Position numbers and translations under genes: made by a program. A stretch of 38,188 bases of DNA from a virus. Shown in pieces: positions 1 to 38,188 of this stretch (its first letter is position 1; every line of letters starts with the position of its first letter). The stretch spans positions 1 to 38,188 of the IMG/VR virus record IMGVR_UViG_3300042868_007361. One strand, 5' to 3'. The notes beneath the pieces are model-generated. The model made no database searches. It saw only the letters and a list, made by a program, of their open reading frames with translations, and was not told the DNA's origin.

Positions 1-1
1 T

Positions 2-52
2 GCACGGTACTTTAAAATAAATGATAAAACGACAACTAAAACCGGAATATAA
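2..52 (+). CDS. C-terminal fragment of small conserved phage protein (truncated by window edge)
   Basis: Reading from base 2 gives an open 16-codon tail ending in TAA that contains NDKTTTKTGI. It matches the C-terminus of the complete small protein at 37055-37207, which ends NDKTTTKAGI. The fragment overlaps the start of the next gene in another frame exactly as the complete copy does. It is therefore the cut end of the left-hand copy of the duplicated locus. Function unknown. Confidence 0.55.
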   Translation, partial: ARYFKINDKTTTKTGI

Positions 53-362
53 ATTAGGTCTTAAATACTTAGAAGAAGAACACGGACTCACAACCATAGA
101 ATTATCAGAAAAGCTCGGGATAAATCGCCGTAACGTTACTCAGTATTTGAAATTATGGTCTGAGGTAGGGGTAAAAATCATTGACTGGCAGCCACACAAA
201 CAAGGCCATGCGCCAGTGTACGGTTTTGGTCGCGCAAAGAACAAGCCAACACCAAAAACTAAACTAGAAGTTAGTCGAGCATACAAAGAAAAGTTTGCTG
301 CTGTGATTAAGTTAAAAAAAAGAATTGCTTATCAGAATCGGCTATTGTCTAAAATTGACTAA
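21..362 (+). CDS. Winged-helix/HTH DNA-binding protein, copy 1
   Basis: A 113-residue basic protein. Residues about 22-50 (GLTTIELSEKLGINRRNVTQ) form a clear helix-turn-helix, and a probable wing follows (VGVKIIDWQPHKQGHAPVYG). The C-terminal third is lysine-rich and helical. A role as a DNA-binding regulator is inferred. A second copy lies at 37176-37511. Bases 63-248 are identical between the copies, while both flanks carry scattered, mostly silent changes. The last residues differ (RLLSKID here, KVKSQ there) because homology stops at base 338. Its stop overlaps the stop of the convergent HNH gene. Confidence 0.85.
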   Translation: MIKRQLKPEYKLGLKYLEEEHGLTTIELSEKLGINRRNVTQYLKLWSEVGVKIIDWQPHKQGHAPVYGFGRAKNKPTPKTKLEVSRAYKEKFAAVIKLKKRIAYQNRLLSKID

Positions 363-925
363 ATATGTTTTTTGCTATCTGATTCAATAAAATCAACAGG
401 GCCAGTATTGTTTTCTCGCCAATCTGTAAAATCCCAGTTACCTTTTCCGTGATTACACGGAGAGCATAAAATCTGCAAATTATCAATATCTAAAGCCAAA
501 GAAGGAAACAATTTTCTAGGTTTGATATGGTCAACATTCATAACCGCACCATTTTTAGGACTATCTCCGCAACACATGCAAACAGGCCCATATTTTTTTA
601 ATGCCTGCATTCTTAATTTTCGCCATTCATAACTCGATAAAAAATCATCATTTTTTACGTTTTGAAAACTATTGTATTTTTTAACTGATTTTGATTTTTT
701 CTTTAATTTCTTTGTTTGGTTTTGCTTAATGTAGTTTTCAATCAATTCTATATTTTCTTTTATAAAATTAATTGGCTTTCCACTATATTTTTCTTTATTT
801 GCAGCCCTTAACGCTTGATGTATGCAAAGAGCATAAACACTAACACCATAAGTTGCTTTTATGTTTCCAATTCTCATTAATGAATTAGCAGCTTTAAAGT
901 ACCTAGAATCTAGTTTATCTTTCAT
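359..925 (-). CDS. HNH endonuclease (homing-type or free-standing)
   Basis: A 188-residue protein. The C-terminal half carries a complete HNH zinc-finger nuclease: CMCCG, then the motif VDHIKPRKLF, the spacer LDIDNLQILC and finally SPCNHGKGNWD. The N-terminal 90 residues are lysine/asparagine-rich and may bind DNA. The start is an ATG at 923-925 with only a weak upstream purine run. The gene lies convergent to the HTH gene and is absent from the otherwise homologous locus at 37494-37867, as expected of a mobile homing endonuclease gene or moron. A packaging-type HNH nuclease is less likely, because the gene is far from the terminase and on an accessory allele. Confidence 0.85.
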   Translation of the reverse strand: MKDKLDSRYFKAANSLMRIGNIKATYGVSVYALCIHQALRAANKEKYSGKPINFIKENIELIENYIKQNQTKKLKKKSKSVKKYNSFQNVKNDDFLSSYEWRKLRMQALKKYGPVCMCCGDSPKNGAVMNVDHIKPRKLFPSLALDIDNLQILCSPCNHGKGNWDFTDWRENNTGPVDFIESDSKKHI

Positions 926-1059
926 ATATATGCTCTGTCAGTTTGAGAAAGGCTCTCTTGGGCAAATACTCACCTAAGACGGCCTAAAAAAGCAGTCTCA
1001 GTGAGTACCTTATGCTCCGTTCAGAATCGAAAAGGACATATTGGGCCTAGTATAGTTTT

Positions 1060-1260
1060 AGCTTACTAGAATGCAGGATTACGCCACTAAAATGGCCCTG
1101 TTACCCGTTCCTGCACCGCTTGCGCGTCACTCTTTTGGGTTTGGCTTGTACAGACCCCCGTTGCCTCTCAACACAGTTACGGCGGATTTTAATGCGGCTC
1201 TGCCTGTGTCCAGTTGGGTTATTGCGCTCAATTCTGAGTTTGATTTATACGACTAGCAAA
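1060..1260. other. Relatively GC-rich non-coding stretch beside the HNH gene
   Basis: Bases 926-1419 hold no convincing gene. Within them, about 1060-1260 is visibly richer in G and C than the surrounding AT-rich genes. It is open in two plus frames (1071-1256 and 1120-1461), but neither has a ribosome-binding site or a recognisable protein. Its composition resembles 2060-2560. It belongs to the segment missing from the other copy of this locus. Purpose unknown; structured RNA or leftover mobile DNA are the options. Confidence 0.35.
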
Positions 1261-1284
1261 CTTTGGTCTAGTCTCGCTGAAAAC

Positions 1285-1368
1285 AAAAAAGCCGTTAAGA
1301 AAGACACCTTAGAAAAACATAACTTTTTAGGTTATGCCACCCTTTCGGGAAGTGTCTTACTTAACAGC
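1285..1368 (-). terminator. Elaborate leftward terminator with long stem (copy 1)
   Basis: 1291-1310 pairs with 1350-1368 (GTTAAG-AAGACAC arms). The stem encloses an inner hairpin CATAAC...GTTATG at 1319-1335 and a short CCC-TTTC-GGG hairpin. Read leftward, the stem is followed by six T residues (1290-1285) and a further T-rich run, the signature of an intrinsic terminator. It would end transcription of the small leftward gene at 1420-1638. Confidence 0.7.
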
Positions 1369-1419
1369 TCTTTGTGGTTTCTATGCCAACACCCAAACAT
1401 TAGCACAAATACAACACAA

Positions 1420-1638
1420 TTACAAGCTAGGAGAACCAACAATTTTCATTTTTTTCTCTAACTTTTCCAGCGTATCTAGTGAACGCTCTACTATTGTTAC
1501 CCCATACTCATCACTTAAAAACTCAGGAAGCACACCTTGTCGATAAAGTTCGTAATCACTTAAAATCTGCGCAAAACCTTCTAACAAATACAAAATATCG
1601 TTTTTTTCTAGTGCTGAGATGTCGAGGTATTCTGTCAT
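1420..1638 (-). CDS. Small conserved acidic protein, copy 1
   Basis: A 72-residue protein of unknown function, predicted mostly helical and acidic at the N-terminus, with a lysine-rich C-terminal helix (TLEKLEKKMKIVG). It is judged real because a second copy at 37899-38117 keeps the same frame and length. The differences between the copies are mostly silent or conservative and cluster in the middle (ILSDYELYRQGVLP versus ILTDYEMYRAGTYP). No clear ribosome-binding site precedes the ATG. A long structured terminator lies downstream. Confidence 0.65.
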   Translation of the reverse strand: MTEYLDISALEKNDILYLLEGFAQILSDYELYRQGVLPEFLSDEYGVTIVERSLDTLEKLEKKMKIVGSPSL

Positions 1639-1672
1639 ATATATTAAAGTTATACTAAGTTAGTGAAAAATG

Positions 1673-2038
1673 CTAATTTGTTAAATTGTAAAAATCTCTT
1701 TTACAATCTCTAAAATCTTTAAGCCTTAAATGTATATTTTCAATCTGCTGACCAACAGAAAAGTATTCATAAATTAAACTTTTATTAGATTCGCTTCTAA
1801 ATTTAATTAACCCTTGTTTAAATTTATTCTTTAAATTTTTATGCTGTGTTTTTGTTTTTATTTTTAGTAAAGTTTTTAATAATCTGTTTTTTCTATTCAA
1901 TCTGTTCAAAATATCAGTTAGCTCGGTAAAATTTAAATCTTTTTCAACTTCCACGCAATTTTTTTGCGATGTAGCAAGAAACGCATTTCTGTTAACAGGC
2001 GTTCTTAAAAAGATTTGATTTAAATTTAATGTTTTCAT
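1673..2038 (-). CDS. Lysine/asparagine-rich hypothetical protein
   Basis: A 121-residue basic, AT-rich gene product with a predicted helical core (LNRLNRKNRLLKTLLKIKTK). I do not recognise the family. The ATG at 2036-2038 is preferred over the longer reading from 2089, which would run into the GC-rich non-coding block. No good ribosome-binding site is visible. The last 37 bases of the window repeat its 3' end exactly, so it sits at the junction where the duplicated ends rejoin unique sequence. Confidence 0.55.
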   Translation of the reverse strand: MKTLNLNQIFLRTPVNRNAFLATSQKNCVEVEKDLNFTELTDILNRLNRKNRLLKTLLKIKTKTQHKNLKNKFKQGLIKFRSESNKSLIYEYFSVGQQIENIHLRLKDFRDCKRDFYNLTN

Positions 2039-2049
2039 AATTATTTTGA

Positions 2050-2560
2050 AAATGATAATTTGTTGGTGGCCGGTGCTGATCTCCGGCATTACCTCTCTCG
2101 TGCTATTTCAGCAGGCCTAGTGGGGTACAGCGCTGCAATGTGTGCATCAGTCAAATATCCACCGCAAGGATGGCTTGCACATTCACCAACATTGAAGCGG
2201 GCAGGATTTGACCTGCTAATACCGATTTCCACGGTTTCATGTCTCGGTGTATTGCGGTGGGTTACACCCACATTTGACTTTTACGCCTTCGCTCATTAAC
2301 CCATTGTGCGAGCCGTAGCTGTCAGGTCAATACCGCCGTTCAAGGATGTCGCACCCATCCCGCGTGCCTATTAAGACTCTTCAATCAGACTCCACGCCGC
2401 CGCTTCAATCTTGGCCGCACCTTACGGGTGCGAATCGGCTACTCGCTGCACTTGGTGCGTTTGGTTTAAGATTCTCTGTTATTTCTACGTTTACAATAAC
2501 GCAATCCCCAAGCATCCGCTTTTGCTGTTTTTGGCGGCTTATGTTTGAGCGCCATTAACG
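2050..2560. ncRNA. Hairpin-rich, relatively GC-rich intergenic block; candidate structured RNA, possibly Ash/Icd-like region
   Basis: About 500 bases without a convincing gene. Visible hairpins include GCCGG...CCGGC (2069-2087), GCAGG...CCTGC (2200-2215), GTGGG...CCCAC (2256-2270), CGCACC...GGTGCG (2416-2432) and TGGCG...CGCCA near 2533. Open frames exist on both strands at once (2060-2299 plus, 2346-2558 plus, 2089-2271 minus), which suggests base composition rather than coding. Conceptual fragments such as PPQGWLAHS and MSHPSRVPIKTLQ recall the Ash/Icd-like predicted proteins of phages P4 and P1, where the real functional product is often a C4/CI-type antisense RNA. That link is from memory and is only a suggestion. 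Confidence 0.35.
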
Positions 2561-2586
2561 AATAGAATCATAGCAAAAAATCAAAC

Positions 2587-2624
2587 ATTGCATAGTTGTA
2601 TTTGTACCACGTTGTATTTATGCA
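2587..2624. promoter_or_regulatory. Tandem operator GTTGTATTT, 16-base period
   Basis: GTTGTATTT occurs at 2594-2602 and again at 2610-2618, exactly 16 bases apart. The pair is bracketed by TTGCAT (2587) and ATGCAA (2619). The same core, with the same 16-base period, lies in the divergent control region at 7704-7733 on the other strand. The repeat just precedes the promoter at 2641-2669, so a phage repressor site is the natural reading. Confidence 0.6.
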
Positions 2625-2640
2625 AATATAAAGAAATGTA

Positions 2641-2669
2641 TTGCTTTTACATACTACACGGCGTATATT
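2641..2669 (+). promoter_or_regulatory. Sigma-70-type early promoter
   Basis: TTGCTT at 2641-2646, a 17-base spacer and TATATT at 2664-2669, about 35 bases before the first gene of the rightward early operon. The upstream context ATGTATTGCTTTTA closely resembles that of the promoter at 35722-35750, so the two early operons probably share control. Confidence 0.65.
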
Positions 2670-2704
2670 TCGTACATCAACAACGCAACAAAAAAGAGCA
2701 AAAA

Positions 2705-2872
2705 ATGAAAAATTTAACTTCGCAACTATTAAAAGTTGGAGATACCTTCACAATTGAAGGTGTAGGGGTAGGTAAAAAAGGCCAAACTATTGTGGCAGGG
2801 CGAAATATAGCCACAGGCAGGAAATGCAAAACGGTAAAATTGACAGTTTACAAAGTTTGTAAAGTTAAATAA
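2705..2872 (+). CDS. Small basic hypothetical protein
   Basis: A 55-residue, glycine- and lysine-rich protein (EGVGVGKKGQTIVAGRNIA) that looks like a small beta-rich fold. The ATG at 2705 is chosen because a purine-rich AAAAAAGAGC leader precedes it; the longer reading from 2588 would run through the promoter. It is the first gene of the early operon. Function unknown. Confidence 0.65.
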   Translation: MKNLTSQLLKVGDTFTIEGVGVGKKGQTIVAGRNIATGRKCKTVKLTVYKVCKVK

Positions 2873-2895
2873 TAGTTACTTTAAACAGGAAGAAA

Positions 2896-3114
2896 ATGAC
2901 CCAAGCATCTAAACTAGGAAAACTTCTACAACGTCGCCAAGGCGTTACCATGTTTGAAGTGTGTATTGTATGCGGCTCAGTTACGCCAAGCCGAAGATTA
3001 AGTGATTTGCGCGATGCAGGCTGGACTATTACTAAAAAGAAAGTTGAAGGAAAAAACTATCATCGCTTTTACGGTAAGCCACCAAAAAAACAACAAATGA
3101 AAGGGTTAGTATGA
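2896..3114 (+). CDS. Small helix-turn-helix domain protein
   Basis: A 72-residue protein. The stretch TPSRRLSDLRDAGWTITKK is the recognition part of a winged helix common in phage early regions, ending with a basic tail. The N-terminus (KLGKLLQRRQGVTMFE) gives the first helices. AGGA lies 8 bases before the ATG. A role as transcription regulator or replication accessory is inferred. Its stop overlaps the next gene's start (ATGA). Confidence 0.7.
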   Translation: MTQASKLGKLLQRRQGVTMFEVCIVCGSVTPSRRLSDLRDAGWTITKKKVEGKNYHRFYGKPPKKQQMKGLV

Positions 3115-3395
3115 AAAAGCCTCAAATTGAAAAAGCTCACCAATCTGGTATGGGTGGCATTCAGAGAATTTACAAATTTAAGAATGGATATGGCGCAAGT
3201 GTTATTCAATGCCCATTCAGCTATGGGGGTGAAGTTGGGCTTTGGGAACTTGCTGTCATCAAGTTTAAGTCAGAATCAATGGATGAATGGAGTATAACTT
3301 ACGACACACCAATTACCAATGACGTGGAAGGAAACTTGACGGAATCTGACGTTGATGAATTGCTATACCGAATTTCTTATCTAAACGAAAAATAA
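3111..3395 (+). CDS. Conserved phage hypothetical protein
   Basis: A 94-residue protein whose centre (FKNGYGASVIQCPFSYGG, then GLWELAVIKF) matches a type of small protein seen in many phages of Gram-negative bacteria, with no assigned function. It is acidic at the C-terminus (ESDVDELLYRI). Translation is probably coupled to the HTH gene upstream through the ATGA overlap. Confidence 0.7.
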   Translation: MKKPQIEKAHQSGMGGIQRIYKFKNGYGASVIQCPFSYGGEVGLWELAVIKFKSESMDEWSITYDTPITNDVEGNLTESDVDELLYRISYLNEK

Positions 3396-3411
3396 TTGAG
3401 GAATTATCTAA

Positions 3412-3603
3412 ATGACACCAAAACAAGTACGGGCCTTGCGTATTAAGGCAGGGCTAAAACAGCGAGAATGTGCAGAAATGTTTGGGCTTACTCTTTACGG
3501 CTGGCAAAAAAAAGAAACAAACTACAAAGACCCAAAAAATAATAGTTCTATTAGCAAAGCCGAAGCAATGGTTTTAGAACGACTAGCAAAAAGGAAAATT
3601 TGA
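3412..3603 (+). CDS. Cro/XRE-like helix-turn-helix regulator
   Basis: A 63-residue protein. MTPKQVRALRIKAGLKQREC followed by AEMFGLTLYGWQKKE is a typical XRE-type HTH of phage Cro-like or antitoxin-like proteins. A good ribosome-binding site (TTGAGGAATT) precedes it. It lies just downstream of the tandem operator and promoter near 2600, so it is the best candidate in the window for the protein that binds the 16-base-period operators. No larger CI-type repressor is seen. Confidence 0.75.
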   Translation: MTPKQVRALRIKAGLKQRECAEMFGLTLYGWQKKETNYKDPKNNSSISKAEAMVLERLAKRKI

Positions 3604-3605
3604 CG

Positions 3606-3743
3606 ATGTGCAAAAAACTAATTGAAAACGTGCTTTTTTACGGTTCAATCATTGCTTTAATTGTGTGCTTACATTTTATTATGCAAAGCAAAATTGAGAG
3701 GGGTTATTCTTTTACTGAAATTTTTAAAGGTAGAGCGAAATGA
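3606..3743 (+). CDS. Small single-span membrane protein
   Basis: A 45-residue protein with one hydrophobic span (VLFYGSIIALIVCLHFIM) and a basic, polar C-terminus. It starts 2 bases after the preceding stop and its own stop overlaps the next ATG. Function unknown; one of several tiny membrane proteins on the early strands. Confidence 0.55.
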   Translation: MCKKLIENVLFYGSIIALIVCLHFIMQSKIERGYSFTEIFKGRAK

Positions 3744-3982
3744 AAAAACTTAAAACAACGCCGTGGTTTATCGGATATAAAAAGCCGCTTAAAGACCGCA
3801 TTGGCCCGTATGAGCGTGTTTATCCTTATAAAGAAAAAGAAAGCTATTTAATATTCTGGTGTTGGTGGGATGGTAAATTTTTTGGTTCTCCTGCTGAAAG
3901 TCCAGAACAATCAAAAAATTATTACTATAAATACGGACGTTCTAAAAATCAAAACCTACAGTGGCGCGGAGTGCTGAAATGA
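3740..3982 (+). CDS. Aromatic-rich hypothetical protein
   Basis: An 80-residue protein very rich in Tyr, Trp and Lys (RVYPYKEKE, then FWCWWDGKFFG), basic overall. The family is not recognised, but the style is common among small phage early proteins. It is coupled on both sides by ATGA overlaps, which supports translation. Confidence 0.65.
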   Translation: MKKLKTTPWFIGYKKPLKDRIGPYERVYPYKEKESYLIFWCWWDGKFFGSPAESPEQSKNYYYKYGRSKNQNLQWRGVLK

Positions 3983-4134
3983 AATACGGACAAACTAAAC
4001 CACATTTATTTTACAAAGACGGACTATGGCGGGTGGTCCAGCTTGGACATTTAACTAGCTTTGGAGGAAACCCATCAAAGGCATACCAATCGTTTAAGTA
4101 TTACAATCAAGTAAACGTGTTACGGTATAAATGA
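3979..4134 (+). CDS. Small basic hypothetical protein, last gene of early operon
   Basis: A 51-residue protein (YKDGLWRVVQLGHLTSFGG) with the look of a small beta-hairpin domain. Its ATG overlaps the previous stop. Its 3' end overlaps the convergent ninB-like gene by 15 bases, so there is no room for a terminator between the two operons. Confidence 0.55.
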   Translation: MKYGQTKPHLFYKDGLWRVVQLGHLTSFGGNPSKAYQSFKYYNQVNVLRYK

Positions 4135-4488
4135 TGCCTTGAAAGCATGGATATACTCGATAAGACTGCTGAAGCGCTCTTTTGGCATTTTGGCAGTGCT
4201 TTCTCTTAGTTGCACCATTTCCCCCTCGATACCTGTAATAATCTCAGATTCGCCCTTTGTGACTGTCCTATGACCAGACACAAAAATCACTTTCCAATCT
4301 TCTACACTTCGTTTTTCGCCTGCAAACTCTAGCCCGTCAAATTCTTCAATCTCAGCATGAAGTTTTGCGTTTTGCATTAAACTTCTACGCGGGGGCCGAA
4401 TAATAATTTCCCATCCGTCCGGCGCATCCCGCACAGCATCAATCGCACGCTGTCTAACATCGTTATTTATTAAAGTGAGTTTTCGCAT
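4120..4488 (-). CDS. ninB: NinB-like recombination protein
   Basis: A 122-residue protein of the NinB (lambda Orf) family, a single-strand DNA-binding recombination mediator that can act in place of host RecFOR. Typical features are the N-terminal DVRQRAIDAV, the motif IIRPPRRSLMQNAKLHA, the central EDWKVIFVSGHR and the C-terminal MPKERFSSLIEYIHAF. It is the last gene of the leftward replication/recombination operon and overlaps the RuvC-like gene, matching its usual company with Holliday-junction enzymes. Confidence 0.9.
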   Translation of the reverse strand: MRKLTLINNDVRQRAIDAVRDAPDGWEIIIRPPRRSLMQNAKLHAEIEEFDGLEFAGEKRSVEDWKVIFVSGHRTVTKGESEIITGIEGEMVQLRESTAKMPKERFSSLIEYIHAFKASFIP

Positions 4489-4915
4489 AGTCTAAAATAG
4501 CCAGCGCATCGGCTTCGTTATCGTCGGCAGGCTCAAACCCGCGCTGTCGAGCTTCTTGTATCATCTCGTACTTGTTGGCATTGCCTTTCCCAGTCCAGTG
4601 CTTTTTAATCGTTCCAACAGCAACAGGTACTAGCTTGATTCCTTTTTCATAACAAAAAGCCTGCAAAGTAGCCAAATAACCACCGTAAACATGAGCAGCG
4701 TCCGTTCCTAAGTGTCGGCGCACATCCTCATAATAAATAACGTCTAAATTGTCAAAAGAAAATAAAACATTGCCAAGCCAGTACCTAAAATGCAAATATT
4801 GATGCCCTGCTGCGCTTTTTGTGTTTTTATGCTTTACCGTTTCAGATAATATAACGCCATCATTTGATAGCGCATAACCCATCTTATTCCCAAGGTCAAG
4901 AGCTAGGATTTTCAT
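4463..4915 (-). CDS. RuvC-like Holliday junction resolvase
   Basis: A 150-residue RNase H-fold nuclease. It opens with the first catalytic aspartate, as in RuvC (MKILALDLGNKMGYAL). YYEDVRRH near residue 62 supplies an acidic residue after the core strand. The C-terminal DDNEADALAILDYA carries the final metal-binding aspartates. It is expected to cut four-way junctions during phage recombination or before packaging. Its 5' end overlaps the small zinc-protein gene, and it shares the operon with NinB and helicase. Confidence 0.85.
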   Translation of the reverse strand: MKILALDLGNKMGYALSNDGVILSETVKHKNTKSAAGHQYLHFRYWLGNVLFSFDNLDVIYYEDVRRHLGTDAAHVYGGYLATLQAFCYEKGIKLVPVAVGTIKKHWTGKGNANKYEMIQEARQRGFEPADDNEADALAILDYAKTHFNK

Positions 4916-5123
4916 CTAATTCTTTCAAAATCTCACTTGATAGATTTACAGGGCAATCATGGTCGTGCTTAATATCGCCAGTTTCATCCATGTCCGCGTA
5001 ACAAAAAATGCAAAAACCACTTGCGCCGTTATTTTGCACAAATTCATATTCATGAATTAAATTTTCACTTAAGCTAATTTGAATAGCCAATAAATTAATT
5101 TTTTCTTTTAATTCATCATTCAT
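4896..5123 (-). CDS. Small zinc-binding-type hypothetical protein
   Basis: A 75-residue protein with a helical N-terminal half and a CIFC...HDHDC cluster that could bind one zinc ion. The ATG at 5121-5123 is preferred over the upstream reading, which would lie deep in the preceding gene. It overlaps both neighbours in the operon. Function unknown; an adaptor or nucleic-acid-binding role is possible. Confidence 0.6.
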   Translation of the reverse strand: MNDELKEKINLLAIQISLSENLIHEYEFVQNNGASGFCIFCYADMDETGDIKHDHDCPVNLSSEILKELDENPSS

Positions 5124-5307
5124 TTTTAGCCTTAATCTGGTCGATAGCCCATTGACAATACAGCGCACCGTCTAGCAATTCCTCTTTTAGGTTCTGCAAA
5201 CGTGATTCTAGCTCTACCATGTTTTGTGACAGTGTTAGACCGTATTTTTTAATGCCGACCTGCTGACGTTTTTTAATTTCAGCAATAACTTTATCCTCAA
5301 TTTCCAA
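5116..5307 (-). CDS. MazG-like small protein
   Basis: A 63-residue protein. EIKKRQQVGIKKYGLTL followed by LQNLKEELLDGALYCQWAI resembles the short phage MazG-like / dATP-dGTP pyrophosphohydrolase domain, in which the EELLD helix binds metal. The only start in frame near the end of the upstream gene is TTG at 5305-5307, with a weak ribosome-binding site, so translation probably depends on coupling. Assignment rests on motif resemblance only. Confidence 0.55.
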   Translation of the reverse strand: MEIEDKVIAEIKKRQQVGIKKYGLTLSQNMVELESRLQNLKEELLDGALYCQWAIDQIKAKNE

Positions 5308-5479
5308 TTTTTAATTCCTCTAAAATTTGCTCACGGCTTGGCGCTTTTTGATACCTTGCCAACACTTCTAGCATAGCTTCCTGCCGTTTTTTGCTTGGCC
5401 TGCTGTCCCGTATCAGTCTAGCGCAACACTGTAAACAGTTAAAGTTATATCGGCCTAGTTTGTTGCAAGAATCACACAT
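5297..5479 (-). CDS. Small zinc-finger protein
   Basis: A 60-residue protein opening with MCDSCNKLG...NCLQCC, a four-cysteine zinc knuckle, followed by a basic helical tail (RPSKKRQEAMLEVLARY). The ATG at 5477-5479 begins directly below the helicase stop and is preferred over the in-frame TTG at 5494. A nucleic-acid-binding accessory of replication is the likely role. Confidence 0.6.
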   Translation of the reverse strand: MCDSCNKLGRYNFNCLQCCARLIRDSRPSKKRQEAMLEVLARYQKAPSREQILEELKIGN

Positions 5480-5480
5480 T

Positions 5481-6374
5481 TTAATAACGAACAAAAGGGA
5501 TAATATGGCGGTTTTTGTTCTCGCAAAACGACTGCGCGGCTATGTTATACCAAAACCCTGCTTTACCTTCCCATTCTCCGTTCCGTTGTTTGTCGCAGAT
5601 TAAAAGAGCGTCAGGGGTTTCATCGTCGGCAGTGTCTTGGTTACGCTCTTTCTTTTTGTTGCGCCACACAATCAACAGGTTATCCACTTGGTCAATAATA
5701 GAACTAGCGCCCTTAACGTCAGCCCTAGCAGGTACTTTTTCATCTGATTCACCTTTCCTTAAGTGGTGAACAATATGAATATGGATTCCTAAATCACGCG
5801 CCAAAACAGTCACAGAATCAACAAAGTCCTTTTGCCCGTTGTAATCATCCTCGCCTTTTACGCATTTCATTAAGTTGTCAATAAAAAAATGAGTTACGCC
5901 TAGTTGCTCGGCGCTGTACTTAATCGCGCCGAAAACAGAATCTTTTGATACCATACCTTGTTGGTCGTATATCCAGCCCCTGCCGTTTGTAAATTCCATA
6001 TACTGTTTAATTGCTGATTCTGTTGGCCTATCCGTTCCCCATGCCTGCCTAACCATTCGAGCAATAGTTGTGGCTGGCAGCATTTCAAAACTGGCTAGGC
6101 ATACTTTTTGTTTTTGCATCATTAGATACGTAGCGACTTGGCTAGTCATCATGGACTTACCGTGTCCAGTATAACCAGCCCATACCGTAACCTCTCCCGG
6201 CCTAAACTGAAACCTATCCCCGATTTTAAGAAAAGGCAGGCATGGGTAGGCTTCCTTTTTTCCTAGAAACCTGTCTATTACTTCGTCACAGTAAGCAGAT
6301 GCAGGTATAACCTTTTGCTTGTTCTCGTTTGAATTGTAATATGCCGCAAAGTCCATGTTTTCAATGTTGTGCAT
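5481..6374 (-). CDS. DnaB-like replicative helicase (RecA-fold ATPase)
   Basis: A 297-residue protein. Walker A is GYTGHGKS near residue 70 and Walker B is THFFIDNL about 100 residues later. VHHLRKGE and DVKGASSIIDQVDNLLIVWR are the conserved C-terminal motifs of DnaB/Twinkle-type helicases. It lacks the DnaB N-terminal domain, so it is a short phage form that probably works with the DUF1376 protein encoded upstream. The ATG at 6372-6374 has GGA 8-10 bases upstream; the longer TTG start does not look better. It overlaps the preceding gene by 14 bases. Confidence 0.9.
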   Translation of the reverse strand: MHNIENMDFAAYYNSNENKQKVIPASAYCDEVIDRFLGKKEAYPCLPFLKIGDRFQFRPGEVTVWAGYTGHGKSMMTSQVATYLMMQKQKVCLASFEMLPATTIARMVRQAWGTDRPTESAIKQYMEFTNGRGWIYDQQGMVSKDSVFGAIKYSAEQLGVTHFFIDNLMKCVKGEDDYNGQKDFVDSVTVLARDLGIHIHIVHHLRKGESDEKVPARADVKGASSIIDQVDNLLIVWRNKKKERNQDTADDETPDALLICDKQRNGEWEGKAGFWYNIAAQSFCENKNRHIIPFVRY

Positions 6375-6750
6375 TTTCGATTCCAAAGTATGAATAATCG
6401 TCTCTTCCGATTATGTGTGTTAGCGCGTCGTTTATGAAAATCATCGTTTCGCCGCCGCATGTAGCATGTATGTTTTTAATGTTCAGACCGAGCAAGTTAT
6501 CTGTAAAGTCGTTCAGCATGCTTAATTCGTCGGCATAAACAAAAACAGTTTGAATTGACCAAAACGGGCGAAAATCAAAGGTTTTGTAATTTATCTTTTT
6601 TTCTGCAACAAGTCTTGAATATAGCTTTTTGTTTACTCCGTAACTCAAAGGCTGATAAAAATCAGGCTTGCAAGTGTCCAAGTAAACAGAAACAAATTCA
6701 GGATGCAATCCTTTTATCCTGCATTTCACTAACTCATCAATGCCAATCAT
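6361..6750 (-). CDS. Hypothetical protein between replication genes
   Basis: A 129-residue protein of unrecognised family, mixed alpha/beta with many aromatics (YLDTCKPDFYQPLSYGVNKK). It is coupled to the DUF1376 gene by an ATGA overlap and overlaps the helicase start. Its place between a probable loader and the helicase suggests a part in replication initiation, but no motif shows an activity. Confidence 0.65.
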   Translation of the reverse strand: MIGIDELVKCRIKGLHPEFVSVYLDTCKPDFYQPLSYGVNKKLYSRLVAEKKINYKTFDFRPFWSIQTVFVYADELSMLNDFTDNLLGLNIKNIHATCGGETMIFINDALTHIIGRDDYSYFGIENAQH

Positions 6751-7481
6751 AAAAGACAGCCGAAGTCGTTAGAGTTTGTCGATTTACCATCCGGCTCATC
6801 TTGCCACCTTCCTTGATTAAGATAGGTTGCTGGGTTTGGTATGAATTGACCGCCATCTTTTAACCATTGGTCGCTTTTTGTTTGCCATTCCAATGACTTA
6901 ATCACCTCATCAAAAACAGTTTGATTCTTAACCATTTTTAGAAATGACTTTCTTGCAGCTTCTTTACCTACTTTCTTTGGGTACTTTTGCCAAAACTCAT
7001 CAAACCTATTTGCGCAATCGCTCGATATGGTTTTATCTGGTTTTTGGTTATTGGTTATTGGTTCTTGGTTTATGGTTATTGGTTTATGGTTGTTGGTTGC
7101 CTTTTGATTGGGTTCTATTTGGGTTTCATTTGGGTTTCCCAAAATAACCCACTGGGTTTTCTTCGGCCTACCGCCTAGCTTTCCATTAGCCCTATTTTTA
7201 TCTGCATTACGTTGATATTCCGCTATCTCTTTGTCGCAGCGTGCTTGATGATAGCCATCGTCACGCAATTCAAAGAAATCAGAAAGCACATTTTTAAGTG
7301 AAATTAAATCATTTTCAGAATACAAACTTAACCGACGAATAAGCGTTTGGGTTTCTTTTGGGATTGGGGTTTCGTCTAAATAGTACCAGTCTAAAAGCTG
7401 ACGATAAATTCCATGCTCAAGCGTTGAAAGATGATTAGTATCTTTTCGATAGTCGGCAATATTGAAATTGTAGTAGTGCAT
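6747..7481 (-). CDS. DUF1376 (YdaU-like) replication protein
   Basis: A 244-residue protein. The N-terminal MHYYNFNIADYRKDTNHLS plus EHGIYRQLLDWYYLDE is the DUF1376 winged-helix domain of phage replication-initiation proteins. The C-terminal part (FDEFWQKYPKKVGKEAARKS ... PNPATYLNQGRWQDE) is the tail domain often seen in phage helicase-loader or primosome-like proteins. Between them is a repetitive Asn/Pro/Gln linker encoded by a low-complexity tandem repeat. The ATG at 7479-7481 has AAGGG 7-11 bases upstream and gives the usual family N-terminus; a longer ATG start at 7568 would add 29 atypical residues. Confidence 0.85.
   Translation of the reverse strand: MHYYNFNIADYRKDTNHLSTLEHGIYRQLLDWYYLDETPIPKETQTLIRRLSLYSENDLISLKNVLSDFFELRDDGYHQARCDKEIAEYQRNADKNRANGKLGGRPKKTQWVILGNPNETQIEPNQKATNNHKPITINQEPITNNQKPDKTISSDCANRFDEFWQKYPKKVGKEAARKSFLKMVKNQTVFDEVIKSLEWQTKSDQWLKDGGQFIPNPATYLNQGRWQDEPDGKSTNSNDFGCLL
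7030..7115. repeat. Low-complexity tandem repeat in the DUF1376 linker
   Basis: The plus strand reads as imperfect repeats of TTGGTTATTGG / TTTATGGTTATTGG units about 7-13 bases long, encoding on the minus strand a linker of the NNHKPITINQEPITNN kind. Such a tract could change length by slippage while keeping frame. The effect would be a longer or shorter flexible linker. Confidence 0.7.
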
Positions 7482-7573
7482 AAGCGCCCTTACGTTATAG
7501 GGTGAGACGTTACGAAAAAAAACGGCAGGGCGGTAACGAATCGCCTTTTCGGTAGCTAACCTAGCCATCAGCT

Positions 7574-7601
7574 ATTCTACATACTCAAGCAATAATTGCA
7601 A
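7574..7601 (-). promoter_or_regulatory. Possible inner leftward promoter of the replication operon
   Basis: Read leftward: TTGCAA (7601-7596), 16-base spacer, TAGAAT (7579-7574), located after the leader terminator and about 95 bases before the DUF1376 start. If real, it would express the operon without passing the terminator. Sequence match only. Confidence 0.4.
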
Positions 7602-7603
7602 GC

Positions 7604-7632
7604 AAAAAAAAGCCCCGCAACCAGTGCAGGGC
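7604..7632 (-). terminator. Leader terminator (attenuator) of the leftward replication operon
   Basis: On the minus strand, GCCCTGCA and TTGCGGGGC pair across a short loop (7632-7612) and are followed directly by eight T residues (7611-7604). It lies between the outer leftward promoter (7689-7716) and the first gene. Upstream of it there is only promoter DNA, so it can only act on the operon's own leader. A second hairpin GCCGC-N6-GCGGC (7638-7653) sits immediately upstream. Confidence 0.7.
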
Positions 7633-7688
7633 AAATCGCCGCCTGTGCGCGGCTAGAGGAGACAAAGCAAAGATGCTATGACAAGCAA

Positions 7689-7716
7689 ATAATATCACAC
7701 TATTGCAAAAATACAA
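7689..7716 (-). promoter_or_regulatory. Outer leftward promoter
   Basis: Read leftward: TTGTAT (7716-7711), 16-base spacer, TATTAT (7694-7689). The -35 box lies inside the operator repeat at 7704-7717, so a bound repressor would block it. It would drive the replication operon through the leader terminator. Confidence 0.5.
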
Positions 7717-7733
7717 CGATGCAAAAATACAAC
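7704..7733. promoter_or_regulatory. Tandem operator TGCAAAAATACAAC x2, 16-base period
   Basis: TGCAAAAATACAAC occurs at 7704-7717 and again at 7720-7733. On the other strand the core reads GTTGTATTT, the same as at 2594 and 2610, with the same 16-base spacing. The repeats lie between the leftward and rightward promoters and overlap the leftward -35 box. A shared regulator controlling both early regions is implied. Confidence 0.65.
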
Positions 7734-7762
7734 TTGCGGTAAGTGTAAATGCAATACATAAT
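7734..7762 (+). promoter_or_regulatory. Rightward early promoter
   Basis: TTGCGG (7734-7739), 17-base spacer, CATAAT (7757-7762), starting directly beside the operator repeat. It would begin the rightward operon led by the gene at 7797. Confidence 0.55.
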
Positions 7763-7796
7763 TCACTCATCGAAACAAACAACACAGAGAGAAAAA

Positions 7797-8153
7797 ATGG
7801 ATAATGACGAATTTTTAACAACAAGCGCAGCGCGTGAAGTTTTAAACGAGTACGTTATCAATGATATTTCAAACGATGCTAACCCACTTATTGAGGGCGT
7901 AGAAAGCGCTGTTTATCATGGCGAAATGAGTTTATACGACTTTGGCTTAAGCGCTGCTGATATTGGATGGTTGTTACTTAATGCACGAAATGAAGTACTT
8001 ATTAAACTTGTACATTATATCCGTGGTCGTGTATCTGACGAAGCTCAAGAACGCGGTTATATTGAACAAGAACAAAAGCCTAGACACTGGCTAGAATTAG
8101 CCAAAGAAGATGCGGAAGAATTAAAAGTAGAATCTAAACGACAAGGAGATTAA
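7797..8153 (+). CDS. Acidic hypothetical protein, first gene of rightward operon
   Basis: A 118-residue, acidic, mostly helical protein (TTSAAREVLNEYVINDISND) of unrecognised family. The ATG at 7797 follows a GAGAGAAAAA purine run; the longer reading from 7749 would overlap the -10 box. As the first gene after the operator it may be a regulator or host-takeover protein, but nothing in the sequence proves it. Confidence 0.65.
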   Translation: MDNDEFLTTSAAREVLNEYVINDISNDANPLIEGVESAVYHGEMSLYDFGLSAADIGWLLLNARNEVLIKLVHYIRGRVSDEAQERGYIEQEQKPRHWLELAKEDAEELKVESKRQGD

Positions 8154-8154
8154 G

Positions 8155-8277
8155 ATGAATAAGCTATTCAACATTAACCGCCCACTATGCAGCCAAAAGA
8201 CTGCGCTAATTATTTTAGCCGTTGGATTCTTCCTGCACGCTGTTGTGCTTACTGTTTTTGATTTGGTGGTGGTATGA
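8155..8277 (+). CDS. Small single-span membrane protein
   Basis: A 40-residue protein with a basic N-terminus and one hydrophobic span (ALIILAVGFFLHAVVLTVF). AAGGAG lies 8 bases before the ATG, and the stop overlaps the next ATG. Function unknown. Confidence 0.6.
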   Translation: MNKLFNINRPLCSQKTALIILAVGFFLHAVVLTVFDLVVV

Positions 8278-8522
8278 GTACTAAAAAAGGAAACAGACTA
8301 TTAACATACGAGGAATTGAAACTTTCTATTGAGAGAGACTTAGCAGAAGCCAAAAAAATTGAGGCTTTATGGGATTCTTCACAAGATTTGCTTGAAGCTT
8401 TAATTAAAGCGGAAAAGGTGCTTGTGGAACTTTCTATAAAAGGATGGGGAAATGGACTTTGCATTGAGGATGCAATCTTTTCTGCCAGAGCAGCAATTGC
8501 AAAAGCAGAAGGGGTAATATGA
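8274..8522 (+). CDS. Helical hypothetical protein
   Basis: An 82-residue protein. SSQDLLEALIKAEKVLVELS and EDAIFSARAAIAKAEGV are typical of a family of small phage proteins with two helical hairpins, function unknown. It is coupled to both neighbours by 4-base overlaps. Confidence 0.65.
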   Translation: MSTKKGNRLLTYEELKLSIERDLAEAKKIEALWDSSQDLLEALIKAEKVLVELSIKGWGNGLCIEDAIFSARAAIAKAEGVI

Positions 8523-8722
8523 GCCTATTAAAAAGCATTTACCTCTGGATTGCATTTAGTTTCTTCGGCGATTCGCTTACCGAAGAAGAAATACAAGCCC
8601 ACCTTAACCGATTACGCGCTAAACGAAAAGGCGCAAGTAAGGCAAAGCTGGATATGCTGGCAAGTGAAATATCGTACTTTAATGCTGAGTTATTAAAAAA
8701 GAAAAGTGTTGTTTTTAAGTAA
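8519..8722 (+). CDS. Small hypothetical protein with hydrophobic N-terminus
   Basis: A 67-residue protein with a hydrophobic N-terminus (LKSIYLWIAFSFFGD), then an EEEIQAHLNRLRAKRKG helix and a lysine-rich end. It could attach to the membrane. It starts by ATGA overlap with the gene before it. Function unknown. Confidence 0.6.
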   Translation: MSLLKSIYLWIAFSFFGDSLTEEEIQAHLNRLRAKRKGASKAKLDMLASEISYFNAELLKKKSVVFK

Positions 8723-8727
8723 AAATG

Positions 8728-8757
8728 CAATACGCTTTAATTGGTTTATTGTATAAT
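8728..8757 (+). promoter_or_regulatory. Possible promoter before the ERF/SSB group
   Basis: A perfect TATAAT at 8752-8757 in the only intergenic gap of this operon; no good -35 box is placed 16-18 bases upstream. It could give extra transcription of the recombination genes. Weak support. Confidence 0.3.
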
Positions 8758-8780
8758 TACGCCATACGTAAGAGGATGCA

Positions 8781-8933
8781 ATGAGATACGATTACCAACA
8801 ACAGCAAGCACAAAATGAGCAGCAATACTTAGAGCTTGCAAATAAGCCATATTCTGATTCTGAGTTAGCAATAATTGAGCATCAGAAGCAGTATGAAAAA
8901 AGTATTAAAACAGTATTTGATAAAGAGGAATAA
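8781..8933 (+). CDS. Small Gln-rich hypothetical protein
   Basis: A 50-residue, hydrophilic, probably helical protein (MRYDYQQQQAQNEQQYLELA). AGAGGA is 5-10 bases before the ATG, a good ribosome-binding site. Its stop is 1 base before the ERF start. Function unknown; perhaps a leader coupled to ERF translation. Confidence 0.6.
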   Translation: MRYDYQQQQAQNEQQYLELANKPYSDSELAIIEHQKQYEKSIKTVFDKEE

Positions 8934-8934
8934 A

Positions 8935-9591
8935 ATGGAAGTTTACAAAGCTATTAACGCGGTGCAGTCTGACCTATCCAGAGTTGGAATTACAAAAGAC
9001 CGAACAAATAAGCAAGGTGAAGGTTATAAATTTAGGGGCATTGATGATGTCTACAATTCAATTGCGCCATTACTTTCTAAGTACAATCTTTGTATTTTAC
9101 CAAGAATTTTAAGCAGGCAGTTAAGCGAAAGATTAAGCCGAAGCGGAGGTGCTTTGTTTTACGTGACTGTTGAGGCTGAGTTTGATTTTGTTTCATCTAT
9201 TGACGGTTCAAAGCACGTGGTAAAGACATTTGGCGAAGCTATGGATAGCGGAGACAAGGCAACCAACAAAGCAATGTCGGCAGCATATAAATATGCTTGC
9301 TTACAAGCGTTTTCTATCCCAACAGAGGGCGATAACGACGCGGACAATACGACGCACGATGTTAAACCAAAACAAGCTACTGAGCCTAGCCTTTGGGAAA
9401 GACTAGATGATAAAACTCGCGCAGACTTGTCAGCTATTGTTATTGACGTTAAAAATCATTTAAATAGTCCTGAATATGCCGCAAATGTAATGATTAGTGC
9501 AAATTTATCAGAAACGCATCGCAAGGCTGTATGGTCGCAATTTACAGCAGAGCAAAAAGAAGTATTAAAACCACACTTTAAAAAGGACTAA
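8935..9591 (+). CDS. erf: ERF-family single-strand DNA annealing protein
   Basis: A 218-residue recombinase of the ERF superfamily (P22 Erf type), which anneals single strands and helps circularise the injected phage genome. The conserved core runs from residue 5 to 140: [16 protein letters not shown], then [20 protein letters not shown], then [20 protein letters not shown]. The C-terminal part is variable, as in the family. The ATG at 8935 gives the expected N-terminus; the upstream TTG reading would overlap the small gene before it. SSB and Gp157 follow. Confidence 0.92.
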
Positions 9592-9593
9592 TA

Positions 9594-9986
9594 ATGTCAT
9601 CAGTGAATAAAGTAATTTTAGTAGGTCGTGTAGGTAAAGACCCCGAAACTCGTTTTAGCGCGGACGGTAAAGGTATTACAAACCTATCGCTTGCAACGTC
9701 AGAAAAGCGAAAAGGCGAAGAACAGACAGAATGGCACAAGATTATTTTTTTTGACAAGCTGTCAGATGTAGTCGCTCAATACGTTAAAAAAGGCGCTATG
9801 ATTTACATTGAGGGGAAAATTCAAACGCGGAAATGGCAAGACAAAGAAGGACAAGACCGCTATTCGACTGAGATTATTGCAAACTCTATGCAAATGCTTG
9901 GTGGAAAACAAAGCGAAGAAAATCAGCCAAAGCAAGCAAAGCCTGTACCAGCGCCGCAAGATTTAGATTCGGACGTGCCATGGTGA
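9594..9986 (+). CDS. ssb: Single-stranded DNA-binding protein
   Basis: A 130-residue SSB with an OB-fold: [41 protein letters not shown] and [20 protein letters not shown] are classic signatures. A proline/glutamine linker leads to the acidic tip DLDSDVPW, which resembles the bacterial DDDIPF tip that recruits partner proteins. It covers single strands during phage replication and works with the ERF protein encoded just upstream. Confidence 0.95.
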
Positions 9987-9989
9987 TGT

Positions 9990-10487
9990 ATGAACTCACT
10001 TTATAACATTACCGCAGAGTACCTTGAAAACGTGAAATTGTTAGAATCAATGGATTTTGACGACGAAACGAAAAAAGATACTCTCGAAAGTTTGCAAGGT
10101 GATTTTGAGAACAAGGCCATAAGCATTGGCTTTGTTCAAAAAACACTATCGGCACGTGTTAATGCAATTGATGCAGCTATTAAAGACATGCAAGAACGCA
10201 AGCGAGCAGTAGAAAACAAGCTAAATCGGCTTAATGAGTATTTACTTGCAAACATGCAACAAGCTGGCATCACAAGCATTAGCTGCCCTCAGTTTGACAT
10301 TAAGCTAAAAAACAATCCGGTTAAAGTAGATATTTACGAGGCGGGATTGTTGTCTAGCGAGTTTATGCGACAGCCAGAACCACCACCGCCACAACCGGAT
10401 AAGAAAGCAATTAAAGAAGCTATCGAGGCTGGGAAAGAAGTGCAAGGCGCAAGATTAATTAAAACGCAACGATTGGAGATTAAGTAA
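9990..10487 (+). CDS. Gp157-family coiled-coil protein
   Basis: A 165-residue protein of the siphovirus Gp157 type. It has an N-terminal helical part, a long coiled coil (VNAIDAAIKDMQERKRAVEN) and the C-terminal signature IKLKNNPVKVDIYE with a GKEVQGARL turn and a proline run. Members lie beside annealing proteins and SSBs and are linked in the literature to recombination or phage resistance, with no clear mechanism. The 1-base overlap with the next ATG (TAATG) implies coupling. Confidence 0.85.
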   Translation: MNSLYNITAEYLENVKLLESMDFDDETKKDTLESLQGDFENKAISIGFVQKTLSARVNAIDAAIKDMQERKRAVENKLNRLNEYLLANMQQAGITSISCPQFDIKLKNNPVKVDIYEAGLLSSEFMRQPEPPPPQPDKKAIKEAIEAGKEVQGARLIKTQRLEIK

Positions 10488-10807
10488 TGGAAACACTAAC
10501 ACCGCACTCAACAGACGAACTTAGCTGGCTTGTAATTGATTGGGCAAAGGCTCGTAAGATTATCCCAAACGCAAAACCGCACACTCAGTTATTAAAAGCC
10601 GTTTCTGAATTAGGAGAATTGGCAGATGCAGAAATTAAAGGTGATAGAGAAGGAATTATTGACGGGGCTGGTGACGTAATGGTTTGCCTTATCAATTACC
10701 TAGCATTGCATGGACTAACTATTCGAGAGTGTTTAGAGGCGGCATACCAACAAATTAAAAACCGCAAAGGAACATTGCTAGAGAATGGTGTTTTTGTTAA
10801 AGAATAA
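10487..10807 (+). CDS. MazG-like nucleotide pyrophosphohydrolase
   Basis: A 106-residue single-domain protein. AVSELGELADAEIKGD and DGAGDVMVCLINYLAL carry the E-x-x-E and D-containing metal-binding helices of the MazG fold. Family members hydrolyse nucleoside triphosphates or ppGpp-type nucleotides; a role in adjusting the host nucleotide pool is inferred. Confidence 0.85.
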   Translation: METLTPHSTDELSWLVIDWAKARKIIPNAKPHTQLLKAVSELGELADAEIKGDREGIIDGAGDVMVCLINYLALHGLTIRECLEAAYQQIKNRKGTLLENGVFVKE

Positions 10808-10848
10808 AATGCAGCAAACAATTCAAAACATACTAAGGACAACTAAAA

Positions 10849-11007
10849 ATGAGTGGGCCAAAATTGAAGTACGAGGAAAAGATGAAGTCAACCACAATCC
10901 GCCTAACAGAAAAACAACGCATCGCGCTATTTTCAAATGGTCGGCTGGACAAACTACGGACGCAGCTAGAAAAAGAATATAAGACATTAGCAAATAAACA
11001 ACAGTAG
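10849..11007 (+). CDS. Small ribbon-helix-helix-like protein
   Basis: A 52-residue basic protein (STTIRLTEKQRIALFSNGRL) whose strand-then-helices pattern resembles Arc/MetJ-type DNA binders, though it is too short to be sure. AAGGA about 10 bases before the ATG supports this frame over an overlapping reading at 10785-10982 with no family resemblance. A small DNA-binding or nuclease-accessory role is possible. Confidence 0.55.
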   Translation: MSGPKLKYEEKMKSTTIRLTEKQRIALFSNGRLDKLRTQLEKEYKTLANKQQ

Positions 11008-11017
11008 TATTTTTTAC

Positions 11018-11046
11018 TTGTTATTTGTGGTTTATTTCCTTATTAT
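11018..11046 (+). promoter_or_regulatory. Possible internal rightward promoter
   Basis: TTGTTA (11018-11023), 17-base spacer, TATTAT (11041-11046), followed by ATGTATTGCAT, a motif also near the other early promoters. It would drive the second half of the rightward operon. Confidence 0.5.
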
Positions 11047-11081
11047 GTATTGCATAAACAAACAAAAGAGGAATTAAATAA

Positions 11082-11315
11082 ATGATTAAAACACTAGAGA
11101 TTGCAGACCAGATTCAATTGTTACGCATGGACGCTGCGAATGAGCTACGTCGGCTACATGCACTTAACGCGGAATTGGTTGAGGCGCTTGAATTATCTGA
11201 CGCAGCGCTATCTGGCGCGAATATGAATATGGATTTACTTTATAAAAGGAATAAAGAAGTCATTGATAAATCAAAAAAAAGAATCGTTCAGATACCAGTA
11301 ATACCAATTATTTAA
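11082..11315 (+). CDS. Helical hypothetical protein
   Basis: A 77-residue protein. NELRRLHALNAELVEALELS is a pattern seen in many small phage proteins with a short leucine-rich coiled coil; the C-terminus is basic then hydrophobic. AAAAGAGGAATT precedes the ATG. Function unknown. Confidence 0.6.
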   Translation: MIKTLEIADQIQLLRMDAANELRRLHALNAELVEALELSDAALSGANMNMDLLYKRNKEVIDKSKKRIVQIPVIPII

Positions 11316-11336
11316 TAAAACAAAAGAGGTAACAAC

Positions 11337-11579
11337 ATGAGCAAATGGCAATCAATTGAAACAGCGCCGAAAGATGGAACACGTATTCTTTTGTTTTTCC
11401 CAAAAATAAACAGATGTAACCAACGCCAAGAATTTGGACAATGGGAAGAACAAAAATACCATAAAAACCCCAAACCATATTGGAGCGGAGATTGGGAACC
11501 GATATTTGGAATTAGGCATTACATGTCAAACCCACCCACACACTGGATGCCACAACTACCACCACCGGAGAATGAATAA
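11337..11579 (+). CDS. DUF551-family protein
   Basis: An 80-residue protein with the DUF551 signature: WQSIETAPKDGTRILLFFP near the start and THWMPQLPPPE at the end. The family is widespread in phages and prophages and has no known activity. A good AAAGAGG site precedes the ATG. TAATG coupling joins it to the next gene. Confidence 0.9.
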   Translation: MSKWQSIETAPKDGTRILLFFPKINRCNQRQEFGQWEEQKYHKNPKPYWSGDWEPIFGIRHYMSNPPTHWMPQLPPPENE

Positions 11580-11881
11580 TGAGTGAATTACACACATATG
11601 AAACAGCTAAATTTTTACGAGAAGTTGAAGAACGTGCAAAAACACCAGAAATGCTAGAACTAATTTTAAAGTATGCGCTTAAAGGCGTTTCTGATAAAAA
11701 TTTAGAGCTTCGCAAGCAAGTGTCAGATATGGAAACCGTAGCAGCAATGGCGATAAATGAGCGTGAATATAAAAAACAAGCACCATTCATCATCCAAAAG
11801 CTTGAAGCATGGAAGCATACGAGTGCTTTACGTTGGGATGACACCATCGCTAGATTGAAAGGAAAACTAAATAATGACTGA
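11579..11881 (+). CDS. Helical hypothetical protein
   Basis: A 100-residue, charged, mostly helical protein (EVEERAKTPEMLELILKYAL) with a tryptophan-containing C-terminus. The family is not recognised. It overlaps the neighbouring genes by 1 and 8 bases. Confidence 0.6.
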   Translation: MSELHTYETAKFLREVEERAKTPEMLELILKYALKGVSDKNLELRKQVSDMETVAAMAINEREYKKQAPFIIQKLEAWKHTSALRWDDTIARLKGKLNND

Positions 11882-12158
11882 ACGTGAAGAAATTGAATAT
11901 GCAGCTAAGGCTATCGGAAGAGAATTAGCATCTCTCACTTTTTGCAATCCCCGCGAAGACGACGGAGACTGCGGAAGGCTAGAGGCTGCGCTAGGTATTG
12001 ATGTGTTTTGGTACGATGATTTTGTAGAAGTGCAAGAGAAAAAATTTGTTGTTGTACATGCTGTTGAATACGCCGACCACGACAACGACAAACAAAAAGC
12101 ACGCCGTCACGCAGTTACACGGTTAGCGGCTGAGATTGGGAAGGCGATGAAAAAATGA
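11874..12158 (+). CDS. Acidic hypothetical protein
   Basis: A 94-residue acidic protein (EDDGDCGRLEAALGIDVFWY) with an alternating helix/strand pattern. No family recognised. It overlaps the previous gene by 8 bases and the next by 4. Confidence 0.6.
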   Translation: MTEREEIEYAAKAIGRELASLTFCNPREDDGDCGRLEAALGIDVFWYDDFVEVQEKKFVVVHAVEYADHDNDKQKARRHAVTRLAAEIGKAMKK

Positions 12159-12427
12159 CTGACGATGATATTTTAAATATTGCCCGTGAGTTTTACCTAT
12201 TTGACCAAGACCATTGGTATCTAATTAAATTCGCCCGCGTTATTGCAGCACAAAAGCGAGAAGAGCATATTGAAATATGCGAAAAAATTCTCTTAGACCG
12301 TTGGAATTTATATAAAGGCCGAGCGCCATATTTTGGTAATGAAACGGGCAGATCGAGCCAGTTTGTAGAAGGTGAAGCCAGTGGTGCTGAGATGTGCGCA
12401 GAAGCTATCCGAGCAGGGGGTGAATAA
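12155..12427 (+). CDS. Hypothetical protein
   Basis: A 90-residue protein whose middle (YLIKFARVIAAQKREEHIEI) and end (GAEMCAEAIRAGGE) resemble a class of small phage proteins with an FAR-hAA.R..EHI helix. Function unknown. TAATG overlap with the next gene. Confidence 0.65.
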   Translation: MTDDDILNIAREFYLFDQDHWYLIKFARVIAAQKREEHIEICEKILLDRWNLYKGRAPYFGNETGRSSQFVEGEASGAEMCAEAIRAGGE

Positions 12428-12699
12428 TGTTGTTTAGTGGAATAATCCCAATTGAAATAGCATTACATGCATATAAACAAGAAAAAGAAAATGAAATTTT
12501 AAATCAAATTAAAGAAAATTCAGAAAAAAAGGAAAAAATAATGTTTGAAGATAAAACACTGGAACAATTAGATGTTCTTAAAAGTTTAGCTGAAAGAGAT
12601 ATTGTTGATTTAAAAGAAGATATCAAATACTCAGAACTTATTATTTCTCAAATTGAAGCAGAAATAGAAAAGCGATGCAATGATGAACGAGCTAATTAG
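12427..12699 (+). CDS. Coiled-coil hypothetical protein
   Basis: A 90-residue protein with a hydrophobic N-terminus (LFSGIIPIEIALHAY) and then a charged coiled coil. An internal ATG at 12541 after an AAAAGGAAAAA run could give a shorter 52-residue form starting MFEDKTLEQLDVLKS, so the true start is uncertain. Function unknown. Confidence 0.5.
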   Translation: MLFSGIIPIEIALHAYKQEKENEILNQIKENSEKKEKIMFEDKTLEQLDVLKSLAERDIVDLKEDIKYSELIISQIEAEIEKRCNDERAN

Positions 12700-12865
12700 T
12701 ATTTTAAAAGAAAATATCCAAAACTACGGGGAGCAGCCTTTAACAAATACACGGCTTCTTACTATGTTGCAAGCGGCGCAACGTAATGAAAAATGGAAAC
12801 GAGAAGAAGAGCAACGTAGTCAAGAACTGTTTTCGTTTGAATTTGAAGATAATTACAACGGATAA
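12680..12865 (+). CDS. Small charged hypothetical protein
   Basis: A 61-residue protein (MMNELISILKENIQNYGEQP), helical, acidic at the end. It starts inside the previous gene in another frame. ATG codons at 12680 and 12683 are both possible. Function unknown. Confidence 0.5.
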   Translation: MMNELISILKENIQNYGEQPLTNTRLLTMLQAAQRNEKWKREEEQRSQELFSFEFEDNYNG

Positions 12866-12873
12866 GCTAGGCA

Positions 12874-12963
12874 ATGATGGACGCTAATACATTGGAAGCG
12901 ATTAAAGAAATTTGCACATGCGTAATTCTCTGTGTGTTTGTGTACTCTTTTTTAATGCGCTAA
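12874..12963 (+). CDS. Very small membrane protein
   Basis: A 29-residue reading with a cysteine-rich hydrophobic span (CTCVILCVFVYSFLM). It fills the gap between neighbouring genes, with its stop 3 bases before the next ATG. Length alone gives little support; context and hydrophobicity favour it. Confidence 0.4.
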   Translation: MMDANTLEAIKEICTCVILCVFVYSFLMR

Positions 12964-12966
12964 GAA

Positions 12967-13065
12967 ATGACCGCTGAACTTTTAGAAGCACTACAAAACA
13001 TAACAATCGGCTTGGCTATCTGCGCTGCGTATGTAGTTGGGTATTTTGCGGGAGCGAAGAAATGA
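12967..13065 (+). CDS. Very small membrane protein
   Basis: A 32-residue protein with an acidic N-terminus, a glycine-containing span (GLAICAAYVVGYFAGA) and a Lys-Lys end, a common layout of tiny phage membrane proteins. Its stop overlaps the next ATG. Confidence 0.5.
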   Translation: MTAELLEALQNITIGLAICAAYVVGYFAGAKK

Positions 13066-13268
13066 TTATTAGATTCTTAATCTGTGCTTATGTTGTCTGC
13101 TCAATTTTGACTTTTGGACATTCGTTCAATCATCAAGAAAAAACTTATAGATTATTTAATGGCAATGAAATAGTAAGAAGCGACGACGCAAAAGCTTATC
13201 AGGCTCTAATGTCCGGCATGTTATTCCCACTTTATTGGAGCATTAAATTGTTTGAGGTTGATAAATGA
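13062..13268 (+). CDS. Small membrane or secreted protein
   Basis: A 68-residue protein with an N-terminal hydrophobic segment (FLICAYVVCSILTFGHS) that may be a membrane anchor or signal, and a second hydrophobic patch (GMLFPLYWSIKLF). Function unknown; coupled to both neighbours. Confidence 0.55.
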   Translation: MIIRFLICAYVVCSILTFGHSFNHQEKTYRLFNGNEIVRSDDAKAYQALMSGMLFPLYWSIKLFEVDK

Positions 13269-13381
13269 TTGAAGTATTAGAGTTTATTTTTTATAGCTTT
13301 TTTGTATGGCTTGGAACGGTTATTTTAATTGGAACTATTGGGACGTCAATAGCAGGAATTATTAGTTCATTGAAAGAATAA
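13265..13381 (+). CDS. Very small membrane protein
   Basis: A 38-residue protein that is almost entirely one hydrophobic span with glycines (WLGTVILIGTIGTSIAGII) and a charged end. It starts by overlap with the preceding stop. Function unknown. Confidence 0.5.
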   Translation: MIEVLEFIFYSFFVWLGTVILIGTIGTSIAGIISSLKE

Positions 13382-13382
13382 A

Positions 13383-13493
13383 ATGAGCAAATTTGATTTA
13401 ATTATTTTAATCGGCGGTTTTGTTATTGTTTGTCTAGCTGCTGCTATTCGTAAAATAGGCTCGTTATTTGATGAAAACGACGAAGACCTATAA
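13383..13493 (+). CDS. Very small membrane protein
   Basis: A 36-residue protein with an N-terminal span (FDLIILIGGFVIVCLAAAI) and an acidic tail (ENDEDL). Its end overlaps the start of the zinc-ribbon gene by 23 bases. Function unknown. Confidence 0.5.
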   Translation: MSKFDLIILIGGFVIVCLAAAIRKIGSLFDENDEDL

Positions 13494-13962
13494 CGGCAGA
13501 CCATGTAAAAAATGTGGTGCTACGTTACGCTATTCATCTACATGTGCATGTGTGGCTTGTTCAATTAAAAAAGGTTTAGAGAAGCATTATAAAAGTATGG
13601 GTAAAATTTTCACCGGAGTGGAACTGTCAGAGCGGCAAATATCATCATTAAATTATGAAGATGCAAAAGAGAAAGGGCACAAACTCTACCACGGAATGAA
13701 ATGCAGAAATTGCGGCAATACATTGAGATATACTTCAAGCCGTGGATGCGTTGATTGCTTAAGCGTTCGATATGAAAAAAAACGAAAGGAATCCGTTCCA
13801 ATTGAAAAGTTTTTAGAAAAAAAAACAGCATCATATAATTATGATTTAGCTAAAGAAAAAAACTTTTCTCATTTTCACGGTATGAAGTGTAAGCAATGCG
13901 GAAATACCGTTAGATATACCTCAACCAAAGCATGCATATTTTCATATAAGCACAAAAAATGA
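13471..13962 (+). CDS. Triple zinc-ribbon repeat protein
   Basis: A 163-residue basic protein with three repeats of Y-x-G-x-x-C-x-x-C-G-x-T-x-R-Y-x-S. The first begins at about residue 8 (CKKCGATLRYSS...CACVAC), the second near 75 (CRNCGNTLRYTS...CVDC), the third near 140 (CKQCGNTVRYTS). The third lacks its last cysteine pair partner (KACIFS). Each repeat probably binds one zinc ion through CxxC...CxxC. ATG at 13471 is used; a TTG lies 3 bases upstream. Nucleic-acid binding is likely, and it sits directly before an HNH-type protein. Possible partner or accessory of that nuclease. Confidence 0.75.
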   Translation: MKTTKTYNGRPCKKCGATLRYSSTCACVACSIKKGLEKHYKSMGKIFTGVELSERQISSLNYEDAKEKGHKLYHGMKCRNCGNTLRYTSSRGCVDCLSVRYEKKRKESVPIEKFLEKKTASYNYDLAKEKNFSHFHGMKCKQCGNTVRYTSTKACIFSYKHKK

Positions 13963-14249
13963 AACCACAAAAATATAGAAATAGGAAGTTGCTTGATGCG
14001 GTCTATAACGTGCCATGTTTTGTTTGTGGCGCTAATAGCGAACCATGCCATAGTAATTTACAAGTACACGGTAAAGGCATGGGCACAAAGGCAAGCGACG
14101 CGGCTATTATGGCCTTATGCCGTGAGCATCATATGATGCTAGACCAAGGCAAGGACATGAGCAAAGAAGAACGTAGAGAGTTTACTTACGAGGCAATAAG
14201 CTACACGCTTATTTATATGATTGAGAACGGATTGATTGAGGTAAAATGA
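13959..14249 (+). CDS. Phage HNH-like/DUF1364-type zinc nuclease
   Basis: A 96-residue protein with CFVCGANSEPCHSNLQVHGKG followed by ALCREHHMMLDQGKDMS, a His/Cys pattern of the treble-clef HNH-like proteins that occur among phage recombination genes (DUF1364 or Ref-like). Nuclease activity is inferred from the fold only. Its ATG overlaps the end of the zinc-ribbon gene. Confidence 0.65.
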   Translation: MKPQKYRNRKLLDAVYNVPCFVCGANSEPCHSNLQVHGKGMGTKASDAAIMALCREHHMMLDQGKDMSKEERREFTYEAISYTLIYMIENGLIEVK

Positions 14250-14308
14250 TGCTTACGTTTTTTGTTTTGTTACTGCTATTTATCAACTTGCATAATAAAA
14301 AATTATGA
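14246..14308 (+). CDS. Possible 20-residue membrane peptide
   Basis: MMLTFFVLLLLFINLHNKKL. It starts by overlap with the preceding stop and its stop overlaps the next ATG, which makes an unbroken coupled chain. Hydrophobic with a basic end. It may be a real micropeptide or only a translational bridge. Confidence 0.35.
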   Translation: MMLTFFVLLLLFINLHNKKL

Positions 14309-14472
14309 TTTCTTTTTTTATTTATCTTGCTTGTATGATTGTAGGTATTTATTCGCTTAGGCTAACTTTTAAATATCCTAATACTTTTTTATACAACTAC
14401 CCTACTGGTTTTTTTATTGCGGCAGGGTGGATGTCTTTAGCAAAACATATTTGTGATTATTTTAGTATTTAA
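14305..14472 (+). CDS. Small two-span membrane protein
   Basis: A 55-residue protein with two hydrophobic segments (FFIYLACMIVGIY and GFFIAAGWMSLA). It is the last gene of the rightward operon and ends 3 bases before the stop of the convergent Rz gene. Function unknown. Confidence 0.5.
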   Translation: MISFFIYLACMIVGIYSLRLTFKYPNTFLYNYPTGFFIAAGWMSLAKHICDYFSI

Positions 14473-14474
14473 AC

Positions 14475-14966
14475 CTATTTATTAAACTCTTTAAGTAGTG
14501 AATCGTAAAACTGATTAAAGCCTATTACTTGCTCTCTGCACTCGTTAAACTTGGCATAGTTTTCAAGGACAATCCGAGTTTGTTCTTCGGCATCGTATGG
14601 GGTATTAGTGGCGCTGGGATTGTCCGTAGCGTCGGCGGTGCTTCCGGCAGTCTTGGTGTAGTCTGACAGCACCCCGACAATACGACTATCAATAGTAACG
14701 CCGCGAAGTTTTTTAAGTGATTGTAGTGCATTGTCTCGTTCCTTTCGTACCGCTTCAATGTTCTTTAACGATAGCGCTTCGGCCTGCATAACGACATCGT
14801 GAGCCGTTCTTTCAGTTTCCAATACTTTGTGTGCATGGTCGGCTTTCATGCGCTCAATCTTTGAATTAAGCCGCCATCCGTTGACTGACCATCCAGCAAT
14901 AAACAAACCAACAGCAAGCGCACCGTAAAAATACATTTTGTACTGAACCAAAAAAGATTTAATCAT
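14475..14966 (-). CDS. Rz: Rz-like i-spanin
   Basis: A 163-residue inner-membrane spanin. It has an N-terminal signal anchor (FYGALAVGLFIAGWSV), a long periplasmic coiled coil with a KVLETER-type heptad stretch, and a cysteine-containing C-terminus (FNECREQVIGF). With Rz1 it would link inner and outer membranes for the last step of Gram-negative lysis. It starts by ATGA overlap with the probable holin and completely contains the Rz1 gene. Confidence 0.85.
   Translation of the reverse strand: MIKSFLVQYKMYFYGALAVGLFIAGWSVNGWRLNSKIERMKADHAHKVLETERTAHDVVMQAEALSLKNIEAVRKERDNALQSLKKLRGVTIDSRIVGVLSDYTKTAGSTADATDNPSATNTPYDAEEQTRIVLENYAKFNECREQVIGFNQFYDSLLKEFNK
14525..14731 (-). CDS. Rz1: Rz1-like o-spanin lipoprotein, nested in Rz
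   Basis: A 68-residue lipoprotein read in another frame entirely inside Rz. The signal peptide MHYNHLKNFAALLLIVVL ends in the lipobox LSGC, and the mature part is proline-rich (PRLPEAPPTLRTIPAP), as expected of Rz1. ATG at 14729-14731 is chosen because it gives a normal-length lipoprotein signal. Outer-membrane partner of Rz. Confidence 0.85.
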   Translation of the reverse strand: MHYNHLKNFAALLLIVVLSGCCQTTPRLPEAPPTLRTIPAPLIPHTMPKNKLGLSLKTMPSLTSAESK

Positions 14967-15175
14967 TTTTCGCTTACTGGTTTGTTTGTCTTGTATCTTA
15001 ATACAATGTTGGCTATCACCACTAATAGGCCAATGTTTCTATAAACGTTTGGCCCTAAAAAATCCTGTAATTGTGGCAAAGCGTCTTTTGCATATTCAAA
15101 AATAGGCAATAGCGATAAGCATACACCGTTAAACCAGATTGTAAGCGATTTTAAGCTACCTTTTAGCCATTTCAT
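14963..15175 (-). CDS. Probable holin
   Basis: A 70-residue membrane protein with two hydrophobic segments (IWFNGVCLSLLPIFEYA and NIGLLVVIANIVLRY) and a charged C-terminus, placed between the endolysin and the spanins. This is the expected position and topology for a small phage holin that forms the inner-membrane hole. Coupled to both neighbours by 4-base overlaps. Confidence 0.65.
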   Translation of the reverse strand: MKWLKGSLKSLTIWFNGVCLSLLPIFEYAKDALPQLQDFLGPNVYRNIGLLVVIANIVLRYKTNKPVSEK

Positions 15176-15618
15176 ACAATACCCTCAACTGGTGGTTGAC
15201 CGCTTTTAAGGTAGGTCAATTCTTGCTTGCGTGGTTGCTTGCCTTCTTCGGCTACGCTGATATGTACCCAACGCCCAAACTCTAAAATAAGTTGGTCATA
15301 GTTAAGATTAGCCGCCATGACAGCTTCGGCAATTTTCTTTGGTGAGCCAAACTTTGGACAAATAAAATCACAGGCCAATGCCTTTAAGTGCTGGCTATTT
15401 GCAGCGCCTTTAATAGCTTTATTGAGTACAGGAGAGCGATAACCACTATTAACAGTGATAGGCAAACCACCTAGAACAATTCTAACCTGTTCCATTAGCA
15501 TAGCAGTCCGTGTGGCGTTTGGAATTAAACTAGCAGGAATTGAATTATCTAGCCCTAATCGAGTCGCGGTATCGGATGCCTCAAATTCTTCTACATGAAA
15601 GTTACTAGATAGTTTCAT
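15172..15618 (-). CDS. M15-family peptidase endolysin
   Basis: A 148-residue zinc peptidase of the M15 (VanY / L-alanyl-D-glutamate peptidase) type. TVNSGYRSPVLNKAI is followed by the zinc ligands in SQHLKALACDF and the last ligand in WVHIS. It would cut peptide cross-links of peptidoglycan. No signal sequence is seen, so it depends on the neighbouring holin. Overlaps both neighbours by 4 bases. Confidence 0.9.
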   Translation of the reverse strand: MKLSSNFHVEEFEASDTATRLGLDNSIPASLIPNATRTAMLMEQVRIVLGGLPITVNSGYRSPVLNKAIKGAANSQHLKALACDFICPKFGSPKKIAEAVMAANLNYDQLILEFGRWVHISVAEEGKQPRKQELTYLKSGQPPVEGIV

Positions 15619-15971
15619 TGCTTCTTCTCTTTCGATTCTATTTCAGTCCGCAAAACTTGAGAAATAACTTTCATTGCCTCATTGGACTTATTTTGATAAG
15701 AAAGGATGCTAAGATTCTGTTCAATTCGCTTAAACATCTCCATCGAAATCATGCGAGATTCTAAAGCGATTATCTTGCTTTCAATTATTGCATCTTGGTT
15801 TTTAAGTGAGTTTAATTCCTTGTCATGGTTTTCAACGATAGCAACAAGTCTTAAATTGGTTTTGTAGTTTTCCCACATAGCCCAAGAGCTAACCAATACA
15901 GCCGAAGTGCAAACCCAAATAGCAAAACGCTCAAGGCGCTGCAAAGCAATGTTTTTTAATTCATCGCTCAT
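15615..15971 (-). CDS. Membrane-anchored coiled-coil protein in lysis cassette
   Basis: A 118-residue protein with one N-terminal transmembrane segment (WVCTSAVLVSSWAMW) and a long coiled coil (NSLKNQDAIIESKIIALESR). It resembles phage lysis-control or spanin-like accessories in layout, but the family is not recognised. It is coupled to the endolysin downstream and to the hydrolase-like gene upstream. Confidence 0.65.
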   Translation of the reverse strand: MSDELKNIALQRLERFAIWVCTSAVLVSSWAMWENYKTNLRLVAIVENHDKELNSLKNQDAIIESKIIALESRMISMEMFKRIEQNLSILSYQNKSNEAMKVISQVLRTEIESKEKKQ

Positions 15972-16378
15972 TTTGCACCATCCAAAAGAGCGTAAGTAGA
16001 ATTAGGGTCGAATCGCCAAGAATCTGAAAAACCTAGCGCGGCAAGTACAGCCTCATTGCAAAAATACTTTGCCCTATCATCACCAACTCGACGAAAAACA
16101 AAACCAACCAAGCCCATAAAATCATATTTTGCGCTGTCATGGTCATCAAACCATTCACGGGCCTTTTGCTCGTCAAATTCTGGCCCTAGCTCAATAAAAT
16201 CCCAATGGTCGTTGTTATACAGAATACGCTTATAGCGCACACCGCCATCCACAAAAGAAGATGAAGCACTCTGACCATCTGAAAATACCAATTCGCAATG
16301 AGAATAAGGCCCTCGCGTCCACCATGAAACGAGCTTATTAAATAGCCGCTTTCTTCCTTTATAAAATGCTACTTTCAT
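15968..16378 (-). CDS. Permuted papain-fold (YiiX/NlpC-P60-like) hydrolase
   Basis: A 136-residue protein. YSHCELVFSDG supplies the early histidine and YFCNEAVLAALGF supplies the cysteine, the order seen in permuted papain-like amidases. The C-terminus (DPNSTYALL) fits the family's closing strand. It probably cleaves a peptide or amide bond, perhaps peptidoglycan, giving the cassette a second wall-directed enzyme. An AGG site precedes the ATG. Confidence 0.75.
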   Translation of the reverse strand: MKVAFYKGRKRLFNKLVSWWTRGPYSHCELVFSDGQSASSSFVDGGVRYKRILYNNDHWDFIELGPEFDEQKAREWFDDHDSAKYDFMGLVGFVFRRVGDDRAKYFCNEAVLAALGFSDSWRFDPNSTYALLDGAK

Positions 16379-16407
16379 TTTGCTATATACCTGTAAGAAT
16401 TGATAGC

Positions 16408-16424
16408 TGTCATTTATGACAGGT
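16408..16424. other. Hairpin CTGTCA-TTTA-TGACAG between tailspike and lysis genes
   Basis: A perfect 6-bp stem with a 4-base loop in the 53-base gap after the tailspike. Short ACCTGT/ACAGGT elements nearby (16389, 16420, 16435) allow alternative pairings. There is no T-run, so it is more likely a processing or translation-control hairpin than a terminator. Confidence 0.5.
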
Positions 16425-16431
16425 TGACAAA

Positions 16432-18108
16432 TTAACCTGTAACTGGGCCGGGTCCGACTACAGAAGAAACCGCGCCGCTTGCAAACTGGCCCGCTAATAA
16501 ATAATCAAACGCGCCGCCTAAATCATAATTACCCGCAGTGTTTGCATTAAATTGGAATCCTGTCACGATAAAACCACTATCACCAACAGTTTTAATCCCT
16601 CTTAAAGTATTTGCATAAGAAGACAAACCGCCCAACTGAACAGGGCCAGCCTGTGCTACTGTCTTATGCACTCCGTGGCCCGTCATATCACGCACAATAA
16701 TGTTATTGATATTTACTGCATTGTTACCAGCAGCTAATCTTAATCCGTCAATGTTCGCAGCGGGGGATGATAGATAATTGCGCCCAAAAATAAATAACTT
16801 ATCGCCAATGACTGAGGTGCAGTTTTCCAAAACAAAGCCATGCCCATTGCACAGACCTGCCGCTAAGTCATCAAAGATAACGCCGACTACATTCTTAAAG
16901 TACCAACCAGTAGAACCACACGTATCAGCGCGTGAGCAAATAATCCGAACTGCATTTAAGTCTTGGAAGTAATAACCTTCCTGTGTTGCGCTTGGAATTA
17001 CTCCCGCAGTGCCTAAAACGTCACACTCATCAAGAATTAAACCGCCAGCGCCAGCAGGTAAGCCAGTGCCTAAAAAACGGAACGCTGTAAAGTTTGGTGA
17101 GGTTGTGCCAACATAATCTATTGTCACCTCTTTTAAGAATATAAAAGCAAATAATCGACTAAAATTAACACCCGGCCCGCGATGTACTTTCGCCTGAATT
17201 TGCTTTAATCTAGTTGTGGTATGGACACCGTTAGAAGTACCAGAATCAGTAATAAACCCAAAACTGTTATAAGTTATTACGTTATCAATATTGATTCGGT
17301 CTTTACCAGTCGAGCCGCAAGCAATGATAAAATCATAACCGCCAGTTTTTGCAGAATCCTGAATTGATAGGTTTTTAATATCAACATCGGAAGATGAAAT
17401 TGTAAAGTTGTTATAGTTACCAGCAACTGAGGTAATTTCTGTTTTTGATTCAAAACCAATAATGCCAACCTTACCAGAAATAGTAATTGCGCCTAGTTTC
17501 AACTTTTTAGGCAAGTAAACATCTGCACCGCCTAATGCAATGGCTTCGTTAATTGCTGCCTGCAATGCTGCTGTATCATCTGCAATCCCATCGCCAACGC
17601 CGCCAAAATCTAAAACGCTAACTGATTCTCTCGCTTTTGATTGATTAGTACGAGCTACAGCACCAGTGCCAGATTGGATAAAGCCGATTAAGCTAGAGCC
17701 AGAACCGGCAGCTAAATCGTCAACAACTTCTTCAAGCGCTGATTGAACATTAGTCGAAGCAATAAAACCATACGGACTAAAATCAATTGTTTCCGCGTCT
17801 AATTGACCAGAAACACCATTTAACAATTCACGCGCATAGAATACTTGTCGGCCTGATTGATTCTCGACCAACATAGAATGAGATTGAGTTACATAAATAA
17901 GCGTAGGCGTGCCGTTACGTGACGGATAGCCAGAAACGACTTTAATTGGTTGTGCAGCGGGATATTGTTGTTCAGCATCCCAATAAACCATAAGAGGGTT
18001 TTGTTTTGCGTCTTGATTCGGCAGGCCAATATATAGCTTACCTTCTAATGGTTTTCCGTCTAAATCAAAAAACTGCTGAAACGGGCTTTTTACGCTTGAA
18101 ACTGCCAT
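16432..18108 (-). CDS. Tailspike with P22-type head-binding domain and pectate-lyase fold
   Basis: A 558-residue receptor-binding protein. Residues 1-110 (SPFQQFFDLDGKPLEGKLYI ... SMLVENQSGRQVFYAREL) match the P22 tailspike head-binding domain that docks to the tail. Near residue 170, GGVGDGIADDTAALQAA is the pectate-lyase-3 signature that begins a right-handed beta-helix, continuing in Asn/Gly-rich repeats to the end. It probably binds or degrades host surface glycan. TAATG overlap with the upstream ejection gene. Confidence 0.88.
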   Translation of the reverse strand: MAVSSVKSPFQQFFDLDGKPLEGKLYIGLPNQDAKQNPLMVYWDAEQQYPAAQPIKVVSGYPSRNGTPTLIYVTQSHSMLVENQSGRQVFYARELLNGVSGQLDAETIDFSPYGFIASTNVQSALEEVVDDLAAGSGSSLIGFIQSGTGAVARTNQSKARESVSVLDFGGVGDGIADDTAALQAAINEAIALGGADVYLPKKLKLGAITISGKVGIIGFESKTEITSVAGNYNNFTISSSDVDIKNLSIQDSAKTGGYDFIIACGSTGKDRINIDNVITYNSFGFITDSGTSNGVHTTTRLKQIQAKVHRGPGVNFSRLFAFIFLKEVTIDYVGTTSPNFTAFRFLGTGLPAGAGGLILDECDVLGTAGVIPSATQEGYYFQDLNAVRIICSRADTCGSTGWYFKNVVGVIFDDLAAGLCNGHGFVLENCTSVIGDKLFIFGRNYLSSPAANIDGLRLAAGNNAVNINNIIVRDMTGHGVHKTVAQAGPVQLGGLSSYANTLRGIKTVGDSGFIVTGFQFNANTAGNYDLGGAFDYLLAGQFASGAVSSVVGPGPVTG

Positions 18109-20090
18109 TATTGCTCCCCCTGCAACTGAGATTGCACTAGAATTTGCCTAATTAAATTATCTTCGGTAAATGAGTTTGGTTTTGTATTGCCAAGTTTTGC
18201 CAACTTTTCATTTAGATTTTTTTGGTAGCTTCTTTGTAGTCCTGATTCATATCTACGTGCCGCGGCACCAGCGCCAGCAGCCGAAGCAATAGCAGAACCA
18301 TACCCGCCTAATAAATCGGTCAATAAAGCACCAGCGATGTATGGAACTGCTTGCTGTCCAGTAGCAGGCATTTCAGCCAACCTCGCCGCATCCTTTGTCA
18401 CGTCGATAATCTTTTTTAGGCCGTTAATACGCGCCATATCGTCTTTTGGTAAAAGCTTGCTTAATTGCATTTCATATTTGCCAACTTCACGCATAAACGC
18501 ATCAGGGCTAATTACACTTTTATCGCCAACTTGTTTGGTGGTTTTTTCTGCCGCTTCGTTTAACAAATAGCTTGCAGCCTTGCGACGTGTGCCCTGTGGA
18601 ATAGCACGATTAAACCTATCTAAATCACTTGCATTGGATGATTTAATAACATTGATAATACCCTCGGGGGTTTCTTCAGCAGCCTTTAGATACCGCTTAA
18701 ACGCGCCGACCTTGGCATCCTGCATACTTTCGCTAATGTTTTTATTGGCAATTTTCCATTTAGCAAAATCTCGGCTATCGCCACGTTCTTTAATGTAATT
18801 CCCAATATCCTCATCCAGCGCACCGTAAATCTTTCCGGTGTACTTATCAGCTAAAGACTTAACGCTAACCATATCAGGCGCTTTGTATTTTTCGCCCAAT
18901 TGTTTACGCATTGCCTCGATAGATTGCAAATCCTTGGCCTGTATTTGCTTCGAGAAGTCTCTTAAATCAGAAATAACCAAATTGGCTTCTTTATTGCCAT
19001 TGCCAAAATCACGGCGAATCTGTTTGGTTATATCGTCAATGGTTTGCGTTGCTTGTTTAGTTGGAAGAATAGGGCGAAGTGCATCTGGCTCATTTGAACC
19101 GGATAGCTTATCTACAATCTCGCGCTTCATTCCTGCGTATTTTTTAAGGTCTGACTGTTTTTTAGCAATTAAATCAGCCGATATTTCGTCGGCTTTAATA
19201 TCTGTCACGCCTAAATCATCAAGTAATTTACTTACTGAATCAATGCGTTGTTGTTGTTGCTTTTGCCATTGACCAGAAGTGCCTAATGGTGTTTTTTGCC
19301 CTAAACTTTGCGCTTGCTTGCCAATAAAAGAAGTTGGCGGGCTGACGTTTGAGGTCAATAAATCAATACCTTCAGCTTTAGCCGCACCGACTAATTCTGC
19401 CGTTTCTTTTGGTAATTGCTTTCCTGATTTAGGTGTAAATTTAGCGGCAGACGGGGCAATGCCAGCAGCTAAACCAGCCCCCATTTGTGCAAGCTCTCCG
19501 CCACCCTGTTGTTCTACATATTCAGATGCAGCACCACCAAGTCCACCGCCTACTAACTCTCGAACCTTTGGCGCTTGTTCTAATTGCTTACCAATAGCTG
19601 AAACAACAGGCTTTGCGCTTTTAGCCATCGCCTGACCAACACCAACAGGCGTTAGCATTGCGGTCGCGCCTGCCGCGGTAGCAGCAGCAATTTTTTCCGC
19701 TTCGGTTTCTGGCTTTGCTACGCCTAAACGGTCTAGCAAGTTATTGATTGCTTGAGTAGGAGTTGATAGTTTTGTTCCAAAAACCTTATTGACGTATTCA
19801 ACAGCAGGGTCGCCAACCATTTGCGATAACGGTACAGCAACCGCACCAATTGCCGCACCCGGAATAGCGCCCACGCCACCAATAGGTGCGCCTGCCAATG
19901 CGCCTATGGTTGCACCTGTGGCTACAGGTAAGCCTTCACGGGTAACAACTCCAGCCATTCTAGCAGCAGGTGGGAGTTTTTCTTTTTCACCACCAACGAG
20001 GCCGCGCCGTCTTGCCTCTGCAAGCAATTCTGCCTTATCCTGAGATAATAACCCTCGTTTTTCAGCCTCTAGTAATAGCTCAATATCCAT
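18108..20090 (-). CDS. Large DNA ejection protein (P22 gp16-like position)
   Basis: A 660-residue protein. The N-terminus is charged (LLLEAEKRGLLSQDKAELLA) and is followed by a long Gly/Ala-rich hydrophobic stretch (GATIGALAGAPIGGVGAIPG) able to insert in membranes. The middle is a long helical region with KKYAGMKREIVDKL-like segments, and a second Ala/Gly patch lies near the end. This architecture and position beside two other ejection-type proteins fit an internal protein that enters the host with the DNA. Assignment is by context and composition. Confidence 0.7.
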   Translation of the reverse strand: MDIELLLEAEKRGLLSQDKAELLAEARRRGLVGGEKEKLPPAARMAGVVTREGLPVATGATIGALAGAPIGGVGAIPGAAIGAVAVPLSQMVGDPAVEYVNKVFGTKLSTPTQAINNLLDRLGVAKPETEAEKIAAATAAGATAMLTPVGVGQAMAKSAKPVVSAIGKQLEQAPKVRELVGGGLGGAASEYVEQQGGGELAQMGAGLAAGIAPSAAKFTPKSGKQLPKETAELVGAAKAEGIDLLTSNVSPPTSFIGKQAQSLGQKTPLGTSGQWQKQQQQRIDSVSKLLDDLGVTDIKADEISADLIAKKQSDLKKYAGMKREIVDKLSGSNEPDALRPILPTKQATQTIDDITKQIRRDFGNGNKEANLVISDLRDFSKQIQAKDLQSIEAMRKQLGEKYKAPDMVSVKSLADKYTGKIYGALDEDIGNYIKERGDSRDFAKWKIANKNISESMQDAKVGAFKRYLKAAEETPEGIINVIKSSNASDLDRFNRAIPQGTRRKAASYLLNEAAEKTTKQVGDKSVISPDAFMREVGKYEMQLSKLLPKDDMARINGLKKIIDVTKDAARLAEMPATGQQAVPYIAGALLTDLLGGYGSAIASAAGAGAAARRYESGLQRSYQKNLNEKLAKLGNTKPNSFTEDNLIRQILVQSQLQGEQ

Positions 20091-21511
20091 TACTTGCCCC
20101 CAAGCCTACGCATAATTTCTTGATCACTTAATTTAGAGTAAGGGGTAGTTCCTGCCGTTGGTTGTTTTGGTTGTTTAGCTTTTTCTTTAGCGTCAAAATC
20201 ATTGTAAATTTTCGACGATAAGTCATTAAAGCTCTCACCTTGTCGTATTTTATAACCTGACGCGTCAAAATCTGAGCCTGCCCTTGAAAGCATACCCTTA
20301 TTGTTAGACAGCCAGTCCACCTTGGCCTCGCTGACAGATGCTTCAATTTCTTGCAATTTAGCCATGCCGCGCAAGAATCTTGCAAGCGTTGCAGAGTTTG
20401 CAAATTCATCAGGCATGCCTTTTAACGCAAACAATACATCTTGGTTGCTTGAAGTGCCGATAGGTAAACTCTTAATGGCCTCAGAGTTTTTAACCCTAGA
20501 ATACTCATTACGCAAAGAGGTTAAGCCGTCTTGCATACCTGCTGCATTTTTCAAATATTCGTTAAGCTTCGACACCGAACCAAAGCCGACATTCTGTTGT
20601 TCAAATCTATTCGCTAAATCATTCAATCTAGTAGCAGATTGTTTTGATGACGCAGCAGATACCGCAGATTCGTTAATCAGTTTCCTAGAATCTGTTGGAA
20701 TGTCGTTAATGTTTTTCTGTACATTAGACATTTTTTCTGCTACTAAAGCCGCTGTCTGTTGTCTATCTAGCGCCAACTTAGCCGCCCTGTCGCTAATCAT
20801 GCTCTGGAGGTTTTTAACGCTCCAGTTTCTTTCGTTTAACCCTGCTTTTTGGAACTCTTCCGCATATTTAGCTTTTACAGTGGCCTCATCTGCTACCGCT
20901 TTTTTAGCTTGCAATTCATAAGGCGCTAATTCTTCCTCGCGCTTAGTCTTGGAAAAATCACCGTAAGTTTTTAATGCATCACGGCCTTCCGGTAATGCAG
21001 CCATACCAAGCAAGATATTGTCAGCCGCTAGCCTAGGATTCTTTTTGGCTTGCTCTGCCATGAATTTAGAAATATCAGATAATTGCGCTTGACCGCTATT
21101 TTTTTCTGCTTCTGAGCGTTGCGCCAATAAATCAATGCCTAATTCTGGGGTGTCAGAACGCAAAGCAGACACAATCTGCATCGTTTGAGATACAGCCGAT
21201 TGCTTTTGCTGCTCGGTTTTCTTATCCCAAACCTTTAGCACGTTTTCCATTTTGTCTTTTGGTGCAAGAAAAGCAATACGCTCATAGTCTTCCGGTGTTT
21301 TGTTTTCTTTCATCCAGAAGTCTTGAACAATTTTTTGATATTCTTGCTGCTGTGCTAAGTCGGACTGTTGCTTTTGCAATGCAGCCTCTCTAACCTGTTT
21401 CTGGTATTCTCTTTCTTGTTTTAGTTGGTCAATTGATAGCCCAAGCTGATAACCTTCAAGCATTGAGGTAACAGGGCTACCAACATCTATAGAGTAATCA
21501 TATGGCTGCAT
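20090..21511 (-). CDS. DNA ejection protein (P22 gp20-like)
   Basis: A 473-residue, mostly helical, Gln/Lys-rich protein (LKQEREYQKQVREAALQK...). The start (YSIDVGSPVTSMLEGYQLGL) and the helical body resemble the gp20-like ejection proteins of P22-type phages. It lies between the gp7-like and large ejection genes, which is the P22 order. Expected inside the virion and injected with DNA. Confidence 0.7.
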   Translation of the reverse strand: MQPYDYSIDVGSPVTSMLEGYQLGLSIDQLKQEREYQKQVREAALQKQQSDLAQQQEYQKIVQDFWMKENKTPEDYERIAFLAPKDKMENVLKVWDKKTEQQKQSAVSQTMQIVSALRSDTPELGIDLLAQRSEAEKNSGQAQLSDISKFMAEQAKKNPRLAADNILLGMAALPEGRDALKTYGDFSKTKREEELAPYELQAKKAVADEATVKAKYAEEFQKAGLNERNWSVKNLQSMISDRAAKLALDRQQTAALVAEKMSNVQKNINDIPTDSRKLINESAVSAASSKQSATRLNDLANRFEQQNVGFGSVSKLNEYLKNAAGMQDGLTSLRNEYSRVKNSEAIKSLPIGTSSNQDVLFALKGMPDEFANSATLARFLRGMAKLQEIEASVSEAKVDWLSNNKGMLSRAGSDFDASGYKIRQGESFNDLSSKIYNDFDAKEKAKQPKQPTAGTTPYSKLSDQEIMRRLGGK

Positions 21512-21528
21512 GTTTTTCCTATAAAAAA

Positions 21529-22191
21529 TTATAGCCAGCTATTATCAGAAACAGGATTTTGAGAACCGCCACCGCCACCGCCGCCAAAATAACGACCACC
21601 GATTCTACTTAAATCATTAAGCCCTTTGCTCCACGCCTTAGCCTCTCCAAGATATCCCCCGGCTTGAGCCGCACCGATAGAACCCCAGTCGCTAGCAATT
21701 CCTTGCCCCGTTTGTATACCAGCAGCACCAGTTTGGGCGGATGAACTTTGACCAATGTTAGCCAGCCCACCCAATCGGTTATATTGCGTTTGAATTTGTT
21801 GGGAAAGCAAAGCAGGACGAAACTGAGCCAAAGCGCCCTGTAAATTGCCGCCACGAAGACCGCCTGTTGCAGATGCATTTTGTAGCATTGCATTTTCGCC
21901 TTGTTGAAGCATTGAAGTAAATTCCGGCGACTTTTGAATATTAGCTAAAAATGCAGCTTGCGCGTCTTGACCGCCTAAACCAATTAAATCACCCAAAGAA
22001 GTTAAAGCTTTTTCGCCCATTTCTCGGTATGGCTTTAAATCTGACCTCATCATATTGAACATACGCATGCGTGCTTCCTGTGCGCTTTCTCCGGCACGCA
22101 TTTGAGCGTTTGCCGCATCCTCTGCTGCTTCAGATTGCATATAAGCAGAGCCAATAGTTGCAACAGCCGCCGCTGCAAAACCCCAAGGCAT
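21529..22191 (-). CDS. DNA transfer protein (P22 gp7-like)
   Basis: A 220-residue protein. The N-terminus is Ala-rich and hydrophobic (GFAAAAVATIGSAYMQSEAA), followed by a helical arm (RMFNMMRSDLKPYREMGEKA) and a Gly/Ala/Gln-rich second half with a glycine run (GGRYFGGGGGGG). This is typical of the smallest ejection protein of P22-like and related podoviruses. Confidence 0.75.
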   Translation of the reverse strand: MPWGFAAAAVATIGSAYMQSEAAEDAANAQMRAGESAQEARMRMFNMMRSDLKPYREMGEKALTSLGDLIGLGGQDAQAAFLANIQKSPEFTSMLQQGENAMLQNASATGGLRGGNLQGALAQFRPALLSQQIQTQYNRLGGLANIGQSSSAQTGAAGIQTGQGIASDWGSIGAAQAGGYLGEAKAWSKGLNDLSRIGGRYFGGGGGGGSQNPVSDNSWL

Positions 22192-22192
22192 A

Positions 22193-22744
22193 TTAACCTC
22201 CCGTCCTTAAACAAACGATTAAAGTTATTCTGTCCTCTTTACCGTTATTAACCACATCATGTTCTTTTGAGTTGTCCCAATACCAAACTTCCCCCTCTTT
22301 CATGACAACGTATTCATCTTCTACTCGATTCACTACGCCATCATTGGTTTGGATTGGAATATAAACCTTGGTATTATAAAAATCTGCGTGCCATCCACCG
22401 TCTACATGGGGGTAGATTTTTCCACCAGGCTGGATTTTAGTGATTAACACAGCGCCTAAATGCTCGGCTTCTAACTTAGCCATTAGAGCAAAAATAATAG
22501 AGCGCAATTGAGGTAATTTATAATAAGCATCCAGCCATACAGGAAAGTGAATATCTCCAACATTTTGTTCGTTTAATTCTTTAGGGTCACGATAACGCAC
22601 CCAAATGTCCTGCATTTCTTTGTGTGGTGACGCTGGATTGTCTTTTCTAATTGTGCAGGCATCCCATAATTGCGGATTATGATGCAGCGCAATTTTAAGA
22701 TTAGTTACATCAACACCGGAGGCGATTTTAATAAAGTTTTTCAT
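22193..22744 (-). CDS. Aspartyl/asparaginyl beta-hydroxylase-like 2OG-Fe(II) oxygenase
   Basis: A 183-residue protein. KIQPGGKIYPHVDGGWHADF carries the iron-binding His-x-Asp. YWDNSKEHDVVNNGKEDRIT carries the distal iron histidine and the arginine that binds 2-oxoglutarate. The enzyme would hydroxylate a protein or another substrate using oxygen, 2-oxoglutarate and Fe(II). ATG at 22742-22744 overlaps the cupin stop (ATGA); the longer GTG reading is less likely. The target is unknown; neighbouring virion proteins are candidates. Confidence 0.85.
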   Translation of the reverse strand: MKNFIKIASGVDVTNLKIALHHNPQLWDACTIRKDNPASPHKEMQDIWVRYRDPKELNEQNVGDIHFPVWLDAYYKLPQLRSIIFALMAKLEAEHLGAVLITKIQPGGKIYPHVDGGWHADFYNTKVYIPIQTNDGVVNRVEDEYVVMKEGEVWYWDNSKEHDVVNNGKEDRITLIVCLRTGG

Positions 22745-23070
22745 AAAGCCATGCCTATTTGTTTGCACTCTTCCGCAGATGAGTTTTTAGAAATAACCAC
22801 ATCATCAGAATAATTCTGACCGTCGCAGCCGTGTATGCAGTACCATACCGCATCAGTCAAGGCCGCGATTGAATGATATTTTTCTTTTTGAATAACTAGC
22901 GCACATGGGCCAGTCAAAACTTGATTGTCTTCACCGTCGGAAAGTTTGACAGTGCCTGAAGCCAAGATTGAAATATGGGAATAAGTGTGCTTATGCTGGA
23001 CAACAACATCGCCAGCACTTAATTTTATTTCTTTAGCAATCTCATTATCACCAAAATAATGTAAAGTCAT
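22741..23070 (-). CDS. Small cupin-domain protein
   Basis: A 109-residue single cupin. Motif 1 is VVVQHKHTYSHISILASG, with two metal-type histidines; motif 2 lies around EKYHSIAALTDAVWYCIHG. It is translationally coupled to the 2OG oxygenase, so the two probably act together, for example as binding and modifying parts of one pathway. Enzymatic activity cannot be told from sequence. Confidence 0.8.
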   Translation of the reverse strand: MTLHYFGDNEIAKEIKLSAGDVVVQHKHTYSHISILASGTVKLSDGEDNQVLTGPCALVIQKEKYHSIAALTDAVWYCIHGCDGQNYSDDVVISKNSSAEECKQIGMAL

Positions 23071-23081
23071 TTAGGCCCCTT

Positions 23082-23123
23082 AATTTTGGCAGCAGGTAGC
23101 CTAAAAAACTCTGCTGCAAAATT
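23082..23123. other. Strong hairpin upstream of the cupin gene
   Basis: AATTTTGGCAGCAG (23082-23095) pairs with CTGCTGCAAAATT (23111-23123), a stem of about 13 pairs with one bulge. It lies in the leader of the cupin/oxygenase pair. On the minus strand there is no T-run after it, so it may stabilise or process the mRNA. Partial terminator function in either direction is not excluded. A TTGACA -35-like box at 23149-23144 precedes it. Confidence 0.55.
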
Positions 23124-23145
23124 TTCATACATTTAATAAAAAATG

Positions 23146-23478
23146 TCAAGTAATCTCGCTACCGCCGATATTGCATACAATGGCATTGGCTGCGCTGCAA
23201 TTAGTAGCAATAAACTGACCGCTTGTTAGGATTTTCCCAAATAGCGCGGTAGCCTCGTATGATTCGCTAGGCGCTACAGATTTACTTTTAATTACTCGGT
23301 TAGAATCGCCTGCGCTACCACCTGACGGGACAATATAAACATCAAACGTCACATTAGACGCTGTGATATTGGTAAATGTTGGGCTTTCAATAATAAGCGT
23401 GCCATTGCTTACTGTATATTGGGTAGTAAGCGAATTCTCTAGGTACTTACTGGGGACGATTGATTTGCGAGTAATCAT
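23146..23478 (-). CDS. Structural hypothetical protein (tail/head decoration type)
   Basis: A 110-residue beta-rich protein (TVSNGTLIIESPTFTNITAS ... DVYIVPSGGSAGDSNR) with Ser/Thr/Asn bias as in phage surface proteins. It directly follows the C1q-like gene. Family not recognised. Confidence 0.6.
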   Translation of the reverse strand: MITRKSIVPSKYLENSLTTQYTVSNGTLIIESPTFTNITASNVTFDVYIVPSGGSAGDSNRVIKSKSVAPSESYEATALFGKILTSGQFIATNCSAANAIVCNIGGSEIT

Positions 23479-24219
23479 TTAATCACCTATGTTATTTGTA
23501 ACAGTTAAAATAATCGAAGGGGTTACAGGATGAACGGCGGTCGCTGTAAATGTAGGCACTTCTATTGAAGTATCATCTACTTCAAACATAAGCTCAAAAT
23601 AATCACCTGCATTCATTTTTAGCACAAAATTCCATGCCGCAACCAATTCGGCATTATTGTCTTTAATTCTAATCTGGCTAGCTGAATCGGCAATATCTGT
23701 ACCATTTACCCTAGCCCATATCCAAATATTAGCGGCAGATGCCGAAGCCTTGTCTAGCTGGCACGAAAATTGAAAGTTATACAATCCAATCTCATCCACA
23801 TATACCCGGCTAGTCGGTGAGCCAATATAAACACCCTTGGAATAATCTGTTGCGTTAAAAGTAAACGCATAGGCAGTATTGACCGCCGCTGCTGTCTGCG
23901 TGGTTGTATCGTGAAATACCCCATAACGAGTGCGTTTCTTTGGTCGCTCTGGTGGAATGTATATATCAGGATTAGATTGTTGTTTTGCTTTGTTTTGCGA
24001 TGCAATAATATTGATTAAATCTTGCAAAATACTCGCAGATTTATTTGCATTCGCACTTGCAAGTGACGACGATATATCTAACTCTTCCGCTAAAGCGTAT
24101 AAGCTTTCAATATCTTCCGATGATATTTGCGCGACGGTAAAGAGTTGCTCTATCTTTTTGATAGTCTCATGGTCGCCGAATATCTTTTGCAGAACGTCAC
24201 GGTTTGGGGCTTTTAGCAC
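23479..24219 (-). CDS. Virion protein with C1q/TNF-like C-terminal domain
   Basis: A 246-residue protein. The N-terminal 100 residues are helical (QKIFGDHETIKKIEQLF) and could form a trimeric stalk. The C-terminal 140 residues (YGVFHDTTTQTAAAVNTAYA ... GLYNFQFSCQL ... WARVNGTDIADS) resemble the jelly-roll C1q/TNF-like domain found on phage fibres. It is probably a tail needle, fibre or decoration protein; P22 itself places the gp26 needle near gp10, so that role is possible. Overlaps the gp10-like gene by 7 bases. Confidence 0.65.
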   Translation of the reverse strand: MLKAPNRDVLQKIFGDHETIKKIEQLFTVAQISSEDIESLYALAEELDISSSLASANANKSASILQDLINIIASQNKAKQQSNPDIYIPPERPKKRTRYGVFHDTTTQTAAAVNTAYAFTFNATDYSKGVYIGSPTSRVYVDEIGLYNFQFSCQLDKASASAANIWIWARVNGTDIADSASQIRIKDNNAELVAAWNFVLKMNAGDYFELMFEVDDTSIEVPTFTATAVHPVTPSIILTVTNNIGD

Positions 24220-25613
24220 ATCAATTGCTCCAAATTAGCCTCTAACCGTAAAAATGAAACATGGCAATCAGAGTTTGTCGTGAATCTTTGGGTTCGATAG
24301 TTTTTCATGTGGCCACACTGTAACCACATAATGCGTTTGTTATCGCCAACCTTGCCAGCAGAAACAAACCTATCTTGACTCCAATTTTTACCATCCAAGC
24401 TGTAGCTAGTGGATATTTTCGCATCAACACCAAGCGATATATTGCCAGTCAAAGCTACCAACTCCATAGAGTAAAACAAAGCGCCTTTTGATTCGTTGTA
24501 AATCAATGGCAGCGTAAATTCTAGTTTTACCTTTTCACCGAAATGATGCGATTCGTTTTCAACGTAATAACCAATTTTATTAGATGATGGGTCGCCACCT
24601 ATCCACTTGTTATAGCACCATACTAGGCTTCTAATCTTGTATTGACTAAAACCACTTAGGCTACTGGTTAAAATACTCCATACAGGCTTACCAGAAGCCT
24701 GAGATGCATTTGCGTCATATACTAGTGTTTTGTCTTTTAAATGGACATAAAGAAACAAATGTCCATCATTGTTTACCTGCTCTAAATAGCAATAATCAAT
24801 TAAATCCTGTTCTTGATAAGAATTGATGATTTTATCAATCTCATCATCAGCAATTTTAACTGTTTGGCTATTTTGGCATAGGTAAATGCTTGGCTGCTCA
24901 TTACGACCACCACCAACAATAGCAACGGTATCCATAAACACACAAGCGCACCGAGTAGATAACGCGCCTTTTTGGATTTGAGCGCCTTCTATACGTTGGA
25001 AGGGGAAAAATGAACCCCCTACGTTATCGAATAATTCAATAGTATGTCTGTTTACCGCGCATAATTCATTACGCAGCCGGAAAACCCTAACTACTGGGTC
25101 GGGGTCGGCTTCCGAACTGCCATACTTTAACGGGTTGATAGATGTAGGGTCGTTTAGCTCAGTAACAACCAAATTCACGCCATCAGTCGTGACAAAATAG
25201 CCAGATAAATAGGTATGGTCAACGACTTTCCCTAAATCTGTGTCTGTCACCTGAGTTAAAGAATTACCATCGTAATAGTAAAGATTGTCACCGCCAGAAA
25301 TTGATAAACGATTAAACGAATAATCGAATGTTACGGGTGAACTGCCTGCAATTGTACCTAATGTAGTGACCTGACCGGATTGGCTAACTTTAATTAAGCT
25401 ATTGCCGCTCACTCGATAAAGTACGCCATTCCAGTTAATCCCGCCCCTATCGTTTCCTATCCCTGTAGCAAAGTTTTTAATGCCATAAGCAGGGCGCAAG
25501 TATTCAGCGCTAACGCCGCTAGACTTAGGGATAACAATGTAATTTAATGGGTAGCCAGTCCTTAAACCTGCATTGTTATCCGAATAAATGCCAGATACGA
25601 TAGGTATTTGCAT
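24213..25613 (-). CDS. P22 gp10-like packaged DNA stabilisation protein
   Basis: A 466-residue head-tail hub protein. GIYSDNNAGLRTGYPLNYIV at the start and beta-propeller-like repeats (GGDNLYYYDGNSLTQVTD ... YLSGYFVTTDGVNL ... RVFRLRNELCAVNRHTIELF) fit the gp10 family that closes the portal after packaging. It follows the large beta-rich gene with a TAATG overlap. Confidence 0.85.
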   Translation of the reverse strand: MQIPIVSGIYSDNNAGLRTGYPLNYIVIPKSSGVSAEYLRPAYGIKNFATGIGNDRGGINWNGVLYRVSGNSLIKVSQSGQVTTLGTIAGSSPVTFDYSFNRLSISGGDNLYYYDGNSLTQVTDTDLGKVVDHTYLSGYFVTTDGVNLVVTELNDPTSINPLKYGSSEADPDPVVRVFRLRNELCAVNRHTIELFDNVGGSFFPFQRIEGAQIQKGALSTRCACVFMDTVAIVGGGRNEQPSIYLCQNSQTVKIADDEIDKIINSYQEQDLIDYCYLEQVNNDGHLFLYVHLKDKTLVYDANASQASGKPVWSILTSSLSGFSQYKIRSLVWCYNKWIGGDPSSNKIGYYVENESHHFGEKVKLEFTLPLIYNESKGALFYSMELVALTGNISLGVDAKISTSYSLDGKNWSQDRFVSAGKVGDNKRIMWLQCGHMKNYRTQRFTTNSDCHVSFLRLEANLEQLMC

Positions 25614-27784
25614 TATGGTGCTGTATAACCTTGGAAGTTAGCACGAACAGTACCAGCAGCGCTTAAGTTTGCATTAAGTGCAGTGTTAGCAGTTGTCAAA
25701 ATTTCAGTCGGGAAAGGAAGAACCACAGGCACGTTAATTGGCAACGTTAAGCGCCAACGCTCTGTAGCACCGTCTAAAATAATCAAATCAACCGCCGCAG
25801 CACCTGTGTTAATCGCTTGACAAGCAGTTAAATGCCGCTTTAATCCAGCCCCTGCCGCTGTTTGAATAGCCGCTGCCGTAGTAGTTGTTAGCGCCAAAGA
25901 CGCGTTAAAGCCTGCCTCAGGAATTGCATAAGGCTTAATAATTTGAGCGCCTACGGTTGTAGTAATCATGTCTGCAACATCGCCACCAGCTACGGCAGTA
26001 TAGTTTGCAGTTACAGCACGACCAGCTACACGATGAGGAGAACCAGCAATAACCGCATCATGTGCCGCCTGTCCGTTTGACAGTGTGGTGACTGTGGTTA
26101 CAGTGCCAGACGATACAGTGACAGCAGGTGTGCCGTTTACGGTAACAGGCAGCGAACCAGACACATCACCAGTCGCACGGGGCAGAATTTCTACTCGCTC
26201 GCGCTCATAATCAAACACACGAGCAAAACTAATACGCATATCGGTACGCTTGATAACAGCACCGCCGCAGTTAGTGGTAGTGATGTCTGTGCCTGTAGGC
26301 GTTGCGCCGATTGGCTCTAAAAATAAATTAGTGGTTTGAATATCTAGTACTCGATAAGCACCATCAACGCCTAAAGTTGCGCCTGTTGAAATATCACGGA
26401 TACCGACAATATTCACATAGTCACCAATCAACAAACCAGACCATGCTGCACTACCTACAACGGTTACAATATTTGAAGCACGCGCAAAGCTTTGTGCTGA
26501 TTGTGCAATAGCGCCCAAGGCTGACATTAAGTTGCCGCCTTGAACCTTGGCAACATACCCGCCGTATGATGTGGCAGTAACCGAAGCGCCCCAAATTACT
26601 GTAATGCTTGTGGTATTTACAATCGAAGCAACTGCGGTAGCCGTGGTTAAGTTAGCAAAGTTTGTTTGGTCACGCACACCATAAGCAACAATAACATCAG
26701 CAGTGGTAAGGTTATGTGGTCGGTCAAATACGATAGTTGCAGTGGTAGAGCCAGCTTTTGCTACGCTAACAATCTGCGCGGTAGGAATGGTTAATCCTTT
26801 GTTATCAGTCGCGCGGAAACGTAACTTATAACGCTTATTAGGACTTGGAACTACTTGGGTGCGAGTAACGCGAGCAGTTGTACCAGATGTAGAATCAACA
26901 CCAGAATCAGACCATTGCAAACGGTCAGCCATTAAAGACAGTCGATATTCAGTAGTTGGCTGGAATGAATAATTTAATGCAGCGTTTACGGCTTGAACGG
27001 ATGCGGTCGTACCAACGGCAACAGAGTGATTGCCAGCAATAGAGGCAGATGGTAAAACGTCGCCTGATTCTGAACGAATATATGCTGAGGCGTTTGTTAC
27101 TACACCGTTCTCGAATAAAAGGCTAGTGCCGTTTTTAGCAAAACCCAAAGCCGAACGGAAATAAACAAAGCCGCTATTGAATGGGCCAGCCGTTACGCTT
27201 GGAATAGCACCTCCGGGGCCTACTGTAGCTGTAAATTGTGTAGTCGTTGGAGTAGTCGCAACAACTAAAGCAGGATAGTTTAACCGGCTATCAGATACCC
27301 CAAATACACCAAATCGAGCGCCAACGACTAATCCGTGAGGCGTTGCAGTTGTAATTGTGAGCGTGGTTGCTGATTGTTGAATTGCTGAAATAGTTAAATC
27401 AGCAGGCGGTGTAAGAGGTGCATCTGTATCAACAAATTCAACAGAGAACTCTTGACCTAAAGTGCGCTGAGACATTGATAGGCCAATGCTTGCCTCAAAC
27501 GGCATGGCAAAATCATTAACCGTTTCAATGGTCGTAACATTGCCAGCCGTTAATGGGTCTTTAGAGATAACCAAATAAGAAGCGGCAGCGCAATTACCAT
27601 CTACTTGTATGATGTCTCCATCGCCAAGCGTTTGATTCCATTTCTCGCTCGGAGTGTAGGTTTCGAACGCTTCGCGGAATTTAGTCGTTACGTTTGAAGA
27701 TACAACCACCTCAGAATAAGAACCGCTGCCAATATCCTTAAATTCTCGATTGATTGAATCTACTGAAAATTGTTTATCTGCCAT
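25613..27784 (-). CDS. Large beta-rich virion protein
   Basis: A 723-residue Thr/Val/Ala-rich protein, almost all predicted beta. Weak internal repeats contain G-V-x-D/R blocks (GARFGVFGVSDSRLNYPALV; IVAYGVRDQTNFANLTTA; GDYVNIVGIRDISTGA). It is placed between gp4-like and gp10-like genes, so it belongs to the portal-proximal tail or a fibre. ATG at 27782-27784 has a GGGGG site 6 bases upstream; the GTG further up is less likely. No enzymatic motif seen. Its length and place have no counterpart in P22. Confidence 0.7.
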   Translation of the reverse strand: MADKQFSVDSINREFKDIGSGSYSEVVVSSNVTTKFREAFETYTPSEKWNQTLGDGDIIQVDGNCAAASYLVISKDPLTAGNVTTIETVNDFAMPFEASIGLSMSQRTLGQEFSVEFVDTDAPLTPPADLTISAIQQSATTLTITTATPHGLVVGARFGVFGVSDSRLNYPALVVATTPTTTQFTATVGPGGAIPSVTAGPFNSGFVYFRSALGFAKNGTSLLFENGVVTNASAYIRSESGDVLPSASIAGNHSVAVGTTASVQAVNAALNYSFQPTTEYRLSLMADRLQWSDSGVDSTSGTTARVTRTQVVPSPNKRYKLRFRATDNKGLTIPTAQIVSVAKAGSTTATIVFDRPHNLTTADVIVAYGVRDQTNFANLTTATAVASIVNTTSITVIWGASVTATSYGGYVAKVQGGNLMSALGAIAQSAQSFARASNIVTVVGSAAWSGLLIGDYVNIVGIRDISTGATLGVDGAYRVLDIQTTNLFLEPIGATPTGTDITTTNCGGAVIKRTDMRISFARVFDYERERVEILPRATGDVSGSLPVTVNGTPAVTVSSGTVTTVTTLSNGQAAHDAVIAGSPHRVAGRAVTANYTAVAGGDVADMITTTVGAQIIKPYAIPEAGFNASLALTTTTAAAIQTAAGAGLKRHLTACQAINTGAAAVDLIILDGATERWRLTLPINVPVVLPFPTEILTTANTALNANLSAAGTVRANFQGYTAP

Positions 27785-27814
27785 CACTGCCCCCAAAAAA
27801 TTCACTGCAATAAA

Positions 27815-28261
27815 TTAACCAACGCGATACCAACAATTAGTAGATTGGTTATACTTCATTTTAAAAAATGCATTTGCTGCCAAAGTCGTAGGCGCACCGT
27901 AAACAGTGCTTGCGCCGGGCGCTTCTAGTCGAAAATCTGTAATTGCCTGCGTTGTTGTGATTAAAATTTCCTGATTATTAACAAGCGTCAATACAGTAGG
28001 AAAAGTCACCCCATAAGTAGCAATAGTGCCAGCCGGGTTCATAATCAACCAACTAGATACGCCAACTGCTCCGATTGTGGTAGAGCCTAAATTGACAGGA
28101 ATAGCCAATTGGGTTTGAAATGTATCGGTTTCGGTAATCTTTGAATTGAAATAATCAACTAAAGATTGTGCTTGATACTTGTAATCCTGTCCGCTTTCGT
28201 TCCCTGCAAATACAGTCGAATCCGTTACCGTATCATTTAATAAAAGCTTTTCAATGGTCAT
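27815..28261 (-). CDS. Small virion protein, possibly fibre or needle component
   Basis: A 148-residue protein. The N-terminus (TIEKLLLNDTVTDSTVFAGN) suggests an attachment segment and the rest is beta-rich (ITTTQAITDFRLEAPGASTV). It overlaps the gp4-like gene by one base. Function inferred only from location. Confidence 0.6.
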   Translation of the reverse strand: MTIEKLLLNDTVTDSTVFAGNESGQDYKYQAQSLVDYFNSKITETDTFQTQLAIPVNLGSTTIGAVGVSSWLIMNPAGTIATYGVTFPTVLTLVNNQEILITTTQAITDFRLEAPGASTVYGAPTTLAANAFFKMKYNQSTNCWYRVG

Positions 28262-28749
28262 TATTTGTCCTTACTAAATAATAGGTCGTTGTTCTCTGTC
28301 TGTAGTGTTTCATTGCTTGTTGGCGGTAAAAAAACCATTTGCGGTTGTGAAAACAGTTTATTACCAGCGCCAGCAGGAACACCCGCACGAATCTTAACTT
28401 GTGGAACTGGAATCATCATATACAGCATGTTTAACGCTTGATATGCTTGAATCTTTGTTTCTGGATTTAGTTGCTTACCAACGGACGGGGCAAGCCTAAC
28501 AGCCAAATTACTCACGATTGCACTATTGGCATACGGAGGAACGTTAGTTTCTTCGTCAATGGATGAGGTTTCAGGACTTGCAGCAAATGGATAGCCTAAC
28601 TTGATACCTTTAGCGTCAAACTCCAGCATCATATTGTCTAGCTTATTAACTGCCGATTGCAATTGCTCTGCCTGCAAATCAAAAATATAATTTGCAAGCC
28701 CAATTTCCTCATAGGCTGCTAATAAAAAATCACGCTTTGTCCAGCTCAT
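28261..28749 (-). CDS. P22 gp4-like tail accessory factor
   Basis: A 162-residue protein. WTKRDFLLAAYEEIGLANYI, LQSAVNKLDNMMLEFDAKGI and the C-terminal QALNMLYMMIP match the family that binds below the portal and starts tail assembly. In P22 gp4 may also have wall-hydrolase activity, which cannot be judged here. ATG at 28747-28749 is preferred over the TTG two codons upstream. Confidence 0.8.
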   Translation of the reverse strand: MSWTKRDFLLAAYEEIGLANYIFDLQAEQLQSAVNKLDNMMLEFDAKGIKLGYPFAASPETSSIDEETNVPPYANSAIVSNLAVRLAPSVGKQLNPETKIQAYQALNMLYMMIPVPQVKIRAGVPAGAGNKLFSQPQMVFLPPTSNETLQTENNDLLFSKDK

Positions 28750-28996
28750 CTTCAATCAACTTTTGAAGTTTTGCATCTGAGGTGCGCCCGTCAAATTTAA
28801 TGGATAGTTTTGTCGCCATGTCTTCCAATTCGGCACGCTTGTCAACTTCTTTTGCTTCTTCATCTTTCCACGCGTCGGCATGGTACAGCCAGCCATCGCT
28901 CAAAGCCTGCTCAATGTCAGACTCTTCAAATACTTTGTAATCAACCTTGCGCCCATCGCAAAGATAAGGCCCATTCTTCTTATAGAGCATTGTCAT
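28730..28996 (-). CDS. Small acidic head-tail region protein
   Basis: An 88-residue protein. GRKVDYKVFEESDIEQALSD near the middle of the N-terminal half is common in small phage proteins after the coat; a charged helix and a C-terminal ATKLSIKFDGRTSDAKLQKL follow, a segment that resembles a HeH/SAP-type mini-domain. Function unknown. It begins by ATGA overlap with the gene before. Confidence 0.65.
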   Translation of the reverse strand: MTMLYKKNGPYLCDGRKVDYKVFEESDIEQALSDGWLYHADAWKDEEAKEVDKRAELEDMATKLSIKFDGRTSDAKLQKLIEDELDKA

Positions 28997-29133
28997 TTTT
29001 TACCACTCCGTTTTTTTGCTTCTTTAGCCACAGAAAGCGAAATTGCGACAGCTTGCTTAACTGGCTTGCCAGATTTAACTTCTTTGCGGATATTTTCGCT
29101 TACAGTCTTTTTGCTATAACCTTTTTTGAGCAT
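28993..29133 (-). CDS. Small basic protein downstream of coat
   Basis: A 46-residue, Lys-rich protein (SENIRKEVKSGKPVKQAVAI). The NI-x-x-E-V-x-x-GKP-x-x-QAVAI-x-LS pattern is frequent in tiny phage proteins near structural genes. Likely nucleic-acid binding; function unknown. It lies just after the coat terminator and would be made from read-through. Confidence 0.65.
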   Translation of the reverse strand: MLKKGYSKKTVSENIRKEVKSGKPVKQAVAISLSVAKEAKKRSGKK

Positions 29134-29143
29134 TATTCACTCC

Positions 29144-29167
29144 AAAAGAGAGGGGCCGAAGCCCCTC
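29144..29167 (-). terminator. Coat gene terminator
   Basis: On the minus strand GAGGGGC-TTCG-GCCCCTC (29167-29150) is followed by TCTTTT. The UUCG loop and 7 GC-rich pairs make a strong hairpin; the short T-run suggests partial termination, letting some transcription continue into the tail genes. Confidence 0.7.
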
Positions 29168-29172
29168 ACTCA

Positions 29173-30402
29173 TTAGGTTTGGTTGGCTAAGATGATACCA
29201 ACTTGCTCTGGGTCACGAACAGTAACCGCATAGATTGTGCTAAACCGGACAGTGGTTTTAGCAGTCAATGAGTTAAATTCGTAAGCCATAGTCAAAGGCA
29301 CGCCGTTCTTAGTGGTTGAGGTCATAACTTGTGCGCCCTGACCAGATGGGAACGCAAGGCGACCATAATCCAAACCAACAGAACCATCAGCCCAGAATAC
29401 GTTGGACGGTGCAGTCACAGTGTTTAAGAATGTGATTGCAGCACCGTTAGCAGCCTGTGCAGTGGCGTTTTGGTATGGGCCAGAAGTGATAATAGGAGGG
29501 CTTACAGTCAAGTTAGCACCACCACCAGCAACAGAAATAACACGGAACGTCAAAGGCGAACCAGTGCTTGTCTTGTTGATTTGGTGAGTACTATTAACAC
29601 CAGCTACCACAAACGAATCACCTGCTTTAATGTTTGCAATGTTTGCGCCCGATACGTTCAGAACCATTTGGCGGTTATCTGTCGGCACATCACCAGTCAT
29701 AGCTGAAGGTGTGTAGGACTGATTGCCGTTAATAGTAGTGCCAGAAACAGTGCCAACTGCGGCAACGTTGTTCGCCATATCTAAGCGGAAAGTGCGGAAG
29801 CCACCGATACCGGGAACTTGTGAACGCTCATAAGCCGATTTGTTAATGTCTGCCATATACTGACGATTGCCCAAGTCTTTAGCAACTTGAACGTAGTCGG
29901 TTGGGTTCATAAACAACTTACGAGTACGGCCCATGCCAACACCACGGATAAGCATTTGTTGTTCAGCGCTTAAGCCATCATCCCAAGTGAAAGCGCCAAC
30001 TTTCTTAACAACGATAGACGCACGGTTAGTAACCGCAGCATTGACGTTGTTTTCAATTTCAGCAGCCAAACGCAAAGATGCAGCTTCGCCCATACGTTTC
30101 ATGGTTTCAGGGTCGCGCATTTCTTTAGCATCCAAAGAAAAACGGACGTTATCAGGCTGACGATAAACAGTAGGGACAACACGTTGAATAACGTCAGTAT
30201 CAGAAGCGCCAGAAATATCTAGGCCAGTGGTTACTGTTGCGTTATATGACTGTGGAACGTAGAAAGTATCACCAGCGCGTTGCATTGCTTGTGGTGATGG
30301 GAAGGAAGTTTCGCACTCATTAGACATTACGGTAGCAGAATCGTAGCCATCTACGAATTCTCCGAACATAATCTCCAGGTCTTTAGTTAAAGCATTGGCC
30401 AT
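29173..30402 (-). CDS. Major capsid protein, P22 coat-like
   Basis: A 409-residue coat protein. NALTKDLEIMFGEFVDGYDS, VVPTVYRQPDNVRFSLDAKE and MRDPETMKRMGEAASLRLAA agree with the P22-type HK97 fold, and a Thr/Gly-rich insertion-like region occupies residues about 215-315. AAGGGG precedes the ATG. The gene is flanked by its own upstream terminator/promoter and a downstream terminator, fitting its need for high output. Confidence 0.92.
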   Translation of the reverse strand: MANALTKDLEIMFGEFVDGYDSATVMSNECETSFPSPQAMQRAGDTFYVPQSYNATVTTGLDISGASDTDVIQRVVPTVYRQPDNVRFSLDAKEMRDPETMKRMGEAASLRLAAEIENNVNAAVTNRASIVVKKVGAFTWDDGLSAEQQMLIRGVGMGRTRKLFMNPTDYVQVAKDLGNRQYMADINKSAYERSQVPGIGGFRTFRLDMANNVAAVGTVSGTTINGNQSYTPSAMTGDVPTDNRQMVLNVSGANIANIKAGDSFVVAGVNSTHQINKTSTGSPLTFRVISVAGGGANLTVSPPIITSGPYQNATAQAANGAAITFLNTVTAPSNVFWADGSVGLDYGRLAFPSGQGAQVMTSTTKNGVPLTMAYEFNSLTAKTTVRFSTIYAVTVRDPEQVGIILANQT

Positions 30403-30516
30403 TATTAGCCCCTTTCAGAAAAAAGTGAATAAATAAACATAGTCACTCATCATTAAGAGGCCGATGGAAGCCGAATAAATTTTAATCAGCGTTATAGTCC
30501 GCGACACTATGATGAA

Positions 30517-30544
30517 TTTTTATCTAATTTTAGAAAATTGTCAA
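30517..30544 (-). promoter_or_regulatory. Likely coat gene promoter
   Basis: Read leftward: a perfect TTGACA (30544-30539), 16-base spacer and TAAAAA (30522-30517), just after the scaffold terminator and about 115 bases before the coat ATG. A CATAGT...ACTATG hairpin (30493-30511) lies in the early leader. Confidence 0.55.
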
Positions 30545-30551
30545 GCGGTAC

Positions 30552-30574
30552 AAAAAAGCCGGAAAAATCCGGCT
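30552..30574 (-). terminator. Scaffold gene terminator
   Basis: On the minus strand AGCCGG-ATTTTT-CCGGCT (30574-30557) runs into six T residues (30557-30552), a standard intrinsic terminator 9 bases after the scaffold stop. It would isolate early-late genes from the coat unit. Confidence 0.8.
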
Positions 30575-30582
30575 AATTTTGG

Positions 30583-31392
30583 TTATTTAGACAATGAACG
30601 CTTTAGTTTGAAATACTCGTCATAATCTCCGGTATTCCTTGCACGCTCTAAGGCATCCTCAATTCGCTTATTAGTGCCTTCGTTTGGTGCGCTAGAGCGT
30701 AAAGTCTTCTCTGGCGCGGGTTTTGTAGTCGTTTTTGGTTGCATTTTCGTTCCACTTTCAAAAGATGCTAGTTTGACCGCAAAGTCAATCGGGTCTGTGA
30801 TTTTAGATAGCTCAGATGCTAGGTCTTTGTCCTTGCCAAGCCGTAAAACAAACTCGGCAGGGTTTTGTAAGACTTTAACAATTAAACTTTGCTGAACCGT
30901 GCTTAACAAATCTTGAACGTATAGCTCTGCATCCTCAATTTCATCTTGGTCATATTGCTTTTTTGCCTCATTGTAGGCATTGACCTTTTCAGAAAATGAT
31001 TTTTGAGCTAATTGCTCGCGTTCTTTTTCAGCTTCTTTTTTCTTTTCGACTTCGATTGACTTTTTAACCCAATCTTTATAAGCCGAACGGAATGCGTTTT
31101 CGTCGTAATCAAAATCCTCGAGCGAAGGTTCTTTTCCTAACTCTGGCTCTTTAGTTTCTGGCTCTAACTTACGCTTTAGCTCTTTGTTTTCCTTATTAAG
31201 CTCACGTAAACGGCGGCGCATATCGCGGATTGGCACGCTTTCGTCTTGCGGTTCTTCCTGCTGCGGCTCGGTTTGTACTTCTTCAGCCTGCTCTTCCTGA
31301 ACTTCGTCTTGTTGCTCTTCAACGACCTGTTCTACTTCTTCAACTTCCTGCGCTTCTTCAACTACTTCCTGCACTTCAAGCTCGTCACTCAT
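30583..31392 (-). CDS. Scaffolding protein
   Basis: A 269-residue protein. The first 55 residues are almost all Glu/Gln/Val, then basic/acidic helices (DMRRRLRELNKENKELKRKL) and a C-terminal basic helix (ARNTGDYDEYFKLKRSLSK) that matches the coat-binding end of P22-type scaffolds. Located between portal and coat, the P22 order. Directs procapsid assembly and then leaves. Overlaps the portal stop by 8 bases. Confidence 0.85.
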   Translation of the reverse strand: MSDELEVQEVVEEAQEVEEVEQVVEEQQDEVQEEQAEEVQTEPQQEEPQDESVPIRDMRRRLRELNKENKELKRKLEPETKEPELGKEPSLEDFDYDENAFRSAYKDWVKKSIEVEKKKEAEKEREQLAQKSFSEKVNAYNEAKKQYDQDEIEDAELYVQDLLSTVQQSLIVKVLQNPAEFVLRLGKDKDLASELSKITDPIDFAVKLASFESGTKMQPKTTTKPAPEKTLRSSAPNEGTNKRIEDALERARNTGDYDEYFKLKRSLSK

Positions 31393-33436
31393 TTACATTT
31401 ACTCCATTCTCGGCACTAGGCGCTGCCGGTTGCGCTTGCGCTGATTGCGCTAAAACTTGCATATTCTTAACCGCCATGTCTTGCTCTGATTGGTCAATCT
31501 CTGCCAGAGTTTTCATTGTCTTAGCTTTGGTTTCTTCGGCCTTGGCTAAGTTTAGGACGGTTTCTACTCGCGATTTTGTTGCATCTGCGTTTGCCTGCTC
31601 AGTAAGCCCGATTAAGTATTGCTGCTCTGGCGTTGGCTGCATGTTTTGCATTGCCTTGGCCTGCAATTCTTCTTTTTCATCGTCGGTCGGTTCTACTGCG
31701 CCAATATCCAACAGCATATTTCGGTAGTATTTACGCACATCTGCAAGGCCTTCGCCCTCCATATTTTGCATAATCAGCGATGCAAGAACGGTTTTGCGCT
31801 GCGGGTCTTGTTCTTGAGCATGAATAGCCATTAGATTCTTAACGACCGAGTTTCGCTTGCTTGTTGATGTCGGCCCTACGTCTGCATAAACATCAAAATC
31901 AGCGCGGCTCAAATCGTTTTTAAGCGTAACCTTTCCGGTTTCTTCGTCTAAATACGGGTCAGATTTTAGCTTGCGTGATTCTGGCTCGTTTTCTTTTCCG
32001 AGATATTTCATCTCTCGGTCGTCGTCTGTATAAATATCTTTAGCCATAGATAACCAAATCTGACCAGCACGCTGTAACGCACGAGCTAAGTTTGACATCG
32101 GCAAGAATAGATTAACATCAACACGTTGTTGAATCATATCAACCGCTTGACCAGAAACATTCGATACTAACTTATCGGCTGATTGATTGTTGCCGAGAAT
32201 TTCTTGAATGTCTTGCTCGGTAAGTGTCAGTAACGCAGCCAAAGACTGAGGAACGGTAGGCGGCTCAAGAATAGCAACCGGCCCTTGCGCTGAAATACTG
32301 CCATCTGCTCCGGTGACTTTATTGACAAGCAAATATGGGTTACGCTCAATCGTATCATTGGCCCACATATGGCTAAGTCCAGCAACTTGCTCTGGCACAA
32401 AGATTGGCTTGCGAATTTGCGGATAGGTTGCAATCTCTGCAAGAATAGCAATTAAAGCGTTTTTGATACGTTGCGGGTCTTTACCGGGCCGAACAATACC
32501 CATAAACCGCTCAATGCCGTTAACGTACCAACGTTTACAATAAACCGGCACAATCGGAATATGCTTGCCAGCGATATAACCACAGTCTTCTAGAATCTTA
32601 GAACCGGATAGCAAATACTTGTGAATTTTGGTTTTCTTGACCTTCTTAGATTTCTCTAGCACAAAACCTAACGCAGCAAGCTCTTTTTGTTCGTCTTCGT
32701 CATATTCTGATTTGTAAACCTTACGCTTTTCGCCAGTAGAATCAACAAAGTGAAGCACTGTTTCAGTTACTTGCTCTTTTTGATACCACTCAGCCACATA
32801 TACGTTTTTATCGTTGCACCAGTCAAAGTGTTGGTAAAACTTCTCAATGGGCCACGACGTAGGGTCATCACCAAACGTTTCAATATAAGAATCGACAGAA
32901 TAAGGAGTAAGAACACAACTCCAATCAGCATCTGATTTATCCATACGCAACGCTGTAGGGTCAAAAAATACTCGTTGGTCTGCATCTGGTATAGGCTCAA
33001 ATCGAATCCGTTGCTTGTCGTCGTCTTCGTCTTCGTCGTCTTCGTACTCATTACACAGCCGGAAAGCGCCAAAACCACCGCCAAGCGCCTCTTCGTAGGC
33101 ATTATCAACAGCTTCAAGTCCCTGCGAATCTTGAAAGTCTGCACGATACAGACCATCGCAAAGGTCTGCTAATTCGTCGCTCTTACCGTCCTTTGGAATA
33201 AAATCAACGTCTATCCGATTGTTCCGATACTCAGCAATTGCTCGGATAACAGCTTGGTGACATTTATTAAACTCAGGCTTCGCTCGGTTCTCAAACAGTC
33301 GAGCGTAGTTGCCTTCATATTGCGCACCAGTAATAGAATAGAATCTGCGGTCTTCTTGTGACTGCAATCGCTCATCCTGACCGATATTGTAAGCATCATC
33401 AAATTTGCGTAAGCACTGAGCTAAAAAATCATCCAT
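31385..33436 (-). CDS. Portal protein, P22-like
   Basis: A 683-residue P22-type portal. LRKFDDAYNIGQDERLQSQE and AIAEYRNNRIDVDFIPKDGK form the N-terminal signature, with a long stem and wing region. The C-terminal part is a Gln/Ala-rich helical barrel (LAQSAQAQPAAPSAE). ATG at 33436 is chosen because GGA lies 8-10 bases before it; ATG at 33442, which overlaps the terminase stop, is an equal alternative and adds two residues. Forms the dodecameric DNA entry ring. Confidence 0.92.
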   Translation of the reverse strand: MDDFLAQCLRKFDDAYNIGQDERLQSQEDRRFYSITGAQYEGNYARLFENRAKPEFNKCHQAVIRAIAEYRNNRIDVDFIPKDGKSDELADLCDGLYRADFQDSQGLEAVDNAYEEALGGGFGAFRLCNEYEDDEDEDDDKQRIRFEPIPDADQRVFFDPTALRMDKSDADWSCVLTPYSVDSYIETFGDDPTSWPIEKFYQHFDWCNDKNVYVAEWYQKEQVTETVLHFVDSTGEKRKVYKSEYDEDEQKELAALGFVLEKSKKVKKTKIHKYLLSGSKILEDCGYIAGKHIPIVPVYCKRWYVNGIERFMGIVRPGKDPQRIKNALIAILAEIATYPQIRKPIFVPEQVAGLSHMWANDTIERNPYLLVNKVTGADGSISAQGPVAILEPPTVPQSLAALLTLTEQDIQEILGNNQSADKLVSNVSGQAVDMIQQRVDVNLFLPMSNLARALQRAGQIWLSMAKDIYTDDDREMKYLGKENEPESRKLKSDPYLDEETGKVTLKNDLSRADFDVYADVGPTSTSKRNSVVKNLMAIHAQEQDPQRKTVLASLIMQNMEGEGLADVRKYYRNMLLDIGAVEPTDDEKEELQAKAMQNMQPTPEQQYLIGLTEQANADATKSRVETVLNLAKAEETKAKTMKTLAEIDQSEQDMAVKNMQVLAQSAQAQPAAPSAENGVNVNE

Positions 33437-33438
33437 AA

Positions 33439-34674
33439 TCATTTCCAAGAAAGATTTACAACGGGCGGCATGTAATTATCAACCTTTGCCGAATTGTTTA
33501 GTTTGCGGGCATTCTCGCATGCATAACGTAGTGCGTCAATTACGTGGTTGTTTTTATCTTCTAGCTGGTTAGATATTTTAATCTCGCCCGTCATTTGGTC
33601 TAGCTCATACCGATATGAGTAGGTTTTCAATTCTTGGATTAGATGCCCGCATCTAGGATGCACAACAATATCAAACGATTTTAGAAACTCGATACCTTCT
33701 TCGATTGATTTTGGCCCTTTGACTGCTGGAACGATACGCGGGAAGCCGTGGTTGCGTAGATAACTTATAGTTTCTGGTCTTGCGCTATCGGCAGTGATAA
33801 AGAAGTCACGGCAACGCGGAATAGTATCAAACAAGTCCGGCAGCTTATCAATCTCACAGCCGACCATGTGTGCCTCATAGTCTACATAAAGAATCCGACC
33901 AGATATGTAGCAGCGTATAAGCACAGTGGGGTCAACACTAAAGCCCCAGTCAGCACCAAACCTAAAATCCGCACCAGCGTCACTTTCAAACTCTTTAACT
34001 TCCCAGTTTTTGAAGACTGTAGCTTGTGATTGTTTTCTGTAGTTGCCAAGATAAATCCAATTGAATTTGTCAAAGTCTCTCTCCCGCATCGGCTCGATTT
34101 CTTCCGAAACAAACTGCTTATCGAGAAATGCAAGGTTATCTTGATACGTAGAATGAATGACAATCGAGCCAGCGGGAGGATTTAGAGCAAGCAAATCAAT
34201 CGGGTCTGTTGGCTCTTCCGGATTATATGAGCACCACATTTCCGCGCCAGCCTTCCGCATAATCGTCGGTATAAGCTTGTCAAGACTGGTTTGTGAGATA
34301 TTCCGGCCTTCTTCTATCCAACAAACGTCTGTACCTTCTAGAGATTTAATAGACTCTGCTGTGTGGTCTTTCAACCCACGGAAAATGATGCGACCACCGT
34401 TCTTGTCTGTGATTTCTGTCTTAGTAATACTAAAGAAGTCCTGAAGACCGTAATGCTGTATTTTTACTTCTAACAAAGATTTGACCGAATCACTAATAGA
34501 ATTCTGATACTCACGCACACATACAGAACGCGTTTGCGTCATTAAATGTCTTTCAATTAAACTTTCAGCGAAGAAATGAGAACGACCAGCGGCGCGACCA
34601 CCCTTGGCGAATTTATACCTACTACGCTCAAGAAATGGTCTGTAAACTTTTAAAGTTTTGAATTCTACTTGCAT
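33439..34674 (-). CDS. terL: Terminase large subunit
   Basis: A 411-residue packaging motor. ATPase part: KGGRAAGRSHF near residue 25 is a deviant Walker A, and VCWIEEG near 116 is Walker B with the catalytic glutamate. Nuclease part: FGADWGFSVDP, ITADSARPE and NHVIDALRYA give the three metal-binding aspartates of the RNase H-like fold. Terminase_3/PBSX type. Cuts and pumps phage DNA into the head. Confidence 0.95.
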   Translation of the reverse strand: MQVEFKTLKVYRPFLERSRYKFAKGGRAAGRSHFFAESLIERHLMTQTRSVCVREYQNSISDSVKSLLEVKIQHYGLQDFFSITKTEITDKNGGRIIFRGLKDHTAESIKSLEGTDVCWIEEGRNISQTSLDKLIPTIMRKAGAEMWCSYNPEEPTDPIDLLALNPPAGSIVIHSTYQDNLAFLDKQFVSEEIEPMRERDFDKFNWIYLGNYRKQSQATVFKNWEVKEFESDAGADFRFGADWGFSVDPTVLIRCYISGRILYVDYEAHMVGCEIDKLPDLFDTIPRCRDFFITADSARPETISYLRNHGFPRIVPAVKGPKSIEEGIEFLKSFDIVVHPRCGHLIQELKTYSYRYELDQMTGEIKISNQLEDKNNHVIDALRYACENARKLNNSAKVDNYMPPVVNLSWK

Positions 34675-34676
34675 GG

Positions 34677-35120
34677 CTATTTTTTTATTTTCAATCTGTT
34701 TCCATTAAACAACAAATTAGGATTGACATAATAAAAAACCGACTTTCCTGTGTGCGCTATAAACTCATGCTCCACCAACTCTTTAATGCCTCGATAATAC
34801 TTGCTTTTTGGTATGTCATTATGAAACAACACAACAACGTCGCTACATATTGATTGCTGCATCTCTTTCATGACCTCGCACAGCATAAATATACCAGCGC
34901 TATTCAACTTAGCAATCTTGGGCAATGCAGCAGGGAAAACTTTAACAAATTCAGCAGCATCAAAATTAACAGTCTTAGATATATAAGATTGCTCGGTTAG
35001 CAGCTCTCCGGTTTCCATATCTACAATAGAGCGGGAATCTTTCTTCTTCGCACTACTTCTTTTTTGTTTTATCTCAAAAACAACAGTAAACGGATTAGGC
35101 TTATTACCAGCAAAAACCAA
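34677..35120 (-). CDS. RepL-like winged-helix protein
   Basis: A 147-residue protein. SIVDMETGELL near residue 30, a winged helix (LNSAGIFMLCEVMKEM ... IPKSKYYRGIKELVEHEFIA) and the ending YYVNPNLLFNGNRL match RepL-type plasmid/phage replication initiators. It lies between the probable small terminase and the large terminase, where no replication protein is normally found. The start is taken as TTG at 35118-35120, because AGGGTG lies 6 bases before it; GTG at 35127-35129 is the alternative and would place that site inside the gene. Packaging specificity or regulation are other possible roles. Confidence 0.6.
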   Translation of the reverse strand: MVFAGNKPNPFTVVFEIKQKRSSAKKKDSRSIVDMETGELLTEQSYISKTVNFDAAEFVKVFPAALPKIAKLNSAGIFMLCEVMKEMQQSICSDVVVLFHNDIPKSKYYRGIKELVEHEFIAHTGKSVFYYVNPNLLFNGNRLKIKK

Positions 35121-35271
35121 GACAATCACCCTATTTTATACAAAATTATCCAACAAATAAGCACAATACCACTTTATTTTCTCAACATCTGGTAAGAAAG
35201 TTGCAAAAGTGAGACAATAATATCATATTTTATGCGGGCTTGCAGTCATCCGTTCTTATAATCTTCAAATA

Positions 35272-35288
35272 GGCAAGAATCGTGCCAG
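35272..35288 (-). promoter_or_regulatory. Sigma-54-type promoter of the late operon
   Basis: Read leftward: CTGGCACGATTCTTGCC, which fits the RpoN consensus TGGCAC-N5-TTGC exactly (-24 GG at 35286-35285, -12 GC at 35274-35273). The predicted start lies about 12 bases further left, some 140 bases before the RepL-like gene and the terminase-to-lysis block. It sits just after the terminator at 35328-35346. Activity would need an enhancer-binding activator; no such gene is seen in the window, so a host one is implied. Confidence 0.55.
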
Positions 35289-35321
35289 CTTTTAAATAAT
35301 CTAAAAATAATTTATAAGCAT

Positions 35322-35346
35322 AAAAAAGCCCACCAATCAGGCGGGC
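35322..35346 (-). terminator. Terminator after the probable small terminase
   Basis: On the minus strand GCCCGCC-TGATT-GGTGGGC (35346-35328) runs into six T residues (35327-35322). It ends the one-gene transcript of 35379-35630 and separates it from the late operon. Confidence 0.8.
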
Positions 35347-35378
35347 TTATATCACCAAAAATACTATATAAAGTGTAA

Positions 35379-35630
35379 TCACTCAACAATCTTACGCACA
35401 ATCTCTGTAACTTTCATGTCTGCCTCGATATTAGCTTGAACTTGCTGTAAGTCAGGCAAACACTTCTTAAGCAAGATTTCAGCGGCCTTAATCTGTGTTG
35501 CTGTCATATCTACGCCACCCATGGCATGATTACCCAAACGATTGATAAGCTCGGCAGCTTTAATCTTAGTCCGCCACTCTTCACTCATACGAACACGCTC
35601 TTTAGTTGTATTCTTTAAATAATTCGACAT
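35379..35630 (-). CDS. Probable terminase small subunit
   Basis: An 83-residue, helical protein. WRTKIKAAELINRLGNHAMG and DMTATQIKAAEILLKKCLPD resemble the HTH-containing small proteins that phage annotations place upstream of the large terminase as its DNA-recognition partner. AAGGA is 9 bases before the ATG. It is separated from the large subunit by the RepL-like gene, with its own promoter and terminator, so a regulatory role is an alternative. Confidence 0.6.
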   Translation of the reverse strand: MSNYLKNTTKERVRMSEEWRTKIKAAELINRLGNHAMGGVDMTATQIKAAEILLKKCLPDLQQVQANIEADMKVTEIVRKIVE

Positions 35631-35676
35631 TTTACGAATCCTTAAAAATCAAGCACTTACAAAAAATAGTGTACTA

Positions 35677-35682
35677 ATTATA
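35677..35682 (-). promoter_or_regulatory. -10 box of leftward promoter for small terminase gene
   Basis: A perfect TATAAT read leftward, in the 155-base divergent gap before the probable small terminase. The region about 17 bases upstream is a T-rich tract (TTTTTA) without a strong -35 box. Confidence 0.45.
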
Positions 35683-35721
35683 CAACACAAGAAAAAAAAT
35701 AAAAATAATTGAAAATATGCA

Positions 35722-35750
35722 TTGCTTTTATGTCGTTCAGTATGTAATAT
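35722..35750 (+). promoter_or_regulatory. Sigma-70-type early promoter
   Basis: TTGCTT (35722-35727), 17-base spacer, TAATAT (35745-35750), about 35 bases before the first gene of the rightward end operon. Shares ATGYATTGCTTTTA context with the promoter at 2641-2669. No GTTGTATTT operator is seen here. Confidence 0.6.
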
Positions 35751-35785
35751 ACATACATCGCAGCAAAACAACTGAGGAGCAAAAA

Positions 35786-36049
35786 ATGTTTTTAACACAC
35801 ACAGTACGCGAACCATTAAATAGCCTAGAGGAACAAAAAAACAATGTTGCAAATACTGCAAAATCTAAAGGCCTGGTATATGGTGATTATCTTTATAACG
35901 GTAACGGCTACGGTGTGCCAGCTTTGGGCGGCAATACATACAACGTTAAAGAAACATTAAAACAGTTTGGAGCTAAATTCAAAGGTGATTCTAAAGTATG
36001 GGCCTTTGATTCTTTTGAGCAACTTAATTCAGCACTTGCTGCAATTTAA
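35786..36049 (+). CDS. Small early protein
   Basis: An 87-residue protein. The C-terminal part (TYNVKETLKQFGAKFKGDSK followed by VWAFDSFEQL) resembles a small domain found in many phage and DNA-repair-associated proteins, in which a predicted fold precedes a K-x-W motif. TGAGGAGC before the ATG at 35786 is a strong ribosome-binding site; the longer reading from 35717 would cross the promoter. First gene of its operon; function unknown. Confidence 0.7.
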   Translation: MFLTHTVREPLNSLEEQKNNVANTAKSKGLVYGDYLYNGNGYGVPALGGNTYNVKETLKQFGAKFKGDSKVWAFDSFEQLNSALAAI

Positions 36050-36076
36050 TTTTTTAATAATTTAGGAGAAACAAAA

Positions 36077-36265
36077 ATGATTCAATTTCAATACCCCGAA
36101 GGCGCTGAACAGTTTGATGCAGCAGCATTCAACCAAGACGGCTCATTCATCATGACAGGACATAGAGAAGAGTGCGAGCAAGCAGCGATTGATGCTCGTG
36201 GACTGTACTGCTTGTGGGTTAACGGTCTGCCAGTAATCCGCTTCGACTTTGAAGATAAAGAATAA
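36077..36265 (+). CDS. Small acidic hypothetical protein
   Basis: A 62-residue protein (MIQFQYPEGAEQFDAAAFNQ), acidic, probably a small beta/alpha fold. TAGGAGAA precedes the ATG. Family not recognised. Confidence 0.65.
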   Translation: MIQFQYPEGAEQFDAAAFNQDGSFIMTGHREECEQAAIDARGLYCLWVNGLPVIRFDFEDKE

Positions 36266-36296
36266 AAATTAATCCAAACACACAAAGAGGAAAAAA

Positions 36297-36503
36297 ATGA
36301 TTACCAACATCAAAAAACTAGCAAAAGTAAAAAACGAAGATAAAGACCAACCAGAAACTTTATATTTTCAACTAGTAGAAGTTACTTATAACGTTTTTGG
36401 TCGAGTTTTTACTGAAACATTTGATACCCGCATCACAAATAAAGGCCAGTTTATTATTGATGGTGATGGCTTTATTAAGCACGATTTAGAATTGCCAGCA
36501 TAA
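36297..36503 (+). CDS. Small hypothetical protein
   Basis: A 68-residue, beta-rich protein (TLYFQLVEVTYNVFGRVFTE) of unknown function. AAAGAGGAAAAA is a good ribosome-binding site. Anti-host or regulatory roles are typical at this position in phages, but nothing specific is visible. Confidence 0.65.
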   Translation: MITNIKKLAKVKNEDKDQPETLYFQLVEVTYNVFGRVFTETFDTRITNKGQFIIDGDGFIKHDLELPA

Positions 36504-36516
36504 AGAGGAAAGCAAA

Positions 36517-36696
36517 ATGCAAGCACTAATCGAAAAAGCAAAACAATTAAATGTCAATCAGTTGTGTGATTTAATTAAACAACTTTATGTTGACTATTCA
36601 GATGAAGCCGGTATTTGTTTGGATGCTTGCATGACTGCATTAGAACAAAAAACAACGCCTGAGTTTTTCTTAAACTTTTGCGGCTCTATCGAATGA
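36517..36696 (+). CDS. Small helical hypothetical protein
   Basis: A 59-residue protein (MQALIEKAKQLNVNQLCDLI) with predicted helices and a cysteine-containing second half. TAAAGAGGAAAG precedes the ATG. Stop overlaps the next ATG. Confidence 0.6.
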   Translation: MQALIEKAKQLNVNQLCDLIKQLYVDYSDEAGICLDACMTALEQKTTPEFFLNFCGSIE

Positions 36697-36881
36697 ACAA
36701 GCGAGAAACAATCCTTAATATTTTTATGGTTGCAGGCTATCACAACGACAAGCAAACATTTATGCGAGTTTTTGTCGAAAATAGAGTTAGCCTGCAGAAA
36801 GCAAATGAGCAATGGCGAATAGGCGTAGCTCAAAAAAAAAACGGGATGAAATGCACTTGTTACGAATGCAATAGAGTATAA
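36693..36881 (+). CDS. Small protein with C-terminal zinc knuckle-like motif
   Basis: A 62-residue protein (MNKRETILNIFMVAGYHNDK) ending in KCTCYECNRV, a compact CxCxxC group. The ATG at 36693 overlaps the previous stop; a longer reading from 36678 is a frame artefact. Function unknown. Confidence 0.6.
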   Translation: MNKRETILNIFMVAGYHNDKQTFMRVFVENRVSLQKANEQWRIGVAQKKNGMKCTCYECNRV

Positions 36882-36882
36882 A

Positions 36883-37074
36883 ATGGACTACATCGCACTC
36901 AAATACGCACTTTCAGATGCCAAGATTGCCCAAGGTCTTACAGTAGAAAACCAATACCGCGCACGTCTTGAGTATCTGCGGAATAAAAAAGCTACTTGGA
37001 TTACTGGCGACGAGATTGATTTGCGCCGTGACATTGACGAATTTTTAAGCCAAAATGAACGACAAACAGCATAA
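36883..37074 (+). CDS. Small hypothetical protein
   Basis: A 63-residue helical protein (ALKYALSDAKIAQGLTVENQ) with a DEIDLRRDIDEFL acidic end. Starts one base after the preceding stop region. Function unknown; it overlaps the next gene by 20 bases. Confidence 0.6.
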   Translation: MDYIALKYALSDAKIAQGLTVENQYRARLEYLRNKKATWITGDEIDLRRDIDEFLSQNERQTA

Positions 37075-37207
37075 GGAATGGCTAGAAGAACGCGCCGCGA
37101 TTCGTGAGTATGACGGACTGCAACCTCGAAAAGAAGCTGAGAAAGCCGCATTAGATGATTTTGAACGGTATTACAATGATAAAACGACAACTAAAGCCGG
37201 AATATAA
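37055..37207 (+). CDS. Conserved small phage protein (WLEERAAI type)
   Basis: A 50-residue protein. HKEWLEERAAIREYDGLQPR followed by KEAEKAALDDFERYY is a familiar small helical protein of many phages and prophages, function unknown. Its last third overlaps the HTH gene in another frame. A truncated second copy is at the left edge of the window (2-52). Confidence 0.65.
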   Translation: MNDKQHKEWLEERAAIREYDGLQPRKEAEKAALDDFERYYNDKTTTKAGI

Positions 37208-37511
37208 GCTAGGCCTGAAATACTTAGAAGAAGAACACGGACTCACAACCATAGAATTATCAGAAAAGCTCGGGATAAATCGCCGTAACGTTACTCAGTA
37301 TTTGAAATTATGGTCTGAGGTAGGGGTAAAAATCATTGACTGGCAGCCACACAAACAAGGCCATGCGCCAGTGTACGGTTTTGGTCGCGCAAAGAACAAG
37401 CCAGCGCCAAAAACTAAGCTAGAAGTTAGTCGAACATACAAAGAAAAGTTTGCTGCCGTGATTAAGCTTAAGAAGAGAATTGCTTATCAGAATAAAGTTA
37501 AATCACAATAA
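37176..37511 (+). CDS. Winged-helix/HTH DNA-binding protein, copy 2
   Basis: A 111-residue homologue of the protein at 21-362, with the same HTH (GLTTIELSEKLGINRRNVTQ) and wing. It differs by a few residues (PAPKTK for PTPKTK, RTYKEK for RAYKEK) and by its last residues (KVKSQ). Most base changes are silent, so both versions are under selection. The ATG at 37176 overlaps the preceding gene. Here the gene is followed by hairpin DNA instead of an HNH gene. Confidence 0.85.
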   Translation: MIKRQLKPEYKLGLKYLEEEHGLTTIELSEKLGINRRNVTQYLKLWSEVGVKIIDWQPHKQGHAPVYGFGRAKNKPAPKTKLEVSRTYKEKFAAVIKLKKRIAYQNKVKSQ

Positions 37512-37522
37512 TATATACTAGG

Positions 37523-37543
37523 GTGGATAGAATCATTATCCAC
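37523..37543 (+). terminator. Hairpin after HTH copy 2
   Basis: GTGGATA-GAATCAT-TATCCAC, a perfect 7-bp stem 12 bases after the gene. It is followed by a weakly T-rich stretch (CATCTCCATATCTTT), so intrinsic termination would be modest. It probably marks the end of the rightward operon. Confidence 0.45.
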
Positions 37544-37763
37544 TCATCTCCATATCTTTAATAAAGAAACAATTAAAAATACCAAGTTCGCTTGACGGGA
37601 TTATTCGCTTATACAAACGGCCTAGTTTCCACCTGAGTTACCGTTAGCTTTAACTGATACCTAATCCTAGTTCAGTCGGACAATCGCGGGGTGTATCGCG
37701 TGCCGGTGTTTTATTCTAAGCAGCCCATGCAAGCCCGTTTCTATCGTGTAGAGTACGGTCAAA

Positions 37764-37882
37764 TAAAAAAAGCCCTTAAGTCTTAGCTTTCAGCGCCCGA
37801 ACACTGCCAGATAACTGGAAAAAAGCTAAGGCTTAAAGGCCTTAATCGTCTAATGTTCGGGCATTTGACACCCAAACATTAG
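37764..37882 (-). ncRNA. Pseudoknot-capable structured terminator (copy 2)
   Basis: Bases 37512-37898 contain no gene. Leftward, after the small gene at 37899-38117, three pairings exist. (a) 37882-37871 with 37861-37850: 12 pairs including one G-U that exists only in the minus-strand RNA. (b) The long terminator stem 37843-37822 with 37790-37771, followed by seven T residues (37771-37765 region). It encloses CCAG...CTGG. (c) TGTTCGGGC at 37803-37795, in the stem's loop, with GCCCGAACA at 37862-37854. Pairings (a) and (c) share 37854-37861 and exclude each other. Pairing (c) plus (b) is an H-type pseudoknot. Terminator function is likely; switching is inferred. Confidence 0.55.
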
Positions 37883-37898
37883 CACAAATACAACACAA

Positions 37899-38117
37899 TT
37901 ACAAGCTAGGAATACCTACAATTTTCATTTTTTTCTCTAACTTTTCCAGCGTATCTAGTGAACGCTCTACTATTGTTACCCCGTACTCGTCACTTAAAAA
38001 CTCAGGATAAGTTCCAGCACGATACATTTCGTAATCAGTCAATATCTGTGCAAAACCTTCCAACAAATACAAAATATCGTTTTTTTCTAGTGCTGAGATG
38101 TCGAGGTATTCTGTCAT
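37899..38117 (-). CDS. Small conserved acidic protein, copy 2
   Basis: A 72-residue homologue of the product of 1420-1638. Its N-terminus (MTEYLDISALEKNDILYLLE) is identical; the middle differs and the C-terminus ends VGIPSL instead of VGSPSL. The unchanged frame with mostly silent or conservative change supports a real protein. Function unknown. Confidence 0.65.
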   Translation of the reverse strand: MTEYLDISALEKNDILYLLEGFAQILTDYEMYRAGTYPEFLSDEYGVTIVERSLDTLEKLEKKMKIVGIPSL

Positions 38118-38151
38118 ATATATTAAAGTTATACTAAGTTAGTGAAAAATG

Positions 38152-38188
38152 CTAATTTGTTAAATTGTAAAAATCTCTTTTACAATCT
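38152..38188 (-). CDS. 3' fragment of the gene at 1673-2038 (cut by window end)
   Basis: Identical to 1673-1709, including the stop codon. It is the end of the Lys/Asn-rich gene reached again on the second pass through the locus. Confidence 0.6.
   Translation of the reverse strand, partial: DCKRDFYNLTN

Follow-up and report, generated by a model that had tools for sequence, protein, structure and literature searches.

The HEARO and IsrB-IscB omega RNAs are structured RNAs that lie beside a nuclease gene in mobile contexts, an arrangement shared by the phage locus described here, in which the variable segment between an HTH gene and a small leftward gene holds a structured RNA of one of two families, referred to as family 1 and family 2 (HEARO stands for HNH Endonuclease-Associated RNA and ORF). 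The nuclease sets the locus apart from those systems, being an isolated HNH domain whose N-terminal region differs and which matches neither RuvC nor IscB; further differences are the lack of an Rfam match and the occurrence of family 1 mostly without an HNH gene. The free-standing phage HNH homing endonucleases resemble it in the type of gene (phrog_144 / PF01844), in its intergenic position and in its presence in one allele only, whereas here the gene is preceded by a structured RNA that is conserved and several hundred nt long. Among the titles and abstracts returned by full-text literature searches on structured phage RNAs, HNH-associated RNAs and HEARO/IscB, none describes these RNAs, and a description outside Rfam is possible.

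The window, meaning the whole stretch of DNA that was analysed, is the 38188-base IMG/VR record IMGVR_UViG_3300042868_007361. Its homologues of the portal, scaffold, coat, head-closure (Hc3) and DNA-transfer proteins of P22 and Sf6 mark the phage as a P22/Sf6-like podovirus, with which the presence of an Erf protein also agrees; tail-spike families, a Terminase_3 large subunit and a DnaB-type helicase are encoded as well. The portal protein matches the Sf6 gene 3 protein with an E value of 8e-116 and the P22 portal with one of 6e-72, the two matched entries being taken here to be those of Sf6 and P22. Positions 20000-38188 gave no megablast match among 50,697 phage records, and neither a tRNA nor a tmRNA was detected in the window. 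P22 and Sf6 package their DNA by the headful mechanism, which suits a permuted map, and by analogy we infer from the P22/Sf6-like head module that the window phage would do the same.

The repeated locus and the circular map

At both ends of the window an HTH protein gene, a variable segment and a leftward gene for a 72-aa protein follow one another in the same orientation (Table 1), as an earlier note on this DNA had described. The repeats reported there also proved exact: the last 127 bases recur within the start copy, the 128-base suffix having no second occurrence, and the two copies share an internal block of 186 identical bases. The left-hand match, 20-338 with 37175-37493, is ungapped and 95.6% identical (14 mismatches in 319), and the right-hand match, 1389-1709 with 37868-38188, is 93.2% identical, with all 22 of its mismatches ahead of the final 127 bases; by simple arithmetic, a mismatch-free run of 127 bases at the rate of the right-hand match would arise by chance with a probability of about 1e-4. 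Besides pieces of these two matches, no exact repeat of at least 25 bases is found elsewhere in the window. Between them lie the private segments 339-1388 (1050 bases) of the start copy, referred to as allele S, and 37494-37867 (374 bases) of the end copy, allele E, which show no similarity to each other by BLAST and are unrelated. Homology of the start copy to the end copy extends, with small gaps, to base 1, and hence the contig begins inside a diverged copy.

Table 1. Features of the locus at the two ends of the window (S, start copy; E, end copy).
Feature	Position	Strand	Evidence or remark
Start copy of the locus (allele S)	1..1709		repeat comparison
HTH protein gene, allele S, 113 aa	21..362	+	sub-threshold Pfam matches HTH_11 / HTH_24
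186-base identical block, S side	63..248		= 37218-37403
HNH endonuclease gene, allele S only, 188 aa	359..925	-	phrog_144, PF01844
Family-2 structured RNA, directly upstream of the HNH gene	930..1275	-	relatives L054, L094, L097, L113, same place
Strong hairpin then U tract, 5' of family-2 RNA	1285..1368	-	
72-aa gene, allele S, function not assigned	1420..1638	-	
127 bases identical to window end	1583..1709		= 38062-38188
HTH protein gene, allele E	37155..37511	+	conserved start codon probably 37176
186-base identical block, E side	37218..37403		= 63-248
3' hairpin and CUAUCCACCCUAG motif, family-1 RNA	37518..37546	-	
Family-1 RNA core, hairpins H1-H4 and pseudoknot	37582..37761	-	alignment, covariation, covariance model
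Long hairpin then seven U, 5' of family-1 RNA	37773..37843	-	
72-aa gene, allele E	37899..38117	-	
127 bases = 1583-1709, contig stop	38062..38188		exact match

Two related contigs, G001 and G002, were found by a search with the HTH protein. G001 (IMGVR_UViG_3300037189_009927, 36443 bases) holds the locus once: window 37058-38159 aligns with it as a single block at 88.6% identity, after which G001 continues into window 2394-3641 and onward. Since G001 is continuous from the genes of the window end to those of the window start, the window end joins the window start in that genome. The first 87 bases of G001 equal its last 87, which gives a circle of 36,356 bases, and its ends fall within the homologue of the window gene at 25613-27805, with protein matches carrying on over the join; because this closure lies inside another gene, the map is a circular one on which contigs end at arbitrary points. 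The circular genome of about 36.5-37.2 kb that the earlier note had proposed is thereby borne out, the circle measuring 36,479 bases through E and 37,155 through S. The circular-closure reading of the window is supported, the junction being spanned by only one relative, G001. G002 (IMGVR 3300045581_000343, 25755 bases) is 94-95% identical over the structural genes and breaks off inside the same HTH gene (window 37451), a start break that looks as if that sample were polymorphic there too.

Contig ends that share exactly the largest k-mer length are a documented break signature of de Bruijn assemblers, within-population variation is among the break causes that have been simulated, and the assemblies of the study in question were made with metaSPAdes and k-mers up to 127 (PMC10914622). 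The window resembles the contigs of that study in having an end of exactly the largest k-mer in common with another place in the graph, but differs from them in that it rejoins 1.58 kb inside the contig. Together with the 127-base end match, the break signature supports the proposal that the contig stops where the graph rejoins its start. A 127-base overlap was seen in 0 of 48 other complete contigs tested. The overlap of G001 is 87 bases, not 127, so that in each case the k-mer overlap is a putative one. K-mers up to 127 are presumably also used in the JGI pipeline.

On this basis, the assembly graph would be a circle with a bubble, whose branches part at the 186-base HTH block and meet again at the 127-base node. 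The contig path would run from a tip through S, the genome and E, halting on reaching the rejoining node, and the window would comprise one round of the circular map plus an overlap of about 1.7 kb. The S and E branches would correspond to two alleles that coexist in the population, presumably in different virions, at a single cassette site flanked by the HTH gene and the small leftward gene. Over 277 positions of the HTH gene, S and E differ from each other at 9 and each from G001 at 29, so that they are equidistant from this relative, as expected for alleles of one species. The window thus very probably represents the entire, circularly mapped genome of an uncultivated P22/Sf6-like podovirus, in which S and E are population alleles with RNA cassettes. 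As the contig walks both branches of the bubble, a terminal-repeat search misses the closure, and the record would be a complete genome that a two-end repeat search would call linear. The closure itself is ordinary as assembly behaviour, though useful to recognise.

Two alleles within the population are preferred to a tandem duplication, according to which one genome would carry E and then S, with an unassembled piece leading from 38188 to base 1. Both copies do sit in one contig, and nothing but the start of the contig cuts off the upstream homology of S; yet G001 carries the locus only once, in precisely this position, the duplication needs an extra unassembled link and is demanded by nothing in the contig, and the 127-base stop would have to coincide with graph closure by chance, all of which leaves the duplication improbable. 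Fixed physical ends with a short terminal repeat, in place of a circular or permuted map, are common among podoviruses but very unlikely here, given that the window termini share no exact repeat (prefix match length 0), that the G001 contig ends in a different gene, and that the packaging and head genes are of the type found in P22 and Sf6, which use headful packaging. Hardly credible is a misassembly of two different viruses via the 127-base node, since, for all that the copies differ by 4-7% and their cassettes differ too, G001 is collinear with the window through the join and agrees with it there in gene content, and the E and G001 circle sizes agree within 0.4%.

Outside the repeated genes, G001 (locus L021) carries a tRNA-Tyr (gta) gene at 13541-13626 beside the small gene, where the window has the reading frame 1673-2089 (138 aa), for which viral contigs yielded no relative; the surroundings of the small gene look like a variable cargo site. 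Window 2095-2560 consists of about 470 bases between oppositely directed genes with no evident gene, is slightly more folded than shuffles (z -2.3), and is possibly a regulatory or origin region.

Two structured RNAs at one site

In allele E, the segment that separates the HTH gene from the small gene is noncoding, and no gene stands behind its RNA. This family-1 RNA is about 240 nt long in allele E, with a core of about 180 nt that is 97.2% identical to that of G001, against 89.3% and 86.3% for the flanking genes, and in this family the 3' end is formed by a hairpin together with a conserved CCACCC motif. A 19-base probe located the RNA in two phage contigs that are for the most part unrelated apart from it. 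By distant BLAST it was also found in MW202484, the only hit among 50,697 deposited phage records, and a degenerate pattern matched 48 viral contigs. More than 45 relatives of family 1 occur in phages that have not been cultivated, which is probably why the family has gone unnoticed. Four hairpins and a pseudoknot are supported by an alignment of 27 sequences, in which 87.1% of cells are paired and 148 cells have both sides changed. The covariation score of 0.565, compared with 0.200 for shuffled (0/500) and at most 0.156 for slid controls, establishes compensatory changes beyond the controls and with them a structured RNA. With the covariance model built for the family, the window copy reaches 152 bits, and relatives obtained through the pattern reach about 100-200 bits.

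No Rfam covariance model matched the family-1 RNA, and a search of plasmids gave no match to the RNA. Seven further pattern matches lay in genome contigs; the family-1 model matched at none of these seven loci, nor anywhere in three of the genomes concerned, which were searched in full. Across 398 genomes of one bacterial phylum, the model returned three weak matches, none of which was accepted, two overlapping long reading frames and the third being partial and unconvincing.

On the minus strand of allele S, the HNH gene is preceded by a folded stretch of about 345 nt, and this in turn by a strong hairpin with a U tract. The family-1 model does not match this allele, and neither a distant DNA search with the S spacer in phages nor an exact S 20-mer in viral contigs retrieved anything. 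By profile search, family-2 relatives of the folded stretch were identified at L054, L094, L097 and L113, where each stops 36-49 nt short of an HNH gene akin to the one in allele S. In five further loci, family-2 fragments precede an HNH gene by about 200 nt. All of these loci came from a search with the HNH protein, and the link to HNH is thus partly ascertained. Of the 58 predicted pairs, 24 show double changes in a set of five sequences that includes two almost identical ones, with no shuffled control. Compensatory changes among these few sequences support the first hairpins of the RNA, the covariation being less strongly shown than for family 1. Conserved features of the family are the GACYAAAGTTNG loop and GTGGGACTCAGAACC. 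No Rfam covariance model matched family 2. Rfam searches at permissive thresholds yielded matches at chance level only.

Two known types of element were considered for allele S and rejected. A group I intron with an HNH gene does not fit, there being no Rfam intron match and the flanking genes being whole; nor does a HEARO or IscB-IsrB system, the Pfam matches being limited to HNH and a weak Endonuclease_7, with no RuvC reading frame and no Rfam match.

Aside from these two families, the stretches upstream of the HNH genes in L045, L053, L109, L119, L120 and L121 are far more strongly folded than shuffles (z below -4.5, 24 shuffles each). A folding-energy test of HNH leaders gave uneven results and is left out of the evidence. 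The six stretches match neither RNA family, and more HNH-associated RNA families may be represented among them.

Association of the RNAs with HNH genes

Family-1 RNA also stands directly before HNH genes, in L082, L088, L116 and L118 (a weak match in L118), loci that were likewise fetched by the HNH protein. The frequency of RNA-HNH pairing cannot be read from loci obtained in this way; what is informative is that, in stretches as long as 6 kb, the RNA keeps a fixed position before the HNH gene. Among 34 other family-1 loci examined, none has the allele-S HNH subfamily within 1.6 kb. By eye, a different small HNH-like or NinG-like gene follows family-1 RNA in L129 (13407 onward) and L153 (1425 onward).

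In 24 of 28 loci, a gene on the same strand starts no more than 200 nt after the family-1 core, often at a distance of about 95 nt, and the genes in question are diverse, including those for portal, HNH and FDDFW-type proteins and others. The position of the FDDFW-type gene relative to the RNA varies between phages, upstream in one set and downstream in another (L155, L156, L164, L166 and L128 on one side, L132, L138, L142, L146 and L158 on the opposite side), which suggests that family-1 RNA moves. The stretch enclosed by the HTH gene and the small gene is best regarded as a cassette site with alternative occupants, either family-1 RNA (E) or family-2 RNA with an HNH gene (S), and the cassettes could have been swapped via recombination in the flanking genes or via HNH homing.

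The leading inference is that the RNA is an HNH-associated mobile or regulatory leader. It is quite possible, if somewhat short of probable, that the RNAs are cis-acting leaders of whichever gene lies behind them and have no part in an RNA-associated mobile unit. The close spacing of same-strand genes behind the family-1 core and the regular stop of family-2 RNAs ahead of HNH genes speak for a leader, but the gene products behind family 1 are diverse, and in allele E and G001, which have no following gene, the core is still 97% identical. Conservation of the core with no gene behind it makes a pure leader role insufficient. More tentatively, the two unrelated RNA families, which alternate at one site and each also occur directly ahead of genes of the same HNH subfamily, might be parts of an RNA-associated lone-HNH mobile element, a type of nuclease-RNA pair of which no description was found; this proposal is regarded as rather doubtful.

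The part of this genome worth follow-up is the content of the variable segment, not the closure, and the structured RNAs it contains lay beyond what the earlier note had seen. With two RNA families standing before related HNH genes and swapping at one site, the link between lone HNH proteins and structured RNAs becomes directly testable.
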